The notes beneath the pieces are model-generated. The model did not search any database, was not told the DNA's origin, and was given only the letters and a program-made list of their open reading frames with translations. The position numbers and the translations under genes are program-made. A stretch of 64,000 nucleotides of DNA from an uncultured Allosphingosinicella sp. (GTDB taxonomy: Bacteria > Pseudomonadota > Alphaproteobacteria > Sphingomonadales > Sphingomonadaceae), in the NCBI GenBank assembly GCA_934539295.1, contig CAKTCN010000018.1, positions 1 to 64,000 of the forward strand. Direction: 5' to 3'. This document shows positions 1 through 64,000 of this stretch, one piece after another; the first letter of the stretch is position 1, and every line of letters begins with the position of its first letter.

Positions 1-917
1 GTCGGGATCAGGTCGAGCAGGTCCTCGGGGTCGAGCGCCGGCTCGGCGTACGACCTCCGCACCCCGTCGGTCGAGCCCGTCGAGACTCTTCCCGCCGCCG
101 CCCGACGTGCCTCGGTGTTGAGCCGCGCCACGATGTCGCGCACGATCGACAAGGCATGCTCGTCATTGTCGGCGACATGGTCGACCACGCCGGACTTGCG
201 GCCGTGAAGGTCGCCGCCGCCCAGATCCTCGGCGCTGATCACCTCGCCGGTCGCCGCCTTCACCAGCGGCGGACCGCCAAGGAAGATGGTGCCCTGGTTG
301 CGGATGATCACCGTCTCGTCCGACATGGCGGGAACATAGGCGCCGCCCGCGGTGCAGCTGCCCATCACGCAGGCGATCTGGGCGATGCCTTGGGCCGACA
401 TCTGCGCCTGGTTGAAGAAGATGCGGCCGAAATGCTCCTTGTCCGGAAACACCTCGGCCTGGTGCGGCAGATTGGCGCCGCCGCTGTCGACAAGGTAGAT
501 GCACGGCAGCCGGTTTTCGATCGCGATTTCCTGGGCACGCAGGTGCTTCTTCACCGTCATCGGGAAGTAGGCGCCGCCCTTCACGGTGGGATCGTTGGCG
601 ACAATCATGCACTCGCGGCCCGTGACGCGGCCGATTCCGGCGACGGCGCCCGCGGCGGGCGCCTCGTCGCGGTACATGCCATTAGCGGCGAGCTGGCCGA
701 TCTCGAGGAAGGGCGAACCGGGGTCGAGCAGGCGTTCGATGCGGTCGCGCGGCAGGAGCTTGCCGCGCGCGACGTGGCGGTCACGGTGCTTTTCCGAGCC
801 GCCGAGGCTGGTTTCTGCGACCTTGCCGCGCAGCTCCGCGGCGAGCGCACGGTTATGCTCGGCGTAAGCGCGGAAGGTGTCGGACCCCGTGTCGAGTTTG
901 GAGGTGAGGACCGGCAT
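1..917 (-). CDS. mccB: Methylcrotonyl-CoA carboxylase beta (carboxyltransferase) subunit, partial
   Basis: The minus-strand reading frame starts at an ATG at 917 and runs off the left edge, so the C-terminal part is missing. The start reads [15 protein letters not shown], followed by the conserved carboxyltransferase stretches [55 protein letters not shown] and [15 protein letters not shown]. This is the acyl-CoA carboxyltransferase fold that moves carboxylate from carboxybiotin to 3-methylcrotonyl-CoA in leucine breakdown. Isovaleryl-CoA dehydrogenase, which makes that substrate, lies just upstream on the same strand (1728-2879). A propionyl-CoA carboxylase beta subunit is the alternative, but the start and the dehydrogenase neighbour favour MccB. 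Confidence 0.93.
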
Positions 918-931
918 TTACCTGCCCTCCC

Positions 932-1017
932 CGTCACCCCGGACTTGATCCGGGATCCCGCTTGCCTGCGGTGAGGTCGAACAAGAAGCCGGATGCCGGA
1001 TCAAGTCCGGCATGACG
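932..1017. repeat. Inverted pair of a REP-like intergenic repeat
   Basis: Two arms of about 27 bp (932-958 and 991-1017) are inverted copies that differ at three positions. Both contain CCGGACTTGATCCGG. The pair sits just upstream of the mccB start. Repeats of this type are scattered between genes in many alphaproteobacteria. On RNA it could form a long hairpin, but no T tract follows, so a terminator role is not supported. Confidence 0.75.
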
Positions 1018-1030
1018 TTAGAGGGGATGA

Positions 1031-1312
1031 TCACGCCCCCGCCTCCGCTTGCCCGCCGACCGGCTTCTTGCGGATGAGATAGCGGTAGACGCCGATCACG
1101 TTGATCACGAACAGGATGACGTTCTGCGCGCCGATCCCCTCGGCCTGCTTGCTGAGAAAACCCCATGCAATCAGCGCGATCGAGGCGGTGACGAAGATGA
1201 CGAAAGCCCAGCCGGTGGCGCGGCGGCCGACGTCCAGGCTGACGATGAAGGCGGCGAGCGCGCCGGCGGCGGCGCCATAATATTGGAGGATGTCAAGCAT
1301 CGTCTCGCTCAT
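1031..1312 (-). CDS. Small membrane protein of unknown function (93 aa)
   Basis: Start chosen at the ATG at 1312 (MSETMLDILQYYG); a longer frame upstream lacks membrane-protein character. The product is mostly hydrophobic, with about three predicted helices (GALAAFIVSLDVG, GWAFVIFVTASIALIAW, NVILFVINVIGVYRYLI) and a short charged tail beginning RKKPVGG. The YRYLIRKK ending resembles small inner-membrane proteins often labelled hypothetical, with a distant PnuC-like look. It lies in the same direction as, and upstream of, mccB, and is divergent from the DUF486 gene at 1388. I cannot assign a function. Confidence 0.6.
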   Translation of the reverse strand: MSETMLDILQYYGAAAGALAAFIVSLDVGRRATGWAFVIFVTASIALIAWGFLSKQAEGIGAQNVILFVINVIGVYRYLIRKKPVGGQAEAGA

Positions 1313-1387
1313 GCGGCCGCTCCCGCTTGCGCGCGCGGCGCAACAGGTGCGAGGACCGGGGCGTTCCACCTAAGCGAGCGTACCTTC

Positions 1388-1723
1388 ATGCCGACCCTGA
1401 TCCTTCTTGTCGCGTCCAACCTGTTCATGACGATCGCCTGGTACTGGCACCTGAAGGGCGGGATGGACAAACCGCTCTTCACCGTGATCCTGATCAGCTG
1501 GGCCATCGCCTTCGTCGAATATTGCCTGGCCGTGCCCGCCAACCGGATCGGCTTCGCGAGCGGGTGGAGCGCAGGCCAGCTCAAGATCGCGCAGGAAGCC
1601 ATCGCGCTGATCATCTTCGGCGGGCTCATGGTGACGGTGCTAGGCGAGCCGCTCCATTGGCGCCACCTGGCGGCGTTTGCGTGCATCATGGGGGCCGCGG
1701 GCTTCCTGTTCGTCGGCCGCTGA
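1388..1723 (+). CDS. DUF486 family membrane protein (111 aa)
   Basis: Start at the ATG at 1388 (MPTLILLVASNLFMT). The protein has four hydrophobic segments and the family signatures IAWYWHL, FVEYCLAVPANRIG and LKIAQEAI, which mark DUF486, a small relative of the drug/metabolite transporter superfamily. Length matches the family (about 110 aa). Its substrate is unknown. It is convergent with isovaleryl-CoA dehydrogenase, whose stop lies only 4 bp downstream, so the two transcripts probably share or overlap their ends. Confidence 0.85.
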   Translation: MPTLILLVASNLFMTIAWYWHLKGGMDKPLFTVILISWAIAFVEYCLAVPANRIGFASGWSAGQLKIAQEAIALIIFGGLMVTVLGEPLHWRHLAAFACIMGAAGFLFVGR

Positions 1724-1727
1724 GCCC

Positions 1728-2879
1728 TCATGCGGCGCCCACCAGTTCGCGGCCGATCAGCATGCGGCGAATTTCATTTGTGCCGGCGCCGATGTCGAGC
1801 AGCTTGGCGTCGCGCATGAAGCGTTCGACAGGCCAGTCCTTGGTATAGCCAGCGCCGCCCAGTGCCTGGATGGCCTCGAGGCTGACCTTCACCGCACTTT
1901 CGCTGGCGAGCAGGATCGCGCCGGCGGCGTCGAAGCGCGTCGTCTTGCCCGCGTCACAGGCGCGGGCGACGGCATAGACATAGGCGCGGGCGGAATTGAG
2001 CGCGACATACATGTCGGCGACCTTGGCCTGGATCAGTTGGAATGAGCCGATCGGCGTCCCGAACTGCTTCCTCTCGCGAACATAAGGCAGGACCACGTCG
2101 AGGCAGGCCTGCATGATGCCGAGCTGGATGCCGGCGAGCACGGTGCGCTCATAATCGAGGCCCGACATGAGGATGCCGACGCCGCCGTTGACGGGGCCCA
2201 TGACGTTTTCGTCCGGCACTTCGCAGTCGTTGAAGACGAGCTCGGCCGTGGGGCTCCCACGCATGCCCATCTTGTCGATCTTCTGGCCGATCGAGAAGCC
2301 CTGCATGTCCTTCTCAATGAGGAAGGTGGTAATGCCGCGGCTGCCCTCGCCCGTCTTGGCATAGACGACCAGAACGTCGGCGTAGGCCGCGTTGGTGATC
2401 CAGAATTTGGTACCGTTGAGGAGGTAACCACTGTCCGTCTTCTCGGCCTTGAGCTTCATCGAGACGACGTCGGAACCGGCGCTCGCCTCCGACATGGCGA
2501 GGCTGCCGATATGGTCGCCCGAGATGAGGCCGGGCAAATACTTTGCCTTCTGCTCGGCGTTCGCCCAGCGGCGGATCTGGTTGACGCACAGGTTCGAGTG
2601 CGCGCCGTAGCTGAGCCCCACCGAGGCGGACGCACGCGCCACTTCCTCCTGTGCGACGACATGCTCCAGATATCCGAGGCCGAGACCGCCATCGGCCTCG
2701 TCCACCGTAATCCCGTGCAGTCCAAGCGCGCCCATTTCCGGCCACAGGTCGCGCGGGAACCAGTCCTCCGCGTCGATCCGGGCGGCCAATGGCGCGATGC
2801 GATCCTCGGCAAGGCGGCGCGTCGTCTCCCGGATCGCGTCCGCCATGTCCCCGAGCGCGAAGTCGAGCCCAAAGTCCAT
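1728..2879 (-). CDS. ivd: Isovaleryl-CoA dehydrogenase
   Basis: A 383-residue acyl-CoA dehydrogenase starting MDFGLDFALGDMADA, with AAGGAGAG about 8 nt upstream. It has the flavin-binding signatures (SLAMSEASAGSDVVSM, LNGTKFWITNA) and the C-terminal GGAGYTKDWPVERFMRDAK. The catalytic glutamate sits at the isovaleryl-CoA position in GLDYERTVLAG, while the site used by medium-chain enzymes (the E of YEGT) is G in IGAGTNEIRR. That pattern separates isovaleryl-CoA dehydrogenases from other members. It oxidises isovaleryl-CoA to 3-methylcrotonyl-CoA, the MccB substrate. A much longer upstream frame over the thiolase gene is spurious. Confidence 0.93.
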   Translation of the reverse strand: MDFGLDFALGDMADAIRETTRRLAEDRIAPLAARIDAEDWFPRDLWPEMGALGLHGITVDEADGGLGLGYLEHVVAQEEVARASASVGLSYGAHSNLCVNQIRRWANAEQKAKYLPGLISGDHIGSLAMSEASAGSDVVSMKLKAEKTDSGYLLNGTKFWITNAAYADVLVVYAKTGEGSRGITTFLIEKDMQGFSIGQKIDKMGMRGSPTAELVFNDCEVPDENVMGPVNGGVGILMSGLDYERTVLAGIQLGIMQACLDVVLPYVRERKQFGTPIGSFQLIQAKVADMYVALNSARAYVYAVARACDAGKTTRFDAAGAILLASESAVKVSLEAIQALGGAGYTKDWPVERFMRDAKLLDIGAGTNEIRRMLIGRELVGAA

Positions 2880-2984
2880 GTTATTATCTCTCCTTGGGCC
2901 CGCCCCTAGCAGAGGGCGAAAGGTTTGAACAAGCCGGCCGCAGCGTCTATGTCCCATACGAATATCAGAACGGAGAGATGCATC

Positions 2985-4172
2985 ATGGCCGCTGAAAACG
3001 TCGTCATCCTGTCCTATGCCCGCACGCCGATGGGCGCTTTCCAGGGCAGCCTGTCGGGCGTGACCGCACCGGAACTGGGCGCCGTGGCAATCAAGGCTGC
3101 GATCGAGCGCGCGGGCGTGGCGCCGGAGGATGTGGAGCGTGCCTATATGGGCAATGTCCTGTCCGCCGGCCTTGGCCAGGCCCCTGCCCGCCAGGCGGCG
3201 ATCAAGGCGGGCCTGCCCAAGGCGACCGAGGCCGTGACCATCAACAAGATGTGCGGTTCGGGCATGAAGGCGGCAATGATGGCAGCAGACTCCATCGCGG
3301 CCGGTTCGTCCGACATCATCGTCGCGGGCGGCATGGAGAGCATGACCAACGCGCCCTACCTCCTGAAGAAGCATCGCGGCGGCGCGCGTATCGGCCATGA
3401 CGCGATCTACGACCACATGATGCTGGACGGGCTGGAGGACGCCTATGAGCCTGGCCGCGCCATGGGCACCTTCGCGGAGGATACCAGCCGCGAATATCAG
3501 TTCACGCGCGAGGCGCAGGACAATTATGCGATCGAAAGCCTGTCGCGTGCCCGCAAGGCGCAGGAGGCCGGCCATTTCGACCGCGAGATCGTGCCGGTTA
3601 CCGTCAAAACCCGCAAGGGCGAGGATGTGGTGAGCGTGGACGAAAGCCCGGCCAAGGGCATGCCGGACAAGATCCCGGGCCTGAAGCCCGCCTTCGCCAA
3701 GGACGGCACGATCACGGCGGCGACCTCCTCCTCGATCAACGACGGCGCGGCCGCCCTGGTGCTGGCGAGCGAGAGCGTGGCGGCCGAGAAGGGCCTCAAG
3801 CCCCTCGCCCGCATCGTCGCGCACACCGCCTTCGCGCATGAGCCGGAAAAGTTCACCACCGCCCCTGTCGGCGCGGTCAAGCGCCTGCTGGAGAAGACCG
3901 GCTGGCAGGTCGAGGATGTCGACTTGTTCGAGATCAACGAAGCCTTTGCCTGCGTGTCGATGGCGGCGATGCACGACCTCGGCATCCCGCACGACAAGGT
4001 CAACGTGAATGGTGGCGCGGTGGCGCTCGGCCATCCGATCGGCGCCAGCGGCGCGCGCGTTCTGGCCACCTTGCTCGGCGCGCTGGAGCGCACCGGCGGC
4101 AAGCGCGGCATTGCTTCGCTCTGCATTGGTGGTGGCGAGGCGACGGCGATGGCTGTCGAGCTGGTCGACTAA
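2985..4172 (+). CDS. Acetyl-CoA C-acetyltransferase (thiolase)
   Basis: 395 residues from the ATG at 2985 (MAAENVVILSYARTPMG), preceded by GGAGAG; a TTG 60 nt upstream in frame is less likely. Thiolase features are complete: nucleophilic Cys in INKMCGSGMKA, NEAFA, GGAVALGHPIGASGAR, and the second catalytic Cys in SLCIGGGEA. It interconverts two acetyl-CoA and acetoacetyl-CoA, so it could finish leucine breakdown (acetoacetate to acetyl-CoA) or feed polyhydroxybutyrate synthesis. It is transcribed divergently from ivd across a 105-bp gap that must hold both promoters. The exact substrate range cannot be read from sequence. Confidence 0.93.
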   Translation: MAAENVVILSYARTPMGAFQGSLSGVTAPELGAVAIKAAIERAGVAPEDVERAYMGNVLSAGLGQAPARQAAIKAGLPKATEAVTINKMCGSGMKAAMMAADSIAAGSSDIIVAGGMESMTNAPYLLKKHRGGARIGHDAIYDHMMLDGLEDAYEPGRAMGTFAEDTSREYQFTREAQDNYAIESLSRARKAQEAGHFDREIVPVTVKTRKGEDVVSVDESPAKGMPDKIPGLKPAFAKDGTITAATSSSINDGAAALVLASESVAAEKGLKPLARIVAHTAFAHEPEKFTTAPVGAVKRLLEKTGWQVEDVDLFEINEAFACVSMAAMHDLGIPHDKVNVNGGAVALGHPIGASGARVLATLLGALERTGGKRGIASLCIGGGEATAMAVELVD

Positions 4173-4214
4173 GCGCCCACTGGGCTCCTGCGAAAGCAGG
4201 AGCCCAGTGGGCGC
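4173..4214. terminator. Perfect 19-bp stem with GAAA loop after the thiolase gene
   Basis: Immediately after the TAA at 4170-4172 lies a perfect inverted repeat: arms 4173-4191 and 4196-4214 with a GAAA tetraloop. The core GGGCTCCTGC/GCAGGAGCCC resembles a hairpin repeat common between sphingomonad genes. There is no T tract, so it may be a mobile hairpin repeat that blocks 3' decay or helps termination, and not a classical intrinsic terminator. Confidence 0.65.
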
Positions 4215-4309
4215 TGGTTCAAGTGCCGACACGTGGTGAGGCGCCGGAGCACGGACCGCATATCGGTCTCCTGATTTCGCAGGGGCACATGCAGACCAGC
4301 AGACGCCGG

Positions 4310-4501
4310 TCAGTCCGGCGGAGGGATGGTGCCGGGGTGGCTGACGGGCTCCTCATGCGCGTTGCCGCCTTGAGTTTCGTCATCATCCTCGCTCGCGGGC
4401 AAGGTGTGGCCGGCGGCTTCAGGCTCCGGCCTGTCCTCATCGCCGCGCCAGTCGGAGCGGCGTTCGGCTTCGTCCTGCAGGGGGCGCTTGGGCTCGTTCA
4501 T
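4310..4501 (-). CDS. Small acidic hypothetical protein (63 aa)
   Basis: The ATG at 4501 is preceded by GGGAGAAACAGG, a good ribosome site. The protein (start MNEPKRPLQDEAERRSDWRG) is highly charged and proline-rich, with EDDDETQG and a PGTIPPPD end. It has no hydrophobic segment and looks disordered. No family recognised. It lies alone between the thiolase hairpin and the DUF4403 lipoprotein. Confidence 0.5.
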   Translation of the reverse strand: MNEPKRPLQDEAERRSDWRGDEDRPEPEAAGHTLPASEDDDETQGGNAHEEPVSHPGTIPPPD

Positions 4502-4561
4502 CCTGTTTCTCCCGTATTGGGCTGAACAGTCGGTGCGGCGCGGCGTTCCGGGGCCGAGCCG

Positions 4562-6061
4562 TCAGACAGGGGGCTTCAGCGCCACCCGAGCTGTGCCGGT
4601 CGCCCTAACGGGCAGGTAGAGACCTTGGCCGTAGGCGCGGATGCTGCCGGTTTGGACGTTGTCGATATTGGCACGCACGCTGGTGGGTCCGATGTCGCGC
4701 AGCGCAATGGCGCGGCGGATCTTGCCGAGGAGCTCGGTCAGGTCGTCGCTGAAATTCTGCGACAGCGCGCCGGCAATTTCCTGCGACATGGCAGGGCTGT
4801 TGCCGATCGCGATCAGCATGTCGCCGCCGACGCCGTCCGTGTCGCCGGTCACCTCCAGCTCCTCGAACGCGACCCGCGCCGAGCCACTGGCATTTACGGT
4901 GCGTGCCACGATCCAGATCGTGCCGCGCGTGGGCTCGACCCGAACCGCGTCGGGCGTTGCGGCCAGCGTGATGCCGACAGCAATCTTGTCCTTGCCGGTG
5001 CCGTAGGCGACGACCTTTTCAAAGCGGGCGGTGACGCCGCCGATGCCTGGCAGTTCGATCGGGCGCGCCGAGCGCTTGACCAGCGCGCGCAGGATCACCG
5101 GCTCGAGCTGCCGATAGTCTGCGATCACGGGAATGAAGAAGCGGAATCCCGTGTCGGCCGAAGCACGGGCCAGCGCCGGTAGCGGCGTGGGCTTCGGGTC
5201 GGTGGGGCGGTCACCGACGAAGGTTTCGGTGATCGCCTCCAGGCCGAGGTTGAGGCGCAGCACGCGCCCGTCCATCTCATAGCCGCCGAAGCTTAGCTGC
5301 TGCGGCGTGATGCGCATCCAAACGGGCGGGTTCTCGTCATTAAGCGAGACGGAGGTGAAGGCTTCGCGCCACACGCGGTCGACCTCGCCGCGTATATCGG
5401 CGCCCGCCAGCTTTCGCGGCAGGTCGGCCTCCAGCCGGCGCAGCACGGGGGCCAGTTTCTCCTCCGCCTTGTCGGTGAAGGTGATACGCTGCCCCAGGAA
5501 GTCGATGCCCGGCGGCGTGGTCCAGTCATAGCCGAGCCGCACCGTCCCGCGCGGACGCCAGTCCGACCCGAGATCGAGGCGGATGCGCGCGTGCGCCATG
5601 GCCGCACCGGTAGCGGTCTCGCCCTTCAGCACGCCGCCCACGTCGCGCGCGCTGATCCTGGCCTCGATCGGTATGTCCGCCAGAATGTCACGGCCATCGC
5701 CGCGCAGCCGGATCGCGCCGCGTGTGACGGTGCCGACGATGCGGCAGCCGAGCGCGGGCGTGACCTTGATGCTGGCGCCCAGCAGCTTCACCCGCTGGGG
5801 CGGGACGCAGCGATCCGAGCGTTCGTCGATGGTCCACAAGGTGCGCGGCACCGCATCGTCCACCAGACGGCGGATCGCGTCCGAGTCGAGTTCGACCGGC
5901 AGGTTGAGCTGGGACGGCTGACGCACCGCCGGCACGGTGGTTTCGGATCGCGGCGGCGCATCGTAACCCGAACGTCGCGAGCAACCCGCGAGCAGCAGGG
6001 ACGTCGCCGCCATGCCCCAGATGAGGCGCCGCCATGCGCCCGCTGCCGATTTCGCCTGCAT
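4562..6061 (-). CDS. DUF4403 family lipoprotein (499 aa)
   Basis: Start placed at the ATG at 6061 because the frame then begins with a typical lipoprotein signal: MQAKSAAGAWRRL, a hydrophobic stretch and the lipobox LLLAGC. The mature part matches DUF4403, a long beta-rich family predicted to be periplasmic and related to lipid- or LPS-binding proteins of the BPI/TULIP type. Conserved-looking stretches include WTTPPGIDFLGQRITF and GGYEMDGRVLRLNLGLEA. The in-frame extension to 6256 is probably untranslated. It is the last host gene before element 1, and 275 bp separate it from attL. Confidence 0.8.
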   Translation of the reverse strand: MQAKSAAGAWRRLIWGMAATSLLLAGCSRRSGYDAPPRSETTVPAVRQPSQLNLPVELDSDAIRRLVDDAVPRTLWTIDERSDRCVPPQRVKLLGASIKVTPALGCRIVGTVTRGAIRLRGDGRDILADIPIEARISARDVGGVLKGETATGAAMAHARIRLDLGSDWRPRGTVRLGYDWTTPPGIDFLGQRITFTDKAEEKLAPVLRRLEADLPRKLAGADIRGEVDRVWREAFTSVSLNDENPPVWMRITPQQLSFGGYEMDGRVLRLNLGLEAITETFVGDRPTDPKPTPLPALARASADTGFRFFIPVIADYRQLEPVILRALVKRSARPIELPGIGGVTARFEKVVAYGTGKDKIAVGITLAATPDAVRVEPTRGTIWIVARTVNASGSARVAFEELEVTGDTDGVGGDMLIAIGNSPAMSQEIAGALSQNFSDDLTELLGKIRRAIALRDIGPTSVRANIDNVQTGSIRAYGQGLYLPVRATGTARVALKPPV

Positions 6062-6336
6062 AGACGAGCAGATACTCGCGAAGAGGGCATCTGGTTGCGG
6101 ATGCGGCACGAGACTGACAGGCCGACTTGGCTCCGCCGGGCAGAAGGGCCGCCCGGCGGAGCCGACACGTGAGTCGATGCTGAAGCCATTCGAGGAGTGC
6201 CGACGCCCGACGCTCCAACCCGTTTGCCCCCCACGAGTCGCGCGCAACCTATACATAGATCAGCATAAAATTGCTGGTCCGTTTTTGCGGAAAACCGGTC
6301 TGCGGGGCGGCGCGGCGCACGGATCAGGTGCCGGAA

Positions 6337-6441
6337 ACACGAAAAAGCCGGATCATCGCTGACCCGGCTTTCGCCTGCTTGAAGCAGAAATTCGATGGCG
6401 CGCCCGGAACGATTCGAACGTCCGACCCTCAGATTCGTAGT
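6337..6441. repeat. attL: copy of tRNA-Arg 3' half plus its terminator
   Basis: Matches 31484-31589 base for base except for one missing A. It includes the tRNA from the anticodon loop to CCA and the downstream hairpin 6342-6371 (AAAGCCGG/CCGGCTTT). Identity ends at 6441, inside the anticodon loop, where the sequence changes to TTTAAG. This is the old chromosomal tRNA end left behind after integration and it no longer encodes a whole tRNA. Confidence 0.93.
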
Positions 6442-6512
6442 TTTAAGTTCGATGTAGCCGTTCCCCTCGTGTTCACGGCCACTGCTCTTCCGGCTTAAAG
6501 TTAGACCTTCCC

Positions 6513-6532
6513 GATGTTCCCTTGATGTTCCC
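6513..6532. repeat. Direct repeat GATGTTCCC, possible integrase arm sites
   Basis: GATGTTCCC occurs at 6513-6521 and 6524-6532, 11 bp apart (about one helical turn), between attL and the integrase start. Short phased repeats beside att cores are often arm-type sites for tyrosine recombinases. This assignment is inference from position only. Confidence 0.4.
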
Positions 6533-6582
6533 GCCGCTTCCCGCTATCGTGATTGCTAGGTGCTTGCTGTGGAGCGACTTAC

Positions 6583-7872
6583 TTGGCGTCAGGGAAGATC
6601 ACGAAGAGGTCGGTAGACGCCGCCGCTGCTAATGAGCGGGACACCTTCCTGTGGGATGATGAGCTGCGCGGCTTCGGGCTCAAGGTGACGCCGGCCGGAA
6701 AGAAGAGCTACGTCTTCCAGTATCGTCTTGGCGGCCGAGAGACGAAGACCAGGCGCTGGACCATCGGGGGCCACGGCAGCCCTTGGACACCCGCCTCGGC
6801 GCGTGCGGAGGCTGAGCGGCTGGGCAAGCTGGTCGGGCAAGGCATCGACCCGGTGGAGGCAGACCGCCAGCGGAAACGGGAGGCGGTCACTCTGGAGTTC
6901 GGCGCCTATCTCGACACCTTCCGCGACAATTACCTCAGGACCGATTGGGGCAGCAGCTGGTTGCAGGCCTACCGTCAATTGCAGATGCATGTGCTGCCAT
7001 CGCTCAGGGGGATGACGCTGCCCGCGATCGGCAAGACAGAGATCAACAGCGTCTTCGACAAGCTAAAAGACCGCCCTGCTCTCGCCCGCAATGTGTGGGC
7101 CGCGCTGGCTAAGATGATGAGCTGGGCGACGATTCAGCGTGGCGACCTCAGCGTCAACGTCATGGCCGCAATGGAGCCACCTGCCGGTGCAAGCGCGCGG
7201 AAGCGGGTTCTCTCGCCCGACGAGGTCCTTGCATTATGGAGAGCGACGCTCAAGCTTGACGAGCCATTCGGGGCCTTTGTTCGCCTACTGCTCATCACCC
7301 TCCAGCGCCGGAGCGAGGTCGCTGGGATCGCCTGGAAAGAGCTGAGCCACAATGAAGGTGTGTGGCGGCTGCCAGGCGAGAGGGCGAAGAACGGCGTCGA
7401 TCACCTAGTGCCCCTCCCCTCCCTGGCGATGGCCGAACTCGAGGCGTTAGGCTGGAAGCACCGCGGACTCGCATTCACCACGACAGGCAAGACGCCGATC
7501 AGCGGCTTCAGCAAGCTGAAGAAGCGCCTTGATGGCCTTATGCTCCTCGAGCTGCAGAAGATCGAGGAAGAGCGGGCGGAGGCGGCCGGAGAGAAGCCGC
7601 ATGAAGTGACGCTGGAGCCTTGGCGGCTGCATGACCTGCGTCGAACCGGCACCACTCGCATGCAGGCGCTCAAGATCAGCATCGAGGTCACGGAGCGCGT
7701 CATCAACCACCACCAGGGTGGCGAGGCGGCTGGCATTCGCGGCATCTACAATCAGTACGAATACCAGGACGAGAAGACCCGCGCCTTGCAGGCCTGGTCC
7801 GATTGGCTCGAACATCTCATCAGCGGCGCCGAGCAGGCGTCGAACGTGGTTCAGCTCGCACAGCGGGCATGA
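6583..7872 (+). CDS. Tyrosine site-specific integrase (429 aa)
   Basis: Start set at the TTG at 6583 because GGAG lies at 6571-6574. An upstream TTG at 6553 lacks a ribosome site. The N-terminal part carries the arm-binding DUF4102-type domain (WDDELRGFGLKVTPAG, FQYRLGGRETKTRRWTIG). The catalytic domain shows the first Arg in LQRRSEVAGIAW, HxxR in LHDLRRTGTTRM, the HH of INHHQGG and the Tyr region GIYNQYEY. This is the P4-like integrase type that uses tRNA genes, in line with its position beside attL in tRNA-Arg. Confidence 0.95.
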   Translation: MASGKITKRSVDAAAANERDTFLWDDELRGFGLKVTPAGKKSYVFQYRLGGRETKTRRWTIGGHGSPWTPASARAEAERLGKLVGQGIDPVEADRQRKREAVTLEFGAYLDTFRDNYLRTDWGSSWLQAYRQLQMHVLPSLRGMTLPAIGKTEINSVFDKLKDRPALARNVWAALAKMMSWATIQRGDLSVNVMAAMEPPAGASARKRVLSPDEVLALWRATLKLDEPFGAFVRLLLITLQRRSEVAGIAWKELSHNEGVWRLPGERAKNGVDHLVPLPSLAMAELEALGWKHRGLAFTTTGKTPISGFSKLKKRLDGLMLLELQKIEEERAEAAGEKPHEVTLEPWRLHDLRRTGTTRMQALKISIEVTERVINHHQGGEAAGIRGIYNQYEYQDEKTRALQAWSDWLEHLISGAEQASNVVQLAQRA

Positions 7873-7999
7873 ACAGGTGGGGCGGCTAGGGTAGCTCCCG
7901 AACGGCCGGTTTCCGCCCGGCCTGCCGCCTCATTTCACCTTGCGGACGCTCTGCGGAGGGCGCGTGTACGATCAACGACCAACCGGCCCATCTGTTGGA

Positions 8000-9373
8000 A
8001 TGCCTATCAAGGTGCCGGACGCTCTCGAGCTGCATGAGCGGCTTTTCGAGCTCAGAAGCATCTTCCGACTGATGACGCTTACTGAGCGGGATCTAGCGTC
8101 GGAAATTTATGCCTTCGCACTGAGCCTCTCGCCATCGAACCAGTGGACAGATCGGGATCAATACGCCGCCGGTCTCTACTCGGACCTGCTCGCCGACGAC
8201 GCATTCAAGAAAGCCCTTAGCGCCGGTCAGCTTCCAATCTGGGCTGGCCGTGGCGGAACGCCCGTAGAGCTGAACACCCGCGTCCTGTTCGCGCACAACA
8301 AGTGGTCGACCAACCCTGTAATTCGCGGCGGCGTGTACCAGCCGATGAACCATCACAATCAGTATGGCGATGACGAGAGAGCGGCGGCTGATGGCGCCCT
8401 CTTATGGGTCAAAGACGAGGATTGGATCACGGCTCGAGATGCCATGATCAAGGATCGGGAGAGGCAATCCGGCAGCGAGCTTCCGGCAGAGTTTCGATCA
8501 CTTATGAACTTCCATAGCGATGCTGGGGAAACGGAGCAGCCCGTGACGTCAAGGTTGCCCTCCGATGTGCAGCGGTACAGCGACCGCCTATGGGCCGGGC
8601 ACAATCAAGGGTGGTATCCCGAGTCGCGTAAATCTTGGCCAGGCCCGGACGGCGACACCATCTACTTAGGAATGGCGGTGCTTGAGGTCGGCCGCGCTAT
8701 GTTCGGCGAAGCATGGTCAGACGACATAGCTACGCAGCCTCGGCCGGCTTCGCAGGAGCCCTTCCCTTCTACAAACTTCAGCGGAACTGCATTGGAAGCG
8801 TTCGTCGTGGAGGCGCCTCTGCGTATGCATCGCAAAGCTAAGCAGCTCTGGCCAATGTTCGACGCTGTGGTGGAGCGGCTAATTCTAGCTGCTCAAGAAG
8901 GCCGATTGCGGTGCTTTTCGCGCGTGGCCGATCATCTTGACCTCCGGCCGATTGGGCAAAAGTCTTGGCGGCTTCCTGACTCGATCGCGGTATTCAAGCG
9001 GTGCCTCATTGACCCGGCCCGACCGTTCGCTGGGGTTCCTGCACACACGTCCGGGCACAAGGTATTCGTGCACGCGGCCGACATTTGCTCCCTCATCTCG
9101 GGCGCCAAGCCCGACAGCGCCCAGAGTGCTGTCACAGCAAGTAGAAGAAGGCCGGGCAACCGCCGATGGGATTGGAAAGCAGCTTGGGCCTACCTGGCCG
9201 TGGAGGCGGATCTCGACGGCTTTGGCGACAAGTCGCAGGCCGACATCGAGAGAATGCTCGCTGACTGGTTCAGCATGCGTTATAACGGCGCAGCGCCAGT
9301 TGCTTCTCACATTCGGAAAGAGGTGAATCGCTTTTTCCAGGCTCAAGAAGAGCGGGAGAAAAGCAAGCGCTGA
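8000..9373 (+). CDS. Unknown protein downstream of the integrase (457 aa)
   Basis: The open frame begins at a TTG at 7940, has a GTG at 7964 with GGAGGG only 3 nt before it, and a first ATG at 8000. I give the ATG but the start is uncertain. The soluble product has no motif I recognise. It contains WAGRGGTPVELNTRVLFAHNKW and WAGHNQGWYPESR stretches and a charged C-terminal helix ending EEREKSKR. It follows the integrase in the same direction and precedes the AlpA gene, a place often used for accessory or regulatory genes of integrative elements. Confidence 0.75.
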   Translation: MPIKVPDALELHERLFELRSIFRLMTLTERDLASEIYAFALSLSPSNQWTDRDQYAAGLYSDLLADDAFKKALSAGQLPIWAGRGGTPVELNTRVLFAHNKWSTNPVIRGGVYQPMNHHNQYGDDERAAADGALLWVKDEDWITARDAMIKDRERQSGSELPAEFRSLMNFHSDAGETEQPVTSRLPSDVQRYSDRLWAGHNQGWYPESRKSWPGPDGDTIYLGMAVLEVGRAMFGEAWSDDIATQPRPASQEPFPSTNFSGTALEAFVVEAPLRMHRKAKQLWPMFDAVVERLILAAQEGRLRCFSRVADHLDLRPIGQKSWRLPDSIAVFKRCLIDPARPFAGVPAHTSGHKVFVHAADICSLISGAKPDSAQSAVTASRRRPGNRRWDWKAAWAYLAVEADLDGFGDKSQADIERMLADWFSMRYNGAAPVASHIRKEVNRFFQAQEEREKSKR

Positions 9374-9378
9374 CTAAA

Positions 9379-9411
9379 TAGGCGAGATAGGCCGAAATAG
9401 GCGGCGTAGGC
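9379..9411. repeat. Four phased TAGGC repeats upstream of the AlpA-like gene
   Basis: TAGGC occurs at 9379, 9388, 9398 and 9407, spaced 9, 10 and 9 bp, in the 108-bp gap between the unknown gene and the AlpA-like gene. The spacing of about one helical turn suggests a binding array for a DNA-bending or regulatory protein such as an excisionase. Confidence 0.55.
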
Positions 9412-9481
9412 CGACCGTGCCTGCTGCCCCCTCTAACTTCCCTCCTGTTCCCGGCACTCCAGCCGGTCAGGAGCAAGGAAG

Positions 9482-9679
9482 ATGAAGAAACTTCTCAGCA
9501 CTGTCGAAGCCGCTCCCCTTATCGGGGTCGAGCCCAAGACGGCAGAGAATTGGCGCAGCCTTGGGCTTGGTCCCAAGTTCATTCGCGCCGGCCGCCTGGT
9601 CAAATACGATCCGGATGACATTGCAGCGTGGCTGTCGGCTCGTCGCGTCAGCAGCACTTCTGAAGCAGTGGCAGCGTGA
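9482..9679 (+). CDS. AlpA/excisionase-like helix-turn-helix protein (65 aa)
   Basis: MKKLLSTVEAAPLIGVEPKT opens a MerR-like winged helix: a helix-turn-helix, then ENWRSLGLGPKFIR and LVKYDPDDIAAWLSARR, the usual DNA-binding excisionase pattern. AGGAGCAAGGA lies just upstream. AlpA proteins activate integrase or excision genes of satellites and integrative elements, and this one begins a run of closely packed genes (9482-12080) for DNA processing. The TAGGC repeats upstream are candidate sites for it. Confidence 0.85.
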   Translation: MKKLLSTVEAAPLIGVEPKTAENWRSLGLGPKFIRAGRLVKYDPDDIAAWLSARRVSSTSEAVAA

Positions 9680-9682
9680 TCA

Positions 9683-9892
9683 GTGGCGAAACGAAAGGGG
9701 CTCTCGCGCCCCGTTAAGCGAGAAAGCCGCCCGGCGCGTACCGAGCGGCTCCCGATGATTTGTCTGCCTGCCAGCGACAATTTCGGAGATAACATTGAAG
9801 CGCAGCAGGTTCAATTCCTGACGGAGCGCGTGTGCGTCCGTCCGTCGCTAGCCGCGGCTATCGCGTTCCTCGCGTGGGGAGAGCCGGCATGA
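9683..9892 (+). CDS. Small hypothetical protein (69 aa)
   Basis: Starts at a GTG 3 nt after the AlpA-like stop and ends in an ATGA overlap with the next gene (9889), so the three are probably co-translated. The N-terminus is basic (AKRKGLSRPVKRESRPARTE), the C-terminus hydrophobic (LAAAIAFLAWGEPA). No family recognised. Tight packing between two real genes is the main support. Confidence 0.55.
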   Translation: MAKRKGLSRPVKRESRPARTERLPMICLPASDNFGDNIEAQQVQFLTERVCVRPSLAAAIAFLAWGEPA

Positions 9893-10905
9893 GCGACGGT
9901 CGTGCGCCGGGCGATATTGCCCTGTCCTTCCTCGCGGCCATGGAAGCGGCTGGGGTGAAGCCGTCTGAACCTATTCTTCACAGCCTGATGTCCGGCGATC
10001 TTGTCCGCTTTCAAGTGGAAGGTGACCGTGCCGGCCGCCGTAACGGTTGGGCTCGCCTCCACTTAGACGGGCATCCTGCCGGCGCGTTCGGCTGCAACAA
10101 GCGTCAGATCCACGAGAAGTGGAGCGCCGATCACGAGAAGAAGGCCTATACGAAGGCCGAGCGAGCTGATTACGCGAAACGCATGCAGGCGCAGCGTGAG
10201 GACCGGGCGGCCGCTAAGCAAGCAGTGGAACAAGCGGCTGGCGATCGTGCGCGGGCGCTGTTGGACAAGGCGCAGCCGGCCGGCAAACATCCTTATCTCG
10301 TCACCAAGCATATCGCCGGCACGGGCATGCGCCAGCTAGGCGACCTTCTGCTGGTGCCGATGTATGGGCCAGACGGCGCCATCTGGAATATCCAGTGCAT
10401 CGCCGCCGACGGGCAGAAGCGCTTCCTGAAGGGCGGTCGGACGGCAGGCCTCACGTTCATGATCGAGGGCGGCCTCGAGGCAATCCTTGTGGCGGAAGGA
10501 GCGGCAACAGCCGCAGCTCTGAATCGCGCGACAGGCGCCACCTGCTATTCGGCATTCTCTGCAGGTAATCTTCTGGCGGTTGCCCAGATGGCGCGGCTGG
10601 TCTCGCCCGACATGCGCATTGTGCTCTGCGCAGATGACGATCAGCACCTGATTGATCATCCCTCCGTTCGGCGGAATGTAGGTTTGGACGAAGCGACCGA
10701 GGCCGCGATCGCAATCGGCGCGGCCGTGGCCGTCCCGCCTCGGCCAAGCGGCAGCCGGGCTGATGCAAGCTGGGACTTCGCGGACATAAGTGACGACGGT
10801 GTAATCCGGCGCGCCCTGGCCAAGGCCGTGCGCCCGTCCAGAATGGCTCAGTCGCCGAACACATTTGGCAGCCTAGAAGCGCGCCTCTCAAGGGGGCCGC
10901 GGTGA
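9889..10905 (+). CDS. Toprim-domain primase-like protein (338 aa)
   Basis: The start ATG overlaps the previous stop. A charged N-terminal half of about 150 residues precedes the primase-helicase-like region LVPMYGPDGAIWNIQCI and the Toprim core: EGAATAAALN (the conserved Glu) and IVLCADDDQHL (the DxD motif). This arrangement is common in DUF7146/Toprim proteins of phages and islands and suggests primer synthesis for element replication. There is no zinc-binding primase domain that I can see at the N-terminus. It overlaps the VapE gene by one base, so they are likely one unit. Confidence 0.85.
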   Translation: MSDGRAPGDIALSFLAAMEAAGVKPSEPILHSLMSGDLVRFQVEGDRAGRRNGWARLHLDGHPAGAFGCNKRQIHEKWSADHEKKAYTKAERADYAKRMQAQREDRAAAKQAVEQAAGDRARALLDKAQPAGKHPYLVTKHIAGTGMRQLGDLLLVPMYGPDGAIWNIQCIAADGQKRFLKGGRTAGLTFMIEGGLEAILVAEGAATAAALNRATGATCYSAFSAGNLLAVAQMARLVSPDMRIVLCADDDQHLIDHPSVRRNVGLDEATEAAIAIGAAVAVPPRPSGSRADASWDFADISDDGVIRRALAKAVRPSRMAQSPNTFGSLEARLSRGPR

Positions 10906-12080
10906 TGGCAACGGTGATAAATCTGAACGCTTGGCGCGATCGCATCCAGACCAACAAGAACGGGCCGGTGAAGTGTCTCACGAACTTGGTGCTGTATCTC
11001 CAAAACCTACCCGACTTCGCTGGGCAGTTCCGCTTCAACGAACTCTCCGGTCTTGTCGAGTTGGGCGGGGAACCGCTGCAGGATTGTGACTACATCGACA
11101 TCAGAGTGATCATCGAAAAGGCCGGTTACTATCCCGACAAAAGCGATGTGCCGCTGGCCGTCGAACGCATTGCTCGCGATCGTTCCTACCACCCAATCCG
11201 TGAGTATCTCGACAGCCTCACCTGGGATGGACAGCCCCGCCTTGACCGTTGGCTGACCACTTATCTTGGCGCCGCCGATCATGCGCTTATGCGTTCGTTC
11301 GCGTCCAAATTCCTGATCGGTGCCGTGGCGAGAGTTTTCCAGCCAGGGTGCAAGATGGACAACCTTCTCGTGCTGGAAGGCCCACAGGGTCTCGGCAAGA
11401 CGACCGTCGTCGGCGCATTGTTCGGCGAAAATTACATGACGAGCAGCCTGGAGGATTTCGGCAGCAAGGAGGCCGCGATCTCCGTTCAGGGGCAATGGGT
11501 TGTTGAACTCGCCGAGCTTGCCGCGCTGAACAAGAGTGACGTGCTCAAGGCCAAAAAGTTCATCACCGAGACCGTCGACCAATACCGGCCGCCTTACGGG
11601 CGGCATAACGTCCGGCGGCCGCGCCAGTGTGTGATCGTCGGCACCACCAACGATGAGACCTACCTGAAGGACACGACAGGCAATCGCCGGTACTGGCCCG
11701 TGCCGGTGCGCAGCATTGATGTCGCCGGCATTCGCTGTGATCGCGATCAGATCTGGGCGGAGGCTGTCTCGCGCTACAATGGCGGTGAGCATTGGTGGCT
11801 GGAAAACGCCGAAGAGCTCAAGATGGCGGAAGCAGTCCAGCGCGATCGGATCGACGAGGATGTCTGGGCGCCGCAGCTTGACGACATGCTTCGTCATGAA
11901 GATTTCGCCGGCGATGTGCAGGTGAGCAGCTTGCTGGCAGGCCTGCAGGTAGCGACCGATCGGCGCACTAAGGCACACGAGATGCGGGTTGCCCAGCACC
12001 TTGCCAGCCGGGGCTTCCAGAAAGTGAAGAAGCGTGTAGGTGGCGCGCCGGTCAACGTGTGGCGGCGGCCGGAAGCATGA
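10905..12080 (+). CDS. VapE/virulence-associated E family P-loop ATPase (391 aa)
   Basis: Start at the ATG at 10905 (a GTG directly before it is possible), with AGGGGG upstream. Walker A is EGPQGLGKTT near residue 160. A Walker B-like WVVELAELAAL and the stretch CVIVGTTNDETYLKDTTGNRRYWPV follow, the signature of the VirE/VapE superfamily-3-like helicase domain. Such proteins act as replicative helicases or origin-opening factors in satellites and prophages. With the Toprim gene it forms a replication module, and the nine-copy repeat array directly downstream may be its target. Confidence 0.92.
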   Translation: MATVINLNAWRDRIQTNKNGPVKCLTNLVLYLQNLPDFAGQFRFNELSGLVELGGEPLQDCDYIDIRVIIEKAGYYPDKSDVPLAVERIARDRSYHPIREYLDSLTWDGQPRLDRWLTTYLGAADHALMRSFASKFLIGAVARVFQPGCKMDNLLVLEGPQGLGKTTVVGALFGENYMTSSLEDFGSKEAAISVQGQWVVELAELAALNKSDVLKAKKFITETVDQYRPPYGRHNVRRPRQCVIVGTTNDETYLKDTTGNRRYWPVPVRSIDVAGIRCDRDQIWAEAVSRYNGGEHWWLENAEELKMAEAVQRDRIDEDVWAPQLDDMLRHEDFAGDVQVSSLLAGLQVATDRRTKAHEMRVAQHLASRGFQKVKKRVGGAPVNVWRRPEA

Positions 12081-12088
12081 CGGTCAGC

Positions 12089-12362
12089 GTGCCAACCGTG
12101 CCAACCTGTTCCGACCCTGGCGCCCGAGGTGGGAACGCCGCGGAGGCGCAGAAATCGATGCTTTTTCGGCCCCGTTCCCACCGTTCCTACCTCTTTATGC
12201 AAAAGAGAAGGGGACAGAGAGTAGAGGGTGTAGAAGACGATACGGCGGAGGTTTTGGCTCAGCAGGTAGGAACGCCCCCTTTCGCGAGCTCAGAACCCGC
12301 AGGAATCTGCCGATTATCGGCGTTCCCACCTCTCTACTTCCCACGCTCGCAAAGGTTGGAAC
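12089..12362. repeat. Nine-copy array of a 9-bp motif GTKCCNACC
   Basis: Copies lie at 12089, 12098, 12108, 12174, 12183 and 12322 on the plus strand and 12128, 12265 and 12354 on the minus strand. Two groups are head to tail with 9-bp or 10-bp spacing. The array begins just after the vapE stop and fills the 376-bp stretch before 12457, in which I see no convincing gene. By position it is a candidate replication origin (iterons) or regulator site of the element. Confidence 0.7.
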
Positions 12363-12456
12363 AGCAGCCATTCTCGCCCCCGGCGTTGCGTTGGGAGGTC
12401 GCCGAATCGGCAAGTCGCGCGGGTTGCGACCTCGTATCCCATCAAGGAGCAGCGGC

Positions 12457-13305
12457 ATGACGAAGCGCAAAGGGCCGAAGGCATTGGCTACACCGGCCAA
12501 GATCGCGCCAGGACCACGGACGAAGGCGGCGATCGCGCGAGCAGAGGAGGCGTGCGCTGATCGGCCGGTGCGCCCGTACATCAAGTGGGAGCAAGTGCCC
12601 GGCGGCCATCAGGCGACCTCACCGCATGCTGACGAGCACGGACATGCCGACCAGCTGCGGGATGTCTTTGGCACTGCCTCAAGCGCTTTCATGATGCGGC
12701 ATCTGACGTCCCTGGAGGTGGCCACCCGCGGTCGGGGCGAAGCTAGGGGCGACGAGTCGGACAGCCTCAATGCGGCACTCGCACTTATCGGTGCAATCGG
12801 GCCGAGGGACGAGTTGGAGGGCGCCCTCGCTGTCCAGATGGCAAGCTGCCACGCGCTTACAATGGAGATGCTCTGGAAGGCGAAGCAGGCCTCCAGTCCC
12901 GAATATCTGCAACTCACCGGCAACATGGCGGTCAAGCTGCAGCGGACTTTCACAGCCCAGATCGAAGCCCTCGCCCGTCTTCGCGGGAAGGGACAGCAGA
13001 CCGTCCGGGTTGAGCACGTCACGGTTCAGCCAGGCGCACAGGCCATCGTCGGCGACGTCCACCATCATGCCCCGGGGGTGACCGGGGGGCAGCCAAGAAG
13101 CGAGGATCGACCCTTTGAAACGACGGAAGCAGCCAACAGCGCTGGAGCAAGCCCCGCGTTGCCTAGCCCGGACCCGGAGGGGCTCCGCGTGCCAATCGCC
13201 GGCGATGCCGAACGGGCGGTGTCGCATCCACGGCGGACCGTCGCCAGGCGTGCCAGGCAATCAAAACGCCTTCAAGCACGGCCGCTGGAGCCGCGAGGCG
13301 ATTGA
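12457..13305 (+). CDS. Uncharacterised phage/island protein (282 aa)
   Basis: The ATG at 12457 follows AAGGAGCAGCGGC. The middle part (LIGAIGPRDELEGALAVQM, GNMAVKLQRTFTAQIEALAR) and the C-terminal VRVEHVTVQPGAQAIVGDV form a pattern I recall from uncharacterised alphaproteobacterial proteins that sit next to an HGG-motif protein, as here. No function is known. The last 190 bp overlap the next gene in another frame, so the tail past about residue 220 may be poorly constrained. A link to phage packaging is only a guess from context. Confidence 0.75.
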   Translation: MTKRKGPKALATPAKIAPGPRTKAAIARAEEACADRPVRPYIKWEQVPGGHQATSPHADEHGHADQLRDVFGTASSAFMMRHLTSLEVATRGRGEARGDESDSLNAALALIGAIGPRDELEGALAVQMASCHALTMEMLWKAKQASSPEYLQLTGNMAVKLQRTFTAQIEALARLRGKGQQTVRVEHVTVQPGAQAIVGDVHHHAPGVTGGQPRSEDRPFETTEAANSAGASPALPSPDPEGLRVPIAGDAERAVSHPRRTVARRARQSKRLQARPLEPRGD

Positions 13306-13357
13306 GATCCGCCGAGCGCTGCGGGAGATGCGGCGCACTCTCCGGGACAGTCGCTAG
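13115..13357 (+). CDS. HGG-motif small protein (80 aa)
   Basis: Starts at a TTG with GAGG about 9 nt upstream. The sequence ARTRRGSACQSPAMPNGRC then RIHGGPSPGVPGNQNAFKHG is the familiar Cys-containing HGG...GNxNAxKHG pattern of small phage and island proteins, followed by a basic C-terminal helix (REMRRTLRDSR). It reads in a different frame from, and overlaps by 190 bp, the end of the preceding gene. The motif makes it likely to be real. Confidence 0.75.
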   Translation: MKRRKQPTALEQAPRCLARTRRGSACQSPAMPNGRCRIHGGPSPGVPGNQNAFKHGRWSREAIEIRRALREMRRTLRDSR

Positions 13358-13534
13358 TTCCTCGACTGACCCACGATCGCCATTGTTCTCAATGTTCAGC
13401 GCTTGGCGCCCTAAGTTAAACATAACCATCGCCGTACGGCACGGCGCAGTCGAAATCGGCACTATGCCCTGGGGCTACGGGCTGGCTTCTAGATGGGCTG
13501 GGCGGGGTGCCTTAGGCGCCTCGCTCCTCACCAA

Positions 13535-14419
13535 TCATTGAGACGTCAGCTTCCACGTATAGGCGTCTTCAACAGTGTCGACTGTCGGGTTGCCAGCCGC
13601 GTCCACCGCGGGTGTGAACCGGGCGCGGGATCGAAGAATGCGGCAGGTGGTCGCATCCAATGACGACGAGCCGCTCGACACCATGATTGTGCACCCGGTA
13701 ACGCGGCCATTGCTGCCGATATCAAGACGATAGCGGACTGTGCCCTGCTCCTCGTTCCTCAGAGCCGCAGCCGGGTAGTCATCTGCCGAGATCAGCGACC
13801 GGACGTTCGCCTTCCCCTTAGCGGGACTGGCGGCCGGCTGGGGCGGCTTAGGAGGAAGCGGCTCTCCTTCGATGCTCGCAAAAGGATCCTTGGGAATATG
13901 AGCAAACCGAGCTTTCTCCCTGGCGGCAGCCGCGGCAACTGCCTTCACGTGGGCGACACATCGCCGAACCTGAGCGAGACCGGCCGCGCTGCCTTCCAGG
14001 TTCAGCTGGTCGATGACGACCCCGTCGTCCGTCGAAATGTGGAGGGATGAAGCGGCCGCAAAGTGGTTGAGAAAATCACCCGGCATCCTAGCGCCGAACC
14101 CTTTGCGAAGGCCGTCGACGATCCCGACTGACTTCCCGCCCCGGAATACCCGTCCATTGAGCGCGTACGTCAAATCGTAGCCCTGCTTCTCCTTTGCGCT
14201 CCAGCCGTAATTTGTCGCCGAAATGAACGCCTCGCCATCGGCATGGACGTTGACGATGAGCAAGGTGTCGCCTTCTCCTTCGTACTCCGACGCCATGTAG
14301 CAGCCGTCGGTGCCGGCCTCTCCGACTTCCCACCCGCCCGCGTCAGCCCAGTCCCTGGCGGCCAACGGCGTCGGAATGATCAGGGCGCTGGACAGAGCTA
14401 ATGCGACAAACCTGCTCAC
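13535..14419 (-). CDS. Secreted protein with TonB C-terminal-like domain (294 aa)
   Basis: GTG start at 14419 with GGAGGAAC upstream. A signal peptide (SRFVALALSSALIIPTPLAA) is followed by an unknown domain of about 170 residues, a proline-rich linker (LPPKPPQPAASPAKG) and a TonB-type C-terminal domain (DDYPAAALRNEEQGTVRYRL, SSGSSSLDATTCRILRSRARF). Proteins of this build are common in sphingomonads; they lack the N-terminal anchor of a true TonB and their role is unclear. It is the downstream-most of three minus-strand genes (13535-15629) set against the element's main direction. Confidence 0.8.
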   Translation of the reverse strand: MSRFVALALSSALIIPTPLAARDWADAGGWEVGEAGTDGCYMASEYEGEGDTLLIVNVHADGEAFISATNYGWSAKEKQGYDLTYALNGRVFRGGKSVGIVDGLRKGFGARMPGDFLNHFAAASSLHISTDDGVVIDQLNLEGSAAGLAQVRRCVAHVKAVAAAAAREKARFAHIPKDPFASIEGEPLPPKPPQPAASPAKGKANVRSLISADDYPAAALRNEEQGTVRYRLDIGSNGRVTGCTIMVSSGSSSLDATTCRILRSRARFTPAVDAAGNPTVDTVEDAYTWKLTSQ

Positions 14420-14468
14420 TTAAGTTCCTCCAATCAACTTGACTGCAGCCCTAGCGGCTCCAGCTGTC

Positions 14469-14834
14469 CTAGGCATCCCACCAAGCCATGTAGACGGAGT
14501 GAATTGGGAGGTGCCCTGTCTCCGCGGATGCCCGGCCAACGCTTGGGAACAGCGGCCCGTCTCGCCGACTGGGATCATACTTCCTGTAGTGCGTGTGACG
14601 CCGGTCTTTTCGAACCTGCTCTTGCAGCCGCATCTCCAGCGCTGACGCGTCCACGCGGTTCAGCTTGTCGGCAAGAATGACCAGGTGGTTGAAGCCCCAC
14701 CTTCGGTGCTCCTTGAACCGTTCGTGCCCCGCTCTGGCGGTGTACCCAATGGTGTACCCGCCGACGTATGGAGACGCGGCGATCGCCCAAACGGTGTCTA
14801 GCAATCCGTCAATTCTATCCGACCTTATCGGCAC
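14469..14834 (-). CDS. GIY-YIG-like hypothetical protein (121 aa)
   Basis: GTG start at 14834. The N-terminal half reads VGGYTIGYTARAGHERFKEH, then HLVILADKLNRVDASALEMRLQE, which resembles the spacing of GIY-YIG nuclease-like folds (YxG then YxG, a basic residue, and a later Glu). I cannot confirm the catalytic Arg and Glu by eye. It sits between the TonB-like and the zinc-ribbon genes on the minus strand. Confidence 0.55.
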   Translation of the reverse strand: MPIRSDRIDGLLDTVWAIAASPYVGGYTIGYTARAGHERFKEHRRWGFNHLVILADKLNRVDASALEMRLQEQVRKDRRHTHYRKYDPSRRDGPLFPSVGRASAETGHLPIHSVYMAWWDA

Positions 14835-14855
14835 AGTTTCCCCCCAACAGTACCC

Positions 14856-15629
14856 TCAATCTATCTTCTGTGGCAGCCACTCCAGCCCGGCCGTCTCAAA
14901 CCGGAACTGGCGATTGCCGTTGCTGTAAAACGGCAATTCCACGATGACCGACTTGGACCGCTTCAGCTTGTCGATGATCGCTGGCCCATAGGACGCGAAT
15001 ACCACGGAGGAGTCATTATCGGCGCTTTCGTTCAGGCTCAGCTTCTCCGTCGATCCGTCGAAATTCACCGTGCCGCTGCAACCATCAATCCGGCACAGGA
15101 TCTGCCCCTTGTCCACGATGAACATGACGTCCTGGCCCCACTCGGGGTGCTTCCTGACGTGAATGGTTAGGCCTACCGTCCCGTAGGGAAAATCGAGATC
15201 CACGGTGTTTGTGCTTCTGACCCGCGCCTCAATGATCTCGCCATTGCGCACCTCGTCCCTTCGCCGGGAGTAGTCCCACTTCGAGGCGGGGGCTGCAGCT
15301 TCATCAGCCTTGCCGGCACCTTCCAGCGGCAGAGCCGAGTTCGTGGACGCCAGTTCCTCCGTTTCGGTCGCGTCCACGGAGGCGTCGTTCGAGGCGCACC
15401 TTCCGACCAGGAATATCAGGAAGACCAACCCGACTATGACAGCAAGGCCGCTGAAACGGCCCTTACGCCGCTTCTCCTGCTCAGTTCGGATGGTCTCCAG
15501 GTCCTCGGGTGTGAAATCAGCCTTGCAATGCTGGCAGCGCACGGCGCGAGGGTCGATCAGGTTTCGACACCGCGGACATTCGACTTTCGTGATCGTAATT
15601 CTCCCCCCCGGATGGGACGAAGCCAGCAC
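14856..15629 (-). CDS. Zinc-ribbon membrane-anchored protein (about 250 aa)
   Basis: The N-terminus has a four-Cys ribbon (VECPRCRNLIDPRAVRCQHC), then a charged linker, one transmembrane helix (FSGLAVIVGLVFLIFLVGRC) and an outer domain of about 150 residues with no recognised family. The start is unclear: the first in-frame start codon is the GTG at 15629, while a strong GGGGGGAG lies closer to the ribbon but precedes no normal in-frame start codon. A cytoplasmic ribbon with an outer domain suggests a small sensor or envelope protein. Confidence 0.65.
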   Translation of the reverse strand: MLASSHPGGRITITKVECPRCRNLIDPRAVRCQHCKADFTPEDLETIRTEQEKRRKGRFSGLAVIVGLVFLIFLVGRCASNDASVDATETEELASTNSALPLEGAGKADEAAAPASKWDYSRRRDEVRNGEIIEARVRSTNTVDLDFPYGTVGLTIHVRKHPEWGQDVMFIVDKGQILCRIDGCSGTVNFDGSTEKLSLNESADNDSSVVFASYGPAIIDKLKRSKSVIVELPFYSNGNRQFRFETAGLEWLPQKID

Positions 15630-15694
15630 ACGCCGGTCAGTTGGTCAAGCTGGCGGCGGTAAGCGGGTCCGAGACGTCACCATACCCCGGCCTC

Positions 15695-15958
15695 ATGGCG
15701 CGCAAGTGGGACACAGGGCTGGTACGACCATACCGACCGCCTCCCGCCGATTTCCGCCAACTGTACCTACTCCACGGCTGGAGCAAGGAGCTGAGGGAGG
15801 CTCTGCGCTCGAACGACCGCTGCATTGCGCGTTGGCTTGAACAATGCGGTGGCGATGAGTTGCGCGCCGCCCGGGCAAAGATAACGGGAGCAGCGCTACA
15901 CCCAAGCCGGCGGTCTGCGCGGTATGTGCTTAAGCGTGATTCAAACAGGATCAGCTAG
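15695..15958 (+). CDS. Small hypothetical protein (87 aa)
   Basis: Start at the ATG at 15695. The middle (FRQLYLLHGWSKELREAL, RCIARWLEQCGGDELRAAR) looks like a small helix-turn-helix protein of the kind found in sphingomonad phages. No ribosome site is obvious. Function unknown. Confidence 0.45.
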   Translation: MARKWDTGLVRPYRPPPADFRQLYLLHGWSKELREALRSNDRCIARWLEQCGGDELRAARAKITGAALHPSRRSARYVLKRDSNRIS

Positions 15959-15989
15959 CGCTCCGTCAAAGCATGTAGCAGCATAGGCC

Positions 15990-16715
15990 ATGTCCAACGA
16001 ACCCGACCTTCGCTCGCTAGAGAACTCGAGCAACGATCGCGCCATGCTTCTCGTCAATGCTGCAGGTGGCGTGCTTCCCGGTCTTGGTCCTATGATCTCG
16101 ACCCTGATTACCGGCCACATTCCGCATCAGCGCATGGACAGGATTGCTGATTTCCTCAAGCACCTAGCTGGGCGTGTGAGCAGCATCGAGCAGACACTTG
16201 AGTCCTGCACGGCAGGTTCCCCTGAGCTCGACATCCTTGAAGATGCCTTCATGGCTGCTGGCCGAGCATTCTCCGGAGAACAACGAGAACGCCTTGCCAA
16301 GATTGCGGCGTTCGGCCTTTCCAGCGCCCGGCAGAGGCACCTGGAAGCAAAGCGTTTGCTCGCGATCGTTTCCGAATTGGATGATGAGCAAGTCCTGCTC
16401 CTGATGAGCTACTCGGGCCGCTTTGCCGGCGATCGGGAGTTTCATCGCCGTCATTATTCCATTGTTAGCCCCGCCATCGCCGCTCGTAGTCAAGAACAAC
16501 ACCACATACGGGAGCTGGCGCTCCAGCGCCTCGCATCAGCCGGCCTTTTGGAGCAACGATACAAGAAGCGAGTCTCACGCCGCTCACTTAGCGACCCTTC
16601 GCATGAAACCATTCAGACTGTTCCTGACGGCCTCGGGATCTCTCCGGTAGGAGATTGGCTGGTGAAGAGATTGGTCGAGCTCGATGCTGCTGACGGGCCA
16701 TCAGGCACTTTCTAA
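15990..16715 (+). CDS. Hypothetical protein (241 aa)
   Basis: Starts at the ATG at 15990. The N-terminal part has a glycine-rich hydrophobic stretch (AGGVLPGLGPMISTLITG) followed by HIPHQRMDRIADFLKHLAGR and a long helical region. The rest is soluble, with a C-terminal winged-helix-like segment (LALQRLASAGLLEQ). I have a vague recollection of similar stand-alone proteins but cannot name a family. It stands alone in the plus direction ahead of the tail genes. Confidence 0.65.
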   Translation: MSNEPDLRSLENSSNDRAMLLVNAAGGVLPGLGPMISTLITGHIPHQRMDRIADFLKHLAGRVSSIEQTLESCTAGSPELDILEDAFMAAGRAFSGEQRERLAKIAAFGLSSARQRHLEAKRLLAIVSELDDEQVLLLMSYSGRFAGDREFHRRHYSIVSPAIAARSQEQHHIRELALQRLASAGLLEQRYKKRVSRRSLSDPSHETIQTVPDGLGISPVGDWLVKRLVELDAADGPSGTF

Positions 16716-16873
16716 CGGCGGTAAGATCTTCCCCAGACATAGACGAACTTCCCTCCAGCCTCAGCTTCGCGAGCCGAGGGCCTCTTCGCATCCCGCGGCG
16801 AGGTTGGTGATCGGGGAACGGCTGGCTCCAGAGTGGCCGCCGGACCCCGGCACCCGACACTCTGGAGATGGCC

Positions 16874-17494
16874 ATGTCCAACCGTACCCGCCGCATCGAG
16901 TTTGCCAGCGGTCTCGTGATCGAGCTTCCGCCTCACGACCCCACCCTCCGCACTGACCTCTGGATTGAGGCATTCGACGGCACTTACAGGCTTTGGCTTT
17001 CCCTGCCTGAGGTGCAGGAGCTCGAACACAAGTGCGGCTACATCGACGCTGAGGGTAACAGGCGCCCGCGTGGCATCCTCGGCATCTATGGGGCAGTTGC
17101 TCGGGGGCGCTACGAGCTCGAAGGTCGCTCCGTCGGCTTCGCCGTTGAGGGCGCTGCTACGGTCGCCGAGTGCCGCGAAACCATCCGCCTAGCCCTTATC
17201 GGGGGCGGGAACGCCGTCGTCGATGGCGTCCAAGTGAAGGTGGATGCCTATCGGGCAAAGCAGCTGGTGGACAACTATCTGGTACCAGCCGCAATCGAGG
17301 CGAGCTGGGATCTGGCATACATGATCCTGCACACGGCCGTGCACGGGCGCAAGCAGCGCCCGGAAGAGGACGGCACCACTTCGAAGATCGCCGTGCTCCC
17401 CAGCGACCCGGAAGGCGAGGAGATCGAGCCCACCGAAGATCAGCCGCTGCCGAACGCCGCTGACGAGGACGCGCTAGCAGAAGAGGCCATCTGA
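16874..17494 (+). CDS. Phage tail assembly chaperone-like protein (Phage_TAC / GTA type)
   Basis: Start moved to the second ATG at 16874 because GGAG lies at 16864-16867, 6 nt before it. The stretch MSNRTRRIEFASGLVIELPP and the middle (LWIEAFDGTYRLWLSLPEVQELEHKCG split over 16960-17040) match the gene-transfer-agent-style tail assembly chaperone family. Its position two genes before the tape measure fits that role, since chaperones coat the tape measure during tail assembly. The C-terminal 60 residues are acidic. It overlaps the next start (TGATG). Confidence 0.75.
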   Translation: MSNRTRRIEFASGLVIELPPHDPTLRTDLWIEAFDGTYRLWLSLPEVQELEHKCGYIDAEGNRRPRGILGIYGAVARGRYELEGRSVGFAVEGAATVAECRETIRLALIGGGNAVVDGVQVKVDAYRAKQLVDNYLVPAAIEASWDLAYMILHTAVHGRKQRPEEDGTTSKIAVLPSDPEGEEIEPTEDQPLPNAADEDALAEEAI

Positions 17495-17889
17495 TGGGCA
17501 AGTTCGAGCGCTTCGATACCGTGACGGACGCGATCATCACCGAGGTCGCCGGCAAGCTGCACGCGATCGGATCGCTTGTCGCCGTGGAGGCTCAAATCCT
17601 GATCACCACGGGCTCGGTCTCGGGCAAGCATCACGTGCCGTCAAAACCGGGAGACCCGCCACACAATGATGCTGGCGACTTGGCGAACGGCATAATTGTC
17701 CACCAGGCGGCGCCCCTCGAGGTTCAGGTGGTCAGCACGGCGGCACACTCCGTTCCGCTGGAGTGGGGAACGTCCAAGATGGCGGCTCGGCCGTTCATGC
17801 GTGTTGCGCGTGACCGCACTGCCAAAGAGGCGCAGCAGATGGCCGCGAAGGCGATCAACCACGCCCTTCGCAAGCATTTCCGGAAGTAG
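17494..17889 (+). CDS. HK97 gp10-like phage protein (131 aa)
   Basis: Overlaps the preceding stop by one base. The patterns SKPGDPPHNDAGDLANGI and VPLEWGTSKMAARPFMRVA are characteristic of the HK97-gp10 family, which covers head-tail connector and tail-terminator-like proteins. In most phages this gene precedes the tail tube and chaperone; here it lies after the chaperone and directly before the tape measure, with no tail tube gene visible. Confidence 0.82.
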   Translation: MGKFERFDTVTDAIITEVAGKLHAIGSLVAVEAQILITTGSVSGKHHVPSKPGDPPHNDAGDLANGIIVHQAAPLEVQVVSTAAHSVPLEWGTSKMAARPFMRVARDRTAKEAQQMAAKAINHALRKHFRK

Positions 17890-17892
17890 CCC

Positions 17893-20487
17893 GTGCCGGC
17901 CGTCCACACCGACCCGCTGATCCTCGACATCATGGCTCGCACTGACAAGCTCGAGCGCGCCATGAGGGGTGCACGGGCGCAATTCACCACTGAAACGGAG
18001 CAGATGAAGCGGGCGAGCGCTGCCATGCGGCGTCAGCTTGAGACGGACAGTGCCGCCACCGGCTCGGCGTTCAAACGCATGGCTGGTTCACTCGCCGGCT
18101 TCTTCTCGGGCCGTGAGATCGTCGCGCTCACGAATGCCTTTACGCAGTTCCAGAACTCGTTGCGCGTGGCCGGTGTTGCGACCGCCGACTTAGGTGCTGT
18201 CCAGGATCGCCTGTTTTCCAGTGCGCAAAAGTATGGCGTCGAGCTCGGCACTCTCGGATCCCTATATTCCTCGCTCACCAACGCGTCGAAGGAGCTTGGC
18301 GCCACCCAGGAGCAAATCTTCAAGCTAACTGACGTCGTTGCCGCTTCGCTGAAGGTGTCCGGCCAATCGGCTGAACAAGCAGGCGGGGCGCTGCTGCAGC
18401 TTGGCCAGGCACTCCGCGGCGGCAAGGTGCAGGCCGAGGAATATAATAGCCTGCTCGACGGCATGTTTCCGCTGTTGGAAGCGGCAGCGGCTGGATCGGA
18501 AAAGTGGGGCGGGTCCGTCGCCAAGCTCACAGCTGACGTGAAGGACGGCAAAGTCGCGTCACAGGAGATGTTCGGAGCCATCCTCAATGGCTCCGGCGAC
18601 GTGTTCAAGCGTGCGGAGACGGCGACGCTCTCCTTGGGCAGCGCTTACACGCAGCTTCGGAACGCGCTCACCGTCTATGTGGGTGAAGCGGCTCAGTCGA
18701 GCGGCGCGCAAGCCGCCTTGGTCGCGGGCATCCAGAAGCTCGCCGAGAACCTCGATACGCTCATCCCGGCCTTAGCCGTGGTCGGAACCGCCATGGGCGT
18801 GAAGTACGTCGCGTCCGCAGGCGCTGCCACCCTGGCAAGCGTGCGGGCCGACGCGGCACTCCTTGGACTCAGCACCCGTGCTGGGGTGGCGGGGTTTGCG
18901 TTCGCCGCTTTAGCTCGATCGCTCGCGGTCAATGCGGCGGCCCTGGCAGTTGCTGCGGCAATCGCGGGCGTGGGCTCGGAACTCGCCACCACCAGCTCCC
19001 TGGTGCAGCAGGCGAATACGCAGTTCGACGAGATGCGCCGACGGCTGGAAGCAACTGGCGCCGGAGCGCAGGCGGCTGGGGATGGTTCCCGGCAAGTCGG
19101 TGATGGGGCCGCCAGCGCAGAGCCGAAGGTCCGCAGCTTCGCGGGTGCGGTGGGCGAATTGGCGGACCAGCTCTACCGCCAGGCTCAAGCAGCGCGCACC
19201 GCTCGCGTCGAGACGCTCGAGAAGCGACTGGCCGACTCCCAGACCGCGGAAAAGGATCTGGGCAAGCGAACGCCGGCTGGCCGGAACGACGCTTCCCAGT
19301 TCAGGCGAGGCGACTTCCTCAACAACATTGGCGTGATTGGCCGGGCGGCCACTGGGGGCCTTCGTAGCGTGCTCTCCGGAGGACGGACCGACCGCGAGAT
19401 CATGGATGCTTACACCAAGCAGGTGGGTGTCAGCCGTGACCTTCAGCGGCAGGTTCGTGATGCCAAGGCAGCGCCACTGACCAGCTATATTCCCAAACCG
19501 AGCGCGGGCGTCCCAGCCGCATCTGGTAAGCCGAAGAAGACCAGAGCCTCTCGCGCATCCAGCGGCCCATCGCCCGAGCAGATCCGCGAGGAGCAGCAGC
19601 GCATTGCGGCGGAAATCGCGAACGCACAGATCGGCTATCTGCAGGAGCTCGGACAAACGACGCAGAACGCCGCGGATCGGGCCGCCCTCGAGCAGAAGGT
19701 GATCGAGGCAATCCGTGCCGCGAACGAGCAGGAGATCAAGAACAACGAGGCGCTGAACGAGGCTCAACGCACGAAGCTGGTCGAGATCAATGGCCAGGTG
19801 GCCGACCTCCGAATGCAGCAAGTTCAGGACCGCGAGGCAGAACGCCTTCGCCAGCAGCAGCTTGCACTCACCAGCCAGGCACTCAGGGATGAAGATGCTC
19901 TGCTCCAGATGCAGGCGGGCTTGGTTGATACGGCCAACGAGCGCCGCGAGATCGAACTGCGTCGCCTCGACATCGCCTATCGCTTGGAGCAGGCAGCGAT
20001 TGCAGAGGACCTCGCCCAGGCCGAGATCGCCAACGATACCGCTCGTATTGCGGCTGCACGTAAGCGGCTCGCCGACCTTGAAGAGCGCCGGGGTGTAGAG
20101 ACCGACGGCGTGCGGCGGGACACGGAAAGCCCTGCCGAGCGGTATATGCGCGAGGCCAACAGAACCGGCGCACAGATCGGCGAGGACATGGAGGAGATCG
20201 GCACCCGCGGCCTCGACGCCTTGAACGACGGCCTGGTCGATGCGATCACCGGGGCCAAGAGCCTGGGCGAAGCCTTCAGCAACGTCGCCGATCAGATCAT
20301 CAGCGATCTCCTACGGATCGCAGTCCAGCAGGCTGTGATCAAGCCGCTTGCCAATGCGCTATTTGGTGGCGGCACAGGCGGCGGAGGCTTCGGCGGCGGC
20401 CTCGGCGCGATCTCCGGCTCCCTCGATCCTGATCAACCCGCCTTCACCGCCATCGGATCCTTCCAAACACGGAGTCCCTCAGCATGA
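17893..20487 (+). CDS. Phage tape measure protein (864 aa)
   Basis: GTG start at 17893, 3 nt after the gp10-like stop. Residues about 60-230 form the tape-measure core domain (FTQFQNSLRVAGVATADLG, GALLQLGQALRGGKVQAEEY, MFGAILNGSGDVFKRAE). A hydrophobic Ala/Val-rich stretch near residues 280-360 follows, then a long charged coiled coil and a Gly-rich end (FGGGTGGGGFGGGLG). This is the standard plan of tape measures that set tail length in siphoviruses. At 864 aa it would suit a tail of ordinary length, but tube and sheath genes are missing here. Confidence 0.9.
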   Translation: MPAVHTDPLILDIMARTDKLERAMRGARAQFTTETEQMKRASAAMRRQLETDSAATGSAFKRMAGSLAGFFSGREIVALTNAFTQFQNSLRVAGVATADLGAVQDRLFSSAQKYGVELGTLGSLYSSLTNASKELGATQEQIFKLTDVVAASLKVSGQSAEQAGGALLQLGQALRGGKVQAEEYNSLLDGMFPLLEAAAAGSEKWGGSVAKLTADVKDGKVASQEMFGAILNGSGDVFKRAETATLSLGSAYTQLRNALTVYVGEAAQSSGAQAALVAGIQKLAENLDTLIPALAVVGTAMGVKYVASAGAATLASVRADAALLGLSTRAGVAGFAFAALARSLAVNAAALAVAAAIAGVGSELATTSSLVQQANTQFDEMRRRLEATGAGAQAAGDGSRQVGDGAASAEPKVRSFAGAVGELADQLYRQAQAARTARVETLEKRLADSQTAEKDLGKRTPAGRNDASQFRRGDFLNNIGVIGRAATGGLRSVLSGGRTDREIMDAYTKQVGVSRDLQRQVRDAKAAPLTSYIPKPSAGVPAASGKPKKTRASRASSGPSPEQIREEQQRIAAEIANAQIGYLQELGQTTQNAADRAALEQKVIEAIRAANEQEIKNNEALNEAQRTKLVEINGQVADLRMQQVQDREAERLRQQQLALTSQALRDEDALLQMQAGLVDTANERREIELRRLDIAYRLEQAAIAEDLAQAEIANDTARIAAARKRLADLEERRGVETDGVRRDTESPAERYMREANRTGAQIGEDMEEIGTRGLDALNDGLVDAITGAKSLGEAFSNVADQIISDLLRIAVQQAVIKPLANALFGGGTGGGGFGGGLGAISGSLDPDQPAFTAIGSFQTRSPSA

Positions 20488-21272
20488 GCTCGCTCACGAT
20501 CATCCAGCAGAAAGACGCGGTGCACCTGATCACCGACGCTGCGCACTATGACATGGAAGGCGTCGTGTGCTCGATCGCAAGCAAGGTGGAGGAGCTGCCG
20601 AACTCAGGATGTGTGTTCGCTCTCCGCGGCGCCAGCTACGCCACCATACCCTTGCGCTTTCTACTTTCGCGGCTGCGCTCACTGGACGCCGTCACCAACG
20701 CCTTGCCCGGCATCATCTCCGTGATCGACGGGACGTTTGATGATCTGACGGCGGGCCAAGCCCAGCCCGAGCAGCGGCATTTCGAGGTGACGGTCGCTGG
20801 CTGGTCCGACCGCATGCAGAGCCTTGTCGTCGGAATCGCCACCACCTACGAGCCCTCCGATCCGAACGACCCGCTCGGCTTCTCATTCCAGCCCGGGTAC
20901 GAGACGGGGGTGCCGTTCTACGCGCCGCCAGCCGTCATGATCCCGCCAGTCGACTTCCCTCATGCGATCGGCCGCGAGATCGAGACCCAGGAAGACATCG
21001 ACAGCCTAGACCCTGCTGTTGACGGACTGGCGATGTTCGAGGCGCAGCGGCGGTATCCCGCGCTCTTTGCGGGTGACGTGCAGTACCTGGTCGGCGGCTT
21101 TGCCGAGCTGACCACCGTGCGCCGTGAGGGTGTGACCCGCCGCATCCTCAAGGAATGGCCTGACGAGGTTGGTCGCCCTTTGCAGCCGGAGGGCGCTGCA
21201 CCTGTGGAGGAGCTGCGCCGCCAACTAGCCGAGGCCGACGTCCAACCTGTCCGCCGCTGGATGACGGGATGA
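20484..21272 (+). CDS. Tail-linked protein with possible Ntn-hydrolase-like fold (262 aa)
   Basis: ATGA overlap with the tape measure gene. The start (SSLTIIQQKDAVHLITDAAH, then CSIASKVEELPNSGCVFALRG) resembles the beta-strand pattern of Ntn/proteasome-like proteins that occur next to tail genes in alphaproteobacterial prophages. I infer this from pattern only. A catalytic Thr or Ser at the mature N-terminus is not evident. It is the last gene of the tail run and is followed by convergent minus-strand genes. Confidence 0.6.
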   Translation: MSSLTIIQQKDAVHLITDAAHYDMEGVVCSIASKVEELPNSGCVFALRGASYATIPLRFLLSRLRSLDAVTNALPGIISVIDGTFDDLTAGQAQPEQRHFEVTVAGWSDRMQSLVVGIATTYEPSDPNDPLGFSFQPGYETGVPFYAPPAVMIPPVDFPHAIGREIETQEDIDSLDPAVDGLAMFEAQRRYPALFAGDVQYLVGGFAELTTVRREGVTRRILKEWPDEVGRPLQPEGAAPVEELRRQLAEADVQPVRRWMTG

Positions 21273-21301
21273 GTGGTGCGCCTTGAAACGGGAGCGCCAC
21301 A

Positions 21302-21577
21302 TTAGGGCCGCTTGAGTTGAATCCAGTCCATGGAAGGCTTGTTTATTCCCTTAATTGCCCAGTCGGCCTGCTCGCCGAACTCTATGACGATCAGCCCGTC
21401 ATTCGCGTCCATCGAGTCCCTAAGTACATCTCGAATGCGCGCCGCAGGTCCGGATGTTTCAATTAGCCAGACCGACTCAAGGACATGCGCGTAGGCTACG
21501 GACTTGAGGGTCTTGTGAAGCGCCTCATAGCCGCGCCCCGGAGCGCGCAGGTCATAGCTCACCATCCAAATGCTCAT
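21302..21577 (-). CDS. Cas2-like / SinR-family small protein (91 aa)
   Basis: The start MSIWMVSYDLRAPGRGYEAL shows the beta-strand-Asp pattern (VSYDLR) of Cas2-fold proteins, followed by LESVWLIETSGPAARIRDVL and DANDGLIVIEFG. These match the stand-alone Cas2-like group often labelled SinR. No CRISPR array or cas1 is present in the window. Cas2-fold proteins include metal-dependent nucleases and VapD-like RNases, so this may be a toxin or nuclease. It is a minus-strand gene next to Excalibur and DUF2939 genes. Confidence 0.75.
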   Translation of the reverse strand: MSIWMVSYDLRAPGRGYEALHKTLKSVAYAHVLESVWLIETSGPAARIRDVLRDSMDANDGLIVIEFGEQADWAIKGINKPSMDWIQLKRP

Positions 21578-21586
21578 TATGTTTCC

Positions 21587-21844
21587 CTACTCGCATCCAA
21601 CCCCATCATTGTCGCGGTCCAGCTTTGGACTATAGCCCGGATCACCGCGCCGGACCGGTGCTGCACCAGCCGCCCGGGCAGCCGCACAGTTTTGGTAGTA
21701 AACGGAGCCTCCTGATCGCGCAGGTTGCGCCTTCGCGTTGCTCGCCTTCCCCTTTGATCGACGCTGCGCGTCAGCCGGGTCGCTCCAGGAGCCTAATCCT
21801 GCCAGCAAGAGCAAACATGCGAAGGAGCCTAGCGCGCGCCTCAT
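21587..21844 (-). CDS. Excalibur calcium-binding domain protein (85 aa)
   Basis: A signal peptide (LGSFACLLLLAGLGSWSDPADA) leads into a basic linker and the Excalibur domain: YYQNCAAARAAGAAPVRRGD and then DRDNDGVGCE, with two Cys and the DxDxDG calcium-binding loop. The start ATG overlaps the stop of the DUF2939 gene. It is a secreted protein; the role in the element is unknown. Confidence 0.88.
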   Translation of the reverse strand: MRRALGSFACLLLLAGLGSWSDPADAQRRSKGKASNAKAQPARSGGSVYYQNCAAARAAGAAPVRRGDPGYSPKLDRDNDGVGCE

Positions 21845-22386
21845 TGAGCGCCCCCGCTGGCCGGCCCGCCGCTAAGCGCATCTTGTGGGATCCGGATCTC
21901 GGACAGCTTCCAGCCCAACCCATGTCGCTTGAAGATGATGTCCGCCTCGTCTTCGGCCGCGGTTACCAGCCGAAACTGATCCATCCCATCCTGCTCGATT
22001 CGAGCTTCGTTGGCGTCCACGGCGAACGGCGCCTTCTGCTCGCCTGCCGCCGGCTTTTCCGCGGCCGCATCTCGGGCGAACATCGCGCGCATGGTGTCGG
22101 GGGTGAGAAAGCCATCAATCATGGGATCAATCATGGCCATCGCGAACATGGCGCCGAGACCTTCAAGGCCATCTCCCGCCTGAGTGGCCTTCACCGCCAT
22201 CTGAGCCTTCAACTGGCTCTTGGTCGTGTCGCGAAGATTGGGGAAGTCGATATACCCAGCCAGCTTGTCACTATCACGATCCTGGGCAGCCTCCCGCATC
22301 TGGTACAGCGTCCAGCGCGGCGAGCCGAAATACCAGCCGGCACCTAACAGCGCGATCACGATAGTCGCGACGATCAATTTGCGCAT
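21841..22386 (-). CDS. DUF2939-like exported protein (181 aa)
   Basis: Start at the ATG at 22386 (MRKLIVATIVIALLGAGWYF), giving a signal anchor. A longer upstream frame is not supported. The stretch GSPRWTLYQMREAAQDRDSD and YIDFPNLRDTTKSQLKAQM match the DUF2939 pattern, a family of exported bacterial proteins without known function. It overlaps the Excalibur gene downstream (ATGA), so the two are co-translated. Confidence 0.78.
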   Translation of the reverse strand: MRKLIVATIVIALLGAGWYFGSPRWTLYQMREAAQDRDSDKLAGYIDFPNLRDTTKSQLKAQMAVKATQAGDGLEGLGAMFAMAMIDPMIDGFLTPDTMRAMFARDAAAEKPAAGEQKAPFAVDANEARIEQDGMDQFRLVTAAEDEADIIFKRHGLGWKLSEIRIPQDALSGGPASGGAQ

Positions 22387-22527
22387 AGCTTCCCCCCTGT
22401 TTCGACAGATGTTCCCCAGAATGGCGTGGAGTGGAAGTGCCATCTGCATCCTCAATGGGCTATTCACACCAAGCCTCAATCGCGCGATTGCATGGGTGAC
22501 TAGCATCGACGAACCCCCGGAAGGCAT

Positions 22528-23394
22528 ATGCAGGAAATCAACGCGCTCAGCTTCCTTGGAGCCGCCACAGCCATGGCCCGGATGCACCAGATCTTCTATG
22601 GTCTCCCGGCAGCGTATAGCGAGACGTTAATCCCGGCGAGCGTGGCGACGCTAAGGCCTCCCGTGGAGAACTTCGTCGCCGAAGCCGAGAAAGTCGGTGC
22701 CAAGCTAGCGGTGAAGTCCGCAAATCGGCTTCTTGCGCGATTAGCGGCTGAACCCTGTGACTTGACCGTCTACCTGGCCGTGACTGCAATGCAGGACATA
22801 GAAAGCAGGTTCGCCGATCACGTGGCAGACGTGAAGATGTTCGCGATGTCGGAGCATGAGTCCGTGCTGATGCAACCGGCTGATGAGCTGGTGGAACTTG
22901 CCGGTTTCTCAATCCGCTATCCTAGAACCTCGTACGAGGTAGAAGAGGCTGCAAAGTGCTTAGCCCTAGGCCGCTTCAACGCCGCCGTTTTTCACGCGAT
23001 GCGAATGCTCGAGCTTGGCATTAAGGCATTAGCGAAACGGCTCGACATCCCTGATCCCGTGAAGACGTCCGAGAAGAATTGGGGCGTCCTGCTTCGAACG
23101 ATCATAGCTAGGATCGACGAACTTTGGCCCGCGTCGAAGCGGCTCCCGAGTTCGGAAGGTGCCGAGTTCGAGGCGCTCCATGCCACTTTGGACGCCATTC
23201 GGAACCCTTGGCGTAATGCAACGATGCACGTGGAGACCATCTATGCTCCGCATGAAGCTGGTCACATCCTCCGATGCACAGCCTTCTTCATGAGGCGCTT
23301 GAACGATCTGTGCGATGAAGACGGAAATCCAGCCGGCCCGATCACTACGCCTGCGCTTGCCAGCAGCGACATTGAGATGACCGCGACCTCTTAG
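22528..23394 (+). CDS. HEPN-like protein (288 aa)
   Basis: ATG at 22528 with GGAAGG upstream. The C-terminal half is helical and contains RNPWRNATMHVE, whose R-N-A-T-M-H fits the Rx4H catalytic motif of HEPN ribonucleases, inside the pattern FNAAVFHAMRMLELGIKALA that often precedes it. HEPN proteins serve as RNases in toxin-antitoxin and defence systems. No MNT partner is adjacent. The N-terminal 120 residues are unrecognised. Confidence 0.65.
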   Translation: MQEINALSFLGAATAMARMHQIFYGLPAAYSETLIPASVATLRPPVENFVAEAEKVGAKLAVKSANRLLARLAAEPCDLTVYLAVTAMQDIESRFADHVADVKMFAMSEHESVLMQPADELVELAGFSIRYPRTSYEVEEAAKCLALGRFNAAVFHAMRMLELGIKALAKRLDIPDPVKTSEKNWGVLLRTIIARIDELWPASKRLPSSEGAEFEALHATLDAIRNPWRNATMHVETIYAPHEAGHILRCTAFFMRRLNDLCDEDGNPAGPITTPALASSDIEMTATS

Positions 23395-23431
23395 CGCTTC
23401 GCGTGCCGCGCCGATCTGACCTGTTGTTCGA

Positions 23432-23728
23432 TCAGCGCCGCAGCCTCCGAACCAACCGCTCCCACCCTGCCTCATCGGTCGGGAACGGGTCGAACGCCGT
23501 GGGCTTCTCCGCGGTTGGGCGCACCCGCTCCGGCCGCCGGCCGCACTTGGCGCATTTCAGCCGCCCGCTCAGCATGTGCATCCGCGTCTCCCACCCGTGG
23601 CAACGGAACCATCGACTAAGCCGGCTGGCATCGAACACGTGCCAGTGCCCACACCCGCACTGAACCCGCAAGTTGCCGTCCTTCCTGACCACATCTTCCA
23701 GCGTCTCGAACTTCGTGTTGGCCGACAC
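23432..23728 (-). CDS. Small Cys-containing protein (98 aa)
   Basis: GTG start at 23728. A CGCGHWHVFD stretch and a CAKCGRRPER pair suggest a zinc-binding fold. Such proteins occur in sphingomonad prophages without known function. It follows the 63-residue gene at 23738 by 9 bp on the same strand and is convergent with the HEPN-like gene. Confidence 0.65.
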   Translation of the reverse strand: MSANTKFETLEDVVRKDGNLRVQCGCGHWHVFDASRLSRWFRCHGWETRMHMLSGRLKCAKCGRRPERVRPTAEKPTAFDPFPTDEAGWERLVRRLRR

Positions 23729-23737
23729 TGATGAACG

Positions 23738-23929
23738 TCAGAGCTGAAGCTGGACTGCCCGGTCGCTCAGCGCCGCCCGTGCGCCCTGCGCTGCACCCAC
23801 AGCTTGGCGGTAGTGCACCGTCTTGTAGCGCTCCGCCTCCTCGAAGCTGAACGGCGCCCAATCGTCGCTCGGATAACAGGCGTCATAGATCGCGCGCGCA
23901 GCCGCACGCAGCTGGAGGTCGTGCTCCAT
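23738..23929 (-). CDS. Small hypothetical protein (63 aa)
   Basis: ATG at 23929 (MEHDLQLRAAARAIYDACYP), soluble and helical, with WAPFSFEEAERYKTVHYRQA. It has no recognised family. The short gap to the next minus-strand gene suggests a two-gene unit. Confidence 0.5.
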   Translation of the reverse strand: MEHDLQLRAAARAIYDACYPSDDWAPFSFEEAERYKTVHYRQAVGAAQGARAALSDRAVQLQL

Positions 23930-24071
23930 GCCAAGGCTCCATCAATGTCGAATCGCCGGCAGGGCCGGTGCGCAATGAGTAGAACGGAACGGGAACAAGC
24001 GACAAGCCTGCATGTGTCGAGCGGGGGCGCATCAGGGATGAAAGGTGCGGCCACCCGGCCATGCCAAGACG

Positions 24072-24266
24072 CTAGTCGATCCCCAGAGCCCCACGCATCA
24101 ATCGCCGGATCCCCTCTGGGCGGGATGGCTTCGGATCGGGCTGTTCCTGGATCCACTGATCGAGCGGCTGTAGCAGGTCGCCAAGCAGCCGAACGCCGAT
24201 CAACTCACCTTTGCCGGTGGTCTTCGGGCGTCCTCTCGATTTTGTGTTATCATCAATTGACGGCAT
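24072..24266 (-). CDS. Ribbon-helix-helix-like small protein (64 aa)
   Basis: Start at the ATG at 24266 (MPSIDDNTKSRGRPKTTGKG). The basic GRPKTTGKGELIGVRL strand followed by two helices (LLQPLDQWIQEQ; RPEGIRRLMRGAL) is the usual MetJ/Arc-like pattern of small repressors. Inverted repeats flank its start (24244-24251 and 24278-24285), in line with autoregulation. Confidence 0.7.
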   Translation of the reverse strand: MPSIDDNTKSRGRPKTTGKGELIGVRLLGDLLQPLDQWIQEQPDPKPSRPEGIRRLMRGALGID

Positions 24267-24285
24267 GAGGTATTTGGGATAACAC
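24244..24285. promoter_or_regulatory. Inverted repeat GTGTTATC/GATAACAC around the RHH gene start
   Basis: GTGTTATC at 24244-24251 and GATAACAC at 24278-24285 are perfect 8-bp inverted copies 26 bp apart that flank the ATG at 24264-24266. The location suits an autoregulatory operator. The evidence is positional only. Confidence 0.4.
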
Positions 24286-24359
24286 GAAAGCAAGCCGGCC
24301 GGAAGCGCCAACTTCCGAACCGGCTCTATCGCCACCCTTACGGAAGAAGGGAAACGACT

Positions 24360-24629
24360 ATGAATGCTGGTAGCACAGCCACGACTCCTCGCGCCACGAC
24401 CGATGATGGCGTGATGCGCGAAACTCTCCTCCAGGAAGCCGTCTCCTGCGCCATCGCGACGCTCTACGCGATCGAAGCCGGCGACATGTTCCGAGACCTG
24501 CCGGCCGATGAGCGTGCGAAGGAACTGCACGGCCACGGGTGCTGGTTGCTTGGCATGCTGGAGGACCAGCTCACGCGTCTTCAGCAGCAGGTGGACGGGC
24601 TTTCCCGCCCGACGGCGCCGGAGGCCTGA
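24360..24629 (+). CDS. Hypothetical protein (89 aa)
   Basis: ATG at 24360 after GGGAAACGACT. Helical and acidic: ETLLQEAVSCAIATLYAIEAG, DLPADERAKELHGHGCWLLG. No family recognised. It is the first of a plus-strand run (24360-26479) with gaps of a few bases or overlaps, so they are probably one transcript. Confidence 0.65.
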   Translation: MNAGSTATTPRATTDDGVMRETLLQEAVSCAIATLYAIEAGDMFRDLPADERAKELHGHGCWLLGMLEDQLTRLQQQVDGLSRPTAPEA

Positions 24630-24632
24630 GCC

Positions 24633-25301
24633 ATGGACCAGCTTAATCGCAGAACCGCCATCCTCGCGATTGGCGGAGCAACGGCGCTCGTCGGCGCGCC
24701 TTTGGCTATGGCTGCCAAGGTGCAGGCTGTTGCTGATCGCTCGGCATGGGACCGGGCGCTTGCGAGCGTGGTAGACACCCGCTCAGCATGTGCTGCCCAT
24801 GAGAAAGTCTGGGCTGAGGCATGGGAGAGGTGCGAGGCCCTCCGCCCATCGCTCGACATGATCAAGCATGACACGCTCTTCCTTCCACGCACCCGCGAGG
24901 AAGTGGCTCATTCGTTCGATGTAGAGTCAGCCTGGACGAAGGTTGTCGAGGGCGAGAGCAAGTGGTGGTGGTCGAAAGACCCCGACAAATTCAAGGCAGA
25001 CAGACGAGCCGCCTTGGATTCGGTCCTGGAATACCGTCGCCTTAAGGCGGAGGCGGAGGAGGTGAGCGGTTACAACGCGGCAAGCGACAAATCGGACGAG
25101 CTTAGCGACGCAGCGGTCAGCGCTTGGAGCGATCTGATCAGGATGCCGGCACCGGACACCGAGGCGCTCCTTTGGAAAATAGAGACCCTCTTCGGACCTG
25201 ATGGGCGTGATGGTGAGGGATTTGGCGATGCCTGGTCCGGCGAGGTCCTTGACGCCGTGATGTTAGATGCACGCCGGCTTCTCTCAGCACGGAGGGCTTG
25301 A
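24633..25301 (+). CDS. Hypothetical protein with possible Tat signal (222 aa)
   Basis: Starts 3 nt after the previous stop. The N-terminus DQLNRRTAILAIGGATALVG then PLAMAA resembles a twin-arginine signal peptide, which suggests export of a folded protein. The rest is charged and helical (WAEAWERCEALRPSLDMIKH; GESKWWWSKDPDKFKADRR). No family recognised. It is second in the coupled run of small unknown genes. Confidence 0.65.
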   Translation: MDQLNRRTAILAIGGATALVGAPLAMAAKVQAVADRSAWDRALASVVDTRSACAAHEKVWAEAWERCEALRPSLDMIKHDTLFLPRTREEVAHSFDVESAWTKVVEGESKWWWSKDPDKFKADRRAALDSVLEYRRLKAEAEEVSGYNAASDKSDELSDAAVSAWSDLIRMPAPDTEALLWKIETLFGPDGRDGEGFGDAWSGEVLDAVMLDARRLLSARRA

Positions 25302-25303
25302 TC

Positions 25304-25978
25304 ATGGGCAACCACCAGATGCTCGCAGCTATGATCCCCGGTTCTTCTGCCGCCGCCACGAACAGCGGTGCGATCCAAACGCGAAGGCGGCTGGACAAGG
25401 CAATTGCTCTTCACGATCGCGCCGAGGCCGAGTGCGAGCGCTTTGACCGGGAGGAGGAAACCCCTGCCCGCAACGCCTTTGTCGCCGCCCTCGAAGCGTG
25501 CTCGAACGAGGCGCCTCCGCCTCACGAAGAGAGCGCCACTACCTTCGTGAACGTGTTCGGTGACACCGTTCGGCTCTCCACGGATGGGATTGGCTCGGGC
25601 GCCGTCGCGCGAAAGGTGGTCAACGATCCGACGTGGGCCGACATGGGTGACGAGGCGTGGCGGCAGGCTCACCGCGAGATTGTCGCTGCGCACCATCGAC
25701 GTGATGCCATCCTTGCTGAGCAAGCCGCGCGCCGTGCTGCGTTCGAGAAGGAGACGCGCGCGGCGTTTCGTCTCGACGCGATCGTAGCGCGCTCGAACAG
25801 CCTCTCTAATCGGCGACACCGGCTGTTGCGGGCTGCGTTGACCATACCGGCCGCAAGCCTCGCCGATATCTTAACGAAGCTGGACTTCATCGACCGCACG
25901 ATCGGCAGTGACGAGGTTGATGGCGATGTGTTCGCCTTCATCAGCTCCGACATTCGCATCCTTGCGGGAGAGGCATGA
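25304..25978 (+). CDS. Hypothetical protein (224 aa)
   Basis: Start at the ATG at 25304, 7 nt after GGAGGG (25291-25296). A TTG at 25298 is possible. The protein is helical and charged (RLDKAIALHDRAEAECERFD), with a basic segment RSNSLSNRRHRLLRAA near residue 175. No family recognised. It ends in an ATGATG overlap with the next gene. Confidence 0.65.
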   Translation: MGNHQMLAAMIPGSSAAATNSGAIQTRRRLDKAIALHDRAEAECERFDREEETPARNAFVAALEACSNEAPPPHEESATTFVNVFGDTVRLSTDGIGSGAVARKVVNDPTWADMGDEAWRQAHREIVAAHHRRDAILAEQAARRAAFEKETRAAFRLDAIVARSNSLSNRRHRLLRAALTIPAASLADILTKLDFIDRTIGSDEVDGDVFAFISSDIRILAGEA

Positions 25979-26202
25979 TGGGCAGCCGTCACTTCGACCC
26001 ACGCCGCTGGCTGAGCACCTTCACCGCAATTGGCGGCGGGTATGCACTCATGGCGGATCGGCGCCTCACCCTCTTGGTAGACCGCTGCGAGGGCGAGGAA
26101 CTGACCAGCGTCATGGCCCAGATCGTCGGGCACGAGGACCGTCAGGAGGCGATCAAGACAGCAATCGAGCAACGGCAGATCGGTGAGGTGCAGCATGGTT
26201 GA
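25975..26202 (+). CDS. Small hypothetical protein (75 aa)
   Basis: ATG at 25975 overlaps the previous stop; GGGAGAGG lies upstream. The sequence WLSTFTAIGGGYALMADRRL then LVDRCEGEELTSVMAQIVG is a compact unknown fold. It overlaps the next gene by 8 bp. Confidence 0.55.
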   Translation: MMGSRHFDPRRWLSTFTAIGGGYALMADRRLTLLVDRCEGEELTSVMAQIVGHEDRQEAIKTAIEQRQIGEVQHG

Positions 26203-26479
26203 GTCTGCATCCCAGCAGCTGGACCAGCTTTTAGCGGCCATCCCTTCCCTGCCCCGTCCTGTGCTCTCCCGCCTCACCACTCGGCTGATCGACCACATGG
26301 ACGCGATCGATGGCGACGCTGATCTGGAACTCAACGGTGACGAGTTCGACGGCTCGCTTGGTGAGGACGACTTTCACGAACAGTCCGCGGACTGGCTCGG
26401 CTACCCCGGCTGCCCGTTGAGTGACCCAGGCGAGCCCGAATACGTGGACCGCCCAAGGATCAGCTCCTTTGGTGTTTGA
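26195..26479 (+). CDS. Small acidic hypothetical protein (94 aa)
   Basis: Start at the ATG at 26195 (MVESASQQLDQLLAAIPSL). The C-terminal half is strongly acidic (DADLELNGDEFDGSLGEDDF). Acidic small proteins in phage-related DNA can be DNA mimics or inhibitors, but nothing more specific supports that here. Last gene of the coupled run. Confidence 0.55.
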   Translation: MVESASQQLDQLLAAIPSLPRPVLSRLTTRLIDHMDAIDGDADLELNGDEFDGSLGEDDFHEQSADWLGYPGCPLSDPGEPEYVDRPRISSFGV

Positions 26480-26506
26480 ACGGCGGCCTTTCGCTCGGCG
26501 GCTGAG

Positions 26507-27094
26507 GTGGCAATCCTGACCCAACATGCGCTGCCTTGCGCGGATCCTGACGCGCCTCGGTCTTCGGATCGGGGCGCTATCTTGCGTGGGCCTAAGCAGC
26601 ACCAGTTCGAGGAAAGCCTGGCACTCTCTGAACGCTATGCCGACGCGGACTGGTGGATGCCTGTCTACCGCAAGGCCTTCCCACGTCTCCAGTCGGCGAT
26701 CTCCGTACGCGACGATGGGTGGGCGCAACGTGGCGGTGTCGATCGCGTTCTCACCCTCGCTTGCGGCCGGACCTACACTGTGGACGAGAAAATCAGGACC
26801 GCAGACTGGCCTGACATCCTGCTGGAGCAATGGAGCGACGAGGCTCGGCGCAAGCCCGGCTGGGTTCAGAAGCCGCTAGCCTGCGACTTTATCGCCTATG
26901 CCTATGCGCCGTCCGGCATGTGCTTCCTGCTGCCTGTCGTTCCCCTACAGCGCGCTTGGCGCCAGCATGGACGGGAGTGGATCAAGCGGTACGGCACGAG
27001 GAAGGCGCACAACCCAGGCTATGTGAGCGTCAGCGTGCCGGTACCGCGGTCGGTGATGGTCAGTGCGATCGCGGAAGCGATGATACTGGGCTAG
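26507..27094 (+). CDS. Possible PD-(D/E)XK-type nuclease-like protein (195 aa)
   Basis: GTG start at 26507, 27 bp after the previous stop. A central RVLTLACGRTYTVDEKIRTA stretch has a strand ending in D-E-K, like the E-x-K part of the PD-(D/E)XK core, preceded by SAISVRDDGWAQRGGVD. I recall similar uncharacterised phage proteins but cannot name a family. It precedes the DUF3800 gene and is possibly cargo of the element. Confidence 0.55.
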   Translation: MAILTQHALPCADPDAPRSSDRGAILRGPKQHQFEESLALSERYADADWWMPVYRKAFPRLQSAISVRDDGWAQRGGVDRVLTLACGRTYTVDEKIRTADWPDILLEQWSDEARRKPGWVQKPLACDFIAYAYAPSGMCFLLPVVPLQRAWRQHGREWIKRYGTRKAHNPGYVSVSVPVPRSVMVSAIAEAMILG

Positions 27095-27189
27095 CCCGCG
27101 AAGGGGCAAGGCACCAACCCTTTTCAACGCGTGAGCAGAAGCAGACGGGCAGATTCGACTTCATCTGCGTCACAGACTTATATCGGGCC

Positions 27190-28017
27190 ATGCGCCCTAC
27201 TCTCACCGTCTACATCGACGAAGCCGGGGATCCGGGGGTACGTGACGGATTACGCTACTCGAGCAGCCGGCACGAATGGCTCTGTCTGAGTGCCGTGGTG
27301 GTCCGTTCGATGCGGTCACCTGACTTGCCGGTGTGGGTGAGGGAGATGCGTGACGCAGCCAAATCAACCCAAGCAGGCTCGCTTCATTATCACCGCATCC
27401 TCACGGGCAGGCGTTCTGATGTATGTCAGACGCTGGCATCCAAGCCTTGCCGAGCCTTCGTCCTGGCCACTCACAAGTCGAACATGCGCGAATACGTGAA
27501 TGATCGCATCGGCGCGATGATATCCGGGGGCAAGTTCTACAACTGGTGCCTCCGCCTCCTTCTCGAGCGAGTCACGGCCTGGGCAGAAGAATGGCAGAAG
27601 CGCGAACTCGACACGGTCGAAGCTCTGGAAGTGGTATTCGCCCAGCGCGGCCACGATTATGAGCACTTCTTCTCGTATATCGACCTGCTCAAGATGCAGA
27701 AGCAGGCTGACAAGCTCTTCCTGAAAGGGCCCGGCCTTGCTCCCGCGCTTCTCGACCGCTCACGCTGGTCTGTCATCCCTGCAGCCGATCTGGCTGGTCT
27801 CCAATTAGCCGACACTGTGGCGAGCGCTTTCTACCAGGCTGCAAATGTCGCGTCGCCGACCTGGGATGTCACGCCGGCTCAAAGGTTGAAGCCGATCATC
27901 ATGGATAAGAATGGCTGCGCAGCGAACGTAGGTGTTACGGTGTTCCCGCTTCCTCACCAAGCCACGCTACCTGAAGAAGCTCGGCCGATTTTCCGAACGT
28001 TCGGCTACGAGTTTTAG
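27190..28017 (+). CDS. DUF3800 domain protein (275 aa)
   Basis: The ATG at 27190 (MRPTLTVYIDEAGDPGVRDG) begins the hallmark DUF3800 strand with IDEAGD. WLCLSAVVVRS, the later DYEHFFSYIDLLK and PAADLAGLQLADTVASAFYQ also fit. DUF3800 proteins have an RNase H-like fold with acidic active-site residues and are frequent on mobile DNA, often as suspected nucleases. The longer open frame from 26830 that overlaps the preceding gene is spurious. Confidence 0.85.
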   Translation: MRPTLTVYIDEAGDPGVRDGLRYSSSRHEWLCLSAVVVRSMRSPDLPVWVREMRDAAKSTQAGSLHYHRILTGRRSDVCQTLASKPCRAFVLATHKSNMREYVNDRIGAMISGGKFYNWCLRLLLERVTAWAEEWQKRELDTVEALEVVFAQRGHDYEHFFSYIDLLKMQKQADKLFLKGPGLAPALLDRSRWSVIPAADLAGLQLADTVASAFYQAANVASPTWDVTPAQRLKPIIMDKNGCAANVGVTVFPLPHQATLPEEARPIFRTFGYEF

Positions 28018-28239
28018 GTTGGCGGGCCCCGGCCTCCGTTACGCCAGATCCGGCTGGTAGGTCGCCACTGCAAGGACGGCCGTCCGGCTGGTTCTCCTGC
28101 CCCACTTGGGAGGCAGGCTAAGAGGTTGTTCCGGCGTATCCCGCCGACGGCAGAATCTCAAAAAAGTCAGGTGGAATCAATCCCTTGCTAAGTGCTTGAA
28201 CCGACTCGACTTTAGCCAGAAAGGCCGAATGTGATAGCC

Positions 28240-29331
28240 TCAATTGCGCTGGCGAGCATCCTGGTAGGCCAGCATCGTCGCGAGCCAAGCATCGTCCTGC
28301 ATCGCCTTCTCTCGCGCTGCATCCACCCTGTCGGCCAGCTCCAGAGCATCCCGGACCATCGGACTACGACGCCCTGCTGGGATCGAGCGGACCCTCCTCC
28401 TTAGCAGCAACGAAGCCTCAACACCCCGCCGCAGCGCCTCCATCCGCTTGATCGCCCGTTCCTTCAGCGCCTCAGCCTCGGCAGCCTTCTCCATCATCTC
28501 GCGCCGGCCGGAAGCCAGCCGCTCGGCCTCAGCGTGGAGCCTTGCCCATTCGGCATCAATCTCCCGTCGCTGCTGACTGACCGCCTCCAGTTCGACAGCG
28601 ACCTTGGTGCGCTCCGCTGCCAGCCGCTCAGTCTCGGTCTGCACGCCGGCGCGATCAAGGGCGAGACCATTGCGCTCTGCCAGCATGCGCTGACGCGCCT
28701 CCTCAAGCATTGCCTCATGCTCTCGGTTGCTGATGTTCCTCTCGCGCGAGCGCTCCTTGCCGCGCTCCAGGCCCATAGGGCCGAAGTAGGACGCAAAGCG
28801 GGTCTGCTCACGCGACATGTCGCCGCGGCCGCCGATTACGCGCTTGGCTGACAGGCGGTAGATAGGCGCCTTGTCCTTCCGGCGATTATCCGGCTCATGG
28901 ATTAGTGGCACCACGACTATATGCAGGTGCGGCGTGCGCTCATCCTCGTGCAAGGCGACAGAGACAATCTGCCCTTCGATCCTGAAGCGGTCAGCGAACG
29001 CCTTGATGGTGAAGGCAATGAAGGCGCACAACTTCGCCTGACGGGATTCTTTGTCGAGTCCGTCGAACACCTCGCGGGAAGTCGAGGCCACGAACTCGAT
29101 GGCCAGCACTTCACCAAGCTGTGGCGTCACGCCGTATCGAGCAAGAACCTCGCGGATGGTGCCGGCTACATCTCGATCTCCAAGGAGCAGCCTAGGCTTC
29201 GGCGCTTCCTTGTCGACGTGCTTGCACTCCATCTCCCGAGTGTTGTGCCGGCGAACATGGTAGACGTGACCCCATGTCTTGATGCGCTTGAACCGCAATG
29301 TGATGAACCGCTTAGATGCCTCCTGAGCCAT
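28240..29331 (-). CDS. MobV-type relaxase (363 aa)
   Basis: ATG at 29331. The N-terminal relaxase domain shows HNTRE at residues 29-33 and the metal-binding motif HEDERTPHLH at 128-137, followed by VVPL. These are motifs of the MobV/Pre family that nicks oriT for mobilisation by a conjugative helper. The C-terminal half (about residues 200-330) is a long charged coiled coil. It lacks a type IV secretion system in the element, so any transfer would need a helper. It has an inverted repeat upstream at 29414-29433. Confidence 0.88.
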   Translation of the reverse strand: MAQEASKRFITLRFKRIKTWGHVYHVRRHNTREMECKHVDKEAPKPRLLLGDRDVAGTIREVLARYGVTPQLGEVLAIEFVASTSREVFDGLDKESRQAKLCAFIAFTIKAFADRFRIEGQIVSVALHEDERTPHLHIVVVPLIHEPDNRRKDKAPIYRLSAKRVIGGRGDMSREQTRFASYFGPMGLERGKERSRERNISNREHEAMLEEARQRMLAERNGLALDRAGVQTETERLAAERTKVAVELEAVSQQRREIDAEWARLHAEAERLASGRREMMEKAAEAEALKERAIKRMEALRRGVEASLLLRRRVRSIPAGRRSPMVRDALELADRVDAAREKAMQDDAWLATMLAYQDARQRN

Positions 29332-29413
29332 GCCGATCTCTCCCTCGGCAATATTGTCTCAAAGTGCCCGTCTCCGATGCAAGACCCCCCTCGAAATAAA
29401 GGTGCGTCAGTAA

Positions 29414-29433
29414 CGGTCTCACATACTAGACCG
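29414..29433. promoter_or_regulatory. Inverted repeat upstream of the MobV relaxase, possible oriT part
   Basis: CGGTCT (29414-29419) and AGACCG (29428-29433) form a 6-bp inverted repeat with an 8-bp spacer in the 138-bp gap upstream of the relaxase. MobV origins often lie just upstream of mob and contain such repeats. No nic site is recognised. Confidence 0.35.
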
Positions 29434-29469
29434 ATACCGATGAACTCCGGGAGCTAAGCCAATCGCTAC

Positions 29470-29997
29470 TTAGCCTCTAGTGAGTGCGAATGTCCCGAGC
29501 AGGGGCACGTATCGCCAAAGCCGCAGACGGGTCATCGGTTTGAACTTGGCGTAAAAGGCCGCGTCAACCGCGAGCAGGAGATCCTCCAGCGCCCCGATAA
29601 GGTCGGTGACCCTTTCAACATCGTCCGGAGAGTGCTTGCGGCCAGCCTTCTCGAAGTCTCCGCCGGTCGCGGCCTTGCGGACCTCACCCATCAATGTGGC
29701 GCCTTCGAAATGAAGCCCTGCAGCGGTGAGGGCGGTCACTTGTCGCGAAAGCCTTTTCACCTCGGCCTTGAGGCTAACTGCTGCGCCTGCCGCGGTCTTC
29801 GGCGTTGAATTGAGCCAATACTCTGTCGCGCCCACCCGCACAACGCCAGCCACCTCATGAAGGTCGCCGATATGCTCTCTCACTTCCTTCCGATAGTCAC
29901 GCCGATCGGCTTGGCGAGCGACTATGAACCACCCCAGCACCGTCAGAGCGGCGGGTAGCACAAAGGAATATTGGAGGTAGCCTGACGAAGAAGCCAC
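29470..29997 (-). CDS. Membrane-anchored protein of a three-gene operon (175 aa)
   Basis: GTG start at 29997. One N-terminal transmembrane segment (YLQYSFVLPAALTVLGWFIV) is followed by a cytoplasmic helical region (DYRKEVREHIGDLHEVAGVV; VSLKAEVKRLSRQVTALTAA). No family recognised. It lies 8 bp downstream of the STAS-like gene on the same strand and so is probably the third gene of one operon with the STAS/HATPase protein. A membrane anchor combined with a regulatory pair would suit an effector or signalling role, but that is inference. Confidence 0.7.
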   Translation of the reverse strand: MASSSGYLQYSFVLPAALTVLGWFIVARQADRRDYRKEVREHIGDLHEVAGVVRVGATEYWLNSTPKTAAGAAVSLKAEVKRLSRQVTALTAAGLHFEGATLMGEVRKAATGGDFEKAGRKHSPDDVERVTDLIGALEDLLLAVDAAFYAKFKPMTRLRLWRYVPLLGTFALTRG

Positions 29998-30005
29998 CTT
30001 GCTAC

Positions 30006-30305
30006 TTAACTCCAGTAGCTACGAATTTCTGCAACTAGGGACGCGTCCTTGGTTCGAAACGATATCCGACGCAGCAAATCCTCGGCCGCAAATCCTGCTC
30101 GAAGGAGGCCACCGAACGCTTCTTCCAGAAAGGACGATCCATAACCGCGCGTACCGTCCAACTCTAGGGTGACGCTGCCGGCGTTCAGCGCAGGAACCAG
30201 GAACTGATTTCTGAAGCGTTCGCCCGAGTTTGGACCGTCGCTGACGAAACGACCTGCAGGCGCGCGAGAAAAGTCCCTTGAGACGTTGATCACGTTACCT
30301 TCCAT
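30006..30305 (-). CDS. STAS-like DUF4325 protein (99 aa)
   Basis: Start at the ATG at 30305 (MEGNVINVSRDFSRAPAGRF), giving a protein of the usual DUF4325 size. The core VTLELDGTRGYGSSFLEEAFGG is the conserved DUF4325 motif (a strand with Asp, then GxxSSFLxEAFG). STAS-like proteins of this type pair with ATPase-domain proteins in partner-switch-like modules. The upstream STAS/HATPase gene overlaps it by 11 bp, strong evidence of co-translation. Confidence 0.85.
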   Translation of the reverse strand: MEGNVINVSRDFSRAPAGRFVSDGPNSGERFRNQFLVPALNAGSVTLELDGTRGYGSSFLEEAFGGLLRAGFAAEDLLRRISFRTKDASLVAEIRSYWS

Positions 30306-31386
30306 CCTGTTCACCAGCCTGACCGACCGGGACACGCCACCAAACCAACGTGCCTAGCAATCGATCCGAAAATTCCGTCGTCTGCATGCCCTCATCGGGC
30401 GTGGAAATAACATATGCTCTGTCGCTGTAAATTCCAACGACCCCGTCGTCTGACTCGTGCGTGGCGTTCCAAACCTGGGGCAGGCCTTTTCCCCGGTGCT
30501 CCTCATCGGTACTCGTCTCGCCGAGGATGAGAGCGGTCTTGATCGCGGCGACGTCAGGTGGGTCGCCAGAGAAGATCTGCCGTACCTTTCCGAGGAAGCG
30601 CCGATCCCACGCCAGCGGAAGCGAGCGGGGTATTCCGATGCCGAGATCGCAGACAAGGACCTCCAATGTCCCTTGCGTTTCGCGAGTGAACATCCACCAC
30701 CGGCGCTCCTTGAAAGCTCCGCAGCCATCCGGGCGGGCACCACGATAGGCGTGATGCAGGCTATTAATGATCGCCTCCGAGAGCCCGATCTGCATGCCTG
30801 TCATCAATGCCGGAGCAATCCTGCCCTCGTGCTCCTCAAGCACGTTCCCTGGCTTATCGTCGATGCGAGTTCCGGTAGCATATCGCCAGTGCCGCACCGA
30901 CTCGTCGAACTCGGACGCAACATGCTCTGGCGGTGGCTTCTGTCCAATTCTTTCCAACAGGCCAATTTGGTCCAGCACTTGCCCAACGATCTTGCCAGTC
31001 TCGCTTGATCGATCGGGCAACCGGCATCGCACCACTTGTTCGGAGCTTCCCATTCGAATTGCGCGGTCAATCTCGGCGATGACCACAAGCATCCCCGGCG
31101 CGTCGATGATCGCTGTTCTCGTGAAGTCCAAGATCAAGTCCTGGCCGTCGTGGAGGAAGGCTTGCCTGATACGAGTGCAAAACATCAGCGTCGCTCGTCG
31201 ATAATCAGAGCGCCACAGGGAGATGCGTGGCGGCGCAAACAAGCGCACAAATTCGACGGGCTTCCGTGCCCGGGCAGCTTTCCAGACCCGCTTCCCGTCA
31301 CGCCTGTGATGAAGCTTTTCGCGTTGCCTCACCTTTCGCTGAAAGCGCTTGCGGACCACCTTAGGTGGTAGAATCGTCAAACCCAA
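30295..31386 (-). CDS. STAS plus HATPase (GHKL) protein (363 aa)
   Basis: Start set at the TTG at 31386 because GGGGGAG ends 6 nt before it; a TTG 6 nt upstream is also possible. Residues about 1-50 are very basic. A STAS-like strand-helix (LILDFTRTAIIDAPGMLVVI, AEIDRAI) follows, then the ATPase domain: N box GLSEAIINSLHHAY, G1 box VCDLGIGIPRSLP and G2 box EEHRGKGLPQVW. It lacks a histidine-kinase phosphoacceptor domain. With the DUF4325 and membrane-protein genes it forms an operon placed against attR. Confidence 0.85.
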   Translation of the reverse strand: MGLTILPPKVVRKRFQRKVRQREKLHHRRDGKRVWKAARARKPVEFVRLFAPPRISLWRSDYRRATLMFCTRIRQAFLHDGQDLILDFTRTAIIDAPGMLVVIAEIDRAIRMGSSEQVVRCRLPDRSSETGKIVGQVLDQIGLLERIGQKPPPEHVASEFDESVRHWRYATGTRIDDKPGNVLEEHEGRIAPALMTGMQIGLSEAIINSLHHAYRGARPDGCGAFKERRWWMFTRETQGTLEVLVCDLGIGIPRSLPLAWDRRFLGKVRQIFSGDPPDVAAIKTALILGETSTDEEHRGKGLPQVWNATHESDDGVVGIYSDRAYVISTPDEGMQTTEFSDRLLGTLVWWRVPVGQAGEQDGR

Positions 31387-31483
31387 CTGCAACTCCCCCT
31401 GCGAGATAGCTCACAGGAAACAAACTTCATTGCAACGTGAGAGCGACCAAACCTCCACGCGGTGCTTACCCGGTGATTGCTAG

Positions 31484-31589
31484 ACACGAAAAAGCCGGAT
31501 CATCGCTGACCCGGCTTTCGCCTGCTATGAAGCAGAAATTCGATGGCGCGCCCGGAACGATTCGAACGTCCGACCCTCAGATTCGTAGT
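31484..31589. repeat. attR of element 1, overlapping tRNA-Arg
   Basis: Second copy of the direct repeat at 6337-6441 with one extra A. The identity stops inside the anticodon loop of tRNA-Arg, which marks the crossover zone as the anticodon loop through the 3' end. The copy also contains the tRNA's terminator, so the element brought its own tRNA 3' end and terminator. Confidence 0.93.
31489..31518 (-). terminator. Intrinsic terminator of tRNA-Arg
   Basis: On the minus strand AAAGCCGG and CCGGCTTT (plus-strand arms 31511-31518 and 31491-31498) form a stem followed by a T run. It lies 26 bp past the CCA end. The attL copy keeps the same hairpin at 6342-6371. Confidence 0.8.
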
Positions 31590-31620
31590 CTGATGCTCTA
31601 TCCAGCTGAGCTACGGGCGC
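31544..31620 (-). tRNA. tRNA-Arg(ACG)
   Basis: The 77-nt cloverleaf reads from 31620: acceptor GCGCCCG paired with CGGGCGC, D arm GCTC/GAGC, anticodon stem TCAGA/TCTGA with loop CTACGAA (anticodon ACG), T arm GGACG/CGTTC with loop TTCGAAT, and an encoded CCA. The 5' part is chromosomal and the 3' part comes from element 1, so integration kept the gene whole. Confidence 0.97.
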
Positions 31621-31870
31621 GTTGTGGGGTGGCACTTAGGCGGAGATTTCCAGGCGCGCAACCCCGGATCGTGCGAAAAGACGGGTTGTCCACAGGATCG
31701 TGGTCCTCATGGACGATTTCGTCCGTGAGCGAAGCGGCAGGATGTTCGAAGGCGCTCCATCAACATGCATGACTGCGCAGGCGCATATCTAATCCTAGCG
31801 CTGCTCGCGTGGCTCTCCGAGGATGCTCGATTTGGTGCCGCGGTATCTGCCTATAGTGGCGCAGCCCTGC

Positions 31871-32311
31871 TCATCGCGGCGGCGACATGCTCGCTTCGCG
31901 CAGCATCTGCAGGGATGCGCTCGGCATGTGCCGCTGCGCATCGTCGCGGATGAAGCGCTTGCGCCTGAGCACCGCCACTTCTTCCCCGGCGCACTTCTCG
32001 ATCTCCGCGGCGAGACGTTCATCCACGCCCAGCCATTCTCCCGACATGCCGAGCACCCGCACCGGCACATCGTCGTCGCGGAATATGGTGACGTGGACGT
32101 TGGAGACGCCGCTCGTCCGCCGCGATCCGAAGAAGAAGCGGTGGCCGCCATCCAACGCGCGGTCGCAGAGCAAGCGCTTGCTTCGCACGCCCCTTACGCA
32201 CGCAACCACCTCCTCATAAGGGGCAGCGCCTGCATCGATCTGAAGCGCGGCCGCGGGCGACGGGGCCGACGCGGCGGATGCCATTCCCGAAAGAAGGAGC
32301 AAGTGGAGCAA
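31871..32311 (-). CDS. Exported hypothetical protein (146 aa)
   Basis: The frame starts at a TTG at 32311, giving a signal-like MLHLLLLSGMASAASAPSPA. The mature part is soluble (FFFGSRRTSGVSNVHVTIFR; LGVDERLAAEIEKCAGEEVA) with two Cys. No family recognised. GGAG lies about 15 nt upstream, so the start is not certain. It is the first host gene after element 1, about 250 bp from the tRNA. Confidence 0.6.
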   Translation of the reverse strand: MLHLLLLSGMASAASAPSPAAALQIDAGAAPYEEVVACVRGVRSKRLLCDRALDGGHRFFFGSRRTSGVSNVHVTIFRDDDVPVRVLGMSGEWLGVDERLAAEIEKCAGEEVAVLRRKRFIRDDAQRHMPSASLQMLREASMSPPR

Positions 32312-32437
32312 GTGTCCCAGTTCCGTCTCCTACGAATCTCTTCTTCGCTGCAGGATGCGCCAGTGACTCAAATCGCGCAAGCAGCACACGTTCCACCCCA
32401 CCATTGCCAAGCCACTGCTTTACGTTAAGGTAAAGCA

Positions 32438-33400
32438 ATGACGCTTATCGCCCCGCTCGATCGCTTGCGCCTGCCCGTGATCGGATCACCCTTGTTCATC
32501 ATCTCCAACCCGGCGCTGGTTATCGCGCAGTGCAAGGCGGGGATTGTCGGGTCATTCCCTGCGCTCAATGCCCGTCCGCAGAGCCAACTCGATGAGTGGC
32601 TGCACCAGATCAGCGAGGAACTGGCCGCCTGGAACGCGGCGCACCCCGACAGCCCGGCCGCGCCATTCGCCGTCAACCAGATCGTGCACCGATCCAATCC
32701 GCGCTTGGAAGAGGACATGATGACCTGCGCCAAATGGAAGGTGCCGATCGTCATCACCTCACTCGGCGCCGTGCCGGAGGTGAATGACGTGGTGCACGGC
32801 TGGGGCGGCATCACGCTGCACGACATCATCCACGACCGGCACGCGCGCAAGGCGGTGGACAAGGGCGCGGACGGGCTGATTGCGGTCGCCGCGGGCGCGG
32901 GTGGCCATGCCGGCACGCTATCGCCCTTCGCACTGACGCAGGAAATACGCGACTGGTGGGATGGGCCGCTGGTCCTGTCGGGCGCGATCGCGAGCGGCCG
33001 TGCTATCCTTGCGGCTCAGGCGATGGGCGCCGACCTTGCCTATATAGGCTCTCCCTTCATCGCCACGCAGGAGGCGAACGCCTCCGCGGCCTACAAGCAG
33101 GGTATCGTCGAGAGCCGCGCCGCGGACATCGTCTATTCCAACCTGTTCACCGGCATCCATGGCAATTACCTGCGCGGGTCGATCGAAGCGGCCGGCCTGG
33201 ATCCGACGGCATTGCCGCAGGGTGATCCGTCGAAGATGGACTTCGCCTCGGCCATCGGCGGCGCCAAGGCGTGGCGCGACATCTGGGGCGCGGGACAAGG
33301 TATCGGCGCAGTGCGCGACGTCGTCCCCGCCGCGAATTATGTCGCCAGGCTCTCCAGGGAATATGAAGACGCACGCCGGGCGTTGATGACAGCCGCCTGA
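32438..33400 (+). CDS. Nitronate monooxygenase (320 aa)
   Basis: Starts MTLIAPLDRLRLPVIGSPLF, with the flavin-binding TIM-barrel signatures of nitronate monooxygenase: IVGSFPALNA, PFAVNQIVHRSN, GADGLIAVAAGAGGHAG (the phosphate-binding loop) and MGADLAYIGSPFIAT. The enzyme uses FMN and oxygen to break down toxic nitronates such as propionate 3-nitronate. It follows a signal-bearing hypothetical gene divergently and stands alone in its operon. Length fits the family. Confidence 0.9.
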   Translation: MTLIAPLDRLRLPVIGSPLFIISNPALVIAQCKAGIVGSFPALNARPQSQLDEWLHQISEELAAWNAAHPDSPAAPFAVNQIVHRSNPRLEEDMMTCAKWKVPIVITSLGAVPEVNDVVHGWGGITLHDIIHDRHARKAVDKGADGLIAVAAGAGGHAGTLSPFALTQEIRDWWDGPLVLSGAIASGRAILAAQAMGADLAYIGSPFIATQEANASAAYKQGIVESRAADIVYSNLFTGIHGNYLRGSIEAAGLDPTALPQGDPSKMDFASAIGGAKAWRDIWGAGQGIGAVRDVVPAANYVARLSREYEDARRALMTAA

Positions 33401-33571
33401 CCGCGGATCAGCCCACATCCTTCGGTACGTTCTGCCAACATTTGGCCAGCCATGCTCCCCACGCGTCCAGCTTCACGGTCGCTGGGCGAGGCATCGAAGC
33501 GGTTAAGCGCGTGAAGATCAACTTGGCACATATCCTGCTTTGGGTCCCGCAACATCATTCGGGAGCCTGTC

Positions 33572-33844
33572 ATGGACAAAGCCGACGCCAACCTCTTCAC
33601 CCGCGACGACACGTTCTTCGGCATATGCCAGGGCGTGGGCGAGGACCTAGGCATCCACCCCGATCTGCTTCGCCTGACCCTGGTCGTGCCGCTCTTCTTC
33701 TGGCCCGTCGCCACCCTGGGCGGCTATTTCGCGGCGGGCTTGCTGGTTCTGGCCCTGCGCCTATTGGTGCCGAACCCGCGTCCAGCCAAGGCTGCAACGG
33801 TCGAGGGCGGAGCCGAGCGTGACGCCCTCCCCCTCGCCGCCTGA
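33572..33844 (+). CDS. PspC domain protein (90 aa)
   Basis: ATG at 33572. Residues 8-70 match PspC: LFTRDDTFFGICQGVGEDLG, HPDLLRLTLVVPLFF and a membrane helix pair (GGYFAAGLLVLALRLLV). PspC is an inner-membrane protein of the phage-shock response. Here it is alone, without pspA or pspB beside it. Confidence 0.85.
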   Translation: MDKADANLFTRDDTFFGICQGVGEDLGIHPDLLRLTLVVPLFFWPVATLGGYFAAGLLVLALRLLVPNPRPAKAATVEGGAERDALPLAA

Positions 33845-33949
33845 GGTTTGCGCCGGGGCTGGCGGTCCCCTGCCGCAGCCTTAACTGCGGTGCCAGAACC
33901 GGCATCCCGGCCCCGAACTGCCTGGTCGAGACTTGACCTGTGCGGCGGA

Positions 33950-34447
33950 TCAGCGATCGGGATCAGGCGCGCCTGCGTTGGTGACCTTCTCGTTCGCGTG
34001 TCGTGCGAAGAATTGCCAACGATCACCTTTCCAAAGCCAGATGTTCGTGAACCGACGCTCGACCGGCGCACCACCATCTGCGCGGCGCTTCCCGGCTATG
34101 CTATCGGTCGAGGGCTGAACGATCTCGCGACCGGCAATGACGCCGACATTCCCGTCGAGGGAGACCTTCTCGACAAAACGATCGAAACGATCATGGCCGA
34201 TCCCACGGCTTCGCCAGAGTCCCAGCGTCCTCTCGCGCGACCATATCTCCCCTTCGGGCGAATTCACGAGAAAGGCTGGGTGCATCATCGCATCCAGCGC
34301 GTCAGCATCGCGGGTGCGGGCTGCCTGATGCTGGGCTGCGTCGGCTTGCCTGAGACTGCCCTCATTCTGTGCAAGTGCAGGCGTAGCGAGACATAATAAG
34401 AGAAACGATCCGATCCTTCGCACGGCCGCCTCCTTCTTCCAGCGCAT
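33950..34447 (-). CDS. Exported DUF4440 (SnoaL/NTF2-like) protein (165 aa)
   Basis: A signal peptide (RRIGSFLLLCLATPALAQ) precedes a nuclear-transport-factor-2-like domain: QHQAARTRDADALDAMMHPA, FLVNSPEGEIWSRERTLGLW, RRFTNIWLWKGDRWQFFARH. The end matches the DUF4440 WxxxxGxWxxxxxH pattern. Substrate unknown. It lies convergently to pspC. Confidence 0.82.
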   Translation of the reverse strand: MRWKKEAAVRRIGSFLLLCLATPALAQNEGSLRQADAAQHQAARTRDADALDAMMHPAFLVNSPEGEIWSRERTLGLWRSRGIGHDRFDRFVEKVSLDGNVGVIAGREIVQPSTDSIAGKRRADGGAPVERRFTNIWLWKGDRWQFFARHANEKVTNAGAPDPDR

Positions 34448-34838
34448 GATGCGCCGGTCGGCTGCATATCACTGGACGGATGTCGCTGCCAGCGGCCGTG
34501 CTGCAGCGACGTGGGCGTTTGAGGCTGCAGCAATGTCCGGAGCGCTTCTGACCGTCACCTTGCCGGCACGCTCTAGTAATTGGAGATCATGAAAACCTCC
34601 TCGACGCCTCGGGTTCAGCCATTCCGCGCAGGATGAAAACGACAGGTCACCGTCTCCGGCCACGTGGGTATTTGGCACCAGCATGCGCAGTGCTCGAGCA
34701 ATGTCTTGCGATAAGGTTACTCTGTCTATTCCGCAGCCAAGAAGAGAAAAAGGGCCGCCCCTCGCAGGACGGCCCTTTGCATCTTCATCGGCCTTCAGAG
34801 AGCGCATTCCGACCCGTCCGCCGGACGGGTCCGAGGCT
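34448..34838. other. Gene-poor stretch between the DUF4440 gene and rpoA
   Basis: About 390 bp with no convincing gene. It holds the rpoA terminator (34748-34777). Short open frames here lack ribosome sites and family resemblance. The expected rplQ gene is not present. Confidence 0.6.
34748..34777 (-). terminator. Intrinsic terminator after rpoA
   Basis: Arms AAAGGGCCG (34748-34756) and CGGCCCTTT (34769-34777) with a 12-nt loop. On the minus strand the stem is followed by a T run and TTTTTCTCTTCTT. It lies about 60 bp past the rpoA stop and closes the rpsM-rpsK-rpoA transcript. Confidence 0.85.
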
Positions 34839-35909
34839 TCAGCCCATCAGCTCCTGCTCGAGCTTCTTGGCCATCTCTTCGATATTCTCAGGCGGCCAGC
34901 CGGGGATGTCCATGCCCAGGCGCAGGCCCATGCCCGACAGCACTTCCTTGATCTCGTTCAAGGACTTGCGGCCGAAGTTCGGCGTGCGCAGCATCTCGGC
35001 TTCGGTCTTCTGAACGAGGTCGCCGATATAGATGATGTTGTCGTTCTTGAGGCAGTTGGCGCTGCGCACCGACAGCTCGAGCTCGTCCACCTTCTTGAGC
35101 AGGTAGCGGTTGAGCTGGTTCGAATCGCTCTCCGTCTCGATCGCCGAGACCGCGCCGCCCATGCCGCCGCTCGATGCGGGGGCGGAGGCCGCGAAGCCTT
35201 CGTCGAAGTGGACGAAAAGCTGCAGCTGGTCCTGCAGGATACGCGCGGCATAAGCGAGCGCGTCGTCCGGCGTGACGGTGCCGTCGCTCTCGACCGTGAG
35301 CGTAAGCTTGTCATAGTCAAGCTCCTGGCCGACGCGGGTATTCTCGACCTTGTAGCTGACCTGGCGCACCGGGCTGTACAGCGCGTCGACCGGAATGAGG
35401 CCGATCGGCGCGTCAACCGGGCGGTTGGAGGCGGCGGGGACATAGCCCTTGCCCACTTCCGCGGTCAGTTCCATGTTGAGCGTCGCGCCCTCGTCCAGGT
35501 GGCAGATGACGAGATCGGGGTTCATCACCTCGATGTCGCCCGTGGTCGCGATCTGGCCGGCGGTGACTTCACCCGGGCCGGTGGCGGACAGCTGCAGGCG
35601 CTTGGCGCTCTCGCCTTCCATGCGCAGCGCAATCTGCTTGACGTTGAGGACGATGTCGGTGACGTCCTCGCGCACGCCCGCAAGGCTCGAGAATTCGTGC
35701 AGCACGCCCTCGATCTTGATGGAGGTGACGGCAGCGCCCTGGAGCGAGGACAGAAGCACGCGGCGCAGCGAGTTGCCGAGCGTCAGGCCGAAACCGCGCT
35801 CCAGCGGCTCGGCGACGAAGGTCGCCTTGCGCCGTGCGTCGCCGCCGGGCTTCTTCTCAAGGGCGTTGGGCTTCTTCATTTCCTGCCAGTTCTTAGCGTT
35901 GACGGCCAT
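34839..35909 (-). CDS. rpoA: RNA polymerase alpha subunit
   Basis: 356 residues from [15 protein letters not shown], with GGGAAG before the ATG. The N-terminal domain is complete ([36 protein letters not shown]), then a flexible linker and the C-terminal DNA-contact domain ([39 protein letters not shown]). It is the assembly platform of RNA polymerase. It follows rpsK in the usual order but is ended by a terminator instead of leading into rplQ. Confidence 0.98.
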
Positions 35910-35926
35910 GATCTTCCCTTATGGAT

Positions 35927-35988
35927 CGAAGCCGGGGAGGACCGGCTTCGGACTTCGTAAATTCGCGGAAGGCGGCGTGCGCCTTCCG
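35927..35988 (-). promoter_or_regulatory. Two perfect hairpins in the rpsK-rpoA gap
   Basis: CGGAAGGCG/CGCCTTCCG (35966-35974 and 35980-35988) and CGAAGCCGG/CCGGCTTCG (35927-35935 and 35942-35950) are perfect 9-bp stems with short loops. The second ends 18 nt before the rpoA start, next to its ribosome site. They may control rpoA translation or protect the processed message. Confidence 0.45.
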
Positions 35989-36030
35989 GTACATGTAACG
36001 GCCTGCCGAGGACCGGCAAGCCGAAGCCGT

Positions 36031-36420
36031 TTACACGCGGCGGCGCTTGGACGGACGCACGCCATTGTGCGGGATCGAGGTCACGTCGCGGATCGACGTG
36101 ATCTGGAAACCAACCGCCTGGAGCGCGCGCAGTGCCGATTCGCGGCCCGAGCCGGGGCCCTTGACCTCGACCTCGAGCGTGCGGACGCCATGTTCGGCGG
36201 CCTTCTTGCCGGCGTCTTCCGCTGCGACCTGCGCGGCGTACGGGGTCGACTTGCGGCTGCCCTTGAAGCCCATCATGCCGGCCGAACTCCACGCGATGGC
36301 GTTGCCCTGTGCGTCGGTGATGGTGATCATGGTGTTGTTGAAGCTGGCGTTCACGTGCGCGACGCCGGCGGTGATGTTCTTGCGTTCCCTGCGGCGGATG
36401 CGCTGCGGTTCACGTGCCAT
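36031..36420 (-). CDS. rpsK: 30S ribosomal protein S11
   Basis: 129 residues from [19 protein letters not shown]. Family signatures [51 protein letters not shown] and the ending [14 protein letters not shown] are all present. S11 sits in the platform of the small subunit. A short hairpin lies in the gap to rpsM (36445-36467). Confidence 0.98.
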
Positions 36421-36504
36421 AATTTCTCAATCCTATATCCATTCGCCGCTCATCCAAGAGGAGCGGCCGAGCGAAGTCGAAGACGCGTCTCGAAGGACGC
36501 GCGC

Positions 36505-36873
36505 TTACTTCTTCTTACCGGCGATCGGCTTGGCCTTGCCCTTGCGGGTGCGCGCATTGGTGTGCGTGCGCTGACCGCGGACCGGCAGGCCCTTGCGGTG
36601 ACGAAGGCCGCGATAGCAGGCGAGGTCCATCAGACGCTTGATGTTCATCGCCGTCTGGCGGCGAAGATCACCCTCGACCGTGTGGTCGGCGTCGATCGTT
36701 TCGCGGATCTGCAGCACTTCCTGGTCCGACAGGTCCTGGACGCGGCGCTCGGAAGTGATGCCAAGCTTTTCCGTGATGGCCTGAGCCTTTGCCGGGCCGA
36801 TGCCGTGGATATAAGTGAGCGCGATCACCACGCGCTTGTTGGTCGGGATGTTAACACCCGCAATACGTGCCAT
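36505..36873 (-). CDS. rpsM: 30S ribosomal protein S13
   Basis: Start at the ATG at 36873 ([20 protein letters not shown]); the 15-residue upstream extension is spurious. 122 residues include [39 protein letters not shown] and the basic tail [11 protein letters not shown]. First gene of the rpsM-rpsK-rpoA set. Confidence 0.98.
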
Positions 36874-37123
36874 AATGTATAATCTCCTGCTCCACGGGGC
36901 GGGTGGCGACCGCCCCATCTCAGCGCTTTGCGTTTCCCCGAAACGGGCATAGCCGACGCGCGCACGCGTGCGCCGCCGGTTGACCGCTTATCGGGAAGGG
37001 CGCGAAATAGGTGGGTGCGGCGGATGAGTCAAGTCGCGAGCAGCCGCCCAATTAGGGCTTGGGGCGGCGCGACAGGGTTGTTATGCGTCCGTCCAAGCAG
37101 AAACGCCACAGGAAGGGTAGAAT

Positions 37124-37252
37124 ATGGCTGCGAGCGGCAACGACCTCAACGCGCACGAGAAGAGCTATTCGCTGTTCACCGGCCTCATCAAGTGGGGCAC
37201 CATCCTGTCCCTTATCATCGCCGCGATCGTCGTCCTGATCATCGCCAACTGA
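37124..37252 (+). CDS. aa3-type cytochrome c oxidase subunit IV (42 aa)
   Basis: A very short gene with AGGAAGGG before the ATG at 37124. MAASGNDLNAHEKSYSLFTG followed by one transmembrane helix (WGTILSLIIAAIVVLIIAN) matches the small subunit IV peptides of alphaproteobacterial aa3 oxidases. It ends 8 bp before pntAA, so it may be co-transcribed with the transhydrogenase. Confidence 0.82.
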   Translation: MAASGNDLNAHEKSYSLFTGLIKWGTILSLIIAAIVVLIIAN

Positions 37253-37260
37253 GCGGCGGA

Positions 37261-38391
37261 GTGAAGATCGGGGTCCTCAAGGAACAGGCGCCGGGCGAAC
37301 GGCGCGTCGCCGCCACACCTGAGACGGTCGCCAAATATATCGCCCTCGGCGCCAGTGTCGCCGTTGAGGCGGGTGCCGGCCTGTCAGCCTCGATCTCCGA
37401 CGCCGAATATTCAAAGGCCGGCGCCACCGTCGGCCAGCGCGTGGACGTGGCCAGCGGCGCCGATGCCCTGCTTGGTGTGCAGGGCCCAGATCCTGCCGGC
37501 CTTGGCGGGGCCAGGCCGAGAGCACTGGTCATCGCTGCATTGAGCCCCTTTGCCGGGCGCGAACGGATCGATGCCTATGCGCGCGCCGGGCTGGAGGCGC
37601 TGGCGATGGAGTTCATGCCGCGCATCACGCGCGCGCAGTCCATGGACATCCTTTCCTCCCAGTCGAACCTTGCAGGGTACAAGGCCGTGCTGGACGCGGC
37701 GGCAGAATATGGCCGAGCGCTTCCCATGATGATGACCGCCGCCGGCACAATCGCCGCGGCGCGTGTCTTCGTCATGGGCGTTGGTGTTGCGGGCTTGCAG
37801 GCGATTGCGACGGCGCGGCGCCTGGGAGCGATCGTGTCGGCTACCGACGTGCGTGCGGCAACGAAGGAGCAGATCGAGAGTCTGGGTGCCAAGGCGATCT
37901 TCGTCGAACAGGTAAAGGGCATCGAAGGCGAAGGCACCGGCGGCTATGCGACGGAGATGTCGGACGAATATAAGGCCGCGCAGGCCGCGCTCGTTTCCGG
38001 CCACATCGCCAAACAGGATATCGTCATCACCACGGCGTTGATCCCCGGCCGCCCTGCCCCGCGCCTCATCACCGATGCGCAGCTCGCCGCCATGCGGCCC
38101 GGCAGCGTGATCGTCGACCTGGCGGTGGAGCAAGGCGGCAATGTCGAGGGCGCGGTCGCCGGCGAGATCGTGGAGCGGCACGGCGTCCGCATCGTCGGCC
38201 ACCGCAACGTGCCGAGCCGCCTCGCTGCCGATGCCAGCGCACTCTACGCACGCAACCTGTACAATTTCATCAGCGCATTCTGGGACAAGGATGCGGGTCA
38301 AATCGTGCTGCCCGACGATGACGAGATCGTGCGGGGCATAAGGCTGACGCGCGGCGGCGCGATCGTGAGCGAAAGGCTGCTCGCACAATAA
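37261..38391 (+). CDS. pntAA: NAD(P) transhydrogenase subunit alpha, part 1
   Basis: GTG start at 37261 (KIGVLKEQAPGERRVAATPE). 376 residues with the AlaDH/PNT N-domain, the RITRAQSMDILSSQSNLAGY stretch and the NAD-binding loop VFVMGVGVAGLQAIATARRL. This is domain I of the proton-translocating transhydrogenase, which binds NAD(H) at the membrane surface. In alphaproteobacteria the alpha subunit is split, and part 2 is the gene at 38786. A PH-domain gene lies between them. Confidence 0.95.
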   Translation: MKIGVLKEQAPGERRVAATPETVAKYIALGASVAVEAGAGLSASISDAEYSKAGATVGQRVDVASGADALLGVQGPDPAGLGGARPRALVIAALSPFAGRERIDAYARAGLEALAMEFMPRITRAQSMDILSSQSNLAGYKAVLDAAAEYGRALPMMMTAAGTIAAARVFVMGVGVAGLQAIATARRLGAIVSATDVRAATKEQIESLGAKAIFVEQVKGIEGEGTGGYATEMSDEYKAAQAALVSGHIAKQDIVITTALIPGRPAPRLITDAQLAAMRPGSVIVDLAVEQGGNVEGAVAGEIVERHGVRIVGHRNVPSRLAADASALYARNLYNFISAFWDKDAGQIVLPDDDEIVRGIRLTRGGAIVSERLLAQ

Positions 38392-38413
38392 ACAGCAAAG
38401 GGGAGAGCGTTAG

Positions 38414-38782
38414 ATGGGCATTTTCAGTGCGCATGAGGTCGAGGCGGCGGAGATCACCGAGAAGTACGGGTCGATCCTGCTCCCGGACGAGAAGGTGCTG
38501 GCCGCCTTTCGCACCGTGCGCGATACCGCTTTCCTCACCGATCTCAGGTTCGTTCTGGTCGACGTGCAGGGACTGACCGGTTCCAAGCTTTCCGTTCAGA
38601 GCGTCCCCTATCGCTCGATCACGCGCTTCGCAGTGGAAAGCGCCGGCACGCTCGATCTCGACAGCGACCTCAACATCTGGGTTTCGAGTGCGTCCGCGCC
38701 TCTGTCGGTCAAGATCTCGCGGAAGGCCGATCCGGAGGCGATCCTGCGCCTCCTCGCGGAACATGTGCTGGTGAAGAAGTAA
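38414..38782 (+). CDS. Bacterial PH-domain protein within the pnt operon (122 aa)
   Basis: ATG at 38414 (MGIFSAHEVEAAEITEKYGS), GGGAG upstream. The beta-rich stretch FRTVRDTAFLTDLRFVLVDV then SVPYRSITRFAVESAGTLDL and an end helix match the bacterial pleckstrin-homology family (bPH). It has a gap of only 3 bp to pntAB and 22 bp to pntAA. It shares no known step with transhydrogenation. Confidence 0.85.
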   Translation: MGIFSAHEVEAAEITEKYGSILLPDEKVLAAFRTVRDTAFLTDLRFVLVDVQGLTGSKLSVQSVPYRSITRFAVESAGTLDLDSDLNIWVSSASAPLSVKISRKADPEAILRLLAEHVLVKK

Positions 38783-38785
38783 GCC

Positions 38786-39070
38786 ATGGACTTCATCTCG
38801 ATCCTGTCGATCTTCGTCATGGCCTGCTTCGTTGGATATTATGTGGTGTGGGCGGTCACGCCGGCGCTTCATACGCCCTTGATGGCGGTCACCAACGCCA
38901 TCTCCTCCGTCATCATCGTGGGGGCGCTCGTCGCGGCCGCCGCGTCGGGTAGCCCGCTCGCCAAGTGGCTTGGGCTGCTCGGCGTGGTGCTGGCGAGCGT
39001 CAACATTTTCGGCGGCTTTGCGGTCACCGAACGCATGCTGGCGATGTACAAGAAGAAGGAGCGCAAATGA
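38786..39070 (+). CDS. pntAB: NAD(P) transhydrogenase subunit alpha, part 2
   Basis: 94 residues with three transmembrane helices (MDFISILSIFVMACFVGYYV; SSVIIVGALVAAAASGS; LGLLGVVLASVNIFGGFAVT) and the basic end KKKERK. The pattern HTPLMAVTNAISSV is typical of PntAB, which forms part of the proton channel. Confidence 0.95.
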   Translation: MDFISILSIFVMACFVGYYVVWAVTPALHTPLMAVTNAISSVIIVGALVAAAASGSPLAKWLGLLGVVLASVNIFGGFAVTERMLAMYKKKERK

Positions 39071-39100
39071 TGCTCCCTGCAATGACGGCGGAGATTGGGC

Positions 39101-40513
<1,413 letters not shown>

Positions 40514-40634
40514 GACAGGAAGGCAGTATTCACCGCAAGGCTGCCTTCCGCTTGATGCTTGTTAAGGCAGGCATGTCGCATTGCGCATAAAAGCTCTTTG
40601 TAAGCCAAACACTTATCGGCGAACGGGGGCAGCG

Positions 40635-40823
40635 GTGGAAGACGAAGCGATCGATCATGCGCGCCGTGCGGGCGAGGCGTTCGTAGCCGCCAGCCGCGCC
40701 GATACGCCCGAGGCCCGGTCCGCACATCGCATGGCCGCGGAATATCATGTCGAGATGCTGCGCAAGCAGGAGCAGGCTCGGATACAGACCATGATCGACG
40801 GCCGGGGCAAGACGGCGCAATAG
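40635..40823 (+). CDS. Small helical protein (62 aa)
   Basis: A GTG at 40635 with GGGGG upstream opens VEDEAIDHARRAGEAFVAAS, a helical sequence resembling small sphingomonad hypothetical proteins. It could start further upstream at 40581. No function known. Confidence 0.5.
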   Translation: MEDEAIDHARRAGEAFVAASRADTPEARSAHRMAAEYHVEMLRKQEQARIQTMIDGRGKTAQ

Positions 40824-40872
40824 CGCGCTTGATCCCGCGCCCGCGCCTCTCTAAAGCGCGGCTTCCCTGCAG

Positions 40873-40948
40873 GGGCGCTTAGCTCAGTTGGTAGAGCATC
40901 TCGTTTACACCGAGAGGGTCGGCGGTTCGAGCCCGTCAGCGCCCACCA
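40873..40948 (+). tRNA. tRNA-Val(TAC)
   Basis: 76-nt cloverleaf: acceptor GGGCGCT with AGCGCCC, D arm GCTC/GAGC, anticodon stem TCTCG/CGAGA with loop TTTACAC (anticodon TAC), T arm GGCGG/CCGTC with loop TTCGAGC, and ACCA end. Confidence 0.97.
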
Positions 40949-41075
40949 TGCAGGATCCTGGCTCAGGCACTTGCGCTCGCATTGCGTCACCGCGTGCATC
41001 CGGCCGGCTTGCGGTCCAGACGAATATGGCACCTCCACCGGTTTCCAGTGCCATCGCAGCGCGCTAGGCGGCAGC

Positions 41076-41630
41076 ATGTTCGAACTCCCGCTCCTTTCCA
41101 TCGGCCTGGCCATGGACGCATTCGCCGTCGCCCTGGTGCGGGGATCGACCGGCGAAAAGCGCCTGAGCCGCGCCTTCGGGATCGGGTTCGCGTTCGGGAT
41201 CGCGCAAGGATTGATGCCGCTGCTTGGCTGGGTTCTGGGAAAGGCACTCGGCGCCAGTTTCCAGGCCTATGATCACTGGATCGCGTTCGTGCTGCTGCTG
41301 GTACTCGGCGTCAGGATGATCAAGGAAGCATTCGGCGAGCCAGAGATAGCGCCCGACGATGTGAGCCGTGTCAGACTGCTCAGCCTTCTCACGGCCGCCT
41401 TTGCCACCAGCATAGACGCTGCGGCCGCGGGCCTGACGCTTCCCCTGTTGGGGATCTCTGTCCCGCTTGCCTGCCTCGCGATCGGCGCGACCACTGCCCT
41501 CCTCTGCACCGCCGGCTACTGGATCGGGGCCAGAGTGAGCGGCATCGCAGGCAAGCGGGCGGAACTGCTCGGGGGCATCCTGCTGATCGCGGTCGGTAGC
41601 AAGATACTCGTGGAGCATCTCACTGCCTGA
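41076..41630 (+). CDS. mntP: Manganese efflux pump MntP
   Basis: Start at the ATG at 41076 (MFELPLLSIGLAMDAFAVAL); the 35-residue upstream extension is spurious. 184 residues, six transmembrane segments, and the two half-repeats with Asp in GLAMDAFAVAL and ATSIDAAAAGL, the metal-path residues of the family. It exports excess Mn2+. No clear yybP-ykoY riboswitch was found in the 127 bp between tRNA-Val and the gene. Confidence 0.92.
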   Translation: MFELPLLSIGLAMDAFAVALVRGSTGEKRLSRAFGIGFAFGIAQGLMPLLGWVLGKALGASFQAYDHWIAFVLLLVLGVRMIKEAFGEPEIAPDDVSRVRLLSLLTAAFATSIDAAAAGLTLPLLGISVPLACLAIGATTALLCTAGYWIGARVSGIAGKRAELLGGILLIAVGSKILVEHLTA

Positions 41631-41635
41631 CGCGG

Positions 41636-42532
41636 TCAGATGGTGAGCGGCGACAATCGCTGCACTGCCTGCAGATAGGTCGTCAGACGGTTGGCGGCAT
41701 CGTCACTGAGTTCGATGAACACGCGTCCCCCGTCATGCGGGTCGGCCGTACGAACGAACAATCCCTGGTCGGTCAGCGCCTTGATCCAGCGCAGCGCCGT
41801 GGTTGCCGGTACTGCCGCCGCGATGCAGAGGCTCGACACGGCCACGCGCTTGCCATCCAATCGGGCCGCCATCAGGTCCAGAAGCATGTCGAACGCAGGA
41901 TCCGCAAACAACTCGCTGGTGAAGTACCGGTCGCGCAGCCGTCGCGCCCGGATGATGCTTCGCACGCCGACCGCAGTAACGGCGATGGCGCCCTCGTCGG
42001 CCGCACCAGCCTCGTCACCGATATCGTCCACCGACAGGTTTGCGAGGATATCGGCGATACGCCCAACTTCCTGGCTGAGTTGCTGCAACCGGCCGGGCTG
42101 GTCCTTGAGGTCATGCAGGCGCAACTCAGTAGGCGCGCAGGCATGCTGGATCGCGGCCGCACGAACCTGCGCATCGGCGTTGAACACATGCTCTATACCC
42201 CGGTGCCAAGTGCGCGCGGCTACCACGTCGACAAGGTCGATCGGCGCGGACACGATGCTGCGTCCACGGCCAAGCCGCGATGCATGCTCCAGACGGTCCA
42301 GAACGAAATCCAGGTCGGCGCCCGCATCGCAATCGATCTCGAGCAGGATGGCGTCGGTATGCACCTGACGGTCCAGCCTCTCCGCCGCCGAAGCAAGCGG
42401 CACCACGTCCGCGATCCGGCATCCTGCATCCTCGGCAGCGCGAAACGCCCGGGCGCGTGCCGCCTTACCATCCGCAACGATCAGTAGCGCGGGCTCATGT
42501 CCATATACAACCATTGCAAGATCATGCGCCAT
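41636..42532 (-). CDS. MarR-like winged-helix regulator with N-terminal domain (298 aa)
   Basis: Start at the ATG at 42532 (MAHDLAMVVYGHEPALLIVA); an in-frame start at 42640 is possible. Residues 1-130 look like a receiver-type alpha/beta domain without a clear phosphorylation site. The C-terminal half is a winged helix: ELFADPAFDMLLDLMAARLD, RVAVSSLCIAAAVPATTALR, DGGRVFIELSDDAANRL. This build is common in sphingomonads. Target genes unknown. It is convergent with mntP, with 5 bp between stops. Confidence 0.82.
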   Translation of the reverse strand: MAHDLAMVVYGHEPALLIVADGKAARARAFRAAEDAGCRIADVVPLASAAERLDRQVHTDAILLEIDCDAGADLDFVLDRLEHASRLGRGRSIVSAPIDLVDVVAARTWHRGIEHVFNADAQVRAAAIQHACAPTELRLHDLKDQPGRLQQLSQEVGRIADILANLSVDDIGDEAGAADEGAIAVTAVGVRSIIRARRLRDRYFTSELFADPAFDMLLDLMAARLDGKRVAVSSLCIAAAVPATTALRWIKALTDQGLFVRTADPHDGGRVFIELSDDAANRLTTYLQAVQRLSPLTI

Positions 42533-42771
42533 CGCATCCGCCTTCGCCAGTTTCCAAATCGGAGCGAAGAATGACCGTTGCGGAGGGAAAGTCAGATAGT
42601 CACCGATCCGGAACGGAGCGACTTCAGGGGCGGCTCGCACGTCGGAGACGGGGCCATCTACCGGGCAGAACGCTCAGACGCGCAGGCTGCGAGCGAGCCT
42701 CGCTCGACCTACAAAGTGGGCTTAGTCTCGGCGAAGCCAGGAAGCTGTCGCCATATAACGTCCGTTTCGGA

Positions 42772-43515
42772 TCAATCGTATGAAGTCGTCCCGCTCCCTG
42801 AATCAGCACTCAAAATCCAATCCACGGCCGCCGCGGAGTGAAGCGCTGTCGTGTCATAGATGGGTAGAATATTGGCAACCGGATCGACCAGCATGACGAG
42901 TTCGGTGCAGCCCAGGATCACCGCCTGGTTGCGTGCCTGCGCCAGGCTGGTGATACACGTCTTCAGCGTGCGCTGGGAAACGCGCGACACGGTGCCGCGG
43001 ACCAGTTCCTCGAAGATGATCCGGTCGATCTCCGCTGCCATGGCCTGGTCGGGCACGTCCACGGCAATCCCGTGCGCTTCGATCCGTTCGCGATAGAAAC
43101 TCTCGGCCATGGTGAAGCGGGTTCCGAGCAGCCCCGCACGGCCGATCCCGTCCCCTATCAACTTTCGCGCTGTCACGTCCCCGATGTGCAGCACAGGAAT
43201 TCCGATCGCCGCCTGAACTTCGTCATAGAGCTTGTGCATCGTGTTGGTGCAGATCAGCAGGCCTTGCGCACCCGCCTGTTCGAGCCTGCGGGCACTTTCG
43301 GCCAGGAGCCTGCCCAGCGCGCTCCAGTCCGCTGCCGCCTGCATGGCCGCGATCGGGGCGAAATCCTGGCTCTCGATCAGCAATGGTGCACTGCTGAGCC
43401 CGCCCAGGCGCTTGGCGACACCCTTGTTGATCGCCTCATAGTAAAGCGCGGTGGAGACCTAGCTCATCCCGCCCAGCAACCCCAATTTGCGCAAGCCCGC
43501 CGCCTCCCGTTTCAT
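42772..43515 (-). pseudogene. Aspartate/glutamate racemase family gene broken by an amber codon
   Basis: Read from the ATG at 43515 the frame gives MKREAAGLRKLGLLGGMS, then TAG (43459-43461), then VSTALYYEAINKGVAKRLGG and a full racemase to 42772. In intact relatives the motif is GGMSW followed by E or V and STALYY, so the stop replaces a conserved Trp codon: one G-to-A change (TGG to TAG). Both catalytic Cys remain, in LICTNTMHKLYD and ILGCTELVML. The 203-residue remnant lacks the first strand and substrate loop and is unlikely to work unless the stop is read through. Confidence 0.85.
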
Positions 43516-43676
43516 GCCTCGATCCCTGATGACCCAGCATCGAACCTGCGGCAACCGCACGCTTGCAAAGCTGGCTTGCCGCGGCCGAGACGGTGCGACA
43601 TAGTTGCGACGTGCTGAAGGGGGCAGCGACGATCGAGGAGACCGGCACGGCCGGTGGCGCAAGGCCATGCGGCCAT

Positions 43677-44780
43677 GTGCCCCTTGTCCTGTCGATCGTC
43701 GGCACGCGACCCGAGGCGATCAAGATGGCTCCGGTGGCGGACGCAATCGCCGAACGCCCCGACCTTCGTCAATTGGTGCTGCTTACCGGCCAGCATCGCA
43801 CGCTCGAAAGTCACTTCGCAGGTCATGCCTGCTTGCAACTTGACCTTCCCGATCTCGGCACGCTCCGTTTTGCTGGGCAGCGGGATGCGCTGCGGGCAGC
43901 CATCGCCCAAGCCCTGATGACGATCGGGCCCGATCTGGTGCTTGTTCATGGCGATACAACCAGTGCCCTCGCGGGGGCGCTTGCCGCGCACGATCTCGGC
44001 ATACCGATCGGTCATGTCGAGGCAGGATTGCGGACCCATGACTTTCGCCAGCCCTGGCCCGAGGAAGGAAATCGCGTCGCCATCGACGCGATCGCCACAC
44101 TCCTGTTCGCCCCCACGCAAGCATCAGCAGCAAATCTCGCGCGCGAACCGGCCGTGAGCGGCGCGGTGCACGTCACCGGCAATACCGGCATTGATGCCCT
44201 GCACCGCGCCTGCCAGGCGCCTGCGGCTCCGCCTTCTACTGGTTCCCGCAAGCGAATCCTCGTCACCTGCCACCGCCGGGAGAATCAGGGGAGCAGTTAT
44301 GCGGCCGTGTGCGCTGGACTGCGCCGCCTGGCCGACGAGCTTCCGGTCGAGCTCCTCTACCTGTTCCACACCAACCCACACCTACGTGCCGCGGCGCAAG
44401 CAGAGCTTGGCGGCGTGCCGCATATCAGCCTTCACGAACCGGTCCCCCATACCGGCGCCGTGGCGTTGCTGCGCAGTTCCTGGGCGTTGCTGACGGACAG
44501 TGGCGGCTTGCAGGAGGACGGCGCCGCACTGGGCGTTCCCGTGATCGTTCTGCGTGAACTGACCGAGCGGGTGGAGGCGCCCGACAACATCGTACTGGCG
44601 GGCAGCGACCCTGATGCCATTGTCGAGCAGGTGAACCGGCTTCTCATGAGCAGCACCTCTTATGCCGCGATGAGCATGCCGACGCTTGCATTCGGCGACG
44701 GCAAGGCCGCGCCGCGCATCGCGGCGGCGATCGCAGACTGGTTTGCTTCGCGCAGGATGCAACCTCCTCGCGCGGCGTAG
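43677..44780 (+). CDS. wecB: UDP-N-acetylglucosamine 2-epimerase
   Basis: The frame is open from 43563. I place the start at the GTG at 43677 because the result (367 aa) matches the family length and begins just before LSIVGTRPEAIKMAPVADAI. Motifs: LVHGDTTSALAGAL, GHVEAGLRTHD, EEGNRVAIDAIA, TCHRRENQG, LLTDSGGLQEDGAALGVPVI. It makes UDP-ManNAc for surface polysaccharide. GTG starts further upstream (43611) cannot be excluded. Its 5' end lies beside, and divergent to, the broken racemase gene. Confidence 0.9.
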   Translation: MPLVLSIVGTRPEAIKMAPVADAIAERPDLRQLVLLTGQHRTLESHFAGHACLQLDLPDLGTLRFAGQRDALRAAIAQALMTIGPDLVLVHGDTTSALAGALAAHDLGIPIGHVEAGLRTHDFRQPWPEEGNRVAIDAIATLLFAPTQASAANLAREPAVSGAVHVTGNTGIDALHRACQAPAAPPSTGSRKRILVTCHRRENQGSSYAAVCAGLRRLADELPVELLYLFHTNPHLRAAAQAELGGVPHISLHEPVPHTGAVALLRSSWALLTDSGGLQEDGAALGVPVIVLRELTERVEAPDNIVLAGSDPDAIVEQVNRLLMSSTSYAAMSMPTLAFGDGKAAPRIAAAIADWFASRRMQPPRAA

Positions 44781-44810
44781 GTTTGATGGCAACCACCAGG
44801 ACAGGACGTC

Positions 44811-45053
44811 ATGACCCGAGCGAGCGCCATCATCTTTCCGGCCATCCTTCTGCTTGCAGCATGCGGCGGAGGATCGACCACCCCCGCTGAGAACAGCGCC
44901 GACCAGCTTGAAGATGCAGCCGCACAGAGCGACGACACATCGGCCGAGATTTTGGAAAATGCTGCCGACACGATCGAGAGCAGCAATCTGGATGCGGGCC
45001 AGGCGAATGCCGTGGCGCAGGATGCGCTCAACCAGGCCGGCAACGCACAATAA
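44811..45053 (+). CDS. Small lipoprotein (80 aa)
   Basis: MTRASAIIFPAILLLAACGG has a lipobox LLAAC, with Gly after the Cys. The mature part is acidic and Ala-rich (DQLEDAAAQSDDTSAEILEN; NAVAQDALNQAGNAQ). No known function. A strong terminator follows directly. Confidence 0.75.
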   Translation: MTRASAIIFPAILLLAACGGGSTTPAENSADQLEDAAAQSDDTSAEILENAADTIESSNLDAGQANAVAQDALNQAGNAQ

Positions 45054-45058
45054 AAAAA

Positions 45059-45079
45059 GGCCGGTCACAAGGACCGGCC
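45059..45079 (+). terminator. Hairpin after the small lipoprotein gene
   Basis: GGCCGGTC (45059-45066) and GACCGGCC (45072-45079) with loop ACAAG, just after the stop and a run of seven A. The A tract lies 5' of the stem, so it would serve as the T tract for minus-strand transcripts; on the plus strand the stem itself probably stops or stabilises the message. Confidence 0.65.
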
Positions 45080-45225
45080 GAAAGTCTTAGGAGAGGATGC
45101 CTGAAAGGCACTTCCGAAGTGCCGCTCGGGCCTCCATGTTGCAAGTGCGAAGGCGGCCTGGACAGTTGCCTCAATTGCAACCGCGAAGAATCCGCTGCCT
45201 GCCTGCCAGTTTACACATCATCGAC

Positions 45226-45252
45226 TTGACAGCAGCCACCCGCCGCTAATAT
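45226..45252 (+). promoter_or_regulatory. Probable promoter of tRNA-Glu
   Basis: TTGACA at 45226-45231 and TAATAT at 45247-45252, 15 bp apart (16 if the -10 is AATATG), about 32 bp before the tRNA. The spacing is slightly short but both boxes are near consensus. Confidence 0.6.
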
Positions 45253-45283
45253 GCGCCTCTCTCCCGCAAGCAGCCGGGAACAT

Positions 45284-45359
45284 GGCCCCTTCGTCTAGCG
45301 GTCTAGGACGTCGCCCTCTCACGGCGAAAACACGGGTTCGAGTCCCGTAGGGGTCACCA
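45284..45359 (+). tRNA. tRNA-Glu(CTC)
   Basis: 76 nt: acceptor GGCCCCT with AGGGGTC, anticodon stem TCGCC/GGCGA with loop CTCTCAC (anticodon CTC), T arm ACGGG/CCCGT with loop TTCGAGT and ACCA. It is the integration target of element 2, whose attL is its 3' end. Confidence 0.96.
45343..45359. repeat. attL of element 2
   Basis: TCCCGTAGGGGTCACCA is the last 17 nt of tRNA-Glu and recurs exactly at 62506-62522. Flanking bases differ on both sides, so the repeat is exactly 17 bp. Confidence 0.93.
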
Positions 45360-45447
45360 AGCACTGTTAGAAGTGCTTTAACTCTGCGCACTTAGCACGA
45401 AATCAATGGCTTAGCCGCTGCCCGGTGGTACAATCGGGTGGTACATA

Positions 45448-47436
45448 ATGAGATTCCGTGTGTCGCATATCCAAGTCCGAAAAAAGAGCCGCTTTCCCCG
45501 ATTCCGCATTCCGGTCCCGAAGGACCTTCAGGACCGGGTTGGCAAGATCGAGATCACGGGATCGCTAGGAACCACCGATCCGGACGAGGCGCTCGCAAAG
45601 GCGGCGCAGCTCAAGCTGGAGTGGAAGCAGCGGTTTCGGGACATGCGGGCGGCCAAGCAGGAAGAAGACCTGCAACGTGCTCCGGATCTGGTTCGAGACT
45701 TCCTCAAGCAGCTGGCTGATCGTCGCTTCGGAGACCTTGATGGTGCGATCTACGGCCTGCAAAAGGTCATTGCGCTGCGGCTGCTGACGTCGTGGGGTCC
45801 CGAGGAGTTCTACGGTCGCGGAGCCAACCGCGCGATCGCATTCGATCCGGACCCTTCGACGTGGGAGAGCTGGCAATCGGATACTGACCAGCTGAGCGAC
45901 ATCATCAGCGAGGCTGAGCGCGACGGGCTAATCGAGCGCCTCGCGCATTTAAGTCGTAACGCAGAGACGTTCGGGTTCGGGTTCCGCGAGATTCTCGAGC
46001 ATGTGCAGAGAAAGCGGCGCTGGGACGCCGTTCGCTTCGAGATGTTGATGATCGAGCAGTTCACGAACACGCCAATCCCTTTCCAGAGTCCTCTCTACGA
46101 AGCCGTCGCAGAGCACCTGCTGCGTCAATTGCACGAGTACCAGTCTCATCGCTGGAACATGGACCTTTTGTCCGCGCTCGGTCTGGTAGACAGCTCCGCG
46201 GCGGGCGTGCCGGCACGTCTGCCCGCGGCGGCTCGTCCAAGCCTGGCGCCGCCTCCGATAGCTAGGCCGCTCGACGAGCCGAGGTCTGGAGGCGAGTGGA
46301 GCAATGCTGGCAGTCGCACGCAGCCCGATCAGACCCTGACGGTCGGTCTCAAGCGCTGGATTGGCGCCATGGCGCCCGGCAGGAGCGCCATTACCGAGAC
46401 GACTCGGGCGGTTGAACGCTTTGTCGAGCTATTCGGCGACAAGCATGTCGCGCAGATCACCGACAACGATTTGTTCGATTATCGCGACTTCCTGAAGGAC
46501 ATGCCGGCCGGCATCAGCCTGCCCGCGCTGAAGAAGCAAGGCATGAGCCTTCGCTCATACACAGAGCGTCTCCACGCCGAAGAGGCTCGCCTCGAAGCCG
46601 AAGCCGAGCGACTGGATGACGCTTCTCCTGAACCCCGTCGCCTCTCTCCGCAATCAATCAAAAAGGACATCGGGGGGCTAAGCGCAATCTTCAGCGCTCT
46701 CGCTTCGGAACGCTGGATCCTCAAGAATCCTGCAGAGAGGATTCCGGTTGATGGCTACTCGAAACGGCGAAAGGTCTTCCCGCTAAAGCCGAGCATGATG
46801 AAGGATCTTTTTGACAGCCCGATGTTCACGGGCTGCGAAGGGAAGACCGCTGTTAAGCGCAGGCGGCCCGGACCGCACGTGTTCCAAGATGTGCTGTACT
46901 GGAGCTTCCTTTTCGGGGCGACATCAGGGCACCGGCTCGCCGAACTTGGGAAGGCGCGCTTGGAAGATGTCGAAGAAGGCGTTGGCCCAGACGGCGAGAC
47001 GATAGTCGGCATCTTCGCAACTGACGTAAAAAACGAGCATTCTGAACGCGTCATTCTCGTGCACCCCAAGCTCCTTGAACTGGGTTTCCTTCAATATGTT
47101 GAGGATCGCCGGAAGATCGGCGCTACCGATCTGTTCGACCTTCCTAAGGGTGGCGAAGGCGAGAATGCTGGGGTCAAGAAGCTGAGCGAGAAGGTCAACG
47201 AGTACCTCGATTCGATCATCGACGACCGACGTTACGTCTTCCATTCGCTACGTCATGAGTTTGCTGACCGCTCCGAAATCACCATTTCCGTAGAAGTGTC
47301 CAAGAAGATCATGGGGCATGCTCGGGGGCGCCTTTATGGCCTTGGCGCCCCGCTTCACCACGCTGCCGCTGAACTCAAGAAGCTGGATGTGAGCTTCATC
47401 GACTGGGATCGCCTGAAGGCGGCCGCACGGACATGA
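45448..47436 (+). CDS. Large tyrosine integrase (662 aa)
   Basis: ATG at 45448. The first 90 residues (RVSHIQVRKKSRFPRFRIPV, ITGSLGTTDPDEALAKAAQL) form the DUF6538-type N-terminal domain. A long middle region precedes a core-binding domain (about 310-440) and the catalytic domain: Arg in SGHRLAELGKARLED, Lys in TDVKNEHSERVI, HSLRHEFADR, MGHARG, and a Tyr in LYGLGAP. The extra length over ordinary integrases is typical of this group in alphaproteobacterial islands. Confidence 0.93.
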   Translation: MRFRVSHIQVRKKSRFPRFRIPVPKDLQDRVGKIEITGSLGTTDPDEALAKAAQLKLEWKQRFRDMRAAKQEEDLQRAPDLVRDFLKQLADRRFGDLDGAIYGLQKVIALRLLTSWGPEEFYGRGANRAIAFDPDPSTWESWQSDTDQLSDIISEAERDGLIERLAHLSRNAETFGFGFREILEHVQRKRRWDAVRFEMLMIEQFTNTPIPFQSPLYEAVAEHLLRQLHEYQSHRWNMDLLSALGLVDSSAAGVPARLPAAARPSLAPPPIARPLDEPRSGGEWSNAGSRTQPDQTLTVGLKRWIGAMAPGRSAITETTRAVERFVELFGDKHVAQITDNDLFDYRDFLKDMPAGISLPALKKQGMSLRSYTERLHAEEARLEAEAERLDDASPEPRRLSPQSIKKDIGGLSAIFSALASERWILKNPAERIPVDGYSKRRKVFPLKPSMMKDLFDSPMFTGCEGKTAVKRRRPGPHVFQDVLYWSFLFGATSGHRLAELGKARLEDVEEGVGPDGETIVGIFATDVKNEHSERVILVHPKLLELGFLQYVEDRRKIGATDLFDLPKGGEGENAGVKKLSEKVNEYLDSIIDDRRYVFHSLRHEFADRSEITISVEVSKKIMGHARGRLYGLGAPLHHAAAELKKLDVSFIDWDRLKAAART

Positions 47437-47537
47437 GGGGCTAGCAACAGCGCGCTAATCCGGGGCCGCTGCCCGGCCCTTCCGGCGCGCTCGCTCACCG
47501 GGGGCGCGCGGCGAGGCGCGGTCAGTGGTAAAGCCCG

Positions 47538-47574
47538 TTGACACTTCATGAAGCTTTTATTATGCTTCAAAAGC
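47538..47574 (+). promoter_or_regulatory. Promoter and operator-like repeats before the XRE gene
   Basis: TTGACA (47538-47543) and TATGCT (47561-47566) are 17 bp apart. CTTCATGAAG (47544-47553) is a perfect palindrome in the spacer, and GCTTTT...AAAAGC (47553-47574) is an inverted repeat around the -10 box. The positions suit repression by the adjacent helix-turn-helix protein. Confidence 0.65.
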
Positions 47575-47609
47575 CTCACATGAAGGGGCGACTGATTGGA
47601 GCCAGCATC

Positions 47610-47945
47610 ATGGATATCTGTCACCGCCTCCGGGAGGCAAGGACCGCGATCGGGAAGACTCAAGAGCAGGTCGCGATCGAGGCCGGCATGAACGTCACGC
47701 AATACAATGCGTACGAGCGCGGCCGTAGCAGGCCCGCCGCCGCCACCCTTCAGCGCCTGGCTGCGGCACTCAAGACGACGCCCGACGCACTTCTTCAGGA
47801 ATCCGAGAGCGCGATCGACAATGAGGTTGATGCCTTGAATCAGGCCCAACACGTGATGGGCAAGATCCGCGCACTGCGGACGGACCTTGCGGCTGCGCTT
47901 GGCCTCGGCGTCGATGAGGTGCGGATCCATGTCGAGCTTTTCTGA
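47610..47945 (+). CDS. XRE-family transcriptional regulator (111 aa)
   Basis: Start at the ATG at 47610, 8 nt after GGAG. The helix-turn-helix is plain: ICHRLREARTAIGKTQEQVA, IEAGMNVTQYNAYERGRSRP. A C-terminal helical part (about residues 65-111) may dimerise. It is probably the switch regulator of the element, controlled through the operator-like repeats upstream. Confidence 0.88.
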   Translation: MDICHRLREARTAIGKTQEQVAIEAGMNVTQYNAYERGRSRPAAATLQRLAAALKTTPDALLQESESAIDNEVDALNQAQHVMGKIRALRTDLAAALGLGVDEVRIHVELF

Positions 47946-47961
47946 GGCGGAGGGGACGAAG

Positions 47962-48423
47962 ATGACCGATGCCGAGGCGAAAGCACTCAAGAACATCGCT
48001 GCCACCACGGATCCCGCAGCTCTCCGGCGGATAGCTTCGAACGCTCGCGGCCGCTCTGAGTTGGTCGAACGAGCCGCCCTTCGGCGGCTCGCCACCGTAT
48101 CCGCCAAGCACGAACCCGGCACTCTAGAGCACGATTGCTGGACGATGGTCCACGCTGTGGAAGAGCTGCGGCGGCTAAATGGTCGGAAAGTCTCGCGGAT
48201 GAACCGCATGCGGCCGAAGATCGAGAGCGACGGGGAAGTAGCGGCTCTCGAATACTGCGCGTTGAAGGAGACGGACGCCGAGATCCTTGAGTATGGGATG
48301 CCTGAACTGACGGCGGAGGCGATCGTCCTAAGACACCGGCGGCGGTTCAGCGACCCGGTCGTCAGGGCCGCCCAAGCGAGGCTGAAAGCAGCTGGGGTGC
48401 TCGTCGAGGAGCAAGCCTCGTAA
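47962..48423 (+). CDS. Hypothetical protein (153 aa)
   Basis: ATG at 47962 after GGAGGGGACG. Soluble and helical (AEAKALKNIAATTDPAALRR; SNARGRSELVERAALRRLAT). The N-terminal part resembles a repeat of short helices; the rest (YGMPELTAEAIVLRHRRRF) is unrecognised. It lies 16 bp downstream of the XRE gene and is probably co-transcribed. Confidence 0.65.
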   Translation: MTDAEAKALKNIAATTDPAALRRIASNARGRSELVERAALRRLATVSAKHEPGTLEHDCWTMVHAVEELRRLNGRKVSRMNRMRPKIESDGEVAALEYCALKETDAEILEYGMPELTAEAIVLRHRRRFSDPVVRAAQARLKAAGVLVEEQAS

Positions 48424-48490
48424 TCTGAAAGCGTCGGCCAGCGGAGTGTGTTGTGATCCCCTCTGACGCTCCGGGGACCTGCGAGATCAC

Positions 48491-48513
48491 CCTCACGGCT
48501 ACTAACCGTGAGG
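48491..48513. terminator. Hairpin between convergent genes
   Basis: CCTCACGG (48491-48498) and CCGTGAGG (48506-48513) with a 7-nt loop lie between the plus-strand gene ending at 48423 and the minus-strand gene ending at 48533. It is a candidate bidirectional terminator without a T tract. Confidence 0.5.
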
Positions 48514-48532
48514 GGATCCCCCTGAACCGACC

Positions 48533-48844
48533 TCAAACGTCCGGTTCGGGTGCGTCAGCGATGATGGTCTGAATGGCTGGATGATCGGCGTCAGGACGAG
48601 CCCGCAGGATTGCCACGGCATCCGCGACCTGACGGAGATCCGGCGCCAGTTCCTCCGGGCTCTCCCAGAACCAGGCGTTCAGAATTGAGCCAATCCATTC
48701 GGGTGGCTTGGTGGCGACCTCCAAGCGAGTGGGGACGTAGCAGCCGAACCGGATAAGGCCCGCATGTTTTGCGATCACCCGCCGGATTAACTCTTCGGAA
48801 ACTCCAAAGCGGTCGTTAGGGTCGTTGGTCATGGTCGTATCCAT
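48533..48844 (-). CDS. Hypothetical protein (103 aa)
   Basis: Start at the ATG at 48844 (MDTTMTNDPNDRFGVSEELI); a later ATG at 48832 is possible. Soluble, with SEELIRRVIAKHAGLIRFGC and PPEWIGSILNAWFWESPEEL. No family recognised. Third gene of a minus-strand run with the MobA-like and exonuclease genes. Confidence 0.6.
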   Translation of the reverse strand: MDTTMTNDPNDRFGVSEELIRRVIAKHAGLIRFGCYVPTRLEVATKPPEWIGSILNAWFWESPEELAPDLRQVADAVAILRARPDADHPAIQTIIADAPEPDV

Positions 48845-48886
48845 TTTGGGGATTCCGCGGCGCCGGCGCCGGCGCCGTGACACCAG

Positions 48887-49453
48887 TTACGCGAGCCAGT
48901 CCAACCAGCTGGCCCGCAGCTGTTCGTTCAACCGGCGATAGATGCAAAACGCGACACGACCATAGCCGTGGCGGTCGTTTGCATGGCGAGGCGCCACGAG
49001 CAGGTGCAGATGCGGCGGCGTGCCATCAAACGGCATATGCCCCGCCATCTCGGCAATCGCGGAGTCTGGCAGGACCGACCGAACCATCTTCTCGGCGCGG
49101 TCAAACCACTCGCCCTTCGAGTAACCGTTCGGCAGGTCGGCGACCACATGCCAGGCGCGGATCTCGTCGGCCCGGCACGTGCTCTCGGCGGCATCGTCCG
49201 CCGCCTTCCAACGCAAGAACGGGCTCTCCGCCCACTCCTCCGTTGACGACGGGAGGATGGCGCCGCTCATGAATAGATCGGCCCGCCGCTTTGTGAAGTC
49301 GACCACCTCGCCGTCGCCCCATTCGAAGCGGGTCCGCAGGATGTAGGCTGCCTCGCGCAGGGCGGTCCGGGTAGGATCGACACGCGAGGGTCGGCGCCAG
49401 GCCGCCGTCGAGACGGCCTGGCAAACGAAGGGGGCACGGACGCGCGCGCTCAC
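48887..49453 (-). CDS. MobA/MobL-like (HUH) protein, short (188 aa)
   Basis: The frame contains WHVVADLPNGYSKGEWFDRA and then FDGTPPHLHLLVAPRHANDR, with the HxH metal-binding pair of HUH relaxases of the MobQ type and the preceding helix. It lacks the long C-terminal part of a normal relaxase and no catalytic Tyr is evident near the start. It overlaps the exonuclease stop/start by 4 bp. It may be a domesticated relaxase fragment working with the exonuclease, or a decaying copy. Confidence 0.6.
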   Translation of the reverse strand: MSARVRAPFVCQAVSTAAWRRPSRVDPTRTALREAAYILRTRFEWGDGEVVDFTKRRADLFMSGAILPSSTEEWAESPFLRWKAADDAAESTCRADEIRAWHVVADLPNGYSKGEWFDRAEKMVRSVLPDSAIAEMAGHMPFDGTPPHLHLLVAPRHANDRHGYGRVAFCIYRRLNEQLRASWLDWLA

Positions 49454-50202
49454 AGGCCGAGCTCCGCGAAGTCGACTTCACCCAGGATTGCCCCTCCGCC
49501 GAAGAAGGCCGGCGGCTTTGCATAGAGAGCCAGGTGGGCCAGCGCCTCCCCACCTTGTCGAATCCAGCTCGCCAAGCGCGTCCAGGACTCGACGATCATC
49601 TCGGGCGCAGCGCGCTCGGCGGAGCGCCAGTATTGCAGCGCGAGCCAAGTCACCGTGACGTCGGTCTCGCAGTAAGCAGCGACCTTCGGCCACGCCCCTT
49701 CCTCGACCAACGTCGCGACGCCATCGCCGGCGCAGTCCTGCTTCACCGCAATGCCGAACGCCGAGCAGAGGTCCAACAAGCGCAGCTTGGGCGCGGCGCC
49801 ATGGCCAGTTACCTCTTCAAGCAGGTCGACGTGCGTCCCCCTGGTGTAGCGCCCCTGCGCGTGCAGCCTCGTGATCGTGGGCGCAGACTCTCCTGCCACA
49901 GCCGCACGGGTCAGCAACACCGGCACGTCGAAGCCGCGCCCGTTGTAGGTGACTACCTCGAAGGCGTCGGAAATGGCGCGTTCGACCGAAGCGACGATCC
50001 CCCGTTCGCCGAGGTTGAACCGAGAATAGGTCGTAATCGCGAAGGTGGGATGCGCCATGGCGTCCTGCTCAACGGTCAGGATCGACACGCAGGCGAGTTC
50101 GTGCAGGCTCCAGGCAGGGAAGCCAGCGGTGGGGTCGGCGCCGGCTTGGGTAATTGCGGCGGCGTTCGGGATCGTCTCGATGTCGAGCACACAGGTCTTC
50201 AC
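49450..50202 (-). CDS. DnaQ-like 3'-5' exonuclease (250 aa)
   Basis: MKTCVLDIETIPNAAAI has the first acidic pair (DIE), YNGRGFDVPVLLTRA the second Asp, and VAAYCETDVTVTWLALQYW the last Asp region with the Tyr-type ending. This matches predicted exonucleases related to the proofreading domain of family B DNA polymerases. It is first in the minus-strand run 48533-50202, and its upstream region is the hairpin-rich gap before the MobV gene. Confidence 0.85.
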   Translation of the reverse strand: MKTCVLDIETIPNAAAITQAGADPTAGFPAWSLHELACVSILTVEQDAMAHPTFAITTYSRFNLGERGIVASVERAISDAFEVVTYNGRGFDVPVLLTRAAVAGESAPTITRLHAQGRYTRGTHVDLLEEVTGHGAAPKLRLLDLCSAFGIAVKQDCAGDGVATLVEEGAWPKVAAYCETDVTVTWLALQYWRSAERAAPEMIVESWTRLASWIRQGGEALAHLALYAKPPAFFGGGAILGEVDFAELGL

Positions 50203-50368
50203 GGGAATGTTCTCCAGCGTTGCGGAGGACGAGATCCGTCCTCTTTCATCTGGCCTTCAGGGCCACATGGCCCCTTCCTTCCTGTGATCTTCCGGGCAGG
50301 CGTCAGCCGAACCGCACGTGCCCTGTGCACGGGGCGCTGGCCGACCATCGTCGGCGGCCAGCGTTCTG

Positions 50369-50524
50369 CATCGTGCCAGCTGGCACGATGCGCGGCCGGC
50401 CCTTGCCGGCCGCCTGCGGGGTCCAGGGGTGCAGCGCCCTGGCTCGGGGGTTTATTTCGCGAGCGCGAAAAAACCTTTCCCGGGTGAAATGTTTTTATCG
50501 CTTCGCTCTAATAAACATTTCACC
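50369..50524. other. Hairpin-rich gap before the MobV relaxase: candidate oriT
   Basis: Four perfect inverted repeats lie in the 381-bp gap 50203-50583: a 22-bp palindrome (50369-50390, core GTGCCAGCTGGCAC), GCGGCCGGC/GCCGGCCGC with a CCTT loop (50392-50413), TTTCGCG/CGCGAAA (50455-50470), and GGTGAAATGTTT/AAACATTTCACC with an 18-nt loop (50483-50494, 50513-50524). The region is AT-rich in the last part. Such a set upstream of mobV suits an origin of transfer. No nic site is identified and no gene is seen here. Confidence 0.55.
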
Positions 50525-50583
50525 GCCCCCTTCCGGGGTCGGGTGTTCGCCTGATACCATATGCCCAAGCAGGGAAGCAGGCG

Positions 50584-52485
50584 ATGGACTTCGGCCAGGG
50601 ATCGATCGGTGGGGGTGATCAGACGAGCAGCATCGGCGTAGCGGCGCCGATCGCGCGGGACCGCGCGGGCAGGCTGCCGGCCGGCGCGGATGGCCGCGCA
50701 ATCTTGGGCTTTGCAACGCTGAGTCACAGCAACCTCAAAAGCTGGGCCAAGATTGACGCGGCGCAAGGGCACAACACCAGGGCAATCGAGACGCCGAACG
50801 CCCGGAAGGATGCCCCGCCGCCGATCGAGCTCCTTGAGGAGAAGAGTGGAACCTATGTGGAGCGCGTGAAGGCGATCCTGCGCGAGCACGGTACGGCTGG
50901 GAAGCCGGTGAAAACTCGCAAGGGCGGCACCATTGCCAACGAGGACGTGTATGGGGCGTCGCCCGAGTACTGGAACCGAGCCGGCTCCTGGCGCCTGAAA
51001 TCGGTCGAGGAGATCACGAATGACCCCGTCGTCCAGGCCGCGGTCGCGCTCGCTCGTCGCAAGCACGGTCGACGGCTCGCATCCTGCTCGCTTCACCTGG
51101 ACGAGGAGTCCCCACACGTCCACGTGATCTCGGTCCCGCTGGTCGAACGGGCGCATTCGAGGCGGGGGCGGAAGCCTAAGGGCACGCCCCGCGACGCGAA
51201 CGGCAAGCCCCTCGAAGACTTGCGGCCCAAGGTCACGAAATGGACTTTGGACGTTTCCAGCGTCCGCGGTCGCTCGAGCGACTTGGAGAAGAACCACGAC
51301 GAGTGGGCAGCGGTCTGCCAGCCCTTCGGCCTTGTCCGTGGCCAGAGGGGCAGCGACATGACCACGGAGCAGCGTCGCGCCCGCCGCAACCGGCAGACCG
51401 GCCGCTCAAGCAAAGCAGAGATGGAAGCGCGGCAGGAGCGGGAGCGCCTGCACGAGGAAGCCGAGCGCTCCCGAGCGCGTGGAGCGGACTACGAAAAGGA
51501 AACCAAGACCAAGGCTGAAGCAGCCGAGGCGGATCGCATCGCAGCCAAGCAGGAGCGCGAGGAGGCCGAAGCCACGGCGGCTCGCGCTCGTGGTCAAGAG
51601 GCGGAGAACGAACGCATCCGCGGCGAGCTAGACGAGCGAGAGGCAATGCTGAAAAGGAGGGAGAACGAGGTCGAAGAGCAGGCTGCGTCCCTTGAACGCG
51701 AAGCCGCCCTCCACAATGATCAGATGCGGCTCATCTCAAAGGCTTTGGACCCCGCGAACCCGTTCGAACTTCATGATCGCGAGGGGCGAGTAGAGGTGGA
51801 AGGCGTCCTCGACGCGCAAGATAAAAACGCCAGTCACGGATCATGGGATTGGCTCACCGGCGGCATCGTCCAATTCGCGAAGCTACTGACAGGCCTTCGG
51901 GATCGGGAAGTAGCCGCGACCGAACGGTTTAAGAAGGCTGATGCAAAGCTCGAGGCAATCCGGGCTGCTCGAGAGAAGCTCGGAGAGGACCGCCTCGCGT
52001 TCCGGATGGCACAGGGCGCGGACCGACTCCGGATGGGCATTCTCGAGAAGGTAATTAGCCCGAGCGCGACGAACCGCTTGATCATGAAAGATGGCAAGGT
52101 CACGGTTCTGGAGCTCAGCGAGTCCGACAACAGCTTGCTCGATCAAGGCCCCGCCTGGTTCCGCGCGGCGTTTGATGGGTTCGTCAGGAGGATGTACGGC
52201 CTCGCCAAGGGCCAAGCCGATGTCAGCGCCCGCGAAAATGCCGTGGCGAAGCTGGAGGCTGAGAAAACTCTCCTGGCCGACCAGCGGACGGAGTTTGAGC
52301 GTGAGCAGTCCGCATGGAAGGCCACCCTCGCACGGGCTAAGGCATTTCAGACCGCATGGGAGCGTATAGCGCCCGAGGACCGCGCTCCGGCGGTTGAAGA
52401 GGCGTTAAACAAGGCCGGAGGTCTGACGACCGGCCACCTTCCGCCGGGCTACACTTTGCCCGGCGCAGGGGGCCCGGCGCGTTGA
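50584..52485 (+). CDS. MobV-type relaxase (633 aa)
   Basis: ATG at 50584 with GGGAAGCAGG upstream. About 35 residues precede the relaxase domain, which has FATLSHSNLKSWAKI, HNTR at 63-66 and HLDEESPHVH at 171-180, followed by ISVPLVE. Residues about 270-400 form a charged coiled coil and there is a further helical region near 540-610. This family acts in cis on oriT for mobilisation. It differs in length and C-terminus from the MobV of element 1, so the two elements obtained theirs separately. Confidence 0.9.
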   Translation: MDFGQGSIGGGDQTSSIGVAAPIARDRAGRLPAGADGRAILGFATLSHSNLKSWAKIDAAQGHNTRAIETPNARKDAPPPIELLEEKSGTYVERVKAILREHGTAGKPVKTRKGGTIANEDVYGASPEYWNRAGSWRLKSVEEITNDPVVQAAVALARRKHGRRLASCSLHLDEESPHVHVISVPLVERAHSRRGRKPKGTPRDANGKPLEDLRPKVTKWTLDVSSVRGRSSDLEKNHDEWAAVCQPFGLVRGQRGSDMTTEQRRARRNRQTGRSSKAEMEARQERERLHEEAERSRARGADYEKETKTKAEAAEADRIAAKQEREEAEATAARARGQEAENERIRGELDEREAMLKRRENEVEEQAASLEREAALHNDQMRLISKALDPANPFELHDREGRVEVEGVLDAQDKNASHGSWDWLTGGIVQFAKLLTGLRDREVAATERFKKADAKLEAIRAAREKLGEDRLAFRMAQGADRLRMGILEKVISPSATNRLIMKDGKVTVLELSESDNSLLDQGPAWFRAAFDGFVRRMYGLAKGQADVSARENAVAKLEAEKTLLADQRTEFEREQSAWKATLARAKAFQTAWERIAPEDRAPAVEEALNKAGGLTTGHLPPGYTLPGAGGPAR

Positions 52486-52509
52486 ATTCGCTGGCGCGGC
52501 TGGGGAGCG

Positions 52510-53238
52510 CTACAGGAGCGCCTGTTCCAGCCGCTCCTTCCGCTTGGCATGATCTGGCATCACCTCGCTCAACAGGCGCCTGAACTGCTCACCATGATCC
52601 GCATGGACGAGGTGACAGAGTTCATGCGTGATCACATAGTCGATGCAGGCCTGGGGCGCTTGGATCAGGTCGCGTGAGAGGACCATGTTGCCAACATCGG
52701 TCATGCTTCCCCACCGGTGCGTGAGATCGCGGATGAGGAGGCGCGGCGGTTCGGAGCGGTACGAGGCGAATGGTGCGAACATCGCATGAAGCCGCTTTCG
52801 ATAGACGCGCTTCGCCTCCTCGAAGCGCCATCTACGCAGTAGCGTTGCCCGCTCGTCCAGCCGGTTCGGCCGATGCATGGCGAGGACGATACGATCGCCG
52901 TCGATCCGCACGCCTTCGGCCAGCGCCTGCTCCACGGCAAGGCGCAGCTGTCGGCCGAGATGGAGGTGTGTCTCCCCCTCTTCAAAGGTCCGCGGCGGAG
53001 TCCGAGGCCGGTACCTCTCGGCCCGAGCCTGTTGGGCAAGGATCCATCCCGCTCGCCTGCGGACCCGCTCCTCTATGTCGTTTAGCTCCGCGCCCGACGG
53101 CGCCCGCACCAGAACCGAGCCGTCAGCTCGAACGGTAATTCCGAGCGTTTTTCTGTTCGACCGCTGCACCGCGAACGGCACCTCCTGCCGACCGTAGCGA
53201 ACCGAGCAGACCTCCGAGACCTCGGCCTGCCCGGTCAT
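52510..53238 (-). CDS. YgjP-type (DUF45) zinc metalloprotease (242 aa)
   Basis: ATG at 53238 overlaps the hsdR stop. The family signature is plain: DLTHRWGSMTDVGNMVLSRD, then HELCH in YVITHELCHLVHADHGEQF, the HExxH zinc motif, and the terminal helices. The N-terminal part (RSNRKTLGITVRADGSVLVR) is the usual WSS/SprT-like front. Genes of this type are often found directly after hsdR in type I systems, but their role there is not established. Confidence 0.92.
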   Translation of the reverse strand: MTGQAEVSEVCSVRYGRQEVPFAVQRSNRKTLGITVRADGSVLVRAPSGAELNDIEERVRRRAGWILAQQARAERYRPRTPPRTFEEGETHLHLGRQLRLAVEQALAEGVRIDGDRIVLAMHRPNRLDERATLLRRWRFEEAKRVYRKRLHAMFAPFASYRSEPPRLLIRDLTHRWGSMTDVGNMVLSRDLIQAPQACIDYVITHELCHLVHADHGEQFRRLLSEVMPDHAKRKERLEQALL

Positions 53239-56200
53239 CGGGCCAACCGCCGACGAGCGACCGCCAGGACACGCTCCGCGATCGCATCGACGACCTCTAA
53301 GCTAAGGGCGATCTCGAGCTCTGCCGGCGCGACGTCCAGGAACCAGTCCTCGAAAGCATTGCGCATCTCGTTCTGGACATTGGTGTCATCCTGCCACCCG
53401 ACGCGGAGTCTTGAGCGAATGATATCCAGCAGCTTCGCTGCGACCGCTTGCGCCGCCTCCGTCGCCTGCGGTGCCAGCCTAGCCAGTTCCTCGCCGACGA
53501 CGCCCTCGACGGCGGCAAGGTCGGGATCGAGCGACGCGCCGCCGCCCTCGGCTCCTCCGGCGCCCGTCCAGCGTTCCGCACCTTCCCGGCGCAGTTCTTC
53601 GACCCGCCGCAGATACTCCTGCTCGTCGATCCGGCGCTGGCGCCACGCGTCGATCGTTGCGCGAACCATCTCGGAGAAGCGTTTGTTGAAGGCGGGATCC
53701 TCCTCCATCTTCTCCGTCGCAGTGCGCTCCAACTTGCTCGCGATCTCGTCAGCGAGGCTCGCCGCGCTCCGACCATCATCGCGGTCCAGTCCGGCGGCCA
53801 AGCCGGCCTCCTCGAGGATATCTACGGGCGCGATCACCTGGCTGACGCCGGTGGCCGTCACGTGTGTGTCCAGCAACTTCTGGACCCTGGCCTCATACCG
53901 AGCCCAGTCGAGCGCATCGCCGTAGCGAAGCCTGACTTCCGCTCGAAGATCCTCGAACCTCTTGAGATCGTCCTTCCAGCGCCTGATGCGGTCGGGGCGC
54001 TCACTCTCGACGAACTGCCGGGACGCCAGCGCCAGGCCCAGTGCTGACGCGAATGTGGACAAGGCCCGCTGGAACTGGTCGCGCAGTACTTCATCGGCGA
54101 GCGCGCGAGCATAGGCCTCACGATCCAAGCGGTTCGATACGCCGTCGAAGAGCGACAACAGGGCGGCGTGCAGCTCCGGCAGTTTCGCCGCCTCCTCGCG
54201 GATTGATACGAGCGCCCCTGAGATGTCCGCGGCGTCGTATCCGGCGAGCGCCTCATATTCGACGAGGCTGCCGGTGAGGTTCTCCAGCACCCCGCAATAA
54301 TCGACCACGAGCCCAAACCGCTTCTCCGGCGCGTCCTCGTCCTCGAAGACGCGGTTGACGCGCGCGATCGCCTGCAGGAGCCCGTGCTCGATAAGCCGCT
54401 TTCCGATGTACAGGACGGCATTCCGCTGGACGTCAAAGCCGGTCAGCAGCTTGGAAACGACGATGAGAAGATCCGGTGCGTCGGGACTGTCGAACGCCTC
54501 GATGATCCCCGCATTGTACCGGTCTTCATCGCCCCACCGGTCCATCATCCGCTTCCAAAATTGCTGGACGAGGTCACGGGAGGCGCGGTCGGTTTCCTCG
54601 TGGCCTTCCCGAGCGTCGGGGCCGGAGATAACGACCTCGGCGGTGACGCGTAAGCCGGTCGGGTCGGCGTCGTTGAGCTCTTCGAATATCTCTAGCATGC
54701 GGACCGCGGCCGCTTTACTGGGCGCGACGAGCTGGCCCTTGAGGCCCGTGCCGGCGAAGTTCTCGAGGAAATGGGCCCGTGCGTCCCAGGCCATCGCCTT
54801 GAGGCGCGCAGATACGCCCTGCAAGGCTTTGGCGGAGGACATCCGCTTCTTGAGCTCGGCCTGCTGAGACGGGGCGAGGCCCTGACTCTCGCGGTCGAAC
54901 CAGGCGTCCAGCGCGGCGTCGGATAGATCCTCATCAACGGCGCGGCCCTCGTAGATCAGAGGAACCACGGCGCCGTCGGTCACTGCGTCACGGATCGAGT
55001 ACTTGTCGACCAGCGGGCCGAACTTGATGAAGGTGTTACGCGCGGGCTTTTTGAAAAGCGGCGTGCCGGTGAAGCCGATGTAGCAGGCGTTCGGCAACAC
55101 CTTGCGCATGTCGGCATGAAGGGAGTCATCATCCCCGTATTGGCTGCGATGGCTCTCATCGACGAGCACGAAGATATTGGGATCGTCGTCGATCGTCGGC
55201 TTCCGAGCGACCCCGGCGCGGAACTTATTTACCAAGGTCGTGATCAGTGGCGTGCCGGCTTGGATCAGCTCCATGAGATGAGCACCGGTCCGAGCCTGCT
55301 TCGGCTCGCGCTGACACGCTTTGAAGGTATTCCGGATCTGCCGGTCGAGATCCCGCCGGTCGGTAACGAGGATCACGCGCGGGTTCTCGACTCCCCAGTT
55401 CAGCGCCCGGGCGAGCATCACCATAGTCAGCGACTTGCCGGAGCCTTGCGTGTGCCAGACGACACCACCTTGCCGGCGTGCGCCGCCGGCTTCCCGCTTC
55501 TCGATATGGTCCAGCAGGCGAAGCACCGCGCTCACTTGCTGCCAGCGTGCGACCTTCTTCACGCCCTTGTCGAAGAGCGTGAAGCGCCGTGCCATGTCGA
55601 GTAGCCGGCGAGGTGAGCCAAGACCCACGATCGTGCGGTCCATGTCCGTCGTCCACCGATTCCGCGCTTCGCAGAGTCGGAAATGGCGCTCCGCATAGCC
55701 TTGGAAGTCGGCCAACATCGCTTCCCATTCGTCCCCGGCCGGCATGGAATTCACAGCCGTCTCGACGATATCGTCCGATAGGCCGTGCGGAGGCGCCGGC
55801 TCTTTCCACACGGACCAGTATTTCGCTGGAGTGCCGACGGTGCCGTATTTCGGCTCGTTCGGCATGCCTGCGATCAGAACCTGTTGGGTGACGAAAAGCT
55901 GCGGCGCACCGTCGTCCGTCTTCTGGTTGCGGATCGTTTGGCTGATCGCCTGCGCTGTCTTCTCGCCAGTACGCTTGAGCTCGAGACTGGCAAAAGGTAT
56001 GCCATTGACGAACAGGACAATGTCCGGCCGCACCTCGGCGGTGCGCCCCTGCACCGCGAACTCCGCGGTCATGTGGAAGCTGTTCTTCTCCCACTCGTCG
56101 CCCCAGGCGACGAAGCGAAAAGGTCGCTCCCGGCTAAGACCGCCGACCGTCTGCGGCACAGCGACGCCGAGCAGCAGCATGTCGGTGGCGATCTCGTTGG

Positions 56201-56486
56201 TCTTGAGCAGCCCATCGAAGCGCAGATCGCGCAGCCGCCGCAGCCCTTCCTCGATCCCGCTTTCCGTGAAGGGATGTCGTGCGCCATCCTGTTCGAAGCT
56301 GTTGATCCGGGCGAGCGCCTCGCGTGCCATGTCCTCCAGGATCACAGCGCCACGCCGACCTCCCCGCTGCCGCTCCGCCTCGGCCCGCGACACATAGCGC
56401 CAACCGAGATTGGCCAGGGTCGTGAGCGCCTGCAGCTGGACGCCGCCGGCTTCGGAAAGGGCGAAGTCGGGCGAACGGGCAGTCAC
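53235..56486 (-). CDS. hsdR: Type I restriction endonuclease subunit R
   Basis: 1083 residues from a GTG at 56486 (TARSPDFALSEAGGVQL). N-terminal nuclease: RPDIVLFVNGIPFASLELKR, with the D...ELK of PD-(D/E)XK. Motor domain: Walker A WHTQGSGKSLTMVMLARAL, the DEAD-like VDESHRSQYGDDD, and FTGTPLFKKPARNTFIKFG. The C-terminal helical domain contacts HsdM. It cuts unmodified DNA after translocation. The start overlaps the zinc-ribbon gene stop by 4 bp. Confidence 0.96.
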   Translation of the reverse strand: MTARSPDFALSEAGGVQLQALTTLANLGWRYVSRAEAERQRGGRRGAVILEDMAREALARINSFEQDGARHPFTESGIEEGLRRLRDLRFDGLLKTNEIATDMLLLGVAVPQTVGGLSRERPFRFVAWGDEWEKNSFHMTAEFAVQGRTAEVRPDIVLFVNGIPFASLELKRTGEKTAQAISQTIRNQKTDDGAPQLFVTQQVLIAGMPNEPKYGTVGTPAKYWSVWKEPAPPHGLSDDIVETAVNSMPAGDEWEAMLADFQGYAERHFRLCEARNRWTTDMDRTIVGLGSPRRLLDMARRFTLFDKGVKKVARWQQVSAVLRLLDHIEKREAGGARRQGGVVWHTQGSGKSLTMVMLARALNWGVENPRVILVTDRRDLDRQIRNTFKACQREPKQARTGAHLMELIQAGTPLITTLVNKFRAGVARKPTIDDDPNIFVLVDESHRSQYGDDDSLHADMRKVLPNACYIGFTGTPLFKKPARNTFIKFGPLVDKYSIRDAVTDGAVVPLIYEGRAVDEDLSDAALDAWFDRESQGLAPSQQAELKKRMSSAKALQGVSARLKAMAWDARAHFLENFAGTGLKGQLVAPSKAAAVRMLEIFEELNDADPTGLRVTAEVVISGPDAREGHEETDRASRDLVQQFWKRMMDRWGDEDRYNAGIIEAFDSPDAPDLLIVVSKLLTGFDVQRNAVLYIGKRLIEHGLLQAIARVNRVFEDEDAPEKRFGLVVDYCGVLENLTGSLVEYEALAGYDAADISGALVSIREEAAKLPELHAALLSLFDGVSNRLDREAYARALADEVLRDQFQRALSTFASALGLALASRQFVESERPDRIRRWKDDLKRFEDLRAEVRLRYGDALDWARYEARVQKLLDTHVTATGVSQVIAPVDILEEAGLAAGLDRDDGRSAASLADEIASKLERTATEKMEEDPAFNKRFSEMVRATIDAWRQRRIDEQEYLRRVEELRREGAERWTGAGGAEGGGASLDPDLAAVEGVVGEELARLAPQATEAAQAVAAKLLDIIRSRLRVGWQDDTNVQNEMRNAFEDWFLDVAPAELEIALSLEVVDAIAERVLAVARRRLAR

Positions 56487-57463
56487 GCGGAAAACAGCCC
56501 CAAGGACCGCCGAAGGGTGGCTATGAGCTCTTGGCTAAAGCCCTCCGCATCGCCCGCGTCCCACATCACCGTGGTACAATGATTGGTGTCGAAGTGCGTA
56601 CCCTGCGCATCGAAAATGGCCTTCTTGCAGAGGTAGAGGACTGGCTTACCAAGCCCCTCTGCAAAGCCCGCCTCCCAGTAGGCCCCCGCATTTGCATGCG
56701 TCAGATCTACCAACACGAAAGCCGCGTCCCGAATGCGAGCCCGCATGACATTGTCGATCACGCCGGCACGAGCGGCGTCTCGCAAGTCTTCGAGCGTGTA
56801 GCCTAGCGAGGCGACAGCAGGCTTGATCACGTCGCGGAGAAAGGGATCGAGCTCGGGATCGCCGAACTTCAGGGCAATGAACCCGTGGCTACCCGCGACA
56901 CGCCCGTGCCGTTCCGCTTCCCAGACTTCCCACCCCGACAAACTGAGATCGAGGTTGATCGTGTCGTACGGCCCGTCATGCGAGCCCGCTTCAATGCCAG
57001 AGAGATGGCCACGAAGCATCAACTCGCGCACAAGCCGCATTGCGGCGTTCCAATTCGCCGCGCCCACCGATGCGTAAAAAGACAAAGGTGGATGCGACAG
57101 AGCCTCGCCAGTCTCGCTTACGTAATTTCCGATGTACCGAATGATGTTGGTCGCCTGCTGCGCCGGCGAGGGAAGTTTGGCCCGCCCCTCAATCAACTGA
57201 CCTTCGATCCAGTCGGTCATCAACATCGGCGGCCTTCCGCCCGCGTCGTTTGCTGACCGGATGGTGTGGGAAATGGCGGCGCGTTTTACCGGGCTCCAGT
57301 TAGGATAATCCGGCTGTAGGTAGGAGCGAAGGGCAGTACCTGAGGCTTCGAATTCGCCACAGATATCGCAACGGAAGCTTGTCGCGTCCTTGCCCTCATT
57401 CCAAGAAACACATCCCGAGCCGTTGGGGCTGAGACAAATCGGACATTGAACCGGCGTCGTCAT
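56483..57463 (-). CDS. Zinc-ribbon nucleoside-deoxyribosyltransferase-like protein (326 aa)
   Basis: ATG at 57463, overlapping the hsdS stop by 1 base. The N-terminus has a four-Cys ribbon (C7, C10, C32, C35: CPIC...CDIC). Residues about 50-180 are an unassigned helical region. The C-terminal part (about 190-326) has GFIALKFGDPELDPFLRDVI, ARIRDAAFVLVDLTHANAGA, YWEAGFAEGLGKPVLYLCKK and FDTNHCTTVMWD, the pattern of nucleoside 2-deoxyribosyltransferase-like proteins related to TIR/SLOG folds. It is embedded between hsdS and hsdR, so a role in the defence response is plausible but not shown. Confidence 0.8.
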   Translation of the reverse strand: MTTPVQCPICLSPNGSGCVSWNEGKDATSFRCDICGEFEASGTALRSYLQPDYPNWSPVKRAAISHTIRSANDAGGRPPMLMTDWIEGQLIEGRAKLPSPAQQATNIIRYIGNYVSETGEALSHPPLSFYASVGAANWNAAMRLVRELMLRGHLSGIEAGSHDGPYDTINLDLSLSGWEVWEAERHGRVAGSHGFIALKFGDPELDPFLRDVIKPAVASLGYTLEDLRDAARAGVIDNVMRARIRDAAFVLVDLTHANAGAYWEAGFAEGLGKPVLYLCKKAIFDAQGTHFDTNHCTTVMWDAGDAEGFSQELIATLRRSLGLFSA

Positions 57464-58686
57464 TACTCCGCCGCCTCCCGTTCTCGAGCCTCACCGAGCC
57501 GCCACTCGCCGGTCAGCAGCTTCTGCATCAGCCCGCGCTTCTGGCGGCGCAGCGCACCGGCTTCGGCCATTAGGAGATCAAGTTCATGATTGAGGGCTTC
57601 GAAAAGTCTGCCGACCTCTTCCTGATGAGATAGGGGCGGGAGGTTGACCCTGATTTCACCGAAGTGCTCGAAACGGAGCTGAAGCTGGTCGTCGACTAGA
57701 CCCTGTGAGTACCGCCAGAAGCGGTGAATCATGGCAGGGAACTTGAACAGGTGAGCCGCGAAGGTTCCATCGATTACCCCCTCTTTCGGTGATGCGACGG
57801 TGTAGGCGGGACTGATCAAGCCGGTCAGCTGCGATAGGCCGCTGACACCCTGCCACATTCGCATGGTGTTGTAGCCAATGTCACCGGGGCGGATCACTTT
57901 GTAAGCCGACTTGTCGGCGGCCGAAGTGTCCCGCCTTTCGATGCTTTCCCGGTCGACAACGCCACCATTGCTCGTGATCCCCAGCAAGGGCTGGCTTTCA
58001 CCACGCTCGTCCCGCTCCGTAAATGCGTCGCGCAACGGCATTGATCTCCAGCCGGCTGGGGTCGTCGGATCAAGACAAGGTTCCAGGAGTCTTCGACCGA
58101 GCACCGCTATTTGTGTTCGCTTTGCCGAGATTATCGCTTGAATCGCGGCAATCGCCCGGTCCCAAGTTTCAAACCGCTGTTCAAGCTCATCCTGCACACG
58201 GCGTGGCGGTAGGATAACGGGAAAACCAGAAAGCAATCCTTGGTTTAGGTTTGAGATATTCGTGCCGCCACCCTGCTCGTGCAAGCGCCGGTAGAAAAAC
58301 TCCGAGGTGAAGAGACGCCGTGCAAAACGACGATTTAGTCGATCACTCAAGACCCGGGCGCGAATTGTGAATCCAGAAAAGGTGACGGCTTCTCCATTCG
58401 GATGAACGCTCATACAGCGTCCGATGAGTGCTTTGTTCCCATTAGATCGGACGAATAGGAGATCGCCGTCCTGCAGATGATCGTCCGGTGCTAGGTTGCC
58501 ACCGACATGGACTATTTCCAAACCGTCGATCTCGTTCAACATCGTACGCGAACAGAAGTCACCGACTCCAACTATCCTCACGGGCGCTCCCGTACTTTGA
58601 CGCGTGAAGTTGATGCCGTTTCTGAACGATGCCAGGTGGCCGAAAGGTATGATCTCCCAACCGGGCGGAAGCTGGCCTTCACGCAT
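57463..58686 (-). CDS. hsdS: Type I restriction specificity subunit S
   Basis: ATG at 58686 (MREGQLPPGWEIIPFGHLAS) overlaps hsdM by 8 bp. 407 residues with two target-recognition domains and the two conserved helical spacers: ILPPRRVQDELEQRFETWDR and LPPLSHQEEVGRLFEALNHE with RRQKRGLMQKLLTGEWRL. The target sequence cannot be read from the protein. Confidence 0.93.
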   Translation of the reverse strand: MREGQLPPGWEIIPFGHLASFRNGINFTRQSTGAPVRIVGVGDFCSRTMLNEIDGLEIVHVGGNLAPDDHLQDGDLLFVRSNGNKALIGRCMSVHPNGEAVTFSGFTIRARVLSDRLNRRFARRLFTSEFFYRRLHEQGGGTNISNLNQGLLSGFPVILPPRRVQDELEQRFETWDRAIAAIQAIISAKRTQIAVLGRRLLEPCLDPTTPAGWRSMPLRDAFTERDERGESQPLLGITSNGGVVDRESIERRDTSAADKSAYKVIRPGDIGYNTMRMWQGVSGLSQLTGLISPAYTVASPKEGVIDGTFAAHLFKFPAMIHRFWRYSQGLVDDQLQLRFEHFGEIRVNLPPLSHQEEVGRLFEALNHELDLLMAEAGALRRQKRGLMQKLLTGEWRLGEAREREAAE

Positions 58687-60193
58687 AGACGCCGAGCTCC
58701 GCGAGATAATGTTTCATCTTTGCACGCGTTGCGACGAGCTCGGCCTCCAGCCGATCGATCTCGCGCTGAACCTCCGCGACGTCGATCTCAGGCTCGCGCT
58801 CGAATGTGTCGACGTAGCGCGGGATGTTAAGGTTGAAGCCGTTTGAGTCGATCTCCGTGAACGGCGCGACGTGGGCATAGCGCTCAATGTCTTGGCGCGC
58901 CTCGACAGCGGCAAGAATGTCTGCGACTTGCGCCTCCTCCAGGCTATTCTGCCGCTTGCCTGGGGTGAATGCGCGGCTCGCGTCGACGAACATCACGTCC
59001 CGGCAGTCGGCCCGGGCGCCTCCTATCTCGCGGGAGCGGTCGAAAACCAAAAGGCAGACCGGGATGCCAGTGGAGGGGAAGAGCTGTGGCGGCAGCCCGA
59101 TCACCGCATCGAGCAGATTTTTGCGAACGATGCTCTCTCGAATGCGCCCCTCGGCGCCGCCACGAAACAGCACCCCATGCGGCGCGACGCAGACGACGCG
59201 CCCTTCGCCGCGCTTGGCGATGGCCAGCATGTGGAGGATGAAGGCATAGTCGCCCCGGCTCTTCGGCGGCACGTCGGGCGAGAAGCGACGAAAGGGGTCA
59301 GTCGCGGCGTCCTCGGCTCCCCACTTGTCGAGGCTGAAGGGTGGATTGGATACGACGCGATCGAACTGCATCAGGCGGTCGGACTCGACCAGCGCCGGCC
59401 CCGTCAGCGTGTTGCACCATTCAATGCGGGCATTGTCCTCGCCGTGCAGGAACATGTTCATCTTGGCGAGGGCATGCGTCGAGCCGTTGACCTCCTGGCC
59501 GAACAGCTGGTGATCGGGCGATGCCGCGGCTTCGCCGGCGCGGATCAGCAGCGAGCCTGACCCGCAGGCGGGATCGCAGATACGCATCCCGGGCCCGGGC
59601 TTCGCCAGCCGCGCGACCAGCTGCGAGACCTTCTTCGGCGTGTAGAACTCGCCGGCCTTCTTCCCTGCATCCGACGCAAAGCGGCTGATGAGGTAAATGT
59701 ATGCCTCGCCGAGCGCATCCTCACTGACGCGATCGGGAGTCAGCTTGAGCTGGGGCTTGGCGAAGTCTTCGAGCAGCAGCCGCAGCAGGCGATTACGCTC
59801 GCGGGTGGCGCCGAGCAGGCTCTCCGAATTGAAGTCGATTGGACGGAACAGATCCTTCAGCTTCGGATCGTTCTCCCGCTCGATCGCGTCGAGCGCCTTG
59901 TTGATCTCCTCACCGAGATTGTCGACCTGGCGCTTCGCATGAATGGTCCAGAAGTCGGTGCCCTCGGGAAGGGTGAAGCGGGCGCGCTTCATCTGGCGTT
60001 CGACGCGGGGATCGGATGGGCCGTACTGCTTCAGCAGCTCCTGCTTCCGGGCTTCGGACGTGTCGGACAGATATTTCCAGAACAGGACCGCCAGAATGAG
60101 ATCCTTGTAGCGGGTCGCATCGACAGCACCGCGAAAGGTGTCGCAGGCCTGCCAGATCGCGTCGTTGAGTTCGTTCTGCGAAAGCTTGGTCAT
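58679..60193 (-). CDS. hsdM: Type I DNA methyltransferase subunit M
   Basis: 504 residues from MTKLSQNELNDAIWQACDTF. The N-terminal HsdM domain is followed by the SAM-binding motif GMRICDPACGSGSLLIRAG (near residue 205) and the catalytic NPPF in DRVVSNPPFSLDKWG, which marks an N6-adenine methyltransferase. The C-terminal helix binds HsdS. It starts 60 bp after the DUF2188 stop. Confidence 0.96.
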   Translation of the reverse strand: MTKLSQNELNDAIWQACDTFRGAVDATRYKDLILAVLFWKYLSDTSEARKQELLKQYGPSDPRVERQMKRARFTLPEGTDFWTIHAKRQVDNLGEEINKALDAIERENDPKLKDLFRPIDFNSESLLGATRERNRLLRLLLEDFAKPQLKLTPDRVSEDALGEAYIYLISRFASDAGKKAGEFYTPKKVSQLVARLAKPGPGMRICDPACGSGSLLIRAGEAAASPDHQLFGQEVNGSTHALAKMNMFLHGEDNARIEWCNTLTGPALVESDRLMQFDRVVSNPPFSLDKWGAEDAATDPFRRFSPDVPPKSRGDYAFILHMLAIAKRGEGRVVCVAPHGVLFRGGAEGRIRESIVRKNLLDAVIGLPPQLFPSTGIPVCLLVFDRSREIGGARADCRDVMFVDASRAFTPGKRQNSLEEAQVADILAAVEARQDIERYAHVAPFTEIDSNGFNLNIPRYVDTFEREPEIDVAEVQREIDRLEAELVATRAKMKHYLAELGVYA

Positions 60194-60252
60194 GGTCGTT
60201 CCAATCGAAAAGAAAGGCGGGACGGCGCATGCCGCCCCGCCGGAAGTTGCGT

Positions 60253-60504
60253 TCAGCCCTTGGGCGGGTTCGGATCCCGGCCATGGCTGTCCTTGGACTG
60301 GATCTTCCCGTCGCGGCCGTGGATCACCAGCTCGGAGCCTTCGCGGCGGCTCTGGTCCCGCGCGCGATCGACCGCATCCTGCTTGGTTTCATGGTGACTC
60401 GACGCCCGATCGCCGCCTCCACGCTTGTTGTCCCAGCCGCCGCTGGGGTTCGGAACGACATGACGGCTGCCGCCGCCCTTGCTACCGTTACCGCTGTTCG
60501 CCAT
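60253..60504 (-). CDS. DUF2188 domain protein (83 aa)
   Basis: MANSGNGSKGGGSRHVVPNP opens a Gly/Ser-rich front with WDNKRGGGDRASSHHETKQD and then DAVDRARDQSRREGSELVIH GRDGKIQ, the DUF2188 pattern (a small strand-helix-strand domain with His-x-W-like front and DGxI end). It lies between the single-TRD HsdS and hsdM with gaps of 12 and 60 bp. Function in a restriction operon is unknown. Confidence 0.8.
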   Translation of the reverse strand: MANSGNGSKGGGSRHVVPNPSGGWDNKRGGGDRASSHHETKQDAVDRARDQSRREGSELVIHGRDGKIQSKDSHGRDPNPPKG

Positions 60505-60516
60505 CTTAGGTGTTCC

Positions 60517-61158
60517 TTACTTCGAGGTGAGGACTGACCGATCGCCCTTCGGGTGGTCGGCCTGATGAGACCCACGGCGAGGGTTGCCGCCCTCGTCGTG
60601 GGCATTCCCCAGCAGGCGCTGGAGAATCTGCTGGTTGAGCTGCCGGCGCAGCTCACGCAATCTGTCGAGGAGCCGCTGCTCGGCCTCCATGCACTCCGCG
60701 AGCGCAGCGATCTTCCGCTGCGTTTCGAGTGGCGGCAGCGGGATCTCGACGCTGCCAAGGGCCTGTACTGAGAGGCGAGACAAGGCCGCGCCCTGGGAAT
60801 CCGCACTCAACGCCTCGCGCGTCCGCGGCAGATTTAGGAAAGCCGCGACGTAGCCAGCGTCCACCCTCGACCGGTCCGGACGGAAGAGAAGCACGTCGTT
60901 GCTCGGATAGGCACCCTCCGCGGAGCCTGTCACTTTCGCGGCGATCGGGAGGCCGCGACCGCGCACAACGACATCATCAGATTTCAATCTCGCGGCGCGT
61001 CCGCGCGTCGGCACGCCCCCGTCGCTCGGTGAGGCGAGCGAGCCATTCTCCAGAATATCGCCGGCGCGAATGTATTGTGCGGCAGATGCCGACTCGCGCT
61101 GATACGCGGTGGGCGTCGCACCGACCATCGTGTCACCGAGTTCGCCAAGAGCTTTCAT
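60517..61158 (-). CDS. Single-TRD HsdS-like protein (213 aa)
   Basis: Start at the ATG at 61158 (MKALGELGDTMVGATPTAYQ), GGGTGGGG upstream. One target-recognition domain (QYIRAGDILENGSLASPSDG; VDAGYVAAFLNLPRTREALS; LSRLSVQALGSVEIPLPPLE) and one spacer helix (QRKIAALAECMEAEQRLLDR). It is half the length of the full HsdS (57463-58686) and is the first gene of the operon. Half-S proteins can dimerise and bind HsdM, or act as stand-alone DNA binders. Confidence 0.82.
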   Translation of the reverse strand: MKALGELGDTMVGATPTAYQRESASAAQYIRAGDILENGSLASPSDGGVPTRGRAARLKSDDVVVRGRGLPIAAKVTGSAEGAYPSNDVLLFRPDRSRVDAGYVAAFLNLPRTREALSADSQGAALSRLSVQALGSVEIPLPPLETQRKIAALAECMEAEQRLLDRLRELRRQLNQQILQRLLGNAHDEGGNPRRGSHQADHPKGDRSVLTSK

Positions 61159-61205
61159 CCCCACCCGCCTACCCTTCGCGCTGCGTTCGCGCAAGCAGAT
61201 TTTGT

Positions 61206-61242
61206 GTTGTCACGCGTGTCTAACACTGTTAGCCGTTGTCAC
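61206..61242. promoter_or_regulatory. Repeat cluster in the divergent gap between the restriction operon and the TIR gene
   Basis: CTAACACTGTTAG (61220-61232) is a perfect palindrome with a central C, flanked by direct repeats GTTGTCAC at 61206-61213 and 61235-61242. The cluster lies in the 191-bp gap (61159-61349) that must hold promoters for both directions. It is a candidate operator; no matching regulator gene is adjacent. Confidence 0.45.
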
Positions 61243-61349
61243 AACGCTCCAACATGAAAAAGCGTTTGACGATGCCGCCGACGAGGTATAGGGGCCCTTG
61301 CGCGGCAGGGCTCGATGGCCCTCCAAACACCTCTCTCAATGGAGCCAAC

Positions 61350-62372
61350 GTGAGCCGGTCCGTCTTCATCAGCCATGCCGTCGCCGACAAGCCGCTCGTG
61401 GAGGCGTTCGTGCGATTTCTAGAGGATGGCATCGGCCTGCCCGAAGCGGAGATCTTCTGCGTATCGATTCCCGGGATGGGCATCCCGACGGGCACTTCCT
61501 TCGTGAATTACATCCGCGACGAGATGACGAGGCCGGCCCTGGTGATCATGCTCATCACGCCAAATTATCTCGCCAGCGCCTTCTGCCAAGGCGAGATGGG
61601 CGCGGCCTGGATCAAGGGGCATCGCATCTTCCCGCTCATCGTTCCTCCCTCCACGTTCGCTGACATGGGCGGCGTCTTCTTGGGAACCCAGGCGATCAAG
61701 ATCGACGACGATGTGCGGGTGAATGAGTTGAAGGACGCCCTGGTTAGCACCGTCCGCTTTACGCCGAAATCTACGTCGCGTTGGGACCTTGCGCGCAAGG
61801 ATTTCTACGGCAAGCTCCCCGCTCTCATCCAGTCGCTGCCTCCAGCCCAGACTGTGTCTCGGCAGGCGCACGAGGAACTGCAGGCCAAATATGAAGACGC
61901 CTTGGGGGAGATGAGTGATCAGGAAGAACAGATCCGTCGTCTGCGGGATCAGATCACCGCCCTTGAAAATGCCAAGAATGCGGAGGAGGTCGCAGAAATT
62001 GCCGCCGCTTTCAGCGACACTGAAGCTGGCGAGCAGCTACTCGCGCTGTTGAAGGATGCAAAGGCGGCAATTGCCAGCCTCGGGCCCACCGTGCTGCGCA
62101 TGCACGTCCTTGCAAAATACCACAGCAAGCCGTTCGAAGGGTGGCGTGATGATCCCGAGGTCTTCGACGCGGCAGTGCGGCGGAACCTGCTCACCGAGGA
62201 ACTCGACCTTCGTTGGAATGCTGCGCAGATCAAGCGCGTCACTAATGCCCTCGAGACCATAGATGCGTTCGTGCGTTTAAACAGCGACGAGCTTGAGGGG
62301 TTCGCCGAACGGGAGTTCGACGCGCCGCTCGAAACGGACAACGAGGACTTCTGGCGCGAGCACCTCCTCTAA
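61350..62372 (+). CDS. TIR-domain protein with coiled coil (340 aa)
   Basis: GTG start at 61350 with GGAGCC upstream; the frame is open from 61236 but the upstream part is not TIR-like. SRSVFISHAVADKPLVEAFV opens the TIR domain, with RPALVIMLITPNYLASAFCQ and a Glu (E82) in GEMGAAW at the catalytic NADase position. A coiled coil follows (about 165-215: EQIRRLRDQITALENAKNAE), then an unrecognised helical C-terminus of about 120 residues. TIR effectors deplete NAD+ or make signal nucleotides in phage defence. It is divergent from the restriction operon. Confidence 0.88.
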   Translation: MSRSVFISHAVADKPLVEAFVRFLEDGIGLPEAEIFCVSIPGMGIPTGTSFVNYIRDEMTRPALVIMLITPNYLASAFCQGEMGAAWIKGHRIFPLIVPPSTFADMGGVFLGTQAIKIDDDVRVNELKDALVSTVRFTPKSTSRWDLARKDFYGKLPALIQSLPPAQTVSRQAHEELQAKYEDALGEMSDQEEQIRRLRDQITALENAKNAEEVAEIAAAFSDTEAGEQLLALLKDAKAAIASLGPTVLRMHVLAKYHSKPFEGWRDDPEVFDAAVRRNLLTEELDLRWNAAQIKRVTNALETIDAFVRLNSDELEGFAEREFDAPLETDNEDFWREHLL

Positions 62373-62505
62373 CGCCCGAGGGCCGCGCCGGGGCGAAAAG
62401 CGTTGCCCGCGGTGGTCCAAATTGGTAGTCCATCAACATAATCACAGACCTACCGGCTTAGCTTTAAGCTATTGATTCTACGTGCGTTAGGAATGGGGAG
62501 ACCCC

Positions 62506-62522
62506 TCCCGTAGGGGTCACCA
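62506..62522. repeat. attR of element 2
   Basis: Exact copy of the 17-bp tRNA-Glu 3' end (TCCCGTAGGGGTCACCA). It marks the right boundary; the region after it belongs to the host chromosome. Confidence 0.93.
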
Positions 62523-62701
62523 GCCTTCCATCGGCATAGGTGCAATTCGCAAGGCTCTTCGGAGTGCTTGCTTTCGGAAAAGCTCCGGCCACCATGTGGC
62601 TGATCTGGCAGATCGGGCACGTTCGGTTCGACGTCCAAGCACGTATGTTGTAGGGGTCCGACTGCGCCCCTGTGCGTTGTCCGGTGCGAAGGAGAAGATG
62701 C

Positions 62702-62845
62702 ATGATCGATCCGAAGCCCGGTAATCCCGTCGATCCGACTGATATGACCCCTGCGCCCGACGTTGCGGACTCCGTGGACGAGTCTACTTCCGAGTTGAAC
62801 CTGGAGGCAGAGGAACAGGCCGCTCGGCTTGGTGATTTCGCCTGA
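62702..62845 (+). CDS. Very small acidic protein (47 aa)
   Basis: ATG at 62702 with AAGGAGAAG upstream. MIDPKPGNPVDPTDMTPAPD then an acidic tail (ELNLEAEEQAARLGDFA). No family recognised; the ribosome site is the main support. It lies 51 bp before psd. Confidence 0.5.
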   Translation: MIDPKPGNPVDPTDMTPAPDVADSVDESTSELNLEAEEQAARLGDFA

Positions 62846-62896
62846 ACCTATGAAACACGCATTTGCCGTTCAAAAAACCGGGCGCGCGGAGTCATC

Positions 62897-63748
62897 ATGT
62901 CGGACCGCCTGAAGGTCTTGCTTCAGCATCTGTTGCCCAAGCAGCATCTGACCAGGCTGGCCGGCAGGGTGGCGGGCGCTGAGGGCGGTTGGCTGACCCC
63001 GCGGCTGATCCGTTGGTTCGCGCGCAATTATGGCGTCGACATGAGTGAAGCAGCAGACCCGGATCTGGCGTCCTACAGAAGCTTCAACCACTTCTTCACG
63101 CGGCCGCTGAAGGCCGGTGCCCGCCCGATTGCCGCTGCCGATTTCATTTGCCCCGTGGATGGCGCGATCAGCCAGTTCGGCGACATCGATGATCATCACA
63201 TGCTGCAGGCGAAAGGTCACCGCTTCACCACCACCGAACTGGTCGGCGGCGATGCGGCATTGGGAGCTACATTCCGGCACGGCAGCTTCGCCAATCTGTA
63301 CCTTTCGCCCCGGGATTGTCACCGGCTGCACATGCCTTGTGATGGCAGGCTGACGCGCATGATCCATGTGCCGGGCACGTTGTTTTCGGTGAACCCGGTC
63401 ACTGCGCGCAGCGTCCCCAACCTGTTCGCGCGCAACGAGCGGGTCGTCTGCGTCTTTGCATCTCCCGAGCATGGGCCGTTCGTGATGGTTCTGGTCGGGG
63501 CCACCATCGTCGGCAGCATGGCGACGGTCTGGCACGGCGTAGTGAATGCGAAGCGCACGAACAAAGTGTCCGAATGGACCTATGCTGATGGAGAGGTCAC
63601 GCTCTCGAAAGGCGAAGAGATGGGCCGCTTCCTGCTGGGCTCCACGATCGTGATGCTGTTCCAGCAGGGCAGCATCGTCTTCAACGACGCATGGGCGCCG
63701 GAAAGATCGGTCCGCCTGGGCGAGATGATGGGCAATCGTCCGTCCTAG
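62897..63748 (+). CDS. psd: Phosphatidylserine decarboxylase proenzyme
   Basis: 283 residues from MSDRLKVLLQHLLPKQHLTR. Family signatures: RSFNHFFTRPLKAGARPI, CPVDGAISQFGDI, FANLYLSPRDCHRLHMPCDG and the self-cleavage motif LGST in FLLGSTIVMLFQQG, where Ser becomes the pyruvoyl group. It makes phosphatidylethanolamine. Length fits the proteobacterial type. Confidence 0.96.
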   Translation: MSDRLKVLLQHLLPKQHLTRLAGRVAGAEGGWLTPRLIRWFARNYGVDMSEAADPDLASYRSFNHFFTRPLKAGARPIAAADFICPVDGAISQFGDIDDHHMLQAKGHRFTTTELVGGDAALGATFRHGSFANLYLSPRDCHRLHMPCDGRLTRMIHVPGTLFSVNPVTARSVPNLFARNERVVCVFASPEHGPFVMVLVGATIVGSMATVWHGVVNAKRTNKVSEWTYADGEVTLSKGEEMGRFLLGSTIVMLFQQGSIVFNDAWAPERSVRLGEMMGNRPS

Positions 63749-63794
63749 CCACGCTGCCGACCTGGGCGCGGCTGCCTTCGCCCCGGGTCGTTCA

Positions 63795-64000
63795 TCAAAG
63801 CACCAGCTTTCCCGCATAGCCGGTCAGTTCCAGATAACCTCTCCCGTCCTGCGTGGTGACGGCGCCTTCCCAGTAGACCGGCATGCCCGATGACCGCCCG
63901 TCGAGTTCCTGCGCGTCGAACATCGGCTTCAATCGGAAACGTCGCTGCTCGCCAGCCAGGCGCACGATGAAGTCGGCTTCGACCGGATAGCGGCCGCCCG
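63795..64000 (-). CDS. Lipocalin-like (AttH/carotenoid 1,2-hydratase-type) protein, C-terminal part
   Basis: The frame is open at the right edge and ends at a TGA at 63795-63797. The visible 67 residues include GRYPVEADFIVRLAGEQRRF, FDAQELDGRSSGMPVYWEGA and GRGYLELTGYAGKLVL, the YWEGA...GYLELTGY ending of the AttH/CrtC lipocalin-like family. Such proteins occur next to ABC exporters of lipoprotein type or in carotenoid pathways; the missing N-terminus prevents a choice. Confidence 0.75.
   Translation of the reverse strand, partial: GGRYPVEADFIVRLAGEQRRFRLKPMFDAQELDGRSSGMPVYWEGAVTTQDGRGYLELTGYAGKLVL

Follow-up and report, generated by a model that had tools for sequence, protein, structure and literature searches.

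In the type I restriction-modification lineage analysed here, the gap between hsdS and hsdR is a swap slot with exchangeable cargo, including many defence genes. In the window, by which we mean the whole 64,000-nt stretch of Allosphingosinicella DNA under study, this slot holds a gene that we call RIB (56483–57463, minus strand). On balance, we lean towards reading RIB as a largely autonomous nucleotide-hydrolase defence effector, lodged in a known slot of a type I operon. On this view, infection would be sensed through some feature of nucleic acids by the zinc ribbon and winged helix. The NDT/DNPH1/TIR-type domain may respond by cleaving NAD+ or a (deoxy)nucleotide at its N-glycosidic bond, bringing growth and phage replication to a stop. 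Translational coupling would keep RIB expressed together with HsdS and HsdR. Unmethylated DNA would be cut first by the restriction enzyme, with RIB and a divergently encoded SpbK-like TIR protein providing further layers that act independently.

Eight genes fill positions 52510–62372, as the preliminary description had proposed: seven on the minus strand (half-HsdS, DUF2188, HsdM, HsdS, the zinc-ribbon/NDT protein RIB, HsdR and YgjP) and the TIR gene on the plus strand, all with named domains. HsdM (58679–60193) carries DPACGSG and NPPF motifs and matches N6_Mtase (8.3e-89) and HsdM_N (1.8e-24), as expected of an N6-adenine methyltransferase. HsdS (57463–58686, 407 aa) matches PADLOC Specificity_I (1e-52 over residues 6–397), and its two halves each match single halves of other PADLOC S models (7–172 and 229–359); PADLOC thus gives two target-recognition domains, where Pfam alone gives one stretch. 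HsdR (53235–56486) has the nuclease and SF2 motor of a type I enzyme, with a PD...ELK motif, a SWI2_SNF2 match of 1.4e-74 and a TIGR00348 score of 409 bits (cut-off 284.55). The half-HsdS (60517–61158; Pfam Methylase_S, 1.2e-6) has one target-recognition domain; its reading frame opens at 61194, and the ATG at 61158 is the probable start, giving 213 aa. Last in the core is a YgjP-like metallopeptidase with a HELCH motif (52510–53238; Pfam YgjP-like, 1e-47).

The overlaps reported earlier were borne out by measurement: 8 nt at hsdM/hsdS, 1 nt at hsdS/RIB (TAATG), 4 nt at RIB/hsdR (GTGA) and 4 nt at hsdR/ygjP (ATGA), which chain hsdM-hsdS-RIB-hsdR-ygjP. Further upstream, half-hsdS and DUF2188 are separated by 12 nt, and DUF2188 and hsdM by 59 nt. 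Inside the latter gap lies an intrinsic-terminator-like hairpin with a U tract (60216–60241, minus strand; read from 60241 to 60216, −27.1 kcal/mol, with a z of −3.07), after which comes UUUCUUUU. Because this hairpin precedes hsdM, a single continuous seven-gene transcript is doubtful, and half-hsdS and DUF2188 probably form a unit separate from hsdM onward. The idea that the extra genes belong to the operon thus holds for RIB and YgjP, by virtue of their overlaps, and is doubtful for half-hsdS and DUF2188 as parts of the same transcript.

Relatives of HsdR were drawn at E <= 1e-100, 1e-150 and 1e-130, some of them repeatedly, yielding 39 genomes, 34 with flanks; G279, G204, G091, G455 and G1033 were left out, as their contigs break off within hsdR or close to it. 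YgjP lies 3′ of hsdR in 33 of the 34 related loci, and 25 of 28 have a half-HsdS ahead of hsdM. The lineage core of the operon is half-hsdS, hsdM, hsdS, hsdR and ygjP, with cassette slots inside. The hsdS-hsdR gap is occupied in 22 of 30 relatives, by Kiwa, dGTPase, HerA, DUF4917, DUF3800, Abi_2, Fic and other genes; genes here are mechanical ORF picks, which leaves the slot contents uncertain where no family was matched (L130, L167). One pair of loci, 98% identical on both sides of the slot, carries different cargo within it, and the DNA identity is lost close to the end of hsdS and 3 bp into hsdR. HAD-like genes are also among the slot contents, and the slot accepts genes with no obvious immune role as well.

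RIB, DUF2188 and TIR are each found in 0 of the 34 related type I loci, which rules out one conserved seven-gene system; of the accessory genes, only YgjP and half-HsdS recur as part of the core. The accessory genes fail as a unit from the other side too, since an hsdM match lies near RIB relatives in 1 of 82 loci and window-type hsd genes near DUF2188 in 0 of 29. Because these genes are not conserved together, RIB and TIR (the latter as a single gene) are better read as separate cargo of one island, and less well as the two arms of a joint response. DUF2188 itself (60253–60504, minus strand; Pfam 4.8e-25) matches PADLOC candidate PDC-S16 (8.9e-33) and occurs in 26 of 246 genomes of one order. 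Its candidacy as an R-M-linked gene is not supported, the 0 of 29 count referring to hsdM/S/R within 1.5 kb, a check that could miss divergent hsd genes. Among plasmids, we found no near copy of the window operon.

A mobile island of 17.2 kb at tRNA-Glu carries the whole restriction locus as cargo. A 17-bp direct repeat marks its ends, attL at the 3′ end of tRNA-Glu(CTC) (45343–45359, plus strand) and attR at 62506–62522 (plus strand). Next to attL, a DUF6538 protein (45448–47436, plus strand; Pfam 1.8e-14) with a C-terminal HSLR...GH motif, recognised by eye, is the probable tyrosine recombinase of the island, and a Mob_Pre-type relaxase (50584–52485, plus strand; Pfam 1.4e-10) marks the element as mobilisable. 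The last gene before attR encodes the TIR protein (61350–62372, plus strand; PADLOC spbK, 3.2e-31; PDB SpbK, 3.4e-16). Its reading frame spans 61236–62372, and the likely start is a GTG at 61350, as in its nearest relatives, giving 340 aa. An NADase-type TIR had been suggested, and the relevant residue is retained: Glu82, invariant in all 17 aligned sequences including the window's, aligns with SpbK E192, which the accessible part of the SpbK report places at the NAD+ site (PMC12847820). The same source gives SpbK an N-terminal four-helix portal-binding bundle and a C-terminal TIR (PMC12847820), whereas in the window protein the TIR is N-terminal, a probable coiled coil and a helical tail follow, and no N-terminal portal-sensing domain is seen.

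RIB is predicted to comprise a zinc ribbon, a winged helix and an NDT/DNPH1-like domain. Cys7, Cys10, Cys32, Cys35 and Glu264 are conserved among its relatives, and Glu264 is invariant, within a DLTHANxGAYWEAG motif. Its only Pfam family match is Nuc_deoxyrib_tr (PF05014), at 26.4 bits against a curated cut-off of 28.8; a 100%-identical database entry carries PF05014. The closest solved folds to the RIB models include DNPH1 and NDT, and the winged helix resembles MarR-type regulators. These assignments come from a second structural aligner, Foldseek alone having returned no match for either model at E <= 0.001, and a profile search against PDB sequences gave nothing meaningful. We regard the C-terminal domain as a predicted NDT/DNPH1/TIR-type fold with a conserved candidate active-site glutamate, in agreement with the nucleotide-acting fold first suggested for this protein. 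It shares this predicted fold and the glutamate with NDT, DNPH1, MilB and SPARTA-TIR, and differs from them in adding the zinc ribbon and winged helix. As an enzyme, RIB looks uncharacterised and is predicted to split nucleotides. In the open-licence literature, seen mostly at the title and abstract level, we found no pairing of type I R-M with a deoxyribosyltransferase and recognised no report of Kiwa inside a type I operon.

Cargo embedded in type I operons is already known, and the window arrangement is of this known kind. The hsd loci of Campylobacter jejuni reportedly carry the rlo and mlo genes, attributed to Miller in 2005. They use the same two slots as the window lineage with other cargo, RloC-type being named. 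Rlo ORFs lie between hsdR and hsdS, and mlo between hsdS and hsdM, in the accessible portions of the reports, whose description does not include YgjP or a half-HsdS (PMC5183652, PMC2610378). Another precedent comes from enteropathogenic E. coli, whose RptR-RMS-DarTG-M48 (RRDM) island, in the portion of the paper available, has defence genes between hsdS and hsdR; its authors regard this site as a potential hotspot at which defence systems recombine (PMC12255303). Like the window, it has a metallopeptidase gene after hsdR; by the same partial account, its cargo is DarTG2, which RIB is not, and its first gene encodes the repressor RptR, where the window has half-hsdS and DUF2188.

The prrC gene stands in the order hsdS-prrC-hsdR. 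In a rival reading, which takes up the idea first put forward for this locus, RIB is a PrrC-like restriction guard that Hsd holds silent and phage anti-restriction proteins release, so that the cell would die only on failure of restriction. We consider this possible but rather unlikely. RIB does lie between hsdS and hsdR, coupled to both, and PrrC, whose gene sits within a type IC locus, switches on when EcoprrI is inhibited (PMC2610378, PMC12707154). Rare R-M linkage is no bar either, as RloC is linked in only 8 of 72 cases and its authors propose action in trans (PMC2610378). However, 81 of 82 RIB-relative loci have no nearby hsdM match, whereas PrrC orthologues are described as invariably linked to type Ic R-M (PMC2610378). 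The slot also houses Kiwa, dGTPase and HerA genes, which are systems of their own. In kind, PrrC is an anticodon nuclease with an ABC-ATPase domain, and RIB resembles it in neither respect: three libraries, searched up to E 0.1, gave no ATPase family for RIB. It is improbable that the slot is a general guard slot, whose coupled cargo, RIB included, is checked by Hsd and freed by anti-restriction proteins.

RIB might instead be a non-immune nucleotide-sanitising hydrolase or nucleotide-responsive regulator that the slot captured by chance. DNPH1 and NDT both act on nucleotides, the winged helix would suit a regulator, and HAD-like genes enter the slot as well, but the family is sparse (two search patterns alone gave 114 confirmed stretches among 84,980 genomes), and the neighbourhood of RIB is richer in PADLOC families than more distant positions (families counted, not proteins; the scan covered proteins of up to 700 aa, 138 of the 149 near and 116 of the 121 far ones). 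We think this reading unlikely. Some points do count against our preferred effector reading: NDT folds are also used in the salvage and sanitation of nucleotides, the NDT match is below its cut-off, the slot link comes from one locus, the window being the only case of RIB in this slot among the loci seen, and the slot takes genes of no obvious immune function too. Least credible, and very improbable in our view, is that RIB and TIR form one two-step NAD/nucleotide system whose intergenic control region is common with the R-M operon. Both have TIR/NDT-type folds on one island, and the preferred TIR and half-hsdS starts are 191 bp apart; against this, TIR is absent from all 34 R-M relatives and all 82 RIB loci, has only 16 relatives besides the window's own, is last before attR, and shares an intergenic region in which a scan found no sigma-70-type promoter in either direction. 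Some RIB relatives may have partner genes, as a close same-strand neighbour is present in 17 of 81, with a 4-nt overlap in 6. RIB also gave 4 weak matches on plasmids and 2 loci in viral contigs, and its closest metagenomic relatives are 80% and 71% identical.

With RIB read as a largely autonomous effector, the locus offers a concrete defence-gene candidate: its family is sparse, its candidate active site is conserved, and two of its domains are of nucleic-acid-binding type. Exchange is visible at close range, as different cargo between 98% identical flanks, and new defence genes can therefore be sought in the slot in a practical way. Cargo exchange within one operon also makes the question of guard versus passenger testable. 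Should the slot prove to be a general guard slot after all, PrrC would be a single instance of a broad, swappable 'restriction-failure' module, to which RIB would add a new effector in the form of a nucleotide hydrolase gated by a zinc ribbon and winged helix.

All eight genes named in the preliminary description of this locus (52510-62372) are found: YgjP, HsdR, RIB (a predicted zinc-ribbon, winged-helix protein resembling nucleoside deoxyribosyltransferases (NDT), 56483-57463), HsdS, HsdM, DUF2188 and a single-TRD HsdS (half-HsdS) on the minus strand, and TIR on the plus strand. Catalytic motifs are present in HsdR (PD...ELK), HsdM (NPPF) and YgjP (HELCH). The four overlaps claimed are likewise confirmed, with 8 nt shared by hsdM and hsdS, 1 by hsdS and RIB, and 4 each by RIB and hsdR and by hsdR and ygjP. 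Membership of the extra genes in the operon thus stands for RIB and ygjP, which overlap hsd genes, and is doubtful for half-hsdS and DUF2188. Because a hairpin with a U tract (11 pairs; -27.1 kcal/mol; z -3.07, with 1 of 200 shuffled sequences doing as well) lies between DUF2188 and hsdM, these two genes probably form a unit of their own; DUF2188 and the hairpin keep half-hsdS and hsdM apart in the window.

HsdR was searched in 369, 385, 300 and 246 genomes, some drawn more than once, and 34 of the 39 strongest loci were fetched, excluding five whose contigs end in or near hsdR. YgjP follows hsdR in 33 of the 34 relatives (the exception is locus L159), and half-HsdS precedes hsdM in 25 of the 28 with a visible hsdM, lying no more than 40 bp from that gene or overlapping it in 23 of those 25. 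None of the 34 yields a match to RIB, DUF2188 or TIR at E <= 1e-4. The proposed conservation of the seven-gene order therefore holds only in part: among the accessory genes, half-HsdS and YgjP belong to the core, and RIB, DUF2188 and TIR lie outside it. A single-TRD HsdS ahead of hsdM (60517-61158 in the window), in addition to a full HsdS, is a conserved trait of the lineage. By pairing with itself, half-HsdS might provide a second specificity.

The 3′ end of a tRNA-Glu is repeated over 17 bp, with copies at 45343 and 62506. Genes between them encode a probable integrase, MobA/MobL-type and PolB-exonuclease-like proteins and a Mob_Pre relaxase; the R-M operon follows, and TIR comes last. The R-M locus is therefore cargo of a 17.2-kb integrated island, probably a mobilisable one. 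TIR probably starts at GTG 61350, since its nearest relatives (query starting two codons inside this GTG) are 336-340 aa long. Only 16 relatives were found apart from the window protein; Glu82 is invariant in all 17 aligned sequences and, by alignment count assuming an inferred 24-residue tag, aligns with SpbK E192, which sits at the NAD+ site according to PMC12847820. In SpbK, the TIR domain is C-terminal, behind a portal-binding bundle, whereas in the window protein it comes first. Elsewhere in the window is a second integrated element (6337-31625), with a long direct repeat of a tRNA-Arg(ACG) end plus flank (about 6337-6440 and 31484-31590, ~25 kb apart), an ORF at 6553 that is integrase-like by eye and a DUF3800-like one, also by eye, at 26830-28017; DUF3800 recurs between hsdS and hsdR in four relatives. 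The protein encoded at 39146-40513 (+), which looks by eye like PntB, shares 85% identity with the match found in Sphingomonas quercus (G010), so the host is probably related to Sphingomonas.

Relatives carry other genes at two positions, the hsdM-hsdS gap (slot A) and the hsdS-hsdR gap (slot B). RhuM proteins occupy slot A in 16 of 28 relatives, one case being L120:3887-4951. Slot B is filled by one or more ORFs on the same strand in 22 of the 30 with a visible hsdS, L167 being doubtful among the 22. Its contents include complete Kiwa KwaA+KwaB pairs within type I operons (L126:8566-9971, L164:6540-7945), a weak KwaA match adjoining a gene without a KwaB match (L157), dGTPase with DUF4917 (L165), DUF4917 (L135, L137, L160), Abi_2 (L135), a KAP NTPase (PDC-S20; L133), HerA (L162), DUF3800 (L120, L121, L125, L128), an OLD-like ATPase (L120), AAA_21 (L122), Fic with DUF559 (L138), PIN (L156), HAD (L129, L155), DUF6119 (L168), RhuM (L132) and an ORF without a family match (L130). 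The slot is empty at L124, L131, L158, L159, L161, L163 and L166, and holds only an HsdS fragment at L136.

Payne et al. reportedly described embedded defences in 2024. Two papers describe a seven-ORF island of enteropathogenic E. coli (RptR-RMS-DarTG-M48), in which defence genes sit between the hsdS and hsdR of a type I system, at what its authors regard as a potential recombination hotspot, and a metallopeptidase gene comes after hsdR (PMC12255303), and C. jejuni ORFs lying between hsdR and hsdS (rlo) or hsdS and hsdM (mlo) (PMC5183652, citing Miller 2005). The arrangement is thus already known in kind, and the window locus is a type I R-M operon whose core and cargo slot are both of a known type. 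Within the literature searched, RIB seems new as type I slot cargo.

RIB is an uncharacterised protein, probably a nucleotide-hydrolase effector. Of its relatives at 80 genome loci and on 2 viral contigs, L075 alone has an hsdM match in the flanks covered, a count from which divergent hsdM could escape and in which some contigs are short. At that locus (L075:9995-16982), the homologue lies directly upstream of what is apparently another type I system, different from the window's, made up of HsdS, HsdM and an ORF of 783 aa that looks by eye like HsdR. Given this rarity, and since several other slot-B genes are presumably self-standing systems, we lean towards RIB as autonomous cargo of putative function. 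The same two points speak against a putative role as a guard of restriction like PrrC, which we consider less likely. PrrC is kept silent by its own R-M enzyme and freed when that enzyme is inhibited, as PMC2610378 and PMC12707154 have it; against our preference, the former also offers RloC as a precedent, in which rare linkage is compatible with a tie to restriction. In RIB loci, a same-strand neighbour within 30 bp is lacking in 64 of 81 loci and present in 17, six of them with a 4-nt overlap, so some relatives may have partner genes. In PADLOC (1e-10), the 138 proteins within 2.5 kb of RIB match 137 families and the 116 more than 5.5 kb away match 38, only a hint that RIB is found among defence genes because the tally counts families rather than proteins. 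A shorter subfamily (~220-250 aa; L018, L019, L023, L026 and others) keeps the NDT-type domain and seemingly lacks the zinc ribbon.

Finally, close pairs of relatives show how slot B varies. L129 and L130 have HsdR proteins 99% identical and unrelated slot-B genes. Their DNA is 98% identical across half-hsdS and hsdM into RhuM, becomes patchy in hsdS (pieces of 88-97% identity) and cannot be aligned in slot B; 98% identity resumes 3 bp into hsdR and extends beyond ygjP. The same breaks occur in L165/L167 (HsdR 96%, hsdR-ygjP DNA 88%), L121/L122 (91% and 91%) and L133/L136 (88% and 82%), the slot being filled in one member of the last pair and empty in the other. Across the pairs, identity ends ~25 bp or less from the hsdS end and restarts 3-35 bp into hsdR. 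Such a pattern would be the trace expected of cassette exchange at slot B, of which L129 and L130 offer a near-clean snapshot.
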